Positions 1 to 64,000 of a stretch of DNA of 64,000 bases are shown in pieces. This DNA comes from Loxodes magnus (lineage: Eukaryota; Ciliophora; Karyorelictea; Loxodida; Loxodidae): contig CAMPDV010001323.1 of the NCBI GenBank assembly GCA_946699065.1, positions 1 through 64,000 of the forward strand, given 5' to 3'. Positions within the stretch are counted from its first letter, which is position 1, and the number at the start of each line of letters is the position of its first letter. The translations under genes and the position numbers were made by a program. The notes under the pieces were generated by a model. It did no database searches, was not told the origin of the DNA, and saw only the letters and a program-made list of their open reading frames with translations.

Positions 1-1262
1 GTAATTAGACAAAACTAGAAGTTAGAGAGAGATTTCTAAGAAAAGTGAGGTAGAAAAGCAAGTAAGAGAGTCTGAAGATCAGTTAGGTAATTAGAAAAAC
101 TAGAAGTTAGAGAGAGATTTCTAAGAAAAGTGAGGTAGAAAAGCAAGTAAGAGAGTCTGAAGATCAGTTAGGTAATTAGCACAAAACTAGAAGTTAGAGA
201 GAGATTTCTAAGAAAAGTGAGGTAGAAAAGCAAGTAACAGAGTCTGAAGATCAGTTAGGTAATTAGACAAAACTAGAAGTTAGAGAGAGATTTCTAAGAA
301 AAGTGAGGTAGAAAAGCAAGTAACAGAGTCTGAAGATCAGTTAGGTAATTAGGAAAAACTAGAAGTTAGAGAGATTTCTAAGAAAAGTGAGGTAGAAAAG
401 CAAGTAACAGAGTCTGAAGATCAGTTAGGTAATTAGACAAAACTAGAAGTTAGAGAGATTTCTAAGAAAAGTGAGGTAGAAAAGCAAGTAACAGAGTCTG
501 AAGATCAGTTAGGTAATTAGGAAAAACTAGAAGTTAGAGAGAGATTTCTAAGAAAAGTGAGGTAGAAAAGCAAGTAACAGAGTCTGAAGATCAGTTAGGT
601 AATTAGAAAAACTAGAAGTTAGAGAGAGATTTCTAAGAAAAGTGAGGTAGAAAAGCAAGTAACAGAGTCTGAAGATCAGTTAGGTAATTAGACAAAACTA
701 GAAGTTAGAGAGATTTCTAAGAAAAGTGAGGTAGAAAAGCAAGTAACAGAGTCTGAAGATCAGTTAGGTAATTAGCAAAACTAGAAGTTAGAAGAGAGAG
801 ATTTCTAAGAAAAGTGAGGTAGAAAAGCAAGTAAAAGAGTCTGAAGATCAGTTAGGTAATTAGAAAAACTAGAAGTTAGAGAGAGATTTCTAAGAAAAGT
901 GAGGTAGAAAAGCAAGTAACAGAGTCTGAAGATCAGTTAGGTAATTAGGAAAAACTAGAAGTTAGAGAGAGATTTCTAAGAAAAGTGAGGTAGAAAAGCA
1001 AGTAACAGAGTCTGAAGATCAGTTAGGTAATTAGACAAAACTAGAAGTTAGAGAGAGATTTCTAAGAAAAGTGAGGTAGAAAAGCAAGTAACAGAGTCTG
1101 AAGATCAGTTAGGTAATTAGACAAAACTAGAAGTTAGAGAGAGATTTCTAAGAAAAGTGAGGTAGAAAAGCAAGTAACAGAGTCTGAAGATCAGTTAGGT
1201 AATTAGAAAAACTAGAAGTTAGAGAGAGATTTCTAAGAAAAGTGAGGTAGAAAAGCAAGTAA
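1..1262. repeat. Satellite 1: tandem array of ~85-bp purine-rich units
   Basis: Fourteen full units and one partial unit run head to tail from the left edge of the window. Unit starts, marked by GTAATTAG, fall at 1, 87, 172, 259, 345, 429, 513, 599, 684, 768, 856, 941, 1027, 1113 and 1199, so lengths are 84 to 88 bp. Nearly all length change comes from two spots: the A-run after GTAATTAG and the number of AG dinucleotides before ATTTCTAAG. The + strand is mostly A and G. The array ends abruptly at about 1262 and continues beyond the left edge. The 1 to 4 bp length changes do not respect codons, so it is not a protein repeat. Confidence 0.97.
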
Positions 1263-1916
1263 AGTAGTCTAAATTTTCGAAAACATAAATCTAACAATAT
1301 AGAAAATTTGTATATGAATTATATAAAATTTTTTTCTCTTAGAATTTTTTTTATTTTATATATATTTGACTATACTATTTTTTGAATAATATTATTTTTT
1401 CTTTGTTTCAAATTTTTTTAATTCATGTATTTATGTTAAAAATTAACTATAAAAAACTTTTGATTTTATTTTTAAAATCAAGATTTCTTTAAAGATTGAC
1501 ATTTGTTGAAAAAAGCAAATGCCCTATGTTCAATAAATCAAAAGAAGATGAAAGCAGTAATGGGGGATTATGAAGAATGATCTGATTTAAGAAAAAAATG
1601 CATAAGAAATTTTTAAGAAATGTTATCAAATTGAATAGGACTTTGATTATTCACAAAAGAGTCAGGCTTCAAGAAAGGTTTTTTTACCGCAATTTCAGAG
1701 TAGGAGAGAAAATCTGAAGCGACATCTCTAACCACGCTCAGCTTTAATTAACCCACTTTTCAGTAGATTTATTAGATCTTCAGAGAATTATTTTTGAAAA
1801 TTTCTAAAAATGCAAAATGAAATAAACTTCTTTCCATACAACTTAATTCACTGAAAGAATAAATCTAATGCCTAATCATTAACGTGAACACGTTAAGATA
1901 AGAAATTAATTACTAC
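1263..1916. other. AT-rich spacer between satellite 1 and retroelement ORF
   Basis: The sequence right of the satellite is AT-rich and unique for about 650 bp. From about 1500 the + strand becomes purine-richer and may belong to the 5' part of the element that carries the zinc knuckle. I could not fix a reading frame. A short palindrome, AACGTGAACACGTT, lies near 1881. Confidence 0.5.
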
Positions 1917-2943
1917 ATGACTGAACTCAGCAATCATCCTTGTTTATTAGAATTAACTAGAGAATCAAGCAGACAGAAAATAAATTAAACTAATTCGCTG
2001 AGATTACTGAGAGTTCGTTTATAAAAATCTTTCTCACAACGATTCTATTGATATAGTGCCAGTAATTCAACCAGCAAAAAGAAATAAAATGAAGGAAAAA
2101 CCTAAATGCTGGTTCTGCAGAAAACCTGGTCATTTTGTAAGACATTGCTGGAAATATTAAAAAAAGCAAAATGAAGAAAATTAAAAAAATTAAAAAAAAT
2201 TGAATAAATTTAGCAGATTGTATGTTACTCAAGAAGTTAAAATTTATAGACTTAAGATAGCAAACGTAAAAAATTAGTAAATCGGTCCTGAAGAAAATAT
2301 ATGATTTAGACCCTTGTAAATAATTGGAATTGAACTAGATTTTAACCAAATTCCTTTAATAAAACCTGGAGAAAAAAGTAATAGTCGATATGTAATAATG
2401 AAGCATAAGACAGAAGAAGACTATGATGAATATATCCAGAATTCCTTTATTTTAACATTTATAAACATTATATCAGTGATGATCCTAATGAAAAGTGGTA
2501 TCACTTTAATTAATTATTATTATTATTATTCGATGTAGTATGAGGTACGGCTAAACTCGAAAAATTTATAAGAAAATAAGAAATAAAACATTGAATATAA
2601 GTAGATTAAATAGTAAAAGACTATATAAGTATAGTTTTAAAGCAGAGGAAAAAAGGATATCAAGAAGGAATAATTGATCGAAAGATAATATTGGAAAATA
2701 TTATAGGGCTGGAAAAGGTTAATTCATTTGAATATATAAAAACTTAATAAAAAGAAAAAGATATAGAAATAATTATGAAATGGAAATATAAGATAAAATT
2801 CAAAAGGCTTATAGTGAGGGAATAGTAAAAAGAAGAATAATAAATAGTAGAAGGAAGAAGAAGAATAACAAAGGATTGACGAAATAATAGAGGAATATTT
2901 ATTACCACAAGGTATCTTGGAGGAAGAATTTGTATTCAATTGA
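1917..2943 (+). CDS. Zinc-knuckle (CCHC) retroelement ORF, Gag/ORF1-like
   Basis: With TAA/TAG read as Gln this region encodes a CCHC zinc knuckle, C-X2-C-X4-H-X4-C, with Cys codons at 2107, 2116 and 2146 and His at 2131 (CWFCRKPGHFVRHC). Such knuckles bind nucleic acid and are typical of Gag and LINE ORF1 proteins. The knuckle frame runs from about 2041 to a TGA at 2941-2943; its end is acidic (IDEIIEEYLLPQGILEEEFV). ATG 1917 opens a plausible N-terminal segment, but in another frame, so an intron or frameshift lies near 2000-2040 and the start is uncertain. One or more in-frame TGA codons lie inside, to be read as Trp or as decay. A hairpin with a TTTAAT/poly-T tail follows the stop, as expected for an element 3' end. 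Confidence 0.55.
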
Positions 2944-2947
2944 CTTT

Positions 2948-2988
2948 TTATTGTGCTACGCGCACTTTAATCAAAGTTTTTTTTTTGC
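2948..2988 (+). repeat. Element 3'-end motif, copy 1: hairpin + TTTAAT + poly-T
   Basis: Nine or so bases after the stop of the zinc-knuckle ORF a perfect stem GTGC-TACGC-GCAC (about 2952-2964) is followed by TTTAATCAAAG and a run of T. Two other hairpins in the window (5733 and 33354) are followed by the same CTTTAA/AAAG/poly-T pattern. Stem-loops at the 3' end of LINE RNAs are recognised by the reverse transcriptase in several families, so a retroelement 3' terminus is the favoured reading. Confidence 0.45.
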
Positions 2989-2989
2989 A

Positions 2990-5730
2990 ATTTCTCCTGT
3001 TTTAAATCATATATTAAGATATATTATATTTTTTTATAGTAGATCAATGGTTTTTACGATAGTGCATTTTTTTATGCTGGATCAGCTTGCTTATTGCTGT
3101 TAAGTTTAAAATGTATTACAAATTAATTACTATTGTTAAGCTGTTAAATACCTATTTTAGTTCTATCAAAGTTTTCTTTGAAAGTCTTTTTCCATTTTTA
3201 CATTAGACCAAGAATCATCTTTAAAACTTGTTCCGTTTATTCTGTTCCGATAAAGTAAATTTTATAGCTAATTTAGGATTATAAAATTTCAATCAATATG
3301 AGACTTAATTTTTTGCACTTGGCTTACTTTCTTAATATTTTTGAATTTATTTATATTGGTAATTTACATGTCTTTTTCTTATTTTGAATAAGAGTTTTTT
3401 TCACTCCAATTATTCTCTTATAAAATTAAATTTGAAGTAGTGAAATTAATTATCTCTTAGTTATATTAAATCTATTTTTGTAGATATTTTATTATTCTCT
3501 TAAGTTTTAATATTATTTTAGATTCTTTATTGTGGTAATTTATTATATAATAAGAAAGATAATAAAATTAAAATTTTGTATTTAAAGTTTTATTATATTA
3601 ATCTTTATATTTTTCTTAATTATCTATTATTTAACTTTAATTTTATTTATATAGATTTTACTTTATTTTATTGAAATTAAATTATGTTTGAATTTTTAAT
3701 GTTGGTAACATAGTAATTTAAGTCTGGTTTAACTTAAATAGTTTCTAAATATTAATAGGGTTATAGTATGATTTGATAATGTAAATAATGAATATTTGTA
3801 TTATAATAGAGAATTAATTTTTAATGTTTTTTAGTTAATCTAAAGTACTTATAATAGCAAAATGAAATATTGTAGTTATGTTTATCTATTTAATATGCTA
3901 GCCTAAGCATTTTATTGTTATGCATAATTTTTGTTAATAATAGTATTTGTTTATTTACTCTAGCTATTATTTGGTTTGTTTAATGATGATATACTAATTG
4001 AATAATGAATAATTAGAGTAAATAAAGGTAATTTAATGAATTAATTGGTTATTAATTTAAATTAACTAAGTATATAAAGTTTTGATTGGTGTCTAATTTA
4101 AGTTAAACTTAAATAATATGGCTTCTAAAGTATTTGATAATTTAACTTATACTTATTTCTATATTATTACTTTCTTTTATTTTTCTTTTTGGTATTATTT
4201 TATTAATATTATAAAATATAGTTTTGAAATACTAATATAAACTAAAGATACCATTTACATTTATAATTTAAAGAAATATTTATGTTAAAATACTATAATT
4301 TAAAAGTTTAAATCATATTTCTGGTTTAAAGAACTAACTATTTAGTACATTTTTTAAATAAAACTATTAGTTTAGTATACTTCTTAAAAGATAAAAGCAA
4401 GCTATTTTATGTTAAATAGTTAATAGATTTAATTTAATAAATACAACATATTTATTTAAATATAAAGCTATTTTCATTTATTTTTAATTCATTTTATTAT
4501 TCAATTACATAATAATTAGATATGACCAATATATGTTATATCATATATTTATAATATCATTTTTAATTATTCATAGATTAAATATTTCTTATGCTATTTT
4601 AATTAACATATTAAATTTATATTTACTATCTAGAGAATATTATTTTGCTACTTTTCATTTATTTAAATATTACTATAGTTTAATAGAAATTTCATTATTT
4701 TTAAATTGCTAAATAATATTCTAATTATTTAATAATCATTAATTATACTTTATTTTTATTATTTTATTTTGCTTATTAGTATATTTAAAGCCTAAATATA
4801 CTAGTATTACCATGCTCCTTAATATTCAATTATAAAGGAATTATTTATAGACTATATATTATTTCTTTAGAGATTTAGTTATTATTATCTTATCATTTTC
4901 TATATCTATTTTACTTGTAACTTTTGCAATTTTTAATTTTCTTTTACTTATTTAAGTTTCATTTTTTTAATTAAATATTAAGATATAATCGAATTTGAAT
5001 ATACTCTAAAGCCTCTTTTAGTATTACAATTTTTTAATTTTTATTGAGCATATTAATATTAGATTTAATGAAGTATTTAATTTATGGCTTTTTCCTTTTA
5101 GCATTTATTTATCATCAAACAATTTTATAAAATTATATCTTAAATTATTTATATTAATATCAATTTAATCTTCATTCTTTTGTAATATTAATCATATATT
5201 TCTTCCTTGTATATTTAAATTTTAATAATATCAGCAAAATTTGATTTAAATAAGATTGAAATTTAGAAATATTATAAAATATTAAATTACTTAATATTTC
5301 CCTATTCTTAATATATTTTGCTTATAAATTTAAATTTTATATTTTAATTTATTTACCAAATTTATATTTATAACTGCATAGACTATTATTTTAATATTAA
5401 CTAGCTTTTTAATTAGATGGAGATTAGTTTAATTAATTTAAATTAGTTACTTTTAGTACTATAATTTATTTATTTTCCTTAATTTTTTTATTTATATGCT
5501 TTTAGTTTACTAAGCTTAGTTAATTTATATCATTAACATATTTTTATTATTCTTAATCTATTTATATTTCCCTTGTTTAAGCTTTTAGATTGGTTATTTG
5601 GAGAGAAATATCTTAATATTTTAAGATTAATAGTGTTGAGTGTTAATTAAGTAAATTTAATAAAAATTAAATTTGAAAAAACATTAGAGTAAAAATAAAA
5701 AAAGGCTATTATAAATAAATAAATTTTATT
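2990..5730. other. AT-rich region, no gene recognised
   Basis: About 2.7 kb of very AT-rich, mildly pyrimidine-biased + strand. I found no conserved protein motif or RNA gene. Open frames mean little here because only TGA could act as a stop. Confidence 0.6.
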
Positions 5731-5770
5731 ATAGAGCGCCTAGCACTCTCGTTGGTACGCAGCTCTTTAA
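5715..5770 (+). repeat. Element 3'-end motif, copy 2: AGAGC...GCTCT hairpin + TTTAA
   Basis: A stem AGAGC (5733-5737) pairs with GCTCT (5762-5766) around a 24-nt, partly self-complementary loop. It is preceded by ATAAATAAATAA and followed by TTTAA and an A-run. Copy 3 at 33354 shares the same preceding 12-mer, the outer stem, an inner GYAC...GGYAC arrangement and the TTTAA, while the loop differs. This looks like the terminus of a dispersed element. Confidence 0.5.
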
Positions 5771-5794
5771 AAAAATGTTTCATAATGACAAGAA

Positions 5795-5895
5795 TGTTTG
5801 TTACTGATAAAATTATCAGATACTGATAAACCTTGTTCAATACTGGTATAATTATTCAGTACTGATAAAAATGTTCAATACTGATATAATTTTAG
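5795..5895. repeat. Short imperfect repeats of TACTGATA
   Basis: At least five copies of the core TACTGATAAA or a one-base variant occur in about 100 bp, spaced 15 to 35 bp apart. They lie between the 5733 hairpin and the GC-richer island. Function unknown. Confidence 0.7.
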
Positions 5896-5924
5896 AATAC
5901 TCGTAATCTTTAATACTTGCTGGA

Positions 5925-6215
5925 GGTCCAAGGACATGGCAGGATTGTGTCTCATTGCATCGCCAAAGCAGAGGACGACATGTGTCAATTATGGGTACTT
6001 AAATTCCCCACCTCTGATGAAGCTCGCAATATTATTTCTTTTTCGTTCCAGAATTAAAAATAAACTAAGCCAAGCCAAGCCAGTGTCGAAGGTCTAAGAA
6101 TCTTATGTCTCGAGGCCAAACCAAAGCAGAGGAAGACATAAAGTCGATTATGGGTACTTAACTTCCCCAACCTCAGATGAAGATGACCTTGTTGTTCACC
6201 TTCGAACAACTATGG
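5925..6215. other. GC-richer island with a duplicated, foldable ~60-bp block
   Basis: This island stands out from its AT-rich surroundings. Block A (about 5962-6027) and block B (about 6119-6182) share CCAAAGCAGAGGA, then ATTATGGGTACTTAA, TTCCCC, CCTC and GATGAAG. In both copies GAGG can pair with CCTC, enclosing a second stem GGG/CCC, so the fold is kept while the spacer changes. A CCAAG repeat lies between them. It could be an RNA gene pair, the body of a short element, or a regulatory region. I recognise no known RNA family. Confidence 0.5.
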
Positions 6216-8290
6216 CTGTTTTAAAAAATAAAAAATATTAATAAAATATCTTTGATAGAACTAATTTAATATTAAATAAAATGATATATATCTCTTTATA
6301 AAAATTTAGAGATTTAATAAAGTTAGTAGAAATAAACTAAGAATATGTTAAATAAAAATTTAAAGCTTATAAAATTAAAAGAAATTAGGCTACTCAAAAA
6401 TCTATTTTAATTTTTTTTTTTTTATCAGTCATTTAAGACTTGGAAAATAAAATAAAATTTAAGAATAGGCTGCTAATCACTTAATTAAATTAAAAATGAA
6501 AAACATTTCTTTAAGATTAACTATTTAGCTAGTTTTAATAATTTTTTATATTAAACATCTTTATAGAACTGTTTATATAAAATGTATAAACTGCTATCAT
6601 AATAATCTTCTTTAAAAGAGTTAATTTAATTTTACAATTAAGCTTTTACCCACATTTATAATAAATTACTTTTTACTTTTTGCTGATTAAACTATTTCTC
6701 CTAATTTATGTTTTACTTAATTATAAAATTCTAGTTCTTTTTAATTTTAGAAAATAGCTTTAAAAATAATTTTAGATTTTATCAATAAATATATGTATTT
6801 TAATCTTGAAGGAATTTAGTTAGCAGTAATACAGCTTACTATATCAACTAATTAATCATTTTTTCTTTTAAAATTATCTTCACCTTTTTATTTATAAAAA
6901 TCAAAACTTATTAAATTTAGAGAACTAAAGAAATTAAGTAGTTTAATAGCATAGCTAACTTAATGAAAAATAAATTAAAATACTAAAGTCTAAAAGGATA
7001 TAAGATTAAAATAATAGTTAACTGCTTTAAATATAATTTAATTACTAAATAGTAAATAATATATCTATTAAAGTTTATAAATACAAGATTAGTAGATAAT
7101 ATTTATCATACTATCTATAGCATAGAACTATCTATATATGATAAATAAAATATTAAAATCATTTAAAAACATTAAATCAAAGATAAAGTTGTAATCAACA
7201 ATTAAAATCTTAATCCAATTTTAAACTAAAACTAATTATCTAAGAATAATATACACGGAGGCAATTAAATATCTTAAATAAATTTATAGAAATTTAATTG
7301 TTTTTTATTAAAGAAATTAATGAAATAAAATATAAAAAATAAAAGGAAATTAAAATATTTTTTTGCAAAAATACAATTAGATAAAAAGCAGTTATAGGTT
7401 AAATAAAATTCATTTAATAAATATTTGTTTAAGATTCCAAATAAGAAGAATATTCAATGATTATTTATAATCTAATAGTAATTTGTGCATGGTTAATTAA
7501 ATTAAATTTGTTATTTACAATAGATAAAATAGAAATTAAATTAAATCAAAAATATTTAAAAGATAAGAAAATTTTTCAAACATATAAAGAAAAAGAAGTT
7601 AGTTGCATAAATAAAATTAATTTTATTTAAAAAAATGTACAGAAAATAAAAATTGAAAGTTTAATATAAGGAATTAAAGGAATTTATCTCTTCTCAACCA
7701 ATTGATAACAATTAAGCTATGTAAAATAATTCAGATATATAATTTCAATATAAAGCAGCAAAGAAATTCTTTTTGTATAGAGTTAGAAAATTTAACTTTA
7801 AGTGTAATTAGTATATTAATTAATGCAGATCTAAAGTCTAAACAAACTTAATACTAAAAGTTTGTAACGAGATATGATATATAACTTGATAAAAAGTTAG
7901 GAACTTAAGGTCCTATAAACAAGAAGAAAGAGTAGGTAACAAATTAACTATAGCTTATTTTAATTAAAACAGTCAAAATGAAGAATTAGGTTAATAGTAA
8001 GAATAGAGTTAAAAATCTCATAGTCATATTTAAAGGTAGCTAAAGTAAAAAAAGATTTAAGGTAAATTAATCTTTTAAATATTAAAAACAACCAAACAAG
8101 AGATATAATAAATTACTAAAAAGTCTATTTTAAATTAAAATTAGCATCCTTAGCCTTTCTTTAAAATAAATTTGTCTTAATTTAAGAGGAAAATTTAATG
8201 TAGCTATCTTAACAATATAAGATGGATAGGGAGAAATAGGATCTACTAATTACACTTTGTAAAAGAGTAACTTGTGATAGACTAAAGAGT
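6216..8290. other. AT-rich region, no gene recognised
   Basis: Extremely AT-rich to about 7.9 kb, then gradually purine-richer on the + strand towards the coding-like region at 8.3 kb. I see no conserved motif. Confidence 0.55.
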
Positions 8291-8339
8291 GATGAGTTCT
8301 TTAAAATATTTTCTAATTTCTTTCACCTTCATAAGATAT

Positions 8340-10849
8340 AGATGAAGATTTAAAAGGATAAACAATAACCAGATCAATAACCTTTAAATTCATAGAGCAA
8401 GAATCGAGTAGAGGAAGAATGGCTGGATTTGAAACAATATTTCTAACTATCTAAGCTTTAAGTCTAAATTTGTTAAGGAATTTCACTACTGAGATTTCTT
8501 AGAAAGAAAACTAAACTTTCGAAGACTATAACTCAAGGTAAAATAATTCTACATCAGAATAAATGACAAGAAAAATACACTTCAAGTGAAAATAGAGCTT
8601 TTGACTGATGAAAAATAAATCTTTAGAGGAAGTAATTTTACTCGAGAGAGTAGAATGTTTCTAGTAGATTATTTAACCATATTTAAGATAAAATTAAGAT
8701 ATTAAAAGGTATTCAGAAAGGAGATACTAATAAAATTCAAATTCTAGCGAATTTTAAAAAAGTACTGGTACATAAAAGCAGATATCCAAGTTCAATGAAA
8801 GGTATCTTTATAATTCAATTAAGATAAGTTTGTTTAATAAGTCGGTGTGTTGGGGAATAATAGAATTGCTTTTCAAGTTTTGATATATGAGATCTTAAAA
8901 TAAAAACAAGCTAATATGACGTTATAATTATTTTCTAAGGAATATAACTTCTTAAGTAACTACTACATTAAGGAAAATAGGAAAATAAATTAAGTATTTT
9001 TAATAGGACACATTTGCAAAACTAGTCAATTTAGAGTTAACTTGATATTAATCCAAAACGAACATAATCATCTTAAAAACTTAAAAAATTGAGTAAGAAG
9101 TTTAGAAGATCTTTTTAAAACTCTGAAACTAAGGAAAAGATAAATAAGTACTCATAGAATAAAAAAATGAAATACACAAGTAGACGAAATCAATTAGCAT
9201 CTCAAAACATAAAAGAATAAAAGTTTGTACAAATTATCTAGGACTAAATCCTTTACATATTTCATTTAAGAGCATTTCTTAAAAGATCTTTTAAAACAGA
9301 ATTCCTCTTATAGAATTTTTGACATTGCAAGAAGCTTCAAGTGACCTTTTTTAGTTAAAAAAGACTTGCAATATTTAGAACGCTAAATAAATGCAAATAA
9401 AACCTTTTAATTGCTAGAAAAATGCGATTCTAAGCTTTAACGATGAATTTGGAGAGAAGAATAAATTCTAAAAAGCAACACGCAGACATTATGGGGAGAA
9501 CTCTGAATTATATATCAATAATAAACAACTCTGATACTAAACTGAATATTGAATCAATTGCTGGCTTAAATTCTTTCAAAAGCTGAAAATAATAGGGATA
9601 TATAATTAACAAGACTCCGAAAATTAGTTCTTTCTAGCTGTAAAAGAGGAGTGATGATATACCAGCCAATATTACAAATATTTCAAGTGCAAATTATAGA
9701 AACTTTTCCCTATTCTAAAGCAGAAAGAGCAATCTTTAATAATATTAGCAAGGCTTTCTAAGTCCTTAGAAGAAGAGCTAGTTTTCCTCAAAATATTTTA
9801 CAAATAGAAAGGAAATTTTCAGGGAAATAAATAGATTATTTTAGGATTACAATAACATTTTTTGATCGTACTACTAAAGAATGTAACCTAATGTATTCTC
9901 TCCTTAAGGTAACAAGTAGCAAATCACAGTAATTCAAAATAAAACCTTAATAAGTCAAAGTCTTACAATAGCGAAACAAGTGAAGAATTAAGGTAAGAAC
10001 AAACTTACTTAGAAAGAACATTTAAAGTAATCTTCTACAAGTATCTTCAACTTATCCTTAGAAGGAACTAACTAATCAAAAGCAAGAAAAGGAGATTTAC
10101 TAAAAGAATACCATCAGAATAAGAGAATACGTAATTACTCTTTATAATATCAGGATAATGTAAAAGCTAATCTTGGCGATCTTTAATAGCAAACATAAAA
10201 CATTCAGCCTTTGATTAATTATTTTAGACTCAATTAAATCAGATTCTTTAAGAATAAAATAATATAAAAGGTTATAATCAATTCCAATAGATTTCTTAAT
10301 ACGACATGTAACTAGAACAGATAATATTGAGATCCTTAGTGATGAATTAGCAATTTAAAACATTTTAACCTATTTTAAACTAGGCTATTAGTAAACTTGA
10401 ACGAGGTCTTGCTAATGGGATACTTAAAAAGAGATATTTATCGTAGCAGCTAAGTATAGTGTAAAGAGTATTTTAATGTCTAGAAGAAAAAGAAGGCAGC
10501 TTGTCTAATAATAGTATTTCCAAACTATCTTTTGTGCTGTGAAAGTGATAAAGTACAAGGAAGTGGAGAGATGATTAGAAACTTGCTGAAGTAAATCAAA
10601 TACTCTTAAAGAAACAAAAGCACTTCAAGAAATGGCTATTTGTATTCTACAAAGTAGCTAAATAAATTTAGCATTGAAATTTCTTCAGATAAAAGAGAAG
10701 AGTAAATATTACAGTAGAGACGACCTAAAGAGTAAACTTTCTTTATTTTTCTTATTCATCTTATAAAATCGATTAAAGATATTCTCCAAATAAAATGGTT
10801 AAACATGAAAAGACACTATAATAAAATAAGTTTAGAGGATTTGAAGTGA
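8340..10849 (+). CDS. Coding-like region, unknown protein, frame changes present
   Basis: The + strand is purine-rich and less AT-rich than its flanks. One frame is open, with TAR as Gln, from 8696 to 10270 (525 codons) and contains about four TGA codons, fewer than the eight or nine expected from base composition. The product would be basic and rich in Gln, Asn and Ser. A GT..AG segment of 20 nt (10271-10290), if removed, joins this frame to another that reads well to about 10490; a third frame reads to a TGA at 10847-10849. Upstream of 8696 a different frame reads best. I recognise no domain. Position-specific G counts do not choose cleanly between frames near 9.6 kb, so the model is tentative: a gene with tiny introns, a pseudogene, or sequence with indel errors. 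Confidence 0.35.
10271..10290 (+). other. Possible 20-nt intron
   Basis: GTTATAATCAATTCCAATAG starts with GT and ends with AG. Removing it joins the long upstream frame to the frame that reads well downstream. The length resembles the candidate intron in the kinase-WD40 gene (20 nt). No transcript evidence is available. Confidence 0.3.
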
Positions 10850-12357
10850 CTAACTTTAACTAAATTCGTATCAAAAGTATCTTATGTCATTATTACTTAA
10901 CTGTGAAGATTCTTTAATATTTATTTAAATTTATTAGTCTTTATTGAATTATATTACTAAGTAATCTTTCTAACTTTAATATCTTCGATATTAGATTTCA
11001 TTCTTCAATAAAATAATTCTTTATCATTTAACTGTCATTAATACATAATAAAATAAGTAAATCACTTTAAATAAAAAGATCTAAGCGACTCTTTATATAT
11101 TTAGGACTGGTTTTACATCATTAGTGTCTCTATTATACTCTTAAATAATTAAAAAATATTGTATTTATAAAATAGACATTTTAGTATATTAAAACCTGTT
11201 TTCAATGAAGAGATCTTTAATTTATCTTAGTATTATAAATATCCATCTTGTGAATGTTTAATAACAATCTACTAATTTAAAAAGCCTTAGAAAGTTATCT
11301 TTCATATAGTAGCATTTATTAACTTAATAGCTTCTATTATATATAATTAAACTAAATCTTATCTTATTAACATTTACAGCTTGTAGATTTATGATTATTA
11401 TTTATAGATATTCATTATCGATATTTTGTTTACTAAGTAATTATAGAGCTGTTTTTATAAATTGATATCATCTTTAAACAAAATATTACTTCTCTAACTT
11501 CTTCAGTTGCTACCCTAAAAAATCAATATTCTATCATCTAAATTGAAATACCTTAAGGTATTAAGACTATCAATTTAACTACCTTAGACTTTTCTTTCAG
11601 ATTCGATAGAAGGTTGTAAATATAAGATATAATGAGTAGAGTGGTATATTTATTAAGATGCTCTGCTATTGATACTAAAACTAGTAAATATGCTGCAATT
11701 TAGATACTAAAAGTTTTTAAACATAAGATACATGCTAAGAAGCTCTTAAAAGTAGAAAGTTATAAAGACTTCTTAAGCATAGAAACATATTAGTACTGTT
11801 CTGATATTAATCTATCTTAAGACAAGGAAATAGCAGATATATATATTCAATTTTTAGCTAAATTAGTGAGAATAGATAGAGCTGATTATTAATCATGATA
11901 ACTAGCCAATAATTGATTATTATAATTTGATATTCTCGTGATGTTATCAAAAGGAATTAGTCCTAAAGTTTTAAAGCCAATAGATGTTCTCAAGCAACTT
12001 TAAAGATTTTATTTAAAAAATTTTTGCATGATTATTATATCTTTTAAAGCTTTTACTTTATTCAATTAAAATGATAAACTTAATTTTATATTTTTCAGCC
12101 CTAGATTAATTTAAGTTGTGACTTAAATTAAATCAAAATATTTTTTAAAGTCTATTTAATTAAGTGACTATATCTCCTTATTTTTTTGAAGAACTTTTTC
12201 AAAATTATCTCTGAGCTCTCATAAGTAACTAGGCACTAAGAATTAAAAAATCTTATTATTTCATGTGATTTGTTTTTTACTCTTGTTTATTATATTTATT
12301 TATTTCTAATATTCTTTAATCCTCCAAATATTTTAAGGAGTTAGTGGCTAATTTTTT
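10850..12357. other. AT-rich intergenic region
   Basis: Lies between two coding-like regions that converge on it. AT-rich with mixed strand bias; the stretch at 11.5-11.9 kb is a little richer in GC but shows no recognisable motif. Confidence 0.45.
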
Positions 12358-14100
12358 TCACTTCCTACCAATTTAGCCCTTTATTTTAGTTGCAGTCATT
12401 TAAAATCGCTAAAACAGTTTATTATTTTTTTTTGCTTAAATTTAGCAAATTTTTCTACAATCTTTATTTTGCACTAATTGGCACGCTTCCACCTAGCCAG
12501 AATATTCTTATAGTAAACTGAGTATTTTATTTAGATTTTTCAGCAAGATATATTAGGAACTGTGAATTTTTCTTTTAGTGAAATTTTGTAGCCATTTATA
12601 TCTTTTTCGAATATAGTTTCAGATATCTTTTATCAGATAAACTCCCAAGCCCAATTAAGTTATTTAAAATTGTTTTTACAATTTTTCTTAATTTTATTTC
12701 TCAAGAATCTTAAATCAAAATTTCTAAGAATTACACAAACTTAATGTTCATTTAAGTTTGAATGCTAAAAGTTTCAATTCAGTCTACTTTAATTTTTGGG
12801 TGTTCAATTAGAGCTACTGATTACTCAATATTATTCAGGAGAATTTTCTTTTTTATGCTAAATAAATAATCCAGATACTTCAAAAGTTTATTTAGGAAAC
12901 TACGGGGTCTTCTTCATATTTATATAAGGACTATTTTCAGTCGGTAAATGTTCTAAAGTAACCAATCTAACTTTTTAAAAACTATCGATATTCTTCCTAG
13001 CACTCAGTTCCATGAATCTACTTTTTTAATTCTTCAGAATTGACTAAGAAACTTATAATCTTCACTTAAGATTATAATTTTTCCTTTCAAGCCTTACTAT
13101 CTCTAGTTTTACTAAGCTTTCTCTACTTTATTAATTAGAGCTGGACTCTATATATTATCTTACAAATTTCAAAATTAATTGTGAGAAATTAAGAACACTT
13201 GAAGTCGAGTTTTTTAAAAGAAAAATCTTCATTTCTAATATATATTTATAGATACTTAAAATTTAGCTGCCAAGTAATAATTATCTCTTAGAATCTGCTT
13301 TAAAGCTCATAATTGCTTTTTAGACTGTATAGCTGCTATTTTTTTCAGCTTGCTATTGAACTAATTCATTTTAACTTTTAAGATCTAAAAGCTTGGCATG
13401 TTCTATAATAAAAAGGAATTTTTCTAGCATCTAAATAAATAATACTTACAGTATTCTTTAGTTATAAGATATGCATAAACTCTACTTTATTAAGAACTAA
13501 ATGTGACTCAGTTTAATTTAGTATTTGCGAGAAACCTTAGTGTTTCTCGGAATTTTGACTGTTATGAAAAATTCGGATTCTTCCTTAAACATCTTCAAGT
13601 TTGAAAAATTTTGGGCATATTTCAATTTTTACTAAGATTAGGCCATCTTTAAATCACGGAACTAGTTCTACTCTGATTAGAATCTTCAGATCTTATCATT
13701 TTTTGCCTTTACTTATTTTTGGATCGAAATTTAGTTCCAGAATTAATGTCTTTTGCTACTCTCTACTACTATAAATATTATACTTTTAAGGAGATTCCTT
13801 TTTTTTTCTTGGAGATCAAAGGTAATTTAATCTTTGATTAATAAAAGCAAATCCGCTGAAGACATCTCTTGATTTCCTAATTCTATTTTAGCTCCAGCTC
13901 TTTTTACTTAGATTGGATCTTTCTAGTATTTTTAATTGCAAAACTTTCATATGGACTATAGAATAAGAATCCTGTATCAAATTAATTATTTTAAATAGAA
14001 AGGATAATCTTTCATCTCTTCTTTATTTTCTAGATATTTGCTAATCTTTCCTTTTTGATATAGATTAGTGTTTCTATGTTGTAATTTGAATATTATCCAT
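12358..14100 (-). CDS. Coding-like ORF, unknown protein of ~580 residues
   Basis: Read on the minus strand with TAR = Gln and TGA = Trp, one frame runs from ATG (14100-14098) to a TGA at 12360-12358, exactly 580 codons plus stop. The N-terminus is basic and Gln-rich (MDNIQITTQKHQ...). In the two segments I counted (about 13.4-13.7 kb and 12.9-13.2 kb) G is enriched at codon position 1 over positions 2 and 3, a coding signature. About a dozen internal TGA codons occur, near the random expectation, so the frame is not proven by depletion. No domain was recognised. A frameshifted alternative reading also looked protein-like, which shows how weak reading by eye is here. Confidence 0.4.
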
Positions 14101-17050
14101 TTTATTTGATTTTAAAATATTTAAAATTAACTAGAATTAATAAAGTTATTAAGCTAGATTACATCTAAAGCAAATTTTTAGAGTAATATTAAAGTTAAGA
14201 GATAATTAAAGTTATTTAGTTGTATTACTATATATTTTAATAAAAAGTATCTAAAACTAAAGGAAGATCTTAACTCTATAGAAATAATAATCACCATTCT
14301 AGTTTTAATATTCTAAGCTTTATTTTTCTGTTGCTATTCTAAATCTATAAGTACCTCTTATTTTTATTTAAGTTCTTTCTTATGAGCCAACCACATAAAT
14401 AATTAAGGCTTAACTTGTATATTCTATTAATCAATCTTATATCCAAAATTAAGACTCTATTTAAATACTATAGGTAATAAATTTATAATTGTTTGCTATA
14501 TTAGTGATTATATCTATACTCTTATATTAAATTATTCTAATTGTGCATCATGCACAGTATTTCCTTTATTTAGTTATAATACTTTATTATTTTAGCTATA
14601 GACATTTCCTTATAATTAAGTGCATTTAATAGTTATAGATTAGTTAGTGCTTCTTTTACCTATTATCTATAAAGTTTATATTTTAAAGATTGCTAAGAAT
14701 AATAACTTAAATATAGTTAAATTAAAAATTTATATTCTGGCATTTATCTTTTTTACATTTCTTCAGTTTTTGCAAGATCCAAAGGTAAGTTTTATAATCC
14801 TAATTTAAAATAAAGATTTCTTAAATAGTTTTGTCAAATAGTTGCTAAAAATCCTCCAGACACTTTCTATCAGTACATGCTAACAAAATTTAACTAGAGA
14901 AAATTAAAATTTGCTTTCTAGATCGATTTAATTTTAGCTGTTTTTTTCTATGTCTTATTTCCTATATTTATTCTTACATTAAATATCTTTCTTTAAATTT
15001 TATTTTTATCTTTCTATTTATAGAATTGAATGTTGTAGCTCATTTTATGGTCTTAAGTTAGCTTAATTTATTTATTTTTGCTAATTTTTCAATTATTTAA
15101 TGAATTATTTCTTTTTATGTTGATTCCTCTATATCTCTAATTAAAATTCAAAATGATCATAGCACTTTCTATTTATTTAAGCATCTTAGATTTTGTTTTA
15201 TCGAATATTTTTAGTGCTTTATACTTATTCTGCTCAATTAATTATTTTTCTCTTTCAAATTAAAATAGCTTCCAATAGTTTCAGTAAATCCTTAAAGTCT
15301 TAAGATTTTAACTTTCTAATATCTATTAATATTTTTAGATTTATGACTTAAACTTTCTTTTTCCGAATAGTTTCTTAGTTAGTTTAGATGCAGATAAGAC
15401 TTTAATTTACATTTCTAAAGTATTGAAACTTTGATTGCTCCCAGTTAATGACTTTGTATTTTGAATTAAAGTGAAATAGGAATTTTTCTTTAATATAATT
15501 AAGATATAAATTAAAGATATATTAATATATTAATAATAGAAATACTTTTAGTTTAATAGTCTACTAATTATTATCTTCCTTATTATTTAAATCATACTAA
15601 CTCTCTTTATCTAACTTTAAATCTCATTATTATTATTTTAATAAACCCCTTATTTTTAAATAAGATTATAGTATTATTTTGATTAAATAATTTATAAATA
15701 AAAGATTAAAATTTAAATAGTATTTAATAGCAATCAAGCAAATTAATAATCATTTTAATATAACTAATTACTGCAAGCATTATTAGATAAATCACTAACT
15801 AATTTATATTCATAATCAAACATTAAAGGCTAAAGGAAATATATCTTTATTTATATTACTTCAACAAAGATATAGAACAATATCAAAAATGAGAACATTA
15901 CAATTATAATGAAGCAATGAGCAAGCATTAGAGGGAAGCTAATAAAAATGATAAATAAGAAATATTTCAAAATTAATATTTTAAACTTTCCATACTTTAA
16001 ATTCTTAGTAATTTTAGTAAATATGGATAAAGTTACTAAATTTAAGAACTTTAAAATATTTGAAGGTTATATAGTATTTGCTTAGTCAATCTACGACTAA
16101 TAATAAATTTTTAATGTTTTAGAAATGTGTTAAACATATTTTTAATCCCTGTATTTTTAGTAATCTTCTATAGCACTTTAGTTTGAAAAAGATCTTGAAT
16201 TGTAAAAAATCCCTATATAAACATAAACTATGAAAGACAAATTTTAAATATCAACTAGTTGTTAAGGTATAGATTCTTCACAAAGGTTTATAAATCCTTT
16301 TTTATATAAGTCTTTTCTAAAATATGAGGTTCAATTTTCAGAACAATTAACTTGCACAATGTTTTAGTTTTAGATTCGTATAGATAATAATAACAGTTTT
16401 TATTAATATCATTTATTTATAAATATTATTTCTTATTCTCCATTTGTGGGTAATTCACATAACTTTGGCTAGTTTAACTTCGTTCTTTTACTTTTAAAAA
16501 TAAACAATTTAATTTTAAACTTCTATGATAGCACTTATTCCCTTTATATATTATACGTAGTATTTTCAATACTGTTATCATATAATCTATATTTTAGATA
16601 AATGTCTAATCATTGTTTATTTAGTAATCCTTTTATAAAAAATAACTTATGCCTTATTTTATACATTATTCAAACTTTTATTGTTGTTATAACTTTAAAA
16701 TTTGATCCCAAACTACTTCTATATCAATAGATTAATTTGAGATTACTTTGTTAATATCTTGCATTCAATTAAATGGCTACTACGAGCAAGCTGCTTTTAT
16801 TGCAGAGCCTAGACAAATGAAAAAAGTCAAGTGCTAATGTGTTGTATTATAACTAATTTTCAATCATATTTTTAAATTAGCTTTAACTAGTTAAGATTAT
16901 CTTTCAGAGGATTAATAGCTTACTAGAACTTTGTCTTAAATTATTTGATGCATTTATCTTTGCTCTTATTAAATACCTATGTATTCACAGATTTTAAACC
17001 AAATTTATGTATTGCTCATTTTATAATAATAATATTAATTTTAAGTTTTC
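14101..17050. other. AT-rich region, no gene recognised
   Basis: About 3 kb of AT-rich sequence with mixed strand bias. Short pyrimidine-rich parts (14.7-15.4 kb) could be remnants of minus-strand coding sequence, but no motif supports this. Confidence 0.5.
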
Positions 17051-17114
17051 CGTTTTAAGAATTTCCAACTCCGTCAGGAAGACAGTAGTTCATGCTCCCT
17101 GCTGTTAAATAAAA

Positions 17115-17152
17115 GAGTTCGGGTCGCCCAATTTTAGCGAGATTGGGAACTC
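17115..17152 (+). other. Strong hairpin with a 7-nt bulge upstream of the RT ORF
   Basis: GAGTTC (17115-17120) pairs perfectly with GAACTC (17147-17152), and CCAAT (17128-17132) with ATTGG (17142-17146), leaving a 9-nt loop and a 7-nt bulge on the 5' side. It sits in a GC-richer 180-bp island just before the truncated retrotransposon. It could be part of the element's RNA or a remnant of its insertion target. Confidence 0.5.
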
Positions 17153-17329
17153 GGATTTTTCCAGGTTTTCCCTCCTTTAACTTGCCTTGGTTCCATCTTA
17201 ATCTTTTATATTGAACCATCCGGGTTGCAATACATTCTTTTCATTCTTGCTTCTTCTTTTTTCTTCTTTTGTTGTTTTTTAATCCAATAGTTTCTTTATT
17301 TCTATTAGAATTCCTAAGTCAAATTACCA

Positions 17330-19185
17330 CTAGGTCTCATCTTGGCTTTAGAATCTTTTTATAATAACTTAACTACTTCCTTTATTATAGACGGAACAAA
17401 TTCTAAGAAATTGAAATTTAGCAATGGAGTGATGTAAGGAAGTTCGCATGGACCTGTGCTTGCATTATTATACTATGACATTGTCATTAGACATATAGAA
17501 AACAAAGGAGAAATATTAGGATTCAGATGTGCTAATTTTAAGAATAGGTTCACTTGTAGAGGTTGAGCTGACGATTTAATCCTATTATCGAACTCATAAA
17601 AAAATATGTAGTCACTTATTAATGAAGCAAACTCCATTTTCAATTAGACATTTCTTAAAATAAATGTCTCCAAATGCGAAACGTTATAGTTTTTAAAAAA
17701 GAAAAGCAAAGAAACAAAACTAGACTTAAAAATAGGAGACCAAGCAATAATTTAGAAACAGCAAGTCACATATTTAGGGGTGATCCTTCACCAAAAGAAG
17801 AATCTAATTAACCATTGCAAATACGTTGCTGCAAACTATCTTTCAGCAATTAAAAAGGCAGTATTTGCATTATCAAGATATAGAAACGTAACACCTTGAA
17901 ATTTCAAAATGCTTTGTAGACTGTTCACGCTTCCTAAAGCAGAATACGGTGGGGACTTAATACCTTGGACTGTGCAATATGGAATAAATGGAATCTTGAA
18001 CAGAATTGAAAAGAGCATGAGATTAATAGCCAGAAAAGCCTTTTAATCGGCAGGAAATACGTTTAATGAATCATGCTTTGTAGACCTTAACTGGATGCCA
18101 TTCAAACACATGATGGCTCTTAAGTATTTCAGGTTTTTCTTTAAGATTAGAAATGAAAGCTAAAATCAACCTTAATCGTCTATTGGAATATTGTTTGAGA
18201 ATAATTATAAAGAGGGATATCAATATTATGATGAAGTTTAGAAATTGGCCTCATTTTATAAAATAGAAATTGATAATAAAGAGCACAATAACAACTTAAT
18301 TTAATTCAGTAAATATGTATAGGCATAAATATAAAAGACATATTTTGAATTAGCTCTTTCAAGATTCAGCAGAATGCCTACTGCATAAATATATACAGAA
18401 CAATTTTAAAACCTAAGATAATTCCCCAAAATAACATACACGAAATTAAACAAAAAATATTTGAAAGAAATAATTTGCATCTATAAGATTAGAAGTTAGT
18501 CTTACGCATTTCGAAAGACTCTGAAAGATCGAAATTATATTATTGAAAACCCTTTTTGTATATGCGGAGAATATGACACTCTCCAACATGTAATGGAATG
18601 TATATATTACATTGATATAAGAGAATGATTGATCTCCAAAATTGGTTAATGTGATATTTTGAAACTAATAAGTTACGATTAACTATATATAAACTCTTTT
18701 CCTAAGAAAAAAATAGAAATGGTGGATGAATAAATAAAAATATTCATTCAAATGTTTATTAAAAGGAGGCGAGAAATTCTATAACAAGAGAAAGAAGAAG
18801 AGAAATACGAGAAATAATAAAAAGAAGCAAATCTAAGAATAGAAAATGTTAATGAAGAGAATGAAGAATAATAAAAACAAGAAAACAAAGAATAAGATGT
18901 CCAACAAAATTAGATGTAAAATGATGAGGAAGAAGAAGATTGGAACGAAGAGGAAAACGATAGCGAAGATGAAGAAGAAGAAGATTGACAACAGAAAATA
19001 GAAAAAAATGAAAATTAGCTTGAAAATGAACAAGAAAGGAAATACTTAGAAGAAAAAAAAAACCTAAACTAGAAAATTAGTTCTGAAGAGTAATAAACTT
19101 GATATATAATAACATTTAAAAACAATATAATACCTTCAATTGGAAGAACATATTCTGAAAATTGAAGGTACCACAAATTTTTTTA
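17330..19185 (+). CDS. Non-LTR retrotransposon ORF2 fragment: reverse transcriptase + zinc finger
   Basis: With TAR as Gln the frame encodes the C-terminal half of a LINE reverse transcriptase, which copies element RNA into DNA at the target site. Visible motifs: NGVMQGSSHGPVLALLYYDI (from about 17423, RT blocks 3/4), x-ADDLILLS (catalytic Asp-Asp codons 17570-17575), then VTYLGVIL (block 7), and a C-terminal C-X-C-X7-H-X3-C finger (Cys 18557, 18563 and 18599, His 18587), as in zf-RVT domains. An acidic Glu/Asp-rich tail follows. The fingers and the first catalytic Asp motif are missing, so the copy is 5'-truncated, as is usual for LINEs. Six in-frame TGA codons occur, including the residue before ADD, where an aromatic is normal; all fit Trp. 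The frame ends near 19.2 kb without an obvious poly-A. Confidence 0.8.
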
Positions 19186-19189
19186 GTTA

Positions 19190-19447
19190 AATCTAATCTA
19201 ATTAGAATTCCTAACACTTCCGATAAAAATGTCATACGCTTCCACAGCAGAAACATTTCTTTTTTATTTTGAATTATTTTCCTTTATTTGTTTGCTCTTT
19301 CTAGGCTTCGATTTCCATTTGTATAGCCCCAGTTTCGCTTTACTCTTTCTTAAAAGTTTACAATTTCTCTTCTACTTTTACGAGTCTATTATCCAGTTCA
19401 GTCTGTTTCTAAAGCTAGTTTTAGGATTCGTTAATCTGACTTTGTGA
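19190..19447 (-). CDS. Zinc-knuckle (CCHC) ORF fragment, Gag/ORF1-like
   Basis: On the minus strand, ATG 19318 opens a frame that reaches a perfect C-X2-C-X4-H-X4-C knuckle at 19255-19214 (CFCCGSV-x-HFYRKC, x = TGA). The residue read from TGA sits where Gly or an aromatic is common in knuckles, so Trp, or a Gly codon mutated to TGA, would both fit. Upstream the frame is Lys/Glu/Gln-rich. It resembles the knuckle ORF at 2.1 kb in type though not closely in sequence. It lies tail to tail with the reverse transcriptase fragment on the other strand, so the two belong to different insertions or to a rearranged element. Confidence 0.5.
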
Positions 19448-19449
19448 GA

Positions 19450-20432
19450 TATTCCAAAAGGCGTTAAGATCTCTTTCCTTATTACTCCTTTTATTTAATA
19501 TTTTTTACATATTTTTTATTTCTAACTTTAACATTAAGTTTATTAAATAGCTTAAAATGTTTTCTGGATCTAGCATATAAATAGCAATAGATTCATGTAT
19601 TTTAGTTATTTTTATAATTTCCTTGCTAATAAGTTTTTCTTTTATATAAAAGGAACTAACATCTTTATAATATCAATCACTTAACTTTAGTATGTTAATT
19701 TATCTTTAGTATCTTAAAGGTAATCACTATTAATTAGATTTTTCATTAAAATTGTATATATTAATGATAATTAAAAATAGCGGTAAACTATTTTTATCTT
19801 GCCTTTACTTTTAAAATAACTAAAATGTATTGAACTATACTTTAATTGCTTGATTAAGATTAAATTTTCTTAAAAGAATTAGGAAAGCTTTATTATTAAT
19901 GCCTATCAATTATAAGTAAATAATTACTTATAGATATTTTTATTCTAAATGGTTGCTTTTTAATATATCTTTCTATAGCTGTCTATTAAGCTATTTTTGA
20001 TTTAATCTTTTTCTCTAAGATAATATTTTGTTGCTTTTAGGTGGCTAAACACAATATTTTCTTTCACCTAAAACTTTTATCTTTTATTTTCCAAATTTAT
20101 AGCTTTAATTTCCTTCCAAATTATACAACCTAAATTTTAAAATAATGATACTTCATTATCATATACATAGAAGCCTCTTTTTATAGACAAATTAAAAGAA
20201 AATAGCTTCTTTTATTAAGATAAAGGCATATTTACTATGAATATACTAACTTGAAAGGTTTGTATAATAATACTTATTAAGCTTTCAATTATAATTTAGG
20301 TAGTTTAATCAATTACTTTTACAATCTCTTAATTGAATTTAAGAGTTTTAAGCAATTAGATCTTTAGTAAACTTAGACTCTTTATTAAGGTTATTTCTGT
20401 CTGTAGAACTATAAATTGCTTTTAATTTTAAA
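19450..20432. other. AT-rich spacer
   Basis: About 1 kb of AT-rich sequence with no recognised motif. From about 20.3 kb several frames look weakly protein-like and may be an upstream part of the next gene. Confidence 0.45.
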
Positions 20433-22067
20433 ATGCTTATGGTTTTATTACTCAAAGACATTTAATTAACTAGTTCAAAAAGTAGAATCATGTCTTTACT
20501 ATGAGATTATGGGTTAATAATATTCACATAGAGTAGTCCTTAATAAAAAATCGGATATATAGATACTGAGTTGTCTTAAGTGAATGAGGACCAAATCATT
20601 ATTGAAGCAAGAGGAATTGATCTGAGGTAGAATTTGGATGTATAAAGAAATAACCCTTTAAGCAGAAGATTTATATCATCTTATAAAGAAATCGTTTTAG
20701 TTTAATACTTAAATATCTAGCTTTGCTTCCTTAAGTAGTTTTTGGCTAGCTTTCAGAGTGAATAGCAAATGAACTAAAAAAAATTTGAGAATCAAATATG
20801 TAAAGCTTTATATTTATAGGTATTAAGAGATTTGTCTTAGCTAAAATACTAAGCTAGAGTAACTAAGTCAGAGATAATAAAACAAAATCAGATCTTAATT
20901 ATATTTTGAATGAGAATAATTTTAGAAGTTCTAAATCAGTCTATAAGATTTTAAACTTAAATCAGCAAAAACAAAATCACTGCAAGAAATTTTTAATTAG
21001 ATTAAAAATGTTTTAGCGGATTTAAAAGGAGAAATAGTGATTTAAGTTCTAGTAACAGTAATTTTAAGTAAATTGCTTTGCAAAATTAAGAAGGGTAAAT
21101 TTTATCTAGCAGAGTTAAAAGAAAGAAGCTTGACATAGAGGTAGGCATTTTATAAAAATTAACCAATTTATTTATATTTTTGCCTGCTATAACTTCTAAT
21201 AACTAGAGTAAGAAGAAATAACTCTTTAGATCTATTTATAAAAACAGAGCTCGGTTTTAAGAATCTCCTCAGGCTTGCTTGAATTAATTGAAAATCTAGA
21301 AGATAACTTACTGAAGAAATGACAAAAAACATATGCAAATGTAGAATTAAGTTCTTTAAGGAAAGAGAGTTATTAACACTTAAAACTATGAGTTTTTTAC
21401 GTAGTATCTTATATACCTTCTGGCAATTATCGGAAATTAAAATATTAAGAGATAAAGGAAAGCATTGAATAAAACGAAAAAGAGTAATTCTTCAGAATAA
21501 TAGCTTCAATGAACATTTTAAGAATAAGAGTGTTCTTAAGAACAAGATTCTAAAGCTACTTCAAATTAAAGAAATTTCTAGTCATAAGATAAAAATGAAG
21601 CTAAAAAATCTTATCTATTTTTAGAAAATTTAAGCTAACATTTTAAAAGCTAATGCATTTTAAAAAATTCAGCTTTGTAACATCATAAGCAAACTTTTGA
21701 GTAATTTGACAACAAATCTGCCATTTCTATTACCAAGTAATCAGAAAAATTTGATATGCAGTTAAATTTTAAAAAATTAGTTAAAAAAGTGGAGCTAGTA
21801 TAAGCTTAATAAAGGTTATTAAGTTATTCAACTTATCTTGCTTTATCTATCTCCCTTCACTACTTTTTAACGAAATTTCCTTATTCTGTTTCAAAAATTA
21901 TCGTCACTTTCTTATCCTTAACTACAGATCTTTTTAGTTAATAGAATTAAGGCTTATGGTCTATACTTTTCATTACTTACTAAAATAAAAGTTCATTTTC
22001 TTTTTGATTTTATTTCTCTGCTTCATTAAATAAGCAAGAGTTTGTAGTATAAGCTCTATTTTTTTGA
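20433..22067 (+). CDS. Coding-like ORF with hydrophobic C-terminus, possible membrane protein
   Basis: ATG 20433 opens a frame that reaches TGA 22065-22067, 544 codons, with TAR as Gln. It contains about four internal TGA codons, against roughly nine expected. The N-terminal part is mixed and Gln-rich; residues from about 465 to 540 hold two hydrophobic stretches (around STYLALSISLHYF and LWSILFITY) that could span a membrane. The start is uncertain: the frame stays plausible upstream, and a second frame near 20.3-20.7 kb also looks protein-like. I recognise no family; an ion channel or sensory membrane protein is only a guess. Confidence 0.4.
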
Positions 22068-22790
22068 GTTTCTGCTATTAATAATCAACTAATAGAACCA
22101 TAGAGGTCTTCATAATTTTTAAAAATATAATCATTTTGGAATTTTTTTAAGAATTAGCTTTCTTTTTCTATCTTAACAGAAATTTAGCAACACCAAGATT
22201 TTAGTTTCTACAGCTATAATTTTAGATTCCAAGAAAAGATAATAGATTTTTAGCTTAGTAAAGAAAATAAAGATTTGATTTATTTAATATTAATAACTCT
22301 TTAAACAGTCTATAAACTTGTTAAAATAATAATATACTAAGCAATAAGATAATAAGCAAACGCTATTCATATTAATACAATAGAGATTAGTTATTTAATA
22401 AACTTTAAACTCTTAATATCAATATGATTAAAGGGCTTTATTACTTTAATAATAGCTTTAGTAATAGATAGTAAATAATAGTATTATAGGTATGTTTAGA
22501 GTAATCATTTTAATAATAATAACTTTAACTAAAGCTACTACTTATTTAAATATAATAGCTATTAACTTTAATTATGATAATAGATCATATTACATTAGAT
22601 TAAGTTACTTGCTTGATTTACTTTTAATCTAGTTTAACAAATCTTTTACCTAGTTTAATTTTTAAGCTGTTCTATTGTAAATAAAAGTTAAAGTGGTTCT
22701 TTAATTTACTGTCTCTTTAATTCGATCTTTAAAGATAATTTATAAATAATTAAAAGATTTGATAATTACTCTATCTTAAGCTTTTGAAAG
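22068..22790. other. AT-rich spacer
   Basis: AT-rich DNA between the possible membrane protein gene (+) and the kinase region (-). No motif seen. The two neighbours converge here, so it may hold two 3' ends. Confidence 0.45.
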
Positions 22791-22839
22791 ATTATTATTA
22801 TTAGTTTCATTAGTTATAAAATTCAGGTAAATTAACTTT

Positions 22840-24201
22840 TAATAATATTAGGAATTAAGCTATATTTAGTTAACCATTTTTAAATAGTAACTTAAGTTCC
22901 TTTGCTTATATTAGCTTAGTATTCTCCGAATGTAAAATCACCTTTCATAATCTAACTGTAAAGCTCTTTGCCATTTTTCCTTTTGGAAGAATAAAATTAA
23001 TTAAAGATAACAAAAATAAGTACTCTAATCGCTCAAATATATTCTGGGAAGCCGCTATGCTCTTTATCGCCAATTATTTAAGGTGATATATAACTAAATG
23101 GGCATAAAACTTTTCCAACTTCTAACTAGGTGGAATTTCTGTTGAAAAGCCAAAGTTAATAAGCTTGACGACTAACTAATAATCCGATTTATTATTCTAA
23201 AGCAGAAGATTTACTAGCTTAATGTCTCTATGCGCAATGTTTAAATCATAGCAATAATCCAGAGCTTATAGCAGCTACTTAATTATCATTTTTGCGATTT
23301 CTTCTGGAATCTGCGTTTAGTTTGTTTATGAGAAATATATACAATTCAGGTCCATCCATATATTCAGTTACCAGATTATTTGCTTATTTTAACTAACTAC
23401 CTCTTATAGCTTCGCTATGTTAGGATATCTTAGCTTTTGTAGTACTAAAATTTCTCATTTACTAATTTCATTCTATGTGTATCCATAAGCTTAAACTTTT
23501 CATATACTTTTATAGTCACTTTTTGTTCACTGTACTTGTTTTTTCCATAAATTAGAAACACATAAGCACCACGTCCAATTAATTTCCCTAGGCAGTAGTT
23601 ATTAAGTGAGATTTTGCTCCCTGTAAAATTGCTGAAGGATTTAGAATCAGCTTATTTAACTTATTTATCAGCTGGTTTTTCTTTCTCTACTTCATTGTTC
23701 TGAGCAAAATTTAACTGCCTCATATTGTATATTCCTGGATTATTTTTTCCTTTATTATCTTCTTCTAATTTTGAACAAAATACTTTGCTTAGATTTAATT
23801 TGTTGCATTTGATAGGAGACATTTTTGTTGTTTATGGAAAAAGAGAAGACCTGAAACTGGTATCAGGAGTAAAAGATGGAAATTAAAGAGGTAGATTTCA
23901 CTCTGAACCCAAGCGGCTGATGTTATTTTCTGCTTTGCTATGTAGGTAGCTCTGTAATATACTTAGTTTATTGATTGTAATTTAAGGCAGCTGATTGATT
24001 TCCTCACTGTTATTCTCTTCTTTGGCAGTCTATATTGGAGTAGCTCTTATTTCCTCTTAGCTTTCCTTTATACTCTCTAATATATTCTCAAAGTAATTAT
24101 ATTCTGCTTAACTTCTTTAGACTTCTTCGGAATTCGTTAGAGACTTGTTTCCCTTTCATTATTTTTGGAATTTGATACTTCTGCTTCTTTGGTGATTTCA
24201 T
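22840..24201 (-). pseudogene. CAMK-like protein kinase, frame-broken
   Basis: The minus strand holds the landmarks of a Ser/Thr kinase of the CAMK/SNF1 type in order, but in three frames: glycine loop LIGRGAY (23562-23579), the Lys motif VTIKVYEKF, hinge LVTEYMDGPEL, catalytic loop HRDIKLVNLLL (His codon 23232-23230), the metal site read as NFG instead of DFG (23149-23157), and ELYSQIMKGDFTF (22931-22966) from the C lobe. The APE region is not clear. An N-terminal extension starts at ATG 24201 (MKSPKKQKYQIPK). One frame change fits loss of a single G in GAG-GAA. The Asp to Asn change removes the Mg-binding residue, so even a repaired frame would probably lack activity. Decay is the simplest reading; indel errors in the sequence could add to it. 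Confidence 0.7.
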
Positions 24202-25024
24202 TATATCTAAAAAAAGATGTTCAATTAAGACTTAGCTAAGTTGCCTTGATAATTATAAAGGTATTTTTTAACTATGTATCAGATAAAGGGTGTTGCTAAG
24301 CTTTTTGTCTCTGTTTGAAAATATATTTGCTAGGTATAATTTACTATGACTAAAACGAGTCAATCTTGTTGATTTCTTTAAGATAATATTCTTTCCTCTT
24401 CACAGTGTTAGAATTAGACTTTTAAATAGCTACTAGAAACTAAGGAATTAATTATATCTCTTCATTGAATTTTAAATTTTTCCCTACAGTTTATTTAAGA
24501 GCAGTCTTATTAGAATGCAAGTTACTTCGAACTCCTATTTCGTTTCTATTATTTACAATAAATAATCTTTATGGTAGTAAGTTGTTGAACTGTCAAATCA
24601 GAGAGTTGTTTTATGTCTTATTTTTTTGAATGTGATTAGTAAATGATTCTAGAATTTAGAGTTGAGAGTAGCTAATTATTTACTATTTTATCTCTAGTTG
24701 AATATTTAATTACCTAAATAGAAGAATTAAGCGATAGATGTAGATTTTATTTTCTAATTATTATAATTGTTCTTCAATTCCATTTTTTAATAGATTTGTT
24801 TTTAATATTTAATATTGCATTAAAAATTTATGACTTTTGCATTATTAAGTGTATTTGTATTTTCTTTCCTTATTCTTGTATTGCTACTAGATACTAGATA
24901 TAAGAGCTATCCTTCAAATATTATATCTGTCTTATTGCTAATTTTGCACTGTATGTTGACTTCGTTTTACAAGCATTTAGTTTAAGAACTTGAATTTGCT
25001 ATTTGAATATTCTACAGCTAATAG
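24202..25024. other. AT-rich spacer between two minus-strand genes
   Basis: Likely holds the promoter side of the kinase region and the 3' side of the next minus-strand gene. No motif recognised. Confidence 0.4.
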
Positions 25025-26266
25025 TCAAATAAGTAATGCTTAATTAATATAGCTATATAAATATAAGCTATATACATTGATCTCACTTTAAACTATATTT
25101 TCTATATATAAGATTTTATATTTAAGCTAAAAGTATTTAGCTTCATTCTTTTACCCCTTTCCTGTCTTAAGCTTTTAACTGTACCTTATCACTAGAATTA
25201 ATAATAAAAATAGAAAAAGAAAATAAGTGAATCTTAAGTCTAGAATATGGCTAAGTTTCATATTTCTTTAAAAATCTACAGAGAAGCAATTTATCACCAA
25301 GAGTATGCTTAATTAGGCTATTTGAATTCTCAGCACTTCTTCCTTGTCTTCCTACTTCGGAATCGAATTATAGAAAGTATATCTGAACTTCAAATGATTC
25401 ACTATGGATTGATTAGACGAATTCATACAAAACTAATATGAATTCTTTAGATATTCCTGACATCCTTTTCGCCAAAATAAATTTTTCTAGCTTTTATTTT
25501 ATCTGAACTGTCATATATTTTTCCTTGGTGATTAAGTTATTCTGGGACTATTTAACAATTCATTGTAGTGATTGTCAGTGTTTTTTCGAGTTCAATTTTC
25601 ATCCTTTAATAAACTCTAAAAGTACTTCTAGTTGAAAGATACATATTTTGTGGCTTGAACAAAGGGTTTTGCATGTCTTTTAGTAATTGTTGCTGTATAT
25701 GGCATATTCTACATATTCCCTTTTAACTAATAAATTTACTTATTTTGCTAAAATTTCTATTTCTAATCTCTATAAAATCTCTAATGCCATTCTCTAAAGC
25801 TAGCATATTTAGGCATATCCACAGTTTTCAGAGTCCTAGATCTGTACTTAATTTTATCTACAGTCAGTCTCTTGATTCTAGAGACTGTGAATATTTATCG
25901 ACTTTTAGGTTGATTCAAATACAAGTAAGTTATAAAAACTTCATTTTAGCTATTTGTTTTAAAATTCCTAGTTTCAGTTTGAATACGATGGCTTAGAATT
26001 AACTAGTCTTTCTCGACATTTTTTTCTTAGTTAAATGTTCATATAATTTGCTGCTTTCTAGCTATTCTTAAGGATTTTTTAGTAATCCCGAATCCTTTAG
26101 TGTTATTAAGACAAACACTAAGGAAAAGTTCTAAAGTATCAGGTTCTATTATTTAGAACGTTTCTAGATGAATGGTAAGAAATGTTTATAGGTTATTGAC
26201 TTCTAATTGCTTATGTTCTAATACATTTTTGCTCATTAAGGACTTTACTATTTTAATCTCATTCAT
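25025..26266 (-). CDS. Coding-like region, unknown protein, two competing frames
   Basis: From ATG 26266 one minus-strand frame is open to TGA 25027-25025 (413 codons), with about four internal TGA codons, against about seven expected. Its last part contains a hydrophobic run (FTYFLFLFLLLILVI) that could anchor the protein in a membrane. From about 25.9 kb downward a second frame, ending at TGA 25145-25143, shows stronger G enrichment at codon position 1 and reads as a soluble Glu/Gln-rich protein. The first frame is convincing from 26266 to about 25.93 kb (for example LETFQIIEPDTLELFLSVC). A small intron or an indel near 25.9 kb would reconcile the two. No family recognised. Confidence 0.4.
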
Positions 26267-26439
26267 TTTTATAAATTTAAAAACGATTGAAATGGTAGAT
26301 AGTAATCATTCTAGTGAATATAAAGCATTCAGATTGGAAAATAAATTAAATGCCTTAGCAGGAAAATTACATATATTAAATCCTCTTTATTACATTTATT
26401 GGCTTTTCTATATCAAATATTAATTGTAAATACTGTAAT

Positions 26440-26865
26440 TAACCATTATAATAGCATTGGTAGTTCAATTCCTCGAGAGTAATAATTTGAGAGTCAGTTT
26501 AATGATGTTCGCAGCCACTAAATGCTAGCCAATAATCTTGAGCAGAAATATGTCTGCAATGACGGATTTGACGCTAGGGTTCATGCTAATGCAATCCTAT
26601 AAAGTCTGACTCAGCTACCTGCAGTGTAGATTTGACTCCACAAGATAATCGTAGCTTTACCAGTGTACTTATCCACAAGGCGTAGGAAATATATAGGCTT
26701 TGAGCAACATCTTTCCCATACCAGACTAATACAGGGATAAGTGTAGTTGCACAAAAGATATATTAGTAGTACTATCCAAAAATGGCTGGATTCCTCAAAT
26801 TTGTATTGGAAAGTTTCAGTTCAACTCATAAGAAAAATCTTTCAATACACTTATTGATGCCTCTA
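26440..26865. other. GC-richer island without protein motifs
   Basis: About 420 bp are clearly richer in GC than the surroundings and have balanced strands. I find no convincing protein in either direction and no tRNA or rRNA signature. The composition suggests a structured RNA gene or the body of a short mobile element. Only a secondary-structure and family search would tell. Confidence 0.4.
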
Positions 26866-29000
26866 TATGAATTATAAATTACACACACATTCTCTTTATT
26901 ATTTTATTTTTCCATATTACTTTTGGTATATTAAAAATCTAAGTGTTCGTCAATCTTAAAAAAAACAGTTTTTTGATAAAGTTTATTATAAAAAATCATG
27001 GAGTAATATAGCAAAATTATGGTAATTGTTTGATATTTATTGTTAATGTTTACAAATTCAGAAATAAGGACTATAAAGATTTATAGTTCCGATTTAAAAA
27101 TGGGAATTTTAAGGAATCTAAACTTTTCGAATTTATAAAATTTCTCGGTTATTTTTAATGACTTTTAAATTTCATTTGTGAATATGATAAAAGAAGACAG
27201 GGAAAGTAAATGATAAATTTTTTTGCTATTTTTCCATTAAGTTAATAATAATAAACTATCATTAGATTTAAATGAAATTTAAAGAAATTTTTTGTTTCCA
27301 TTATCTTCTCATAACCAAATTAAATTTCGGAGCCAAATCCTAGAAATGCAGATACCAAAAGAAAGAATTAATTCTGTTATAAGTTAAATTCACAAGGCAG
27401 AATCGAAAAGTTTAAGTACTTTATTCGTGCATTCCATAAAATCGCCAGAATATCTTAAATTTAACCCATAGCTTGTCCAGCCAAGGATAAATCCACTATC
27501 AAACAAAAAGATGACTAGTAAAAGGTTCATAAAGACAATCGTTTATTAAACCATAGGCATAGTAAACTAATCTATTGTAGAGCGTTGAGTATGAAAAATA
27601 CGATAAACTAAGACTTTATTTTATTTGTCACATCTTTGTAATTTTCATAATTATTCCAATAATCAAAAGTTACAGTAAAGCACTTATAGTTATAAGAAAG
27701 AACTACGATACTTAGTATCTCTGAAACAACATTCACAAGTATCAGTACAACTGAAAATATGCTTTTAAGTAATTATAATCAACTTATTGTAGGAAGTTTA
27801 TTAGTCTACTACTATTGGCTTTAAGCTTCTTCGTCAACAGAAGTCAATGGCTGCGAAGACATTTTGATTATATTTATAAGAAATATAAAGATGTGAAGTT
27901 TATCATTAGTTATTTGAATATAAAATTGGTTAAGGAAATTTAGGAAATTAGTATTCTTTATTATATAAAAATATAAAATGGAAATCTTTAATATTTTATT
28001 AAAGCTATTAAACTAAATTTTTTGTACTTGAGATATTTTTATTTTTATAGTTCATTTTATATAATTTCGTTCTAGTAAATTTTGAATTTTGCCTTTAAAT
28101 AGACCAATAATTTATGAGGAAACTATAGATAATTTTATTTATCAAAGCTTAAATAAAATGATGAAAGTCATCCTTGAGAATTTAAGTTATACTTAATTTC
28201 TAGCAATCATATTGAGTAGTACTATCGAAAAATTTATTCTTCTCATTATTATTTTGGTTGCTAGCATATGTTTCTAAAGGATTAATAGCTTTGTTATGAG
28301 ATAAAGATCTAGCACCCTTATTAGAGCTATAAAATAGTTATTTGGCTTAATTAACAACTAAAGATTAATAAAGACTCCTTAGACTCCTATATCAGCAAAT
28401 GTACTAATCGATCGTTATCTTAAATAGCAACCCACCACCCAATTCTTCCATTTAAATCCCCATATAAAAAAATCGAAATTCCCTTAAGCCACATACTATT
28501 ATTTCTATCTTAACTAGATAACACTAAGAGAATTTTAAATATTACAATGCAGAGAGTTAATTACAAATAAAGTAGCCAAATAATAATTTAATTTTAGAAA
28601 GTAAATCATAAGACTTTACTCTTATTACAATACTTAACTCTACTTTCTTATTAACTTTTCATTCTTTTAGTCATTCAATCATATCTGAGAACATTAAGTA
28701 AGCATGATAATGAAAGTACCTTAACTATTAAAGGGTCATCAAGAAAGGGCTTTTTTACATTATCTCTTATTTGGAACTTAAATAGACAAATTAACTCAAA
28801 TAAATAGTCAAAAACTAAAATTTTAGGGATAGAAATAATAGATTGATGAAAAGATATTATCTTAATTCTTAATATCTTCTTAAGCAGAGTGAATGCATAG
28901 GATAATGCAAGATTAATTCTAAGTTTAAGTATTAAAAAAGATTCACAATTAAAACACTGGAAATGATAAATATGAATACTATAATGCAGAATTATAAATA
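26866..29000. other. AT-rich region, no gene recognised
   Basis: AT-rich with mixed strand bias; some blocks (27.3-27.9 kb and 28.3-28.9 kb) are moderately complex and might contain exons, but I saw no motif or preferred frame. Confidence 0.4.
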
Positions 29001-29799
29001 CTATATCAGACTTTTTTTATTATATAGTAAGATATTTTTCTGGTAGGGTGTGAGGATGAGGCTGAACAACTAAGAAATCACAAAATTAAATTGATCTCTA
29101 TTTTGATTATAATAATAATATCATTAATTAATAGAATGTCAAGCAATATTATAAGATCAATAAAGATATAAATGATAAATATTAAAATATGTATATAGCT
29201 CTACAATTTTGAAATAGTCTCTCGATTATCAACGTGCAATCCAAAATTTAGTTGAGGACTATTCGGATAAGCACTCAAGGACGTGTAAAAGTTAATTTTA
29301 TGAAGTAATAAAAAGATCAAACTACGATAATGAAATTTTTTAAATATTCCCATAATTTATGTATGTAGGAAAAAGAAGTAAGGAGTTGCTGGATAAAAAA
29401 AATGGCATGGAGGAGCTTAAAAACAGCCAGGAAAACTCTTGAATTCTTGAAATAATCACTCCCAATTCAAAAGCGTGTTTTCGATAGATAGTAAGTAAAA
29501 TATCCATTCATAAAGCATAGGAGTTGTTAATTTCAATATATATCTAAAGTAAAATAAAAAAATTATTTTTCAAAATAGGAGATGTGCAAAAAGATGAAGT
29601 AATTAAGTAATTTCTCTAATATTTAACACGAAAATATGAATAGTGCATTAAAATAATTAAACTGCTTCCTTGTAGAATTATCAATATCTTTTCAATAATA
29701 ATAATCAATCGAGAATTCGCCTAAATAAAAGAATGATAATAAAAGATGTAATCTAAACTCGCTGAAAAAAGAAAGATCTAATAGTTTTAAGATATCATT

Positions 29800-30670
29800 A
29801 AGAATTATCCATCACATTGGAAATTTGGTATAAGCACTTGCTTGAGTTAAATAGAGTTGAGTCTACAGTATTTTGGAGCAGTAAAGCAGACAGATATACA
29901 AATTGTAAAATAAACAACGTGAGGGAATGGAAATATATCCACATAATTAGAGCTACGTAATAAAGAGAATTAAAAAAATCTCAAGGGAATTAATTTTAGA
30001 AGGATGGATTACTAAAATCAGTCATCCAACTTTTATGAATATGAAGCATGCCAAATATCTGAACTCAAACGAAATAATGCAGAAGGAATGAAGATATAAT
30101 AGACATATTCAAAAAGGCCGAAAAATTGTAAATGCAAATTTTTCAATAAGTAAATAGAAGAGAAGCTTCCTCTAAAAGAAGTAAGAATTTGGAAAATATA
30201 GAAGAAGGAAATAATGTGAAAGTAATGAGAAAATAGCATAATAATAAAAGGTAAATTTGAACAATAAAAAGTAAGAATAAGTTCAATTTATATTGAACCT
30301 ATTCACAGACAAAGATTATCTTTTGGAAGCGCAAAAAGTCATTTAAATGAACGAGATATGAGAAAACATGGCTTAGACTTTCTTGGGAAGATGCAAAACA
30401 TGAAGTAAAACATAGTAGTAAAATAAGGTAGAAAAACATGAATATAATGAAGAATAGAAATTTTTTAATAGAATAAAGATCGTTACCAAGAATAAACACA
30501 AATAAAGTATAATTGCAAAAAAGAGAAAAATAGTTATGCAATTAAAAAACATGACACAATAAAAACCACAAACGCTAGAAGATTTTGAATTTTCTAACTC
30601 AAAATAAACTAGATTTAAAAAGAAGAAATCTAAAATAAAGAAATAATAAATCAGACATAAGCAAGCATGA
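29800..30670 (+). CDS. LINE ORF1-like region, stop overlapping the endonuclease ATG
   Basis: A frame with TAR as Gln runs from about 29.8 kb through ATG 30035 and ends at TGA 30668-30670. The C-terminus is strongly basic (RFKKKKSKIKKQQIRHKQA), as expected of a nucleic-acid-binding ORF1 protein. The stop overlaps the ATG of the endonuclease frame (30667-30669) as ATGA, an arrangement common between consecutive ORFs of non-LTR elements. A handful of in-frame TGA codons occur. No zinc knuckle was found. A second frame, continuous with the endonuclease ORF from about 29407, also reads like protein, so a single fused ORF is the main alternative. Confidence 0.45.
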
Positions 30671-31330
30671 TATTTTTAAACCAACTAAAATTAGGAACAG
30701 TAAACGTAAGAGGAATCAAGTCAAACAAAATAGAACTAAGTAAATTCTTGTAAGACAAAGAGATAGATTAATTAGCGATTTAAGAAATTTTTTATGAATA
30801 AATATCGAAATACCAAAGATCTTTGGTTATCAGGTAATAAAAAAAACAGGGTAAATAAACACAGTAAGGGAGTAACCTTCTATAAAAAGAGCAAATTATA
30901 AAAAGAATAGAAGAATGAGATGCAGTTGGACTTAATCAAACTGAAATCATTTAGGGAGGAAGAATAATATGCTTGTGAGAGGATAATAGGATAGTAATAA
31001 TAAGTACATACAAGCCCACAAAACAGAGCTAAAATAGTTAAATCCTTTTTATGTGGAATTAAGACATTTTATACACATGACAGATAGTCATGGATTATAG
31101 ACATTAATTCTAGGTTATTTTAATGCGCATATTCTGTAATTATTACCTTATGATCTAAATCTAGCAGGATAATAATTAACAGATTTAATGAGAGAATTTA
31201 AACTAAATGCAAAGATCCAAGATCCAACTTTCGTCGATACATAAAGAAAAAGAAAATAAAAAATCGACTACTTTCTAACTGATCAATTTGTTACTCCTTA
31301 AACAATTAATACTAAATATTACCAAAGAAG
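30667..31330 (+). pseudogene. LINE ORF2 fragment: AP-endonuclease (EEP) domain, degenerate
   Basis: The N-terminal endonuclease of a non-LTR retrotransposon, which nicks the target DNA. Motifs: LGTVNVRGIKSN (30691 onward, with the conserved Asn), IDQLAIQEI (catalytic Glu region), a STYKPT strand, then, after a frame change near 31.02 kb, GYFNAH at 31123-31140, a C-terminal KIQDPTFVDT, and KIDYFLT near 31260. In active enzymes the GYFNAH motif is GDFNAH, so the catalytic Asp is Tyr here. The final Ser-Asp-His motif is not seen and no reverse transcriptase follows; the match stops near 31.33 kb where strand composition flips. The copy is inactive: frameshifted, mutated and 3'-truncated. Confidence 0.7.
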
Positions 31331-31374
31331 GGTTTATTTGCTTAAATAGTCGAAGATCTATGATTTTTAGAATG

Positions 31375-32340
31375 TGATTAAAATTGATTTCGACCTATTG
31401 TTCATAGGATATTCTATGTTTCAGTTTTTTGAAACAGCACTATATAAGATTCTTTAAGTTGCTACGGTATTTTCTCCGATTGTAAAATTTTCTGTATTTT
31501 TTTTGCTGCTAAATTTAAAAGATTTTCACCACCTGCTTATATTTAGTCTGATTCAGCAGCCTTTCATTTACTTAATTTATTTATATAATTTATTATGTCT
31601 TTTATCTGAATCTTTATTTTAGTTTTATTTTTAAATTGATCCGGTAATCTGTTTTCACCTTTCTTGTATAGTTCTTTTCAGTAATTTTAAAATTTCTAAA
31701 TGTTTTCTTCGTTTAGTAGTATTCAGAAAGCATTTTTTCTTTACTTGAACCACTTTTATATACTTTTTGAGGTATCATTTAGGCTTCCTTAATTTCTCTG
31801 ATCAAGAAAAGTATTTAATTAGTTTCTTCTGTCTTTTCTTTCTTATATTCTGTATCTACTTCTTTCTTCCTGTCTCAATTTTATTTACCGTTCTATGTAA
31901 AAGCTTCCTTCTTTTATCAACCTTTTAACCTGCTTCACTTATTTTCTAAATTATTTCCTTAGTCTTATTATTTCTATAGAGTATTTATATTTTCTCATTG
32001 TATATGCTATATATCTACATGTTTCTTAGATTCTTCCTTATTTTTTTTCCTATCATTTCTAGTAGAAATTTTTGCTGTCTAGATTTAAAAAATCTTAATA
32101 TTCTATCTTTTCTGCTCATTTTTTTATATTTTTCTGAACTTTTTGTCGTTTTAGTCTTTTAAATTTTGCGTTTTACCTAATTTTCACAATAGTTTTTATA
32201 TTTAATTACTGTTTATTATTAAATTTTATATAATTTTTTCTTTAGGAGAATTTTAGATCAAGTTATCGATCAATTTTTCTTGCTTGTTTTCTATTTTTCA
32301 CTTTTTTTATTCTTTTTTTTTCTTTTTAGATATTAAATAT
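31375..32340 (-). CDS. Lys/Glu-rich coding-like region, possible coiled coil
   Basis: The + strand is strongly pyrimidine-rich here. The minus strand reads, in one frame with TAR as Gln, as a very Lys-, Glu- and Gln-rich protein (for example VDTEYKKEKTEETNQILFLI) with several TGA codons. It directly abuts the end of the endonuclease fragment. No start, domain or family could be fixed. It may be a coiled-coil protein or only a purine-rich strand that mimics one. Confidence 0.28.
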
Positions 32341-33340
32341 TTGTTTCTTAATTGGAAATGCTTAAGATTTTTGAGACTATTTTCTTACACTTAATAAGTA
32401 TTAATATATAGATTAGATTATTCTTTTTGCTTTTTAACAAGTTTACCAAGAGAGAAACTATTTCTTAGGTGATATTTATTGTTATTATTTAACAAACAAC
32501 TAAAATAGAAAAATAATAACCATTTAAGCGGATTTGGAAAAAGATCAAAATTAATCATAAATCAATTCTTAAAAAAGCTAAATTCAAGAAATGTAGAACT
32601 TTTGTACTAATAATAGATGCTTTGCGAGAAAGGTTTTTATCTTAATTTCTAGTAAATAAAATAAGATCCAAAAATTCGAGAAAAAGAAATAAAATTTGCT
32701 AAAAGGATTAAGGTTTACAGAACAAAATTAAATAGTTAAAACTATTATCCTAAGCTAAAATAATAAAAAGAGTTAATAAGTATATTTTTCAGTAATTTAA
32801 GCATCATTGATAGAGCTAAAAAGAAATAACAACTCCTCTTAAAAATTAACAATCATCATCGATTTGCAAAATTCAACATGTATTATAGAAGTTTTAAGAA
32901 GTTAGAAGTTAATAGACATAAATTTAACAAAATTTGAATGAAATAGTAATAAGAAATTAGATAGATAAATTATTATAGTTTATAGATTAAAAAGATAAAT
33001 ATTTAATTCTAAATATTCTGAATAATTTCATTTATGTATATATTATTTTTTATATAAACTAATTACTAAGAAACTATTTTTATTTAATTTTGTTTATAAA
33101 ATAAAAGCTTAAAGTATTAAACGGATGATTAAATAAAAGCGAAAAATTTAATTATAAATGGCAGTTTCAAAATAATAATTATGTATTATTTAACATTTCA
33201 TTAAAAAGGGGTGTTATAAAGAAATAAAATTGTTCTTATTAAAAGGCTTTTAAATTAAAATCAAATAAACTATAATAAATAAATGCAAAATGAAGTTTTG
33301 TAAAAAAAATATAAATTATTTGATATAATTTTTGATATAA
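32341..33340. other. AT-rich region, no gene recognised
   Basis: Adenine-rich + strand without a recognised motif, ending at the ATAAATAAATAA that precedes the third hairpin copy. Confidence 0.45.
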
Positions 33341-33405
33341 ATAAATAAGATTAGAGAGCGCGAAGTACATCAATGGCACACAGCTCTTTAATAAAGTTTT
33401 TTAAA
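33338..33405 (+). repeat. Element 3'-end motif, copy 3: AGAGC...GCTCT hairpin + TTTAATAAAG + poly-T
   Basis: The outer stem AGAGC/GCTCT encloses a 24-nt loop at about 33354-33389 and is followed by TTTAATAAAGTTTTTT. The tail matches copy 1 (TTTAATCAAAG then T-run) and the stem matches copy 2. The preceding ATAAATAAATAA also matches copy 2. Confidence 0.5.
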
Positions 33406-33424
33406 TTAAAAAAAAAATTATTTT

Positions 33425-33665
33425 ATGAAGTCTTCAACTGTGTTAGCGTTCTTTGTGAGTCTTGTCTATTAATAAGTATGATCGGAATGCTCCCTAAGAG
33501 ACTTTAGTATCTGGCATCTTTCATTAAGAACGTTACTTGATGTCTCTTTAGTATTTGCCATCTCTCTTGGCTCACACCAAGTTTCTTGTTTGGTTCTTCG
33601 CCTATTGGCACTTGCTGATGACAGATCTAAAGTTAATGCCAGTTGAAGGATTGCTCCTCCCTATT
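33425..33665. other. GC-richer island with an internal duplication
   Basis: An island following hairpin copy 3. GACTTTAGTATCTGGCATCT (near 33499) recurs as a variant, GTCTCTTTAGTATTTGCCATC (near 33541), about 40 bp further on. Like the 5.9-kb island, it comes directly after a hairpin copy, but the two islands do not obviously share sequence. Content unknown. Confidence 0.4.
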
Positions 33666-34160
33666 TTTTTATATATAATAATTATAAACTGATCTTGTGA
33701 TAGTGAACGATAGTAACAAAAATACATGTATACACAAATGAACAAATGAATAGAATATCTATATTGTAAAGATTATATCATTATAAGAGATCATTTGAAC
33801 GTAAAAAGTTTGCAAATTTCACTGCTCATAATAATAGATTATTTTCTAATCATATTCTAATCATTGTCAACTTTATCTATAATTTTATAGTTTATTGGGA
33901 AAAGCTTACAAAAAGTAAATATATAAATGCAGGTTATAAGATGCAATAGATCGGAAAAAATATTAAGAATCTTTCCTAATAACTTAACTAGCATTCTTTT
34001 TTGATAGATTAAGATAATCTTGAAGATTAAAATAACCTCATCAAAAGTAAAATTTAAGATAATGCTTAATTGACATTGGAGATGTTTATTTCAGTCTCAA
34101 TTTAAAACAAAATAATTCGAGATCTTACTTAGAAATATAAAGAGACAAAAAGTGCAATTA
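33666..34160. other. AT-rich stretch, no gene recognised
   Basis: AT-rich, becoming purine-rich on + towards the coiled-coil-like segment. No motif. Confidence 0.4.
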
Positions 34161-34183
34161 AGTAAAGTAAAAATCTAAAACTA

Positions 34184-34600
34184 AATTGGATGAAAAAACT
34201 AAAAAATTGCTAGACTTCATGAGACAGCGCAAAGAACTTGGACAACTTAAAGTGAACTTTGGAAAAAAAATGCAAAAAAGAAGTTCAACTTAAAAATTGA
34301 GATGATAATGAAATGTTTCAAAATACTAATAAAATTTTAAAACTTTGAAGCGAAACAAAAAAAACAAATAGTATCAAATCAAAAAAAAATAATCTAAAAG
34401 ATCTTAGTTTGTAAGAAAATCTTGAATAATTCGCGTATCATAAAAATCAATAACATAAAAAAAAATTAAAAAAAAATAGCTATTCATTGAAGAACTTAAA
34501 ATTTTCGAAATGTATTAGAAAAGAGTTTTAAACTTATTTTTTTATCATAGAAATAAAATGGAAATCTGGGTTGGTACTAAACTTGATAATACTGATTGAA
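34184..34600 (+). pseudogene. Coiled-coil-like segment upstream of the orphan WD40 unit
   Basis: One + frame from about 34184 reads as a Lys/Glu/Asn/Leu-rich sequence with heptad-like character (for example NLDNLKWTLEKKCKKE) and a few TGA codons. The WD40 unit that follows is in another frame, after an 11-nt T-run. It could be the remains of a gene that once carried WD40 repeats, by analogy with the kinase-WD40 gene. Evidence is weak. Confidence 0.25.
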
Positions 34601-34628
34601 AGAGAAAATACCTTTATTTTTTTTTTGT

Positions 34629-34740
34629 ACAGAGACTTGTACGTGACATGCGGACTCAGTTTACTCTATAGCGATCTCTCTGAACCAGAAATGGATTGTC
34701 TCTGCAAGTTCAGATAAGACGATCAAAGTCTGGGATTTCT
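34629..34740 (+). pseudogene. Orphan WD40 repeat unit, copy of the kinase-WD40 unit
   Basis: About 110 bp closely match the units of the gene at 46.4 kb: ACTTGTAC..., CATGCGGACTCAGTTTACTC, CCAGAAATGGATTGTCTC and AAAGTCTGGGATTTC, encoding HADSVYSIAIS...QKWIVSASSDKTIKVWDF. It is a circularly permuted single unit: it begins in the end of a preceding repeat and stops before the QTGSC linker. A TGA replaces the Gly codon before HAD. The two variable residues are Tyr and Ser, and Tyr occurs in none of the five repeats of the main gene at that first position. It follows a run of T and is followed by AT-rich DNA, so it is a dispersed fragment. Confidence 0.9.
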
Positions 34741-34744
34741 ATAC

Positions 34745-36590
34745 GTATTTTTTTTTAATTTCAAGTTATTACTTTTTTTTCTTTTCTTTTTTTCTAATAT
34801 TTAACATTTTTTTTTCTAAAAAGTTTTTACTTTTTTATTTAAATTTTTTTTTCATTATAAAGCCTTTAACACATCTGACGAATCAATTTTTAACTTTTAT
34901 AACAATAATGTTTTTTTTCATTATTCTAAATTTTTATTTTTATCCATTTTATTGGCTACTTTTCGTTAATTCCAACTCTTTATTTTTTTCATTAAAAAAA
35001 AAACAAAAACTTTAGCAATTTGATTTTACTGATTTTTTATTTGTAAAACTTTTTAAACTACTTTCTAATTTATTTAACTTTTATTATACTTTATTACTTT
35101 TTTAATAACTTGCTTTTATTTATATTTAGATTCTTATAAATAAGAATTGAAAACTTTTTTTTAATTTTCAATTTAGCTTTTTTAAGTAAATCACTTTGTA
35201 TTTATAGATTTTAATTTTTCTTTTTATAGAAAATTAATGATAATATTAATAATATTTTGATCCTTAACATTTCTGATTATATCTTGTTCATAAGTTGATT
35301 CATAATGATTAAGTATTTCTTCACTTGTTAAATATTAGCATATTCAAAGTTAATGATAAGTCTTACAAGATATATTTAAATATTAAACTAGATGATTTTT
35401 CTTAAATCTTGATAAATACATATAAGTTTTTTTATTTCGATCTAAAATGATCATCTTTATCCAATTTAGATTTGTAATATTCATCGTTTAATATTAAATT
35501 AATAGCTAGAGACTTAAAAAGTTCTTTTATCCTTGCGAATTAGCTATTATTTAAATAATAGATTTGCTTCAAATTTACTTTTAAAGGGTATATTTAAATC
35601 AATATCTTCTTTTTTCTTTATTTTTTGCCTTTTAATATTATTTCTTATTATTGCCAATCTAACTTTATCTTTATGAATTCGCTCAAGTTTATTTAAAATC
35701 CGAAGAAAATATTTCATTTAAAGCAAAGGAATATTTGTCTATTCCTTTAGATATTGAAACTAAATGAATGCAAAAGGTTGTAATTTAAGCAAGTGATTAT
35801 CTAATTTTTGAAGTATTATAATCTTTGTGATATTTAATTTCCATTGTTTAGAAATCTTCTCTGTATTAAGAGTGACTAAGTTATTATCATTGAAAACCTA
35901 GAAATTTATATATTTACCTTACATTTTACTAATATATTTTTATTGCGATTTCTCTCCTTATATCTATAGACTCTATTAAATTTTATAATAACTAATTCAA
36001 GTTTTATGTATAAAAAAGTCTTATGATTTTACTTCCTAAACCTAGTTATTATTTAGAAGATTTAATTTTTAGCTTTTACATCTTTTTGTTATTTCTCTAA
36101 CTAATTTAAATTTGATTATTCATTTATAAGTATTAATTTCCTAACTATCTTTAAAATTATGATATCAAATTTTAAATCGTTTTTCCTATTTTTTTAGGAG
36201 TTAACTAAGAAACTATTTATGGTTTTTTTGTTATTTCACCTCAAAAATTTGATTTTTTCTATATAGAAAAATTTAATTATTTATGCATGTGTTTATAGAT
36301 CTTCATAGAACATACTTTCATTTAATAATACTATAGTTAAGCATGCTAGGTATCTAATATCACTATTTATTATAAACAGTTTAAGAAACCTTCATTAATA
36401 CAACCTTTTAATTCTAATGTAGTAGTAGCCATCATATCTCTATCTGATCAATGGTTACACAGAGCCTTCATATTTTTCTTTAAACTAAAACACATAAAAG
36501 CGCTTTTTATTTTGATAAAAGTCTTCGGCTGTTTCTTGAGTATTGCTCTTCTCATCTTCTTATCCTATAACCTTTTTTCTATCTCCTTTA
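34745..36590. other. T-rich AT region, no gene recognised
   Basis: About 1.8 kb of strongly AT-rich, T-biased + strand with homopolymer runs. No motif on either strand. Confidence 0.5.
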
Positions 36591-36875
36591 TCAATCCACT
36601 ATAACCAAGATTTCTTCATCTAATAGAAATTTTTATCTTTTTATGTTAGTTTCATCAATTACAAGACGCTGAAATTTAGTATCTAGCATAAAGTAAAAAT
36701 TCCATAAAATATCTTAATTAAAAGGTCTAATTTCCAAAAGCTTAGCTATTTATTGCTTCGCATAAAACTAATTATCTAATTTATTCTTTTAATGCTTCTT
36801 TATTTCTTTCTAGTGTTCTCTATCTTCTAAAAATACTCTTCTTGAGTAAAGTATTACTGTAATTAAAATACTCAT
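36591..36875 (-). CDS. Small coding-like ORF, unknown, 94 residues
   Basis: ATG 36875 to TGA 36593-36591 is 94 codons with no internal TGA, TAR as Gln. The product reads as a mixed soluble protein (IAKLLEIRPFNQDILWNFYF, ending LLDEEILVIVD). It lies head to head with the + gene starting at 37073, 197 bp away, so the two could share a promoter region. A longer gene continuing past the TGA, if that codon is Trp, is possible. No family recognised. Confidence 0.35.
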
Positions 36876-37072
36876 CCTTCGTTTAATTTTGTTGATGTCC
36901 TATTATATACTTTATTTAGTATCTGATTTAGTTTTAGTTAAATATGAATAGGAATATAAGAGCTTAAAGTCGTTATCTTAAGAGAATTATACTATCTAGT
37001 TAAATCCTTAATTCTAAATAACTTTATAGAAGATAAAGTATCTCACTGCTAGAAAAAGGCTTTAGAAGCTAA

Positions 37073-39634
37073 ATGGTTAGAGTGAAAGTAGAAAAAATTA
37101 TCTGGAAAGAAACTAAAGAATCGCTTGAAAATTTTTAACCTTTGCAGTTATAAGAAACAGGAGTCTATTAATAGCAAGCTTCGAATTAACTCCTTTGATA
37201 GTAAATTGTTTAGCATCCACAAATTAATTAGAGGAAAACTATAATAAAGTTGCAAGTTAATTGACAGGAAATATCTGAAAACATTGAAATGGTTTGTGGC
37301 AATAACTGGAAATAAAAATTTAAATACCAGAAACTTCAAAATTAAAAACTCAGATCTATCGAATCTAAAAGAAATTATGAAGAGAGGGAGTTAAATAAAA
37401 AGCTTGGAAAGATAAAAGAAGAAACAGTGTTGGGTATCTATTTAGTTAAATTAATAAATCTATTCCTTTAAACTCTTATAATAAGCTCTATTTATAACCT
37501 TTTAATTAACTCAATAGATTATCAATGCTTCTATATCTCTCTTTTAGTAACTAATAATAGCATTATATTAAATTAAGAAGCAAAAACTAATTTCTCACTT
37601 TAATAATATAATAGTTAAATGTAATTAAGAAACATAAATAATGAGACTAGGATTAATAAAAGAGATCTAATAAAAAATTTGAACTAAAGCTTAATAATAA
37701 ATAGTAGAAGGCTATTTAATTAAAGAAATTAAGTAATGTTTAAATAATGCTATAGTCATTACTAATTAAATAATGCTCTAATTGTATTAGCCAAGCTTAC
37801 TTATTTCACTTTAAATAAAAAATAAAAGATACAGCTGAAAAAATAGAAAACTTAGAGATCAACTTATGATTCTTATTTACTCTTAGCTCTTCATAAGCTG
37901 ACTGAGAAATGGGCTTAATTTCTCTCAACTTAGTACTAATGATTAAGCTTAAGATATTAAAGAGATAAAAAATCAGAGTTAACAAATTAGAGTGATAAGG
38001 ATAAATAATAAGCATAAAAAACTACTCAACCCTAAATAAACAATTTATTCATCCAGACTTTTTTAAAAAATACTGGAAAGTATTGAAACTAAAAGAGAAA
38101 TAGAATCGATTGAGAGGATAATGTATAAACTTTGACGGAACTTCAAATGCATAAAATACTCAGAAAAAAAGCAGATTAAGCAGTTAGGGATAAATAAAGA
38201 TAGCTCTTTTATCAATACGTATTATTATTCGAGCGAAAGCGAAAAACTTAAGAAAATTCTTTAGGATTCGCTCAATAAAATTTTAAAATGCTATAGAAAA
38301 TTTAAGAAAAATAAAAGAATAGTTGCAAAACATTAAAATAGTTTTTCCTTTAACTGGAAAAGTATAGAAAAAAGTGATTTATGAAAGAAGCAATAAAAAT
38401 ATGGGCAAAAATTCAAATAAAGCGCAGATTCATATGAGACTAAATTAGATAATTAATCTAATGATTTCAAAAACAATTTTGTATTTTGCATTCATAAGGA
38501 AAAAATGCAGAACGTATAAGAAAAAACATTATAGAATCAAAGTAAATTTCGTAATAAATCTATGAAAACACCAAAAATTAACTTTTATCCTTCCAAAAAA
38601 GAAGATTTTAAAGAAACTAGTTTTAGTGTGAAATTCTTAAATAATATTTACCAATAGATTTAAAAGGCATAATGAAATTAATAATAGTGGGCAAATTTAC
38701 AATTTTAAAGTAAATAAATATAAATAAATGGTTATAAGTAAATAGTAGCCAGTTTTATTTAGTAATTAAAAGTCTAAATTAGAGATTTAAATTAAACTTA
38801 AAGAAGGATTATAAAACTAAAATATTCTTTTAGTAATCTCATTATTAAAGCCACTATTTTAATTAGAATCTTTAATAATCTTAATTGTCTAGTTACCTTT
38901 AACAGCATTTCAAATAAATATTCACTTATTATTATTTAGATTCTAGTAAGTCATATTGCTATTATTATATTCATTAATACCTAATAATAATTCCCTTGTT
39001 TGAGATAATAATACTGCTTAATTTAAGCAAGAATATTTGTAAAGGAGAGCTTTAATCTTAAAATAAAAGGAAATTGTCTTTAAAATTTTAAATGCAAATG
39101 AAACTGACAGAAGCTAGAGATATGAAGTCTTAACCAAGAAGTTACTATATCTAAAAAGAAAAAACTAATAATGCATAAAGTCTCCTATTATTATGGCTAT
39201 TTAGATTGATAGCTAATAATCTTAAAATTCTTTATTTATAAATGTATGCTCTTTTATTAATCATTATTGCAAGTGAATAATCTATCTTCCAAAAGTCTTT
39301 AGTAGAAGAAAACATAAGTATTATATAATTTATGAAGTTGGTAAAAGATTTAAAAATAATGATTTATAGAAACTTTCAAAAAGCTATTATAATAGAGGTA
39401 TATTTAGCAAAAAAAACAAATAATAGGAATCTATGTAATAATAGAGAAAAGTCTAACTAGTATAAGATATTATATTTATATAGTAACGATTCTTCATTTC
39501 ACTTTTATAATAAATTATTTAAACAAATACACTTTAAACATTTACTCTCTTATTTGTTTTATATTAACTACATTTTAGTTCAAGAGTTTTAGATAAATTT
39601 GGGAAAACATTATAAAAAAGACAAAAATATATGA
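37073..39634 (+). CDS. Long coding-like ORF, unknown protein of ~853 residues
   Basis: ATG 37073 (MVRVKVEKIIWKETKES) opens a frame whose TGA codons at 37940, 38462 and 39632 are all in register. With TAR as Gln and internal TGA as Trp it runs to TGA 39632-39634. The last 389 codons (38465-39631) contain no TGA, where about six are expected from composition, which supports real selection on the frame at least there. The first third has regularly spaced Trp residues in a Lys/Glu/Gln-rich context (NWQEISENIEMVCGNNWKQ), vaguely like Myb/SANT repeats, but I would not assign it. The part around 38.65-39.0 kb is very AT-rich and could be intergenic, giving two genes. Confidence 0.42.
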
Positions 39635-39639
39635 AATAA

Positions 39640-40150
39640 AAATTTAGCAGTATAGATAATAACCATTAGAGATAGATTAATATTAAACTTAAAATTCTAC
39701 AGTTTAATTAAGATATTTTTATACTATTTTATCTATAAATCTAAGCAAATAAGTATATTAGCATAATTAATGAAGGCTCTTATATATAATTCTATCAACA
39801 AGTAGTCTTTTAATTAGGTTTAATTTTTTCTACCTTGGTAAAATAATAATTGTTTCCCTTTTCTGTCTAAAAATGATAATAATTCTCTTTATTGGTTGTG
39901 GCTTTTCATCTTTTTATTTTAAGTTCGACAGTTGTTAAAAAATACAGACTCTTCTGTATTTTTAAGAATCATTTTAGAAAATTATTTTTCTGTTCTATCT
40001 TTAATGTCAGTAAGTTAAAAACTTAATGTCTCAAATTTGAATTTCTTATTGCTTTAGAGAAGAGAGAATTAGTTCTAATCCAATAAAAAACTTTAATATT
40101 TAACATTCTTGTAATATTTATAGCTTATACTATAAGAGTTACATTATATC
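39640..40150. other. AT-rich spacer between converging genes
   Basis: About 500 bp of AT-rich DNA between the stops of the + gene at 39634 and the - gene at 40151. No motif. Confidence 0.45.
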
Positions 40151-42540
40151 TCATTAACTAAACAGATAAACTTTTTAATTTTATTGATAAATGCTTTATA
40201 GTTGTGATTATAGATTCCCTATGCAAGTTAAGTCTAAGCCAAGATTCAATTAATTGCTTTTCGTAGAACTAAATAGATTTTAAGAATGTTCTAAGATTAT
40301 GTTGATTGTACTTTTTTTAATTAAAATTTAGGAGAATAGGGTTTATGTTCTATTGGGTTACTAAAGCATTCTATTGTTTCTCTATATCTTAGAAAGTTTT
40401 AAGATTTCTCCTTTACAAGTTTAGCCTAAAGATTTTCTTTCCAAGGACTTGATTGACTGATTATGTAATTTATCTTATATTTATTCCCTTTAGATTGAAC
40501 CATCAATGCTAGTAGGACTTAAGTAAATGTCTTATGATTGCAAATTAAAGCTCTTAATATTTTTCTTGATACCCAGAGAGATTCCTTTATTGCTATAATC
40601 TTATAGATTTTAATAATTTACTTAAAAGCTAGATTTAAACATGTTTTATGGTTCTTTAAGGTTCTATATTTTGATAATAAAATTGAATTTAAAATTAAAG
40701 AGCGAAATTTAAAGAATAAAGGGAGGTTGAATCGTTAATGAATAGCTACAACAAATAATTATGATTAAAAACTGAAGAGAAAATTCAAGCTAAAGAAAGG
40801 GAAATAAAAATGGACTAAAGATGCCTTGATTGGGGTATCTAAAGATTAAGAACTTTATCATGCGTAATATTCTTGAAACTTTAGTTAATGAATTAACTAG
40901 ATTTTCTTAAATTTGCTATTTTGTTTATTGATGTGGAATCTTAAGCTAGCCTTATACTACATAGCAAGGGTATTTTGAAGCAATATTTATCTCTCAAAAC
41001 CTCTTCTTTATAACTCACTCACTCTTGAAAAAATTTTGCTACTATAATATGGTTAAGCAACTATTAAGGTTTTAATTTTCTTCTAATGCTTGGTATTCTA
41101 AAACTGACTAAAGAAGAAAAAGAGAAGAAGATTCTGTAATAATCTCAAAGCTCAAGGCGATAAATTTAAGTTGAAATTCGCTTTTTTAGTTCTGTTATTT
41201 AGTTAATAAAAATTATTTCTATTAAAGAATTTACTGAGCAATAGATTCTTCGACTCAACTATTTATTCTTCCTAGGTTATTGAATGAAATTCTAGAAGTT
41301 TCCATTAAGTTTAACGTATTTTTATCTTGCTAGCTTTGAATAGCTTAGCAATCTTAGTTTTCGTTTCTGTATTTATTAGCCCTGAGCTATTCATTTTAAG
41401 TAAGCACGCTTACATTCTTATTGAGCTTAGTCTTTATTCTCACAGCTTATCGGAAAGAAACATTTGTCTAAGTATTTATATACTCTGCTAAACTGCTTTC
41501 TGCTTTAACTATTCTTCTAAGAAGATGAGATGAATCAAATTTTGCTTGGCAAATTTTTGGCAGACATCTACTCAATTAGCTAAAAGAATCTGCAAAGAAA
41601 GACTATTCTCTTTAAAAATAAACTTCTTAAGTAGTCCTCCTATATCCAGGAAATATATACCTCTAATGACTTTCTTCTCTTGGTGTTTGATCGTTTCAGA
41701 GAATAGCTGTTTTTTTGCTTGAAAAGTTAGATTATTAATTATAAATCAAGGATAGTTAGTTAAGACACAATACCAAAAGTAAGATTTTCTCTTAATTAGA
41801 TTTTTAATTTCCTCACGCCTACCAACATATTAATACCTTTTAACAGAAATTTTCTCTTCTTTTAATCTTCAAACATCGAAATTTTTTCTTTACTTAACTT
41901 ATGAAAATGGAAAACTAGTTAGATTTCTTAAATTTCTATAAATCTATGCTCAAAAATTCTAATTTGCAATATTCTCAAATTTCCTTGTAAAATACTTACC
42001 AGTTAGTACTAATTAATAAGCATTTTCTTTCTTAGATCAATTTTATAATGCTTAGTCTTTTTGTTTAATTTTAGCTCTTTTTAGCTTAGTTATCTTAGAT
42101 ATTTCAAAGTAACTATTTTATCAATTTTTTTCAATCTCAAGTCTTGGATCCTGCCAAGTATTTTTTAATTCTAGCTTTAACTATTTTTCTATTTATCTTC
42201 AATAAAATGATTGAGGTAATAAATTTCTGCTATATACTGGGTATAATCTTTATTTCCTCAATAAGACTTAATCTGAGCTTCCTATCTCAAAAAAGCTTTA
42301 AAAATATCCAGAGAAATTGAAGCTTTAGAAAAATGAGAGGACTACTTAAGTCTTAAAATGTTAAGTCAATCTTTAAGCTATAAATTGGTTCTTAGCACTC
42401 TTACTGAGATTACTATACACTGTCTTACTAAAAATCTTCATCTCTTTATCTTAATCTTATTTTGATTTTATGGGATAGAAGCTTCTAAAAGTCTAGTAAA
42501 GTATCATTATCGTATTACCTTAGCTGATTAATAATTTAAG
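40151..42540 (-). CDS. Large coding-like ORF with a 16-nt intron, unknown protein
   Basis: On the minus strand, after a candidate intron at 41999-41984, the frame runs 610 codons to TGA 40153-40151 with about six internal TGA codons, none of them in the last 281 codons. Before the intron a different frame reads convincingly (for example DYTQYIAEIYYLNHFIEDKQ) back to about 42.5 kb; removal of the 16 nt joins the two exactly. The start is not fixed; ATG 42441 is in a third frame. The protein is Gln/Asn/Ser/Lys-rich with a long polar C-terminal tail. One segment (ISFNNLGRINSWVEESIAQQ) resembles the start of PAS domains, which are abundant in ciliate signalling proteins, but this is a weak impression. 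Confidence 0.5.
41984..41999 (-). other. Candidate 16-nt intron
   Basis: On the minus strand GTAAGTATTTTACAAG has the ideal 5' splice consensus GTAAGT and ends in AG. Its removal links two protein-like frames. Introns of 15 to 16 nt are known in heterotrich ciliates (Stentor, Blepharisma, Condylostoma), so the length is biologically plausible. Confidence 0.45.
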
Positions 42541-45460
42541 TGACTCTATGCCTTTTTTTATAAAATTTCCCTCAAACTTAAGATATTTTTATTTATAAAG
42601 TGAAAGTTAAATTAAAGCATAAATAATGGATTTTAATAACTTACATAAATAGCAATAAGATAAAATTAATCTTTAGTTTAAAATAGTTATTAAATACTTG
42701 CTTAACCTTTTAGTTCAGCTTTTAAAGTTAATCATTCAATTATTAATGTGACTACTAATAATCATAGTACAGTTAAAATTAAACAAGGTTTCATTTTAAG
42801 TAGTTTCTTTTGTTATTATTTCTAAATGATTTCCCTTAATAGTTCAGCTTCATTAGTCTATTTCTTATATAGTTCTTATTGCATCTTGAAACTCTAAAGT
42901 TAGTATCTAATATTAATTATTTAGCTCTTTTTTCTTTTGTTTTTTATATCTTTACATTATTATGAGCTTGCAAAATGATCTCATAGATATGCTTTAAAGA
43001 TTATCTTTATTATTACTAATTTATTCATTTTATCTTAAAATTAGTCTAAAGGCCTTTGCTTATACAACCTTGTTACAGGTTTATTTATAAAAGATTTTTA
43101 TTTTTTCCTATTAAATGACAAGAAGTTAGCAAGTAGCCTATAGATATTTAGCAATTCTTTTAAATTTATTAGTTATTCAAAATTTTCAGGTCCTTAATAA
43201 ATGAACTCAAAAGGAGCTTTCTAATTTTACAAATATAACTTAAAATAATTATTTTAAAATTTATTGGAAATAGTCTTGGTATAATGTAAAAAACTTATGA
43301 TCTAAAGGTTAAAAATAATTTAGTTAGAGCTAAAATATTGAAAACATTAGCATCATGTTCTTTTAATTTATTTATGTTTTTTTTAGAGCAATTTACTTTT
43401 TGATAAATGGTATCATTCTCATAGCAACTTTTATTTTTTTGTTTTTATTAATTAAAAAGCTAATTCTAATTTCTTCTCTTCTCTTCTCTTCTCTTTTTAT
43501 ATTATATTTAATTTTTATTTAATTAACACCCTTAAGAATCAAAGTTAGCAAAAATTTTGAACTTCAATTATTAACAAAAAAGAAATTAAATCAATTTATT
43601 TCTAAAGAATTATTTCTTTATGTTTTGCTTATTAATTATTTAATTAACTAAATTAAAGTCAAATGTTAAAAATATTCAACTTTTTTTTAAATAATAAAGG
43701 TTATAATTCCATGACTGTTGTAAATTTCTTAAACATATCAATATATTTTTTTTAAAAAGAGTTTTAAGAAAACATGATTAAAATATCTATTTTAATATAG
43801 TCAAATTATTTTTAGGTAAATTAGATTAAAGTTAATTATTTAACTTCAATTTTATGATCTTATTAAATTAATTTTTTTTAAGTGAATTTTTTTGTAAATT
43901 CTTTCTTTATTTTACGTATATCTATGAAGCATTTTTATGGTTTTAAAATCTATAATAATAGTTATTTTGATTTTAATATCTCTTATTTTTTATCTTTTAA
44001 TTAGCTTATTTAAACTTGTAATGTAAATATTCAAGCTTTTAATTCATAAGCTTTATTATTCACTCTGGAAGTATAATTAAGTTTTAATATATATGAAGAA
44101 TTCTAAACAATTAATTATTATAAATTAATTAGTGTTAGTTGTATAATTATTCCTATTAAATTTAATAAGATCTCAAACATATCTCAAGAAATATTAACCT
44201 TTTATTTATTATTTGATATTTGTTAAAGACAAAGAGGTTGTCAATTTTAGTCTTAGATGAGCTTTTAAATTTTTTAGGTTTTTATTCATTCTATTTTTCA
44301 TATAGTAATTTTTAAATTTTTATATAGAGTTAAGTTTGAAAAAAAACAATTTAATATTTATGTAAGTGATCTTTGATTTTATTAGACTTTATTTATTTGA
44401 AGTTAATAATTTTTTTACTGAAAGTATGTCTTCTTTATAATACACCAATTTTTAGCATTTTATTATTTTAGTTATTAATAATTATCTATAATTGGTTATA
44501 AGAATATTATTAATTTTTTATTAATTTTTACATTCTCTTTTCTAAATAATAGAGTATCTAATTAATACTTTTTATACATTTTGCATTTAATTTTTTTTAA
44601 TTATCTTTTTATTAATTAGTATAAGAGTTATATCAATTTAAGTTAGATTTTTAATGGTTTAGAATCATATACTTTTAAGAGCTTTATTAATTTATCTATT
44701 TTGCTATTATTAGTTCTTTTGGTACATTTTATTAATAGAATTTAATTAAAAATTTACTTTTTTTTTGAAATTAAGTTTTTCTAAATTAGTTCAAGATAAA
44801 TTAAATCTAATTATTTTCTGGAGTTATGATTTTATTTACTATTTATAAAATTTTACTTTTAGGAAGTCTATCTAATAATTATGATAAATATTAGATAAAC
44901 TTTAAATTATAGCTATACAAATGTTTTAGTAATTATCTTCAATTTTTAAATATTTTAATACTTATACAATTCCTTTCTGTAATTTTGCTTTTAATTTAAT
45001 TTAGTTGCAGAATTTAAGGAAATTCTATTTGTTTATTTCTTTAATTAATTTTGTTCTTAGCAATATGAATTAGTTATTTTATTATTAGCTAATTCTTACA
45101 AGTCAATTTTCATGAGTTTTTCTTTTTATTTATAGAAGTTTATTAATTTATATGAGTTTATGATTTTAATCTTTATTTTTAAATTGATTTCAAATTTTTT
45201 TTTTAATGTTGTGATTTTTTTTATCATAATGAATATCTTAATTATTTCAGGTTGTATAGTTAGCATTGATTAAAAGTTAGGATAAATTTTGTTTTTTTAA
45301 GTTTAAGTTTTTTCATAAAGATCCTGCATATTTATTTACCTAAAATTTATCCTCATTTTATTTTAATTATTATTTATTGTAACTAACGCAAAAAAATATT
45401 ATTCATTTCTGCTATTTTTTTTAATATTTAAGAAATTATTTTACGTAAAATTATAAAAAA
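42541..45460. other. AT-rich region upstream of the kinase gene
   Basis: About 2.9 kb of very AT-rich, T-biased sequence with many homopolymers and a TCTTC microsatellite near 43476-43497. No gene or conserved motif seen. Its right end must contain the promoter of the kinase-WD40 gene; the bases just before the ATG are AAAAAA. Confidence 0.5.
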
Positions 45461-47303
45461 ATGGTTTCGGCAATAGATTAGGATTACATAATTAAAGGAT
45501 CTGTAATTCAAAAATTCGAAGAAATAGCCAAAGGAGGTTACGGAGTAATTTACAAAGGTCTAATGCAAGGAAGAATAGAGGTAGCTATTAAAGAGCTATA
45601 TAATCAAAATTTAACTCCAAAAGCTAGATAAGAGTTTGAAAATGAAACTGCGTTAATGTGCAAAATGAGGCATCCAAATGTAATTACAGTTTATGGTTAC
45701 TGCTAGTCTCCATTGAGTTTAGTAATGAAGTTCATGCCTCGATGTTTATTGCACATAATTCATAGTAACTAAGAAATGCCTTGGGATTTACGATATAACA
45801 TAAGTTTAGACATTGTCTAAGGTTTATAATATATCCACGAAAAAAATATTATTCATAGAGACTTAAAGAGTTTGAATATTTTATTGAATAATAATTATAA
45901 AGCCAAAATTACTGACTTTGGTTTGTCAAGAATTAGAACAGAGTCCAAATCAATCTTAACCAAGTCAGAAGAAGGAACGGTTCGTTGGATGGCGCCTGAG
46001 ATAATGAGTTCTAGACCAAAATATAGTGTCTTGTCTGACATTTTCGCTTTGGGAGTCACGTTCTGGGAGATAGCAGCTCGTAAAGTACCTTTTGAAGATG
46101 CTAAGCCTGAATTTATAAGAGAAGACATCAGGGCAGGAGAACGCGAAGAAATACCAGAAGACTGTCCAATAGAATATCAGCAAATAATAAAAGGATGCTG
46201 GTAACAAATTCCAACTGAAAGAACTAACTTGCAGCAAATTTAAAATTAACTACTGAAACTAATAAAAGAATTTAAAACTTAATCCGCGTAACCAGATTTG
46301 CAAAATCTTAAACTAACATCACAGCAATAAAATTTAGCGCCTAAAGAAGAAAATAAAACATCAATACAAGTGTAAAAAATATTCGAAATTTAGTACGACA
46401 AAGCTCAAGGTAATTCTTAATTAATTTAGACTAAATTTTTTCGGGACATGCGGACTCAGTTTTATCTATTGCGATCTCTCCGGACCAGAAATGGATAGTC
46501 TCTGCTAGTGATGATAAAACGATCAAAGTCTGGGATTTCCAGACTGGAAGCTGTTTGAGGACTTGTACTGGCCATGCGACTCAGTTTGATCTATTGCGAT
46601 CTCTCCGGACCAGAAATGGATAGTCTCTGCAAGTTATGATAAGACGATCAAAGTCTGGGATTTCCAGACTGGAAGCTGTTTGAGGACTTGTACTGGCCAT
46701 GCGGACTCAGTTTTATCTATTGCGATCTCTCCGGACCAGAAATGGATAGTCTCTGCTAGTAAGGATAAGACGATCAAAGTCTGGGATTTCCAGACTGGAA
46801 GCTGTTTGAGGACTTGTACTGGCCATGCGGACTCATTTTAACTCTATTGCGATCTCTCCGGACCAGAAATGGATAGTCTCTGCAAGTTCTGATAAGACGA
46901 TCAAAGTCTGGGATTTCCAGACTGGAAGCTGTTTGAGGACTTGTACTGGCCATGCGGACTCAGTTTGATCTATTGCGATCTCTCCGGACCAGAAATGGAT
47001 AGTCTCTGCAAGTTGGATAAGACGATCAAAGTCTGGGATTTCCAGACTGGACAGCTGATTCGGACTTTGGTTGGGCATTCTCATTATGTGTATAATGCTT
47101 TAATAACTTCGGATAATGGTTTTATAATATCGGCTTCTGATGATTCGACAATCAAAATTTGGAATTTTGCTACTGGTGAGTGTATATAGACATTGACGGG
47201 GCATGTTGGTTGGGTATGGACATTGGCATTGAGTGTGGACAACAAGTGGATATTATCTGGAGGTGGAGACAAGGTGTTGAGGAAATGGAGGATAGCGTTG
47301 TGA
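45461..47303 (+). CDS. TKL-type protein kinase fused to seven WD40 repeats
   Basis: Predicted intracellular protein kinase with a C-terminal beta-propeller. Exon 1 starts at ATG 45461 (preceded by A-run) and is open with TAR as Gln. Kinase landmarks: glycine-rich loop KGGYGVIYKG (24-33), VAIK with Lys44, HRDLKSLN with Asp134 and Asn139, DFG at 152-154, RWMAPE, DIFALGVTFWE and the final CW. All catalytic residues are present, and the loop sequence HRDLKSLN plus GTVRWMAPE point to the tyrosine-kinase-like group. A 20-nt intron (46410-46429) puts the first WD40 unit in frame. Units start at 46444, 46570, 46695, 46821, 46948, 47073 and 47199; the gene ends at TGA 47301. Units 1 to 5 are nearly identical in DNA; 6 and 7 are diverged. 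Single-base length changes in units 2, 4 and 5, all in homopolymers, break the frame: sequencing error or pseudogene. A diverged WD40 ligand sensor controlling the kinase is the likely design. Confidence 0.88.
46410..46429 (+). other. Candidate 20-nt intron in the kinase-WD40 gene
   Basis: GTAATTCTTAATTAATTTAG begins with GT, ends with AG and separates the kinase frame from the WD40 frame. Splicing gives ...DKAQ-D-QIFSGHADSV..., joining the C-terminal kinase tail to the first WD40 unit in register. The frame of both flanks is known independently from conserved motifs, so the frame change is real unless it is an indel error. Confidence 0.55.
46444..47072 (+). repeat. Five near-identical 126-bp WD40-coding units
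   Basis: Unit lengths are 126, 125, 126, 127 and 125 bp. The deviations are GCGGAC to GCGAC in unit 2, an extra T in unit 4 and a missing G in unit 5. Apart from these, differences cluster in two codons: the residue after GHADSV (TTA, TGA, TTA, AAC-like, TGA) and the residue in SAS-x-DKT (GAT, TAT, AAG, TCT, TGG-like). The rest is almost invariant even at silent sites, which indicates recent amplification or gene conversion. Confidence 0.9.
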
Positions 47304-47339
47304 GCAAGTATGAATTAAATATTTTTGATTAAGTTTTAA

Positions 47340-47545
47340 TAATTAAGTTATTTCTTTAGTTCTTTCTTTAAGTTCTTTCTTTAGTTCTTTCTTTAAGTTC
47401 TTTCTTTAAGTAAGTTATTTCTTTCTTTAGTTCTTTCTTTAGTTCTTTCTTTAAGTTTTTTCTTTAGATTTTTCTCTAAGTTTTTTCTTTAGATCTTTCT
47501 CTAAGTTTTTTCTTTAGTTATTTCTTTAAGTTATTCTTTAAGAAT
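47340..47545. repeat. Simple repeat of TTTCTTTAAGTTC type
   Basis: About 200 bp made of AGTTCTTTCTTT and TTTCTTTAAGTT variants begins some 37 bp after the stop of the kinase-WD40 gene. It probably lies in or just beyond its 3' untranslated region. The repeat is imperfect and drifts to TTTTTCTTTAGA forms on the right. Confidence 0.9.
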
Positions 47546-47569
47546 ATATTATTTGTCAAGTATATTTAA

Positions 47570-48330
47570 AAAGTTCAAAATTTTTCTTAAGTCTTTTATG
47601 TAAAAGGTTCTAGAAATATTTTTGAAGTATATAAGATTTTATCGTATTTTAATTTAAAAGGTTCTAGAAAATTTTTGAAGTATTTAAGATTTTATTAAAA
47701 GTATTTTAATTTAAAAGGTTCTAGAAAATTTTTGAAGTATATAAGATTTTATAAAGTATTTTAATTTAAAAGGTTCTAGAAATATTTTTGAAGTATATAA
47801 GATATTATAAAGTATTTTTATTTAAAAGGTTCTAGAAATATTTTTGAAGTATATAAGATATTATAAAGTATTTTATTTAAAAGGTTCTAGAAAATTTTTG
47901 AGTATAATAAGATTTTATAAAGAGGTGATTTTATTTAAAAGGTTCTAGAAATATTTTTGAAGTATTTAAGATTTTATTATAAAGTAATTTTAATTTAAAA
48001 GGTTCTAGAAAAATTTTTGAAGTATTTAAGATTTATTAAAAAAAATTTTATTTAAAAGGTTCTAGAAAAATTTTTGAAGTATTTAAGATATTATAAAGTA
48101 TTTTATATTTAAAAGGTTCTAGAAAAATTTTTGAGCTAATAGGATTTTTTAAAGAGGTATTTTATTTAAAAGGTTCTAGTATTTTTGAAGTATTTAAGAT
48201 TTTATTATAAAGTATTTTAATTTAAAAGGTTCTAGAAAATTTTTGAAGCTTCAAAATTTTTTAAAGAGGTATTTTAATTTAAAAGGTTCTAGAAAAATTT
48301 TTGAGGTTGTAAGTCTTTATATAGTTTTTT
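47570..48330. repeat. ~58-bp tandem repeat containing GGTTCTAGAAA
   Basis: About 13 imperfect units, each with AAAAGGTTCTAGAAA, TTTTTGAAGTAT and TAAGATTTTAT parts, spaced 53 to 62 bp. The palindromic core TTCTAGAA is kept in all but one or two units while the AT-rich spacers vary in length. The core equals the tail-to-tail form of a heat-shock element (nTTCnnGAAn), though a chance outcome of repeat amplification is as likely. Confidence 0.9.
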
Positions 48331-49934
48331 TTCTAAGCAGTGAGCCGAATTTTTTTTAATTTGAGTTTATTATTTTTTAATTTGTATTATTTGAAGTGTA
48401 AAGAGCTTTTGCAAGGTTTTTTTTAAGTAAGTGTGATGTTTTTTAAATTATTTCTTAGTAATTTCAATAATAATTATATTTTTCGATAGTTAAAAAGTTT
48501 GGGTTAAGTATTTTCCGCATTTTTTCATGAGTTTAGAAGCCGTGAAATGGCGAAAAGTGTGAAAGCCTTTTTTTGCTCAGCGTTTTACACTATAGGGGTG
48601 AGTTGGGACGGAACAAGCTGGGAGATTTCGGGATAAGTAGAAGGTCAGAAAGGAATAATTTTTTTAGTGAAAAAAATTAAAGTATAAAATGTTTTTGAAA
48701 AAAATGGAATCAAAAAAATCAAAACTATTTTTTTTGATTTTGGTTTTGAATGTTTTTGATTTCGGTTTTAAAAATTTTAGTTTAGTTATGAAATTTTTTT
48801 GAATTGGGATTTGATTTTGAAATTTTTGATTTTTGATTTAGGGTTTGAAGATTTAAATTTTGGTTTTGGATTTGAAAACACTTTTTTTGGTTTTAAAATT
48901 TTACGTCTGGGTTTGAAAATTGTTGAATTGGGATTTGAAAATTTTGATTTTTGATTTTGGTTTTGAAGATTTATTTTTTGGTTTTGCAAGTTTTTTTTTT
49001 TTTAATTTAAAAATTTTCGATTTTGGTGATTGATAAAAATTCTAAGAATTAGGTTTTGATATTTTTTTTTGAATTTTAGAGCTAAATGAAAGGCGAATAA
49101 GAGTATTAAAAGCATAAAATCGTGAAAAATTTAATTTTGTTTTTTTGCTCAGCTTTTTACACTGCAAGACTTTTTTCGGACGGAACAAACTGGGGGAAAT
49201 CGGGATAGATAAAGGTCAGAAAGAAAAAAAATTTTATAAAAAAGTTTAAAAGATAAAAGAGTTTTGAGAAAAAAAAGAAATAAAAAATTGAGGATAAAAT
49301 TTTCGAATTTGGTTTCGAAATGTTTTGATTTTGGGTTGTGATAATTTTTTTGATTTATAGAGTTAATGAAAGTAAAAAAAAATCATGTTATGCCTAAAAT
49401 TGCGAAAAATAAAAAATTGTTTTTTGCTTTGCTTTTTACACTACAAGAACTTTTTCGGCGGAATAAAATTAAAAATATTTTTGAACTAAAGCTTTAAAAA
49501 CGAATTTTTATTCGTTCAATGAATATAAAGATATATGAAACAAATTCAAATGTTTTCAAAATGAAAAAAGTGAAATTCAATTTTGGAGTAAGAGTTTAGT
49601 TTCGCAAGAGGATTTGAGAAGGAACAAATAAAGAAAAGATTCTGAGTATTAAAAATTTGAAAAAATAGTAAAAAAGTATAGGTCTATCTAAAACCAATAT
49701 CTAAATAAAAAATTATTAAAATTAAATCATTTCTTAGACTATTGAAGAATAAAATCAAATAGTAGCAAAAATAAGACAATCTAAGATATTACATAAGTGA
49801 GAAAAAGTAAGAAAAAGAGTCATGCGATAAAAAATAATTAAAAGTTAATTTAAGAAGTTAGAATGTAAATAATTCTAAGTAAAGTGAAGAAAAAAATAAA
49901 AAAAGAATGTTGATATCAGTTAGGTAATTGCAAG
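48331..49934. other. Low-complexity region with a thrice-repeated motif
   Basis: No gene recognised. 48.68-49.0 kb is dominated by GATTTTGGTTTTGAAAATTTT-like sequence. Around 48560-48650, 49140-49225 and 49420-49460 a diverged motif recurs: TTTTTTGCTC..GC.TTTTACACT, then CGGAACAA.CTGGG, then TCGGGATA and GGTCAGAAAG. The first two copies lie about 570 bp apart; the third keeps only the first part. From 49.68 kb the + strand becomes A-rich and grades into the satellite. Confidence 0.6.
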
Positions 49935-52900
49935 TATTTAAAAAATGAAGAAGAAAAGTAAGAAAAGAAGATAGAATATAAGTTTTAAGGAGTATGCTTG
50001 GAGATAAAAGAAGATAATATTTTGAAAAGTGAAAAAGAAAAGTAAGAAAAGAAGATAGAATATAAGTTTTAAGGAGTATGCTTGGAGAGAAAAGAAGATA
50101 ATATTTGAAAAGTGAAGAAGAAAAGTAAGAAAAGAAGATAGAATTTAAGTTTTAAGGAGTATGCTTGGAGATAAAAGAAGATAATATTTTGAAAAGTGAA
50201 GAAGAAAAGTAAGAAAAGAAGATAGAATATAAGTTTTAAGGAGTATGCTTGGAGAGAAAAGAAGATAATATCTTTGAGAAGTAGTAAGTATTTGAAAAGT
50301 GAAGAAGAAAAGTAAGAAAAGAAGATAGAATATAAGTTTTAAGGAGTATGCTTGGAGAGAAAAGAAGAGAAGTAATAAGTATTTAGAAAAGTGAATAAGT
50401 AAAGTAAGAAAAGAAGATAGAATTTCATTTTAAAGGAGTATGCTTTGAGAAGTAATAAGAAAAGTGAAGAAGAAAAGTAAGAAAAGAAGATAGAATATCA
50501 GTTTTAAGGAGTATGCTTGGAGAGAAAAGAAGATAATATTTTGAAAAGTGAAGAAGAAAAGTAAGAAAAGAAGATAGAATATCAGTTTTAAGGAGTATGC
50601 TTTGAGAAGTAATAAGTATTTAGAAAAGTGAAGAAGAAAAGTAAGAAAAGAAGATAGAATATCAGTTTTAAGGAGTATGCTTGGAGAGAAGAAGATAATA
50701 TTATGAAAAGTGAAGAAGAAAAGTAAGAAAAGAAGATAGAATTTCAGTTTTAAGGAGTATGCTTTGAGAAGTAATAAGTATTTAGAAAAGTGAAGAAGAA
50801 AAGTAAGAAAAGAAGATAGAATATCAGTTTTAAGGAGTATGCTTGGAGAGAAAAGAAGATAATATTTTGAAAAGTGAAGAAGAAAAGTAAGAAAAGAAGA
50901 TAGAATATCAGTTTTAAGGAGTATGCTTTGAGAGAAAAGAAGATAATATTTTGAAAAGTGAAGAAGAAAAGTAAGAAAAGAAGATAGAATATCAGTTTTA
51001 AGGAGTATGCTTGGAGATAAAAGAAGATAATATTTTGAAAAGTGAAGAAGAAAAGTAAGAAAAGAAGATAGAATTTCATTTTAAAGGAGTATGCTTGGAG
51101 AGAAGTAATAATATTATGAAAAGTGAAGAAGTAAAGTAAGAAAAGAAGATAGAATTTCAGTTTTAAGGAGTATGCTTGGAGAGAAAAGAAGATAATATTT
51201 TGAAAAGTGAAGAAGAAAAGTAAGAAAAGAAGATAGAATATCAGTTTTAAGGAGTATGCTTGGAGATAAAAGAAGATAATATTTTGAAAAGTGAAGAAGA
51301 AAAGTAAGAAAAGAAGATAGAATATCAGTTTTAAGGAGTATGCTTGGAGATAAAAGAAGATAATATTTTGAAAAGTGAAGAAGAAAAGTAAGAAAAGAAG
51401 ATAGAATATCAGTTTTAAGGAGTATGCTTTGAGAAGTAATAATATTTAGAAAAGTGAAGAAGTAAAGTAAGAAAAGAAGATAGAATTTCATTTTAAAGGA
51501 GTATGCTTGGAGAGAAAAGAAGATAATATTTTGAAAAGTGAAGAAGAAAAGTAAGAAAAGAAGATAGAATATCAGTTTTAAGGAGTATGCTTGGAGAGAA
51601 AAGAAGATAATATTTTGAAAAGTGAAGAAGAAAAGTAAGAAAAGAAGATAGAATATAAGTTTTAAGGAGTATGCTTGGAGAGAAAAGAAGATAATATTTT
51701 GAAAAGTGAAGAAGAAAAGTAAGAAAAGAAGATAGAATATCAGTTTTAAGGAGTATGCTTTGAGAAGTAATAATATTTTGAAAAGTGAAGAAGTAAAGTA
51801 AGAAAAGAAGATAGAATTTCAGTTTTAAGGAGTATGCTTGGAGATTAAAGAAGATAATATTTTGAAAAGTGAAGAAGAAAAGTAAGAAAAGAAGATAGAA
51901 TATCAGTTTTAAGGAGTATGCTTGGAGATAAAAGAAGATAATATTTTGAAAAGTGAAGAAGAAAAGTAAGAAAAGAAGATAGAATATCAGTTTTAAGGAG
52001 TATGCTTGGAGAGAAAAGAAGATAATATTATGAAAAGTGAAGAAGTAAAGTAAGAAAAGAAGATAGAATATCAGTTTTAAGGAGTATGCTTTGAGAAGTA
52101 ATAAGTATTTAGAAAAGTGAAGAAGTAAAGTAAGAAAAGAAGATAGAATTTCAGTTTAAAGGAGTATGCTTGGAGAGAAAAGAAGATAATATTTTGAAAA
52201 GTGAAGAAGAAAAGTAAGAAAAGAAGATAGAATATCAGTTTTAAGGAGTATGCTTGGAGATAAAAGAAGATAATATTTTGAAAAGTGAAGAAGAAAAGTA
52301 AGAAAAGAAGATAGAATATAAGTTTTAAGGAGTATGCTTGGAGAGAAAAGAAGATAATATTTTGAAAAGTGAAGAAGTAAAGTAAGAAAAGAAGATAGAA
52401 TATCAGTTTTAAGGAGTATGCTTGGAGAGAAAAGAAGATAATATTTTGAAAAGTGAAGAAGAAAAGTAAGAAAAGAAGATAGAATATCAGTTTTAAGGAG
52501 TATGCTTGGAGAGAAGTAATAAGTATTTGAAAAGTGAAGAAGTAAAGTAAGAAAAGAAGATAGAATTTAAGTTTTAAAGGAGTATGCTTTGAGAAGTAAT
52601 AAGTATTTAGAAAAGTGAAGAAGAAAAGTAAGAAAAGAAGATAGAATATCAGTTTTAAGGAGTATGCTTGGAGAGAAGTAGATAAGTATTTTGAAAAGTG
52701 AAGAAGAAAAGTAAGAAAAGAAGATAGAATATCAGTTTTAAGGAGTATGCTTGGAGAAGAAAATAAGTATTTAGAAAAGTGAAGAAGTAAAGTCAGAAAA
52801 GAAGATAGAATATCAGTTTTAAGGAGTATGCTTAGAGAAGTAATAAGTATTTAAAAAAGTGAAGAAGAAAAGTAAGAAAAGAAGATAGAATATCAGTTTT

Positions 52901-55800
52901 AAGGAGTATGCTTGAGAAGTAATAAGTATTTAGAAAAGTGAAGAAGTAAAGTAAGAAAAGAAGATAGAATATCAGTTTTAAGGAGTATGCTTTGAGAAGT
53001 AATAAGTATTATGAAAAGTGAAGAAGAAAAGTAAGAAAAGAAGATAGAATATAAGTTTTAAGGAGTATGCTTGGAGAGAAAAGAAGATAATATTTTGAAA
53101 AGTGAAGAAGAAAAGTAAGAAAAGAAGATAGAATATCAGTTTTAAGGAGTATGCTTTGAGAAGTAATAAGTATTAGAAAAGTGAAGAAGTAAAGTAAGAA
53201 AAGAAGATAGAATATCAGTTTTAAGGAGTATGCTTGGAGATAAAAGAATATAATATTTTGAAAAGTAAGTAAGAAAAGAAGATAGAATATAAGTTTTAAG
53301 GAGTATGCTTGGAGAGAAAAGAAGATAATATTTGAAAAGTGAAGAAGAAAAGTAAGAAAAGAAGATAGAATATCAGTTTTAAGGAGTATGATTAGAGAAG
53401 TAATAAGCATTTAGAAAAGTGAAGAAGTAAAGTAAGAAAAGAAGATAGAATTTCAGTTTTAAGGAGTATGCTTTGAGAAGTAATAAGTATCTAGAAAAGT
53501 GAATAAGTAAAGTAAGAAAAGAAGATAGAATATAAGTTTTAAGGAGTATGCTTGGAGATAAAAGAAGATAATATTTTGAAAAGTGAAGAAGAAAAGTAAG
53601 AAAAGAAGATAGAATATCAGTTTTAAGGAGTATGCTTTGAGAAGTAATAAGTATCTAGAAAAGTGAATAAGTAAAGTCAGAAAAGAAGATAGAATATCAG
53701 TTTTAAGGAGTATGCTTGGAGATAAAAGAATATAAAAGTGAAAAGAAAATTAAAGAAGATAGAATATAAGTTTTAAGGAGTATGCTTGGAGAGAAAAGAA
53801 GATAATATTTTGAAAAGTGAAGAAGAAAAGTAAGAAAAGAAGATAAATATCAGTTTTAAGGAGTATGCTTTGAGAAGTAATAAGTATTTTGAAAAGTGAA
53901 GAAGTAAAGTAAGAAAAGAAGATAGAATATCAGTTTTAAGGAGTATGCTTGGAGATAAAAGAAGATAATATTTTGAAAAGTGAAGAAGTAAAGTAAGAAA
54001 AGAAGATAGTATTTCATTTTAAAGGAGTATGCTTTGAGAAGTAGATAAGTATTTAGAAAAGTGAAGAAGAAAAGTAAGAAAAGAAGATTGAATATCAGTT
54101 TTAAGGAGTATGCTTTGAGAAGTAGTAAGTATTTAGAAAAGTGAAGAAGTAAAGTAAGAAAAGAAGATTGAATATCAGTTTTAAGGAGTATGCTTGGAGA
54201 TAAAAGAAGATAATATTTTGAAGAAGAAAAGTAAGAAAAGAAGATAGAATATAAGTTTTAAGGAGTATGCTTGGAGAGAAAAGAAGATAATATTATGAAA
54301 AGTGAAGAAGTAAAGTAAGAAAAGAAGATAGAATTTCAGTTTTAAGGAGTATGCTTGGAGATAAAAGAAGATAATATTTGAAAAGTGAAGAAAAAAGTAA
54401 GAAAAGAAGATAGAATATAAGTTTTAAGGAGTATGCTTGGAGAGAAAAGAAGATAATATTTAGAAAAGTGAAGAAGTAAAGTAAGAAAAGAAGATAGAAT
54501 TTAAGTTTTAAGGAGTATGCTTTGAGAAGTAATAAGTATTATGAAAAGTGAAGAAGTAAAGTAAGAAAAGAAGATAGAATTTCAGTTTTAAGGAGTATGC
54601 TTGGAGATAAAAGAAGATAATATTTTGAAAAGTGAAGAAGAAAAGTAAGAAAAGAAGATGAATATAAGTTTTAAGGAGTATGCTTTGAGAAGTAATAAGT
54701 ATTTATGAAAAGTGAAGAAGTAAAGTAAGAAAAGAAGATAGAATATCAGTTTTAAGGAGTATGCTTGGAGATAAATGAAGATAATATTTTGAAAAGTGAA
54801 GAAGAAAAGTAAGAAAAGAAGATAGAATATAAGTTTTAAGGAGTATGCTTGGAGAGAAAAGAAGATAATATTATGAAAAGTGAAGAAGAAAAGTAAGAAA
54901 AGAAGATAGAATTTCAGTTTTAAGGAGTATGCTTGGAGATAAAAGAAGATAATATTTTGAAAAGTGAAGAAGTAAAGTAAGAAAAGAAGATAGAATATCA
55001 GTTTTAAGGAGTATGCTTGGAGAGAAAAGAAGATAATATTTTGAAAAGTGAAGAAGAAAAGTAAGAAAAGAAGATAGAATATAAGTTTTAAGGAGTATGC
55101 TTTGAGAGAAAAGAAGATAATATTTTGAAAAGTGAAGAAGAAAAGTAAGAAAAGAAGATAGAATATCAGTTTTAAGGAGTATGCTTGGAGAGAAAAGAAG
55201 ATAATATTTTGAAAAGTGAAGAAGAAAAGTAAGAAAAGAAGATAGAATATAAGTTTTAAGGAGTATGCTTGGAGAGAAAAGAAGATAATATTTGAAAAGT
55301 GAAGAAGTAAAGTAAGAAAAGAAGATAGAATTTCAGTTTTAAGGAGTATGCTTTGAGAAGTAATAAGTATTTTGAAAAGTGAAGAAGTAAAGTAAGAAAA
55401 GAAGATAGAATTTCAGTTTTAAGGAGTATGCTTTGAGAAGTAATAAGTATTTAGAAAAGTGAAGAAGTAAAGTAAGAAAAGAAGATAGAATATAAGTTTT
55501 AAGGAGTATGCTTTGAGAAGTAATAAGTATTTTGAAAAGTGAAGAAGTAAAGTAAGAAAAGAAGATAGAATATAAGTTTTAAGGAGTATGCTTGTAGATA
55601 AAAGAAGATAATATTTTGAAAAGTGAAGAAGTAAAGTAAGAAAAGAAGATAGAATTTCAGTTTAAAGGAGTATGCTTTGAGAAGTAATAAGTATTTTGAA
55701 AAGTGAAGAAGAAAAGTAAGAAAAGAAGATAGAATATAAGTTTTAAGGAGTATGCTTGGAGATAAAAGAAGATAATATTTTGAAAAGAGAAGAAGAAAAG

Positions 55801-58800
55801 TAATTAAAGAAGATAGAATATAAGTTTAAAGGAGTATGCTTGGAGATTAAAGAAGATAATAATTTGAAAAGTGAAGAAGAAAAGTAAGAAAAGAAGATAG
55901 AATTTCAGTTTTAAGGAGTATGCTTGGAGATAAAAGAAGATAATATTTAGAAAAGTGAATAAGTAAAGTAAGAAAAGAAGATAGAATATCAGTTTTAAGG
56001 GGTATGCTTGGAGATAAAAGAAGATAATATTTTGAAAAGTAATTAATTAAGATAGAATATAAGTTTTAAGGAGTATGCTTTGAGATAAAAGAAGATAATA
56101 TTTTGAAAAGTGAAGAAGAAAAGTCAGAAAAGAAGATAGAATATCAGTTTTAAGGAGTATGCTTGGAGATAAAAGAAGATAATATTTTGAAAAGTGAAGA
56201 AGTAAAGTAAGAAAAGAAGATAGAATTTCAGTTTTAAGGAGTATGATTTGAGAAGTAACAAGTATCTAAAAAGTGAATAAGTAAAGTAAGAAAAGAGGAT
56301 AGAATTTCAGTTTTAAGGAGTATGATTTGAGAAGTAACAAGTATTTAGAAAAGTGAAGAAGTAAAGTAAGAAAAGAAGATAGAATTTCAGTTTTAAGGAG
56401 TATGCTTTGAGAAGTAATAAGTATTTAGAAAAGTGAAGAAGTAAAGTAAGAAAAGAAGATAGAATTTCAGTTTTAAGGAGTATGCTTTGAGAAGTAATAA
56501 GTATTTTGAAAAGTGAATAAGTAAAGTAAGAAAAGAAGATAGAATTTCAGTTTTAAGGAGTATGCTTTGAGAAGTAATAAGTATTTAGAAAAGTGAATAA
56601 GTAAAGTAAGAAAAGAAGATAGAATTTCAGTTTTAAGGAGTATGCTTTGAGAAGTAATAAGTATCTAGAAAAGTGAAAAAGTAAAGTAAAAAAAGAAGAT
56701 AGAATTTCAGTTTTAAGGAGTATGCTTTGAGAAGTAATAAGTATTTAGAAAAGTGAAGAAGTAAAGTAAGAAAAGAAGATAGAATTTCAGTTTTAAGGAG
56801 TATGATTTGAGAAGTAATAAGTATCTAGAAAAGTGAAGAAGTAAAGTAAGAAAAGAAGATAGAATTTCAGTTTTAAGGAGTATGCTTTGAGAAGTAATAA
56901 GTATTTAGAAAAGTGAATAAGTAAAGTAAGAAAAGAAGATAGAATTTCAGTTTTAAGGAGTATGCTTTGAGAAGTAATAAGTATTTAGAAAAGTGAATAA
57001 GTAAAGTAAGAAAAGAAGATAGATCTTCAGTTTTAAGGAGTATGCTTTGAGAAGTAATAAGTATCTAAAAAGTGAATAAGTAAAGTAAGAAAAGAGGATA
57101 GAATTTCAGTTTTAAGGAGTATGATTTGAGAAGTAATAAGTATCTAGAAAAGTGAATAAGTAAAGTAAGAAAAGAGGATAGAATTTCAGTTTTAAGGAGT
57201 ATGATTTGAGAAGTAATAAGTATCTAGAAAAGTGAAGAAGTAAAGTAAGAAAAGAAGATAGAATTTCAGTTTTAAGGAGTATGCTTTGAGAAGTAGTAAG
57301 TATTTAGAAAAGTGAATAAGTAAAGTCAGAAAAGAAGATTGAATATCAGTTTTAAGGAGTATGCTTGGAGATAAAAGAAGATAATATTTTGAAAAGTGAA
57401 TAAGTAAAGTAAGAAAAGAAGATAGATCTTCAGTTTTAAGGAGTATGCTTTGAGAAGTAATAAGTATTTAGAAAAGTGAAGAAGTAAAGTAAGAAAAGAA
57501 GATAGAATTTCAGTTTTAAGGAGTATGCTTTGAGAAGTAATAAGTATTTAGAAAAGTGAAGAAGTAAAGTAAGAAAAGAAGATAGAATTTCAGTTTTAAG
57601 GAGTATGCTTTGAGAAGTAGTAAGTATTTAGAAAAGTGAATAAGTAAAGTAAGAAAAGAAGATAGAATATCAGTTTTAAGGAGTATGCTTTGAGAAAAGT
57701 AGATAATATTTAGAAAAGTGAATAAGTAAAGTCAGAAAAGAAGATAGAATATAAGTTTTAAGGAGTATGCTTGGAGATAAAAGAAGATAATATTTTGAAA
57801 AGTAAGAAAAGAAGATAGAATATAAGTTTTAAGGAGTATGCTTGGAGATTAAAGAAGATAATATTTAGAAAAGTGAAGAAGTAAAGTCAGAAAAGAAGAT
57901 AGAATTTCAGTTTTAAGGAGTATGCTTGGAGATAAAAGAAGATAATATTTTAAAAAGTAATTAAAGAAGATAGAATTTCATTTTAAAGGAGTATGCTTTG
58001 AGAAGTAATAAGTATTTAGAAAAGTTAAGAGGAAAAGTAAGAAAAGAAGATAGAATATCAGTTTTAAGGAGTATGCTTGGAGATAAAAGAAGATAATATT
58101 TTGAAAAGTAATTAAAGAAGATAGAATATAAGTTTAAAGGAGTATGCTTGGAGATTAAAGAAGATAATAATTTGAAAAGTGAAGAAGAAAAGTAAGAAAA
58201 GAAGATAGAATTTCAGTTTTAAGGAGTATACTTGGAGATAAAAGAAGATAATATTTAGAAAAGTGAATAAGTAAAGTAAGAAAAGAAGATAGAATATCAG
58301 TTTTAAGGGGTATGCTTGGAGATAAAAGAAGATAATATTTTGAAAAGTAATTAATTAAGATAGAATATAAGTTTTAAGGAGTATGCTTTGAGATAAAAGA
58401 AGATAATATTTTGAAAAGTGAAGAAGAAAAGTCAGAAAAGAAGATAGAATATCAGTTTTAAGGAGTATGCTTGGAGATAAAAGAAGATAATATTTTGAAA
58501 AGTGAAGAAGTAAAGTAAGAAAAGAAGATAGAATTTCAGTTTTAAGGAGTATGATTTGAGAAGTAACAAGTATCTAAAAAGTGAATAAGTAAAGTAAGAA
58601 AAGAGGATAGAATTTCAGTTTTAAGGAGTATGATTTGAGAAGTAACAAGTATTTAGAAAAGTGAATAAGTAAAGTAAGAAAAGAAGATAGAATTTCAGTT
58701 TTAAGGAGTATGCTTTGAGAAGTAATAAGTATTTAGAAAAGTGAAGAAGTAAAGTAAGAAAAGAAGATAGAATTTCAGTTTTAAGGAGTATGCTTTGAGA

Positions 58801-59958
58801 AGTAATAAGTATTTAGAAAAGTGAATAAGTAAAGTAAGAAAAGAAGATAGAATTTCAGTTTTAAGGAGTATGCTTTGAGAAGTAATAAGTATTTAGAAAA
58901 GTGAATAAGTAAAGTAAGAAAAGAAGATAGAATTTCAGTTTTAAGGAGTATGCTTTGAGAAGTAATAAGTATCTAGAAAAGTGAAAAAGTAAAGTAAAAA
59001 AAGAAGATAGAATTTCAGTTTTAAGGAGTATGCTTTGAGAAGTAATAAGTATTTAGAAAAGTGAAGAAGTAAAGTAAGAAAAGAAGATAGAATTTCAGTT
59101 TTAAGGAGTATGATTTGAGAAGTAATAAGTATCTAGAAAAGTGAAGAAGTAAAGTAAGAAAAGAAGATAGAATTTCAGTTTTAAGGAGTATGCTTTGAGA
59201 AGTAATAAGTATTTAGAAAAGTGAATAAGTAAAGTAAGAAAAGAAGATAGAATTTCAGTTTTAAGGAGTATGCTTTGAGAAGTAATAAGTATTTAGAAAA
59301 GTGAATAAGTAAAGTAAGAAAAGAAGATAGATCTTCAGTTTTAAGGAGTATGCTTTGAGAAGTAATAAGTATCTAAAAAGTGAATAAGTAAAGTAAGAAA
59401 AGAGGATAGAATTTCAGTTTTAAGGAGTATGATTTGAGAAGTAATAAGTATCTAGAAAAGTGAATAAGTAAAGTAAGAAAAGAGGATAGAATTTCAGTTT
59501 TAAGGAGTATGATTTGAGAAGTAATAAGTATCTAGAAAAGTGAAGAAGTAAAGTAAGAAAAGAAGATAGAATTTCAGTTTTAAGGAGTATGCTTTGAGAA
59601 GTAGTAAGTATTTAGAAAAGTGAATAAGTAAAGTCAGAAAAGAAGATTGAATATCAGTTTTAAGGAGTATGCTTGGAGATAAAAGAAGATAATATTTTGA
59701 AAAGTGAATAAGTAAAGTAAGAAAAGAAGATAGATCTTCAGTTTTAAGGAGTATGCTTTGAGAAGTAATAAGTATTTAGAAAAGTGAAGAAGTAAAGTAA
59801 GAAAAGAAGATAGAATTTCAGTTTTAAGGAGTATGCTTTGAGAAGTAATAAGTATTTAGAAAAGTGAAGAAGTAAAGTAAGAAAAGAAGATAGAATTTCA
59901 GTTTTAAGGAGTATGCTTTGAGAAGTAGTAAGTATTTAGAAAAGTGAATAAGTAAAGT
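55801..59958. repeat. Higher-order duplication in satellite 2, offset 2308 bp
   Basis: The block from 55801 to about 57650 recurs at 58109 to about 59958 with a constant offset of 2308 bp and only scattered substitutions. Shared rare variants include TTTTAAGGGGTATG, GTAATTAATTAAG, GATAGATCTTCAG and GAAAAAGTAAAGTAAAAAAAG. Copies diverge after 57650 (GTAAGAAAAG against GTCAGAAAAG). The repeat period (2308 bp) equals the distance at which the second copy begins, so this is a tandem multimer. Confidence 0.85.
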
Positions 59959-61370
59959 CAGAAAAGAAGATTGAATATCAGTTTTAAGGAGTATGCTTTG
60001 AGAAGTAGTAAGTATTTAGAAAAGTGAATAAGTAAAGTCAGAAAAGAAGATTGAATATCAGTTTTAAGGAGTATGCTTGGAGATAAAAGAAGATAATATT
60101 TTGAAAAGTAAGAAAAGAAGATAGAATTTCAGTTTTAAGGAGTATGCTTTGAGAAGTAGTAAGTATTTAGAAAAGTGAATAAGTAAAGTCAGAAAAGAAG
60201 ATTGAATATCAGTTTTAAGGAGTATGCTTTGAGAAGTAGTAAGTATTTAGAAAAGTGAATAAGTAAAGTCAGAAAAGAAGATAGAATTTCAGTTTTAAGG
60301 AGTATGCTTGGAGATAAAAGAAGATAATATTTTAAAAAGTAATTAAAGAAGATAGAATATAAGTTTTAAGGAGTATGCTTTGAGAAGTAGTAAGTATTTA
60401 GAAAAGTGAAGAAGTAAAGTCAGAAAAAAAGATAGAATATAAGTTTTAAGGAGTATGCTTGGAGAAGTAATAAGTATTTAGAAAAGTGAAGAAGTAAAGT
60501 AAGAAAAGAAGATAGAATTTCAGTTTTAAGGAGTATGCTTTGAGAAGTAATAAGTATCTAAAAAGTGAATAAGTAAAGTAAGAAAAGAAGATAGAATTTC
60601 AGTTTTAAGGAGTATGCTTTGAGAAGTAATAAGTATCTAGAAAAGTGAAAAAGTAAAGTAAAAAAAGAAGATAGAATTTCAGTTTTAAGGATTATGCTTT
60701 GAGAAGTAACAAGTATTTAGAAAAGTGAAGAAGTAAAGTAAGAAAAGAAGATAGAATTTCAGTTTTAAGGAGTATGCTTTGAGAAGTAATAAGTATTTAG
60801 AAAAGTGAATAAGTAAAGTAAGAAAAGAAGATAGAATATAAGTTTTAAGGAGTATGCTTTGAGAAGTAGTAAGTATTTAGAAAAGTGAAGAAGTAAAGTC
60901 AGAAAAAAAGATAGAATATCAGTTTTAAGGAGTATGCTTGGAGAAGTAATAAGTATTTAGAAAAGTGAAGAAGTAAAGTAAGAAAAGAAGATAGAATTTC
61001 AGTTTTAAGGAGTATGCTTTGAGAAGTAGTAAGTATTTAGAAAAGTGAAGAAGTAAAGTAAGAAAAGAAGATAGAATTTCAGTTTTAAGGAGTATGCTTT
61101 GAGAAGTAATAAGTATTTAGAAAAGTGAAGAAGTAAAGTAAGAAAAGAAGATAGAATTTCAGTTTTAAGGAGTATGCTTTGAGAAGTAGTAAGTATTTAG
61201 AAAAGTGAATAAGTAAAGTCAGAAAAGAAGATAGTATTTCATTTTAAAGGAGTATGCTTTGAGAAGTAGTAAGTATTTAGAAAAGTGAATAAGTAAAGTC
61301 AGAAAAGAAGATTGAATATCAGTTTTAAGGAGTATGCTTGGAGATAAAAGAAGATAATATTTTGAAAAGT

Positions 61371-64000
61371 AATTAAAGAAGATAGAATATAAGTTTTAAG
61401 GAGTATGCTTGGAGATTAAAGAAGATAATATTTAGAAAAGTGAAGAAGTAAAGTCAGAAAAGAAGATAGAATTTCAGTTTTAAGGAGTATGCTTGGAGAT
61501 AAAAGAAGATAATATTTTGAAAAGTAATTAAAGAAGATAGAATATAAGTTTTAAGGAGTATGCTTGGAGATTAAAGAAGATAATATTTAGAAAAGTGAAT
61601 AAGTAAAGTAATTAAAGAAGATGAATATAAGTTTTAAGGAGTAGGCTTTGAGAAGTAATAAGTATTTAGAAAAGTGAATAAGTAAAGTAAGAAAAGAAGA
61701 TAGAATTTCAGTTTTAAGGAGTATGCTTTGAGAAGTAATAAGTATTTAGAAAAGTGAAGAAGTAAAGTAAGAAAAGAAGATAGAATTTCAGTTTTAAGGA
61801 GTATGCTTTGAGAAGTAGTAAGTATTTAGAAAAGTGAATAAGTAAAGTCAGAAAAGAAGATTGAATATCAGTTTTAAGGAGTATTCTTTGAGAAGTAGTA
61901 AGTATTTAGAAAAGTGAATAAGTAAAGTCAGAAAAGAAGATTGAATATCAGTTTTAAGGAGTATGCTTGGAGATAAAAGAAGATAATATTTTGAAAAGTA
62001 ATTAAAGAAGATAGAATATAAGTTTTAAGGAGTATGCTTGGAGATTAAAGAAGATAATATTTAGAAAAGTGAATAAGTAAAGTAATTAAAGTAGATGAAT
62101 ATAAGTTTTAAGGAGTAGGCTTTGAGAAGTAATAAGTATTTAGAAAAGTGAATAAGTAAAGTCAGAAAAGAAGATAGAATTTCAGTTTTAAGGAGTATGC
62201 TTTGAGAAGTAGTAAGTATTTAGAAAAGTGAAGAAGTAAAGTAAGAAAAGAAGATAGAATTTCAGTTTTAAGGAGTATGCTTTGAGAAGTAATAAGTATT
62301 TAGAAAAGTGAAGAAGTAAAGTAAGAAAAGAAGATAGAATTTCAGTTTTAAGGAGTATGCTTTGAGAAGTAACAAGTATTTAGAAAAGTGAATAAGTAAA
62401 GTAAGAAAAGAAGATAGAATTTCAGTTTTAAGGAGTATGCTTTGAGAAGTAATAAGTATTTAGAAAAGTGAATAAGTAAAGTAAGAAAAGAAGATAGAAT
62501 TTCAGTTTTAAGGAGTATGCTTTGAGAAGTAATAAGTATCTAAAAAGTGAATAAGTAAAGTAAGAAAAGAAGATAGAATTTCAGTTTTAAGGAGTATGCT
62601 TTGAGAAGTAATAAGTATTTAGAAAAGTGAATAAGTAAAGTAAGAAAAGAAGATGGAATTTCAGTTTTAAGGAGTATGCTTTGAGAAGTAACAAGTATTT
62701 AGAAAAGTGAAGAAGTAAAGTAAGAAAAGAAGATAGAATTTCAGTTTTAAGGAGTATGCTTTGAGAAGTAACAAGTATTTAGAAAAGTGAAGAAGTAAAG
62801 TAAGAAAAGAAGATAGAATTTCAGTTTTAAGGAGTATGCTTTGAGAAGTAGTAAGTATTTAGAAAAGTGAATAAGTAAAGTCAGAAAAGAAGATTGAATA
62901 TCAGTTTTAAGGAGTATGCTTGGAGATAAAAGAAGATAATATTTTGAAAAGTAATTAAAGAAGATAGAATATAAGTTTTAAGGAGTATGCTTGGAGATTA
63001 AAGAAGATAATATTTAGAAAAGTGAAGAAGTAAAGTCAGAAAAGAAGATAGAATTTCAGTTTTAAGGAGTATGCTTGGAGATAAAAGAAGATAATATTTT
63101 GAAAAGTAATTAAAGAAGATAGAATATAAGTTTTAAGGAGTATGCTTGGAGATTAAAGAAGATAATATTTAGAAAAGTGAATAAGTAAAGTAATTAAAGA
63201 AGATGAATATAAGTTTTAAGGAGTAGGCTTTGAGAAGTAATAAGTATTTAGAAAAGTGAATAAGTAAAGTAAGAAAAGAAGATAGAATTTCAGTTTTAAG
63301 GAGTATGCTTTGAGAAGTAATAAGTATTTAGAAAAGTGAAGAAGTAAAGTAAGAAAAGAAGATAGAATTTCAGTTTTAAGGAGTATGCTTTGAGAAGTAG
63401 TAAGTATTTAGAAAAGTGAAGAAGTAAAGTAAGAAAAGAAGATAGAATTTCAGTTTTAAGGAGTATGCTTTGAGAAGTAATAAGTATTTAGAAAAGTGAA
63501 GAAGTAAAGTAAGAAAAGAAGATAGAATTTCAGTTTTAAGGAGTATGCTTTGAGAAGTAATAAGTATTTAGAAAAGTGAAGAAGTAAAGTAAGAAAAGAA
63601 GATAGAATTTCAGTTTTAAGGAGTATGCTTTGAGAAGTAATAAGTATTTAGAAAAGTGAAGAAGTAAAGTAAGAAAAGAAGATAGAATTTCAGTTTTAAG
63701 GAGTATGCTTTGAGAAGTAATAAGTATTTAGAAAAGTGAAGAAGTAAAGTAAGAAAAGAAGATAGAATTTCAGTTTTAAGGAGTATGCTTTGAGAAGTAA
63801 TAAGTATTTAGAAAAGTGAATAAGTAAAGTAAGAAAAGAAGATAGATCTTCAGTTTTAAGGAGTATGCTTTGAGAAGTAATAAGTATTTAGAAAAGTGAA
63901 GAAGTAAAGTAAGAAAAGAAGATAGAATTTCAGTTTTAAGGAGTATGCTTTGAGAAGTAATAAGTATTTAGAAAAGTGAAGAAGTAAAGTAAGAAAAGAA
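61371..64000. repeat. Second higher-order repeat in satellite 2, offset 1582 bp
   Basis: The rare variant GGAGTAGGCTTTG occurs at 61641, 62115 and 63223, and the deleted-unit marker AAGTAATTAAAG at 61371 and 62953. Both give a 1582-bp offset between the first and last copies; the middle copy at 62115 is a shorter internal duplication (474 bp offset). Confidence 0.7.

Follow-up and report, generated by a model that had tools for sequence, protein, structure and literature searches.

A Loxodes kinase-propeller family with hypervariable WD40 contact codons and linked unit arrays as a candidate reservoir of diversity

The kinase-WD40 gene on the plus strand of this Loxodes magnus DNA, which the assembly shows with frameshifts, belongs to a large ciliate family that couples a TKL-like kinase to a WD40 propeller. 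From comparison of genes and arrays, we are inclined to read the family as recognition kinases that are reshuffled by gene conversion, with long arrays of WD40 units as a reservoir. Five blades would be held near-identical by unit exchange and the residues on their top face kept highly diverse. Recognition of variable partners would most likely fall to the propeller, and signalling of its outcome to the kinase. New specificities would most likely arise through gene conversion between units, both from gene to gene and between genes and arrays. Arrays lying about 9-11 kb upstream of certain members may donate units, presumably in the direction from array to gene.

The window, meaning the whole stretch of 64,000 nucleotides analysed here, lies on contig C1323 and carries the gene in two exons (45461-46409 and 46430-47303, plus strand). 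Exon 1 (45461..46409; 949 bp) encodes, by Pfam, a TKL-like protein kinase domain and a linker. A predicted 20-bp GT..AG intron (46410..46429), which recurs in sister genes, separates the kinase from the propeller. Five near-identical 42-codon WD40 units (46447..47057) are variable at codons 11 and 37, and the translation then gives two divergent blades (47058..47303) that complete a seven-bladed propeller and end in a TGA stop at 47301-47303. The near-identity of five adjacent 126-bp units, as originally predicted, was confirmed by Tandem Repeats Finder (4.8 copies, 95% matches at 46447-47057) and by alignment of the five units. These start at 46447, 46573, 46698, 46824 and 46951 (spacings 126, 125, 126 and 127), and the tail of the last diverges as it runs into the two divergent blades. 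Besides codons 11 and 37, codons 9 and 13 differ, at the third base only. Successive units have Leu, TGA, Leu, Asn-like and TGA after GHADSV, and Asp, Tyr, Lys, Ser and Trp-like as the SAS-x-D residue, both as previously stated. Units 2, 4 and 5 each contain a one-base indel, the insertion in unit 4 being adjoined by a changed base; thus the window copy has no single reading frame.

The published MAC assembly of Loxodes magnus comprises 706 Mbp, and the organism uses NCBI table 27, where UGA is either Trp or stop (PMC11441545). Some sister genes encode a conserved structural Trp (QKwIVS) by TGA; in a species whose TGA is context-dependent, TGA within the window units is therefore very likely Trp, which would account for the two TGA residues of the original prediction. 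In-frame TAA and TAG codons are frequent among the kinase matches and were taken as Gln. A GT..AG segment of 20-21 bp was found at the kinase-propeller junction in 15 of 15 genes examined, and the mean length of Loxodes introns is 19.3 bp (PMC11441545). Excising the segment yields an identical in-frame junction in 14 of these genes, the linker of C462b having one extra base. Kinase and propeller are thereby predicted to be joined in one gene by splicing.

Exon 1 matches PF07714 (E 6.3e-59) and PF00069 (1.4e-51), and its Pfam matches are to kinase families only, with no NACHT domain. The motifs HRDLKSLN and GTVRWMAPE, which we take to resemble those of the TKL type, are the basis on which we read the kinase as TKL-like; among PDB sequence matches are CTR1, roco4 and B-Raf, with the top match labelled EGFR and tyrosine kinases at similar scores. 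An intact homologue on contig C9 differs from the window's kinase at 7 of 813 positions. The model of its propeller has seven blades and 28 strands (mean pLDDT 97.2, pTM 0.93), and its best Foldseek matches include designed repetitive propellers, 7big, 2ymu and the WD40 domain of PkwA (5yzv). A seven-bladed WD40 fold is predicted for the propeller of the family.

A genome-wide kinase search reduced 4,470 first-look candidates to 142 listed and scored matches, of which 22 were full-length kinase matches of 72% or more and are referred to as close genes; the propeller region of the more distant C5052 was also read. The linkage of kinase to WD40 repeats noticed in the window is borne out as a family trait by the 22 close genes among these matches. 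Over the stretches read, 19 of the 22 keep the propeller in a single frame (C1503 ends at a contig end), and the frame is broken in the window gene, C462a and C7785. Five variable units are present in 19 of 21 complete close genes, the exceptions being C7785 with four and C43b with six. Single propeller units show whole-codon length changes in C43a (129 bp) and C2113b (123 bp). WD40 repeats also lie downstream of all eight distant kinases sampled, some of which were partly read. Seventeen of the 22 kinases point toward the nearer contig end, which is only suggestive of a subtelomeric location for the family; Loxodes telomeres have eluded detection (PMC11441545).

Variation among genes was scored in 71 units of 126 bp from 20 genes, after C2113a and C512b had been dropped because their propellers are identical to those of C38a and C462b, and C5052 because it is distant. 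Codon 11 shows 11 residue types and codon 37 shows 13; codons 34, 13, 35 and 29 come next at 1.3-1.8 bits. Codons 1, 33, 39 and 9 are moderately variable (0.6-1.0 bits) and the remaining 32 fall below 0.5 bits, so that six codons stand out: 11, 13, 29, 34, 35 and 37. The prediction of two hypervariable residues per unit thus describes the window units and gives way to six codons family-wide. Amino-acid change is in excess at these six codons in the other copies, and variation is not spread evenly over the unit, either in the 71 gene units or in 797 units of 126 bp collected from arrays, a few of them from genes. In the C9 model, codons 35, 37 and 11 fall immediately ahead of strand a, at its beginning, or between strands b and c, positions that we assume to be on the top face. 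By our mapping these codons correspond to R1-2, R1 and D-1, the contact positions described for the WD40 top face (PMC3419727). All three contact positions are among the six, in keeping with the predicted concentration at upper-face sites, which extends beyond the two positions originally named.

The propeller has diverged faster than the kinase to which it is attached. Propeller regions could be compared in 23 gene pairs with kinases less than 6% apart: in 21 of them the kinases differ by 0.4-1.7% and the variable WD40 regions by 2.1-10.6%; the other two are identical in both. In seven non-redundant pairs, which were drawn from six genes and are not independent, pN is 0.26-0.39 at the six codons, 0.012-0.039 at the other codons of the five units and 0.002-0.009 in the kinase. 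The six codons have a high pS as well (0.21-0.55), so that their pN gives no case for dN/dS above 1. Outside the six codons, silent divergence reaches 0.05-0.17 in the propeller and a lower 0.006-0.036 in the kinase, consistent with either import by recombination into the propeller or homogenisation of the kinases. Exchange between genes is indicated by C9 and C462b, whose kinases are 77% identical as protein and whose propellers have a 172-bp exact tract in common; the window gene and C462a likewise have a 172-bp exact propeller tract in common. Given such gene-gene tracts across kinase groups, arrays need not be the chief donor.

The window gene belongs to a 13.4-kb conserved module (34634..48039, plus strand) made up of a WD40 site, an interval, the kinase-WD40 gene and the start of the 3' repeats. 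The module aligns with C9:16429-3155 at 93.5% identity over 13,459 columns, and the alignment starts at a single relic WD40 unit (34634..34739, end approximate, plus strand). This is the conserved upstream site at which other modules hold an array, and 4 of 69 backbone sites of the relic depart from the array consensus. A Pfam scan of the interval at 34.8-45.5 kb gave no match in 10 of 12 frame-halves (two minus second-half frames were excluded). Matches to the flank that adjoins the C9 array occur at 41 places, 27 of them 9.1-10.8 kb upstream, on the same strand, of 26 kinases among the 142 listed (two of these flank pieces belong to one kinase), and 21 of the 22 close kinases have it. Twenty flank sites were fetched, 19 linked to kinases and one at the far end of C9: two bear at least 11 WD40 units, one has four, seven have two, nine have a single unit and one has none. 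Arrays are therefore dispensable for the family, 16 of the 20 fetched sites having only one or two units. Reading also covered C9, C620 and the window, which brings the kinase-linked flank sites read to 22 of 26; of these 22, 21 border WD40 units. Near a module flank with four WD40 units, one frame of C9:1911001-1911400 resembles by eye the stretch right after the C25 kinase; no kinase is present there among the 142 listed matches.

Several other elements were noted around the module. Directly 3' of the kinase-WD40 gene lies a 57/113-bp AT-rich tandem repeat (47589-48304), and similar repeats, by eye, come after the C462a and C9 genes. A long 80/160-bp purine-rich satellite occupies 49937-64000, downstream of the kinase gene, and its apparent reverse complement was recognised by eye at sampled points 50-110 kb along C1362, past the WD40 array of that contig. 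At the other end of the window (1-1270) is an 86-bp tandem repeat with 96% matches and a period that is not a multiple of three. A partial second protein kinase domain lies on the minus strand at about 23107-23469 (PF00069, E 1.1e-19), and no other Pfam match above cut-off was obtained in six frames between 6 and 34 kb of the window. A weak match to a ligand-gated ion channel at about 21998-22381, also on the minus strand, fell below the Pfam cut-off.

A protein search also located the window-type WD40 unit in long tandem arrays. A 23-base core of the unit has 3,672 exact occurrences genome-wide, gene copies included, and the reversed control has none. Four modules (C9, C620, C1503 and C1832) have arrays of roughly 45-165 kb, and a fifth array, on C1362, lies elsewhere. 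Their extents come from fetched stretches and sampled points: the C620 array runs from about 16 to 180.6 kb, head to tail over a long distance as in satellite DNA; that of C9 from 16.4 kb to between 80 and 100 kb; that of C1362 from base 1 to between 30 and 50 kb; that of C1503 from 11.9 to at least 90 kb; and that of C1832 from 35 to at least 80 kb. The 5' flank of the C620 array had no match beyond itself and short repeats at other places. Among the collected units, 797 of 881 are exactly 126 bp (a few being gene units), and only 126-bp units were used for array counts (813 of 894). The diversity of the 797 falls on the same six codons as in genes and on nearby silent sites. Array pi is 0.32 at the six codons against 0.013 at backbone positions 1 and 2, the latter being lower than in genes (0.034).

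Some of the frame breaks in genes and arrays may have arisen in assembly. For the published assembly, alleles were collapsed at 96% identity and polishing used quality-filtered mappings (PMC11441545). Of 79 one-base indels in array units, 78 fall no more than one base from a polymorphic column (23 of 24 distinct ones; 52% expected; p 3e-6), as would fit a consensus of mixed copies. Frameshifts in the window and in the arrays are thus unreliable at face value and many may be consensus artefacts; frameshifts as proof of array silence were set aside for this reason. If copies were really mixed, the same reads could reveal variation within the sample. Misassembly of repeats may also lie behind some of the units described here.

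The clearest sign of exchange between gene and array comes from C9. Exact tracts of 312, 265, 251, 251 and 241 bp link the C9 gene with the array of its own module, at C9:17.2-22.3 kb. For comparison, 650-bp chunks of the other arrays, 60 from each, were set against the C9 array, with maxima of 130 bp for C620, 132 for C1362, 164 for C1503 and 131 for C1832; in an earlier control, none of 300 C620 and C1362 chunks exceeded 132 bp. Unit 2 of the C9 gene is matched within 1 nt by 19 of 83 gene-proximal array units and 4 of 341 distal ones (Fisher p 3e-11), and unit 3 by 9 of 83 and 3 of 341 (p 4e-5), the 27-kb boundary between the two sets having been drawn once the tracts were known. Distances to the nearest sampled array unit are 0 nt for gene units 1-3, 4 for unit 4 and 13 for unit 5, a polarity that favours transfer from array to gene; copying from gene to array could also have produced identical tracts. 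A long cis tract was sought in the C620, C1503 and C1832 genes, and these gave only 85, 70 and 76 bp against their own sampled arrays, so that such a tract is present in one of four array modules. The C6979, C462a, C462b and window genes have 172-201 bp in common with arrays on other contigs. These are weaker evidence, because arrays share longer exact tracts with one another, up to 445 bp between C620 and C1362 and 367 bp between C1503 and C1832 (about 134 kb of array sequence compared, the arrays being partly sampled). The original prediction that the propeller diversifies by repeat shuffling is backed in part, by units common to genes with different kinases; the linked arrays and the long exact tracts between one of them and its gene go beyond it, and its self/non-self or ligand-sensing part is a proposal.

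Other explanations of the arrays have to be weighed against a donor role. They could be inert satellites that expanded from WD40 units and recombine occasionally, beside propellers that are nonetheless diversified recognition domains; we consider this unlikely, and the foremost of the rivals. The four large arrays (C9, C1503, C1832 and C620) have closely related flanks, 97-100% identical to that of C9, a pattern suggestive of a single recent expansion and its later spread. In published Loxodes assemblies, low-complexity tandem repeats account for 231-359 Mbp (PMC11441545), and another long satellite lies in the window itself. The core residues W18, L26 and A40, picked post hoc, are changed at 100 of 2439 unit-sites in arrays and at 1 of 213 in genes, and the lack of a cis tract in three of the four array modules points the same way. 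On the other hand, only 3% of neighbouring unit pairs in the C9 array are identical, with a mean distance of 6.1 nt, the diversity sits on six codons with a backbone less diverse than that of the genes, unlike simple decay, and the long exact cis tracts tie the C9 array to its gene. It is very unlikely that the arrays are instead expressed as very long WD40 proteins or RNAs, with the variable codons selected there too. The exact 126-bp length of 797 of 881 units agrees with expression, as does the position of 78 of 79 indels beside polymorphic columns, which makes many frameshifts perhaps artefacts; a silent excess among private backbone variants (18 of 53, p 0.054) is suggestive only. Against this, the C620 array starts mid-unit in AT-rich sequence with no start recognised by eye, and some core-residue changes are commoner than in genes.

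The variable codons themselves might be accounted for in other ways. Young repeat duplication alone, with the variable codons as tolerant sites, is a reported cause of high internal identity in many WD40 proteins (PMC5587647), and pN about equal to pS at the six codons is what neutrality would give. This is nevertheless very improbable here, as the propeller codons outside the six are under constraint (pN 0.012-0.039), the sites that vary most are at contact hotspots, and units are common to genes whose kinases are 77% identical. A targeted mutator of the diversity-generating or hypermutation type, which would place indels and variation on or beside the same codons as found, is the least probable account of all. 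Private array variants at the six codons number 1 of 54, with no enrichment (p 0.002 overstates the depletion, since many changes are already common), and neither a reverse transcriptase nor a deaminase was matched by Pfam in the module interval (10 of 12 frame-halves). Ongoing targeted mutation at the variable codons was rejected on the count of private variants.

Reshuffling of recognition kinases by gene conversion, the reading preferred above, admits of a more specific form that we advance tentatively, at less than even odds. Here the arrays would be cis libraries of hundreds to more than 1,000 WD40 units, from which conversion rewrites single blades, a cassette-type combinatorial diversification that possibly serves mating type, self/non-self or prey/pathogen recognition. 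The kinase-WD40 family would thus offer a testable route into how protists recognise one another or other cells. Coding-type repeats that resemble satellite DNA could also be concealed from annotation by a tandem-repeat filter. No gene-linked array of WD40 units was described in the open-licence PMC titles and abstract starts among the matches listed, and no hypervariable WD40 repeats in ciliates were found in the open-licence PMC literature. The new element would be the array beside the gene, the kinase-WD40 combination and contact-site diversity being already known.

The closest parallel is the HNWD/NWD family of Podospora anserina (HET-E, HET-D and HET-R). As in the present genes, near-identical WD40 units are maintained by concerted evolution, a few hypervariable codons lie on the interaction surface, and units are exchanged within and between family members (PMC12222747; PMC4986451). 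The fungal proteins differ in having HET and NACHT domains before the sensor and about 11 repeats in functional alleles, against a kinase and seven blades here, and the excerpts of PMC12222747 and PMC4986451 mention no long unit arrays. With a kinase and no NACHT in exon 1, the Loxodes family is not a member of HNWD. Highly repetitive WD40 kinases of bacteria, of the PkwA type, also join kinase and WD40 in one protein, and contact-site diversity has been noted in highly repetitive WD40 proteins (PMC5587647). The combination of a TKL kinase with such repeats, at first thought undescribed, therefore has a bacterial precedent, although the available part of PMC5587647 has no multi-gene module with linked unit arrays. 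Another example is found in Tetrahymena, where LRR genes with 90-bp exons form ciliate repeat-domain families for which expansion by exon shuffling has been proposed, the youngest lying in pericentromeric and subtelomeric regions (PMC6564038). Those repeats are LRR rather than WD40, and their units are exons inside genes, not arrays beside them.

In silent-cassette systems such as VSG, vls and the immunoglobulin pseudogenes of birds, an expressed copy lies near many related copies and is altered by segmental conversion. The Loxodes modules are similar in placing a gene near many related copies, with kinases often directed toward the nearer contig end (17 of 22). They differ in that the donor role is putative, the repeat consists of one 126-bp structural unit, and a cis tract occurs in one of four array modules. 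Receptor diversification by unit reshuffling is known from fungal NLRs and, with silent donors, from antigens and antibodies. If the preferred reading is true, the same contact-site signature together with arrays of spare blades would extend unit reshuffling to a new receptor class and a new lineage.
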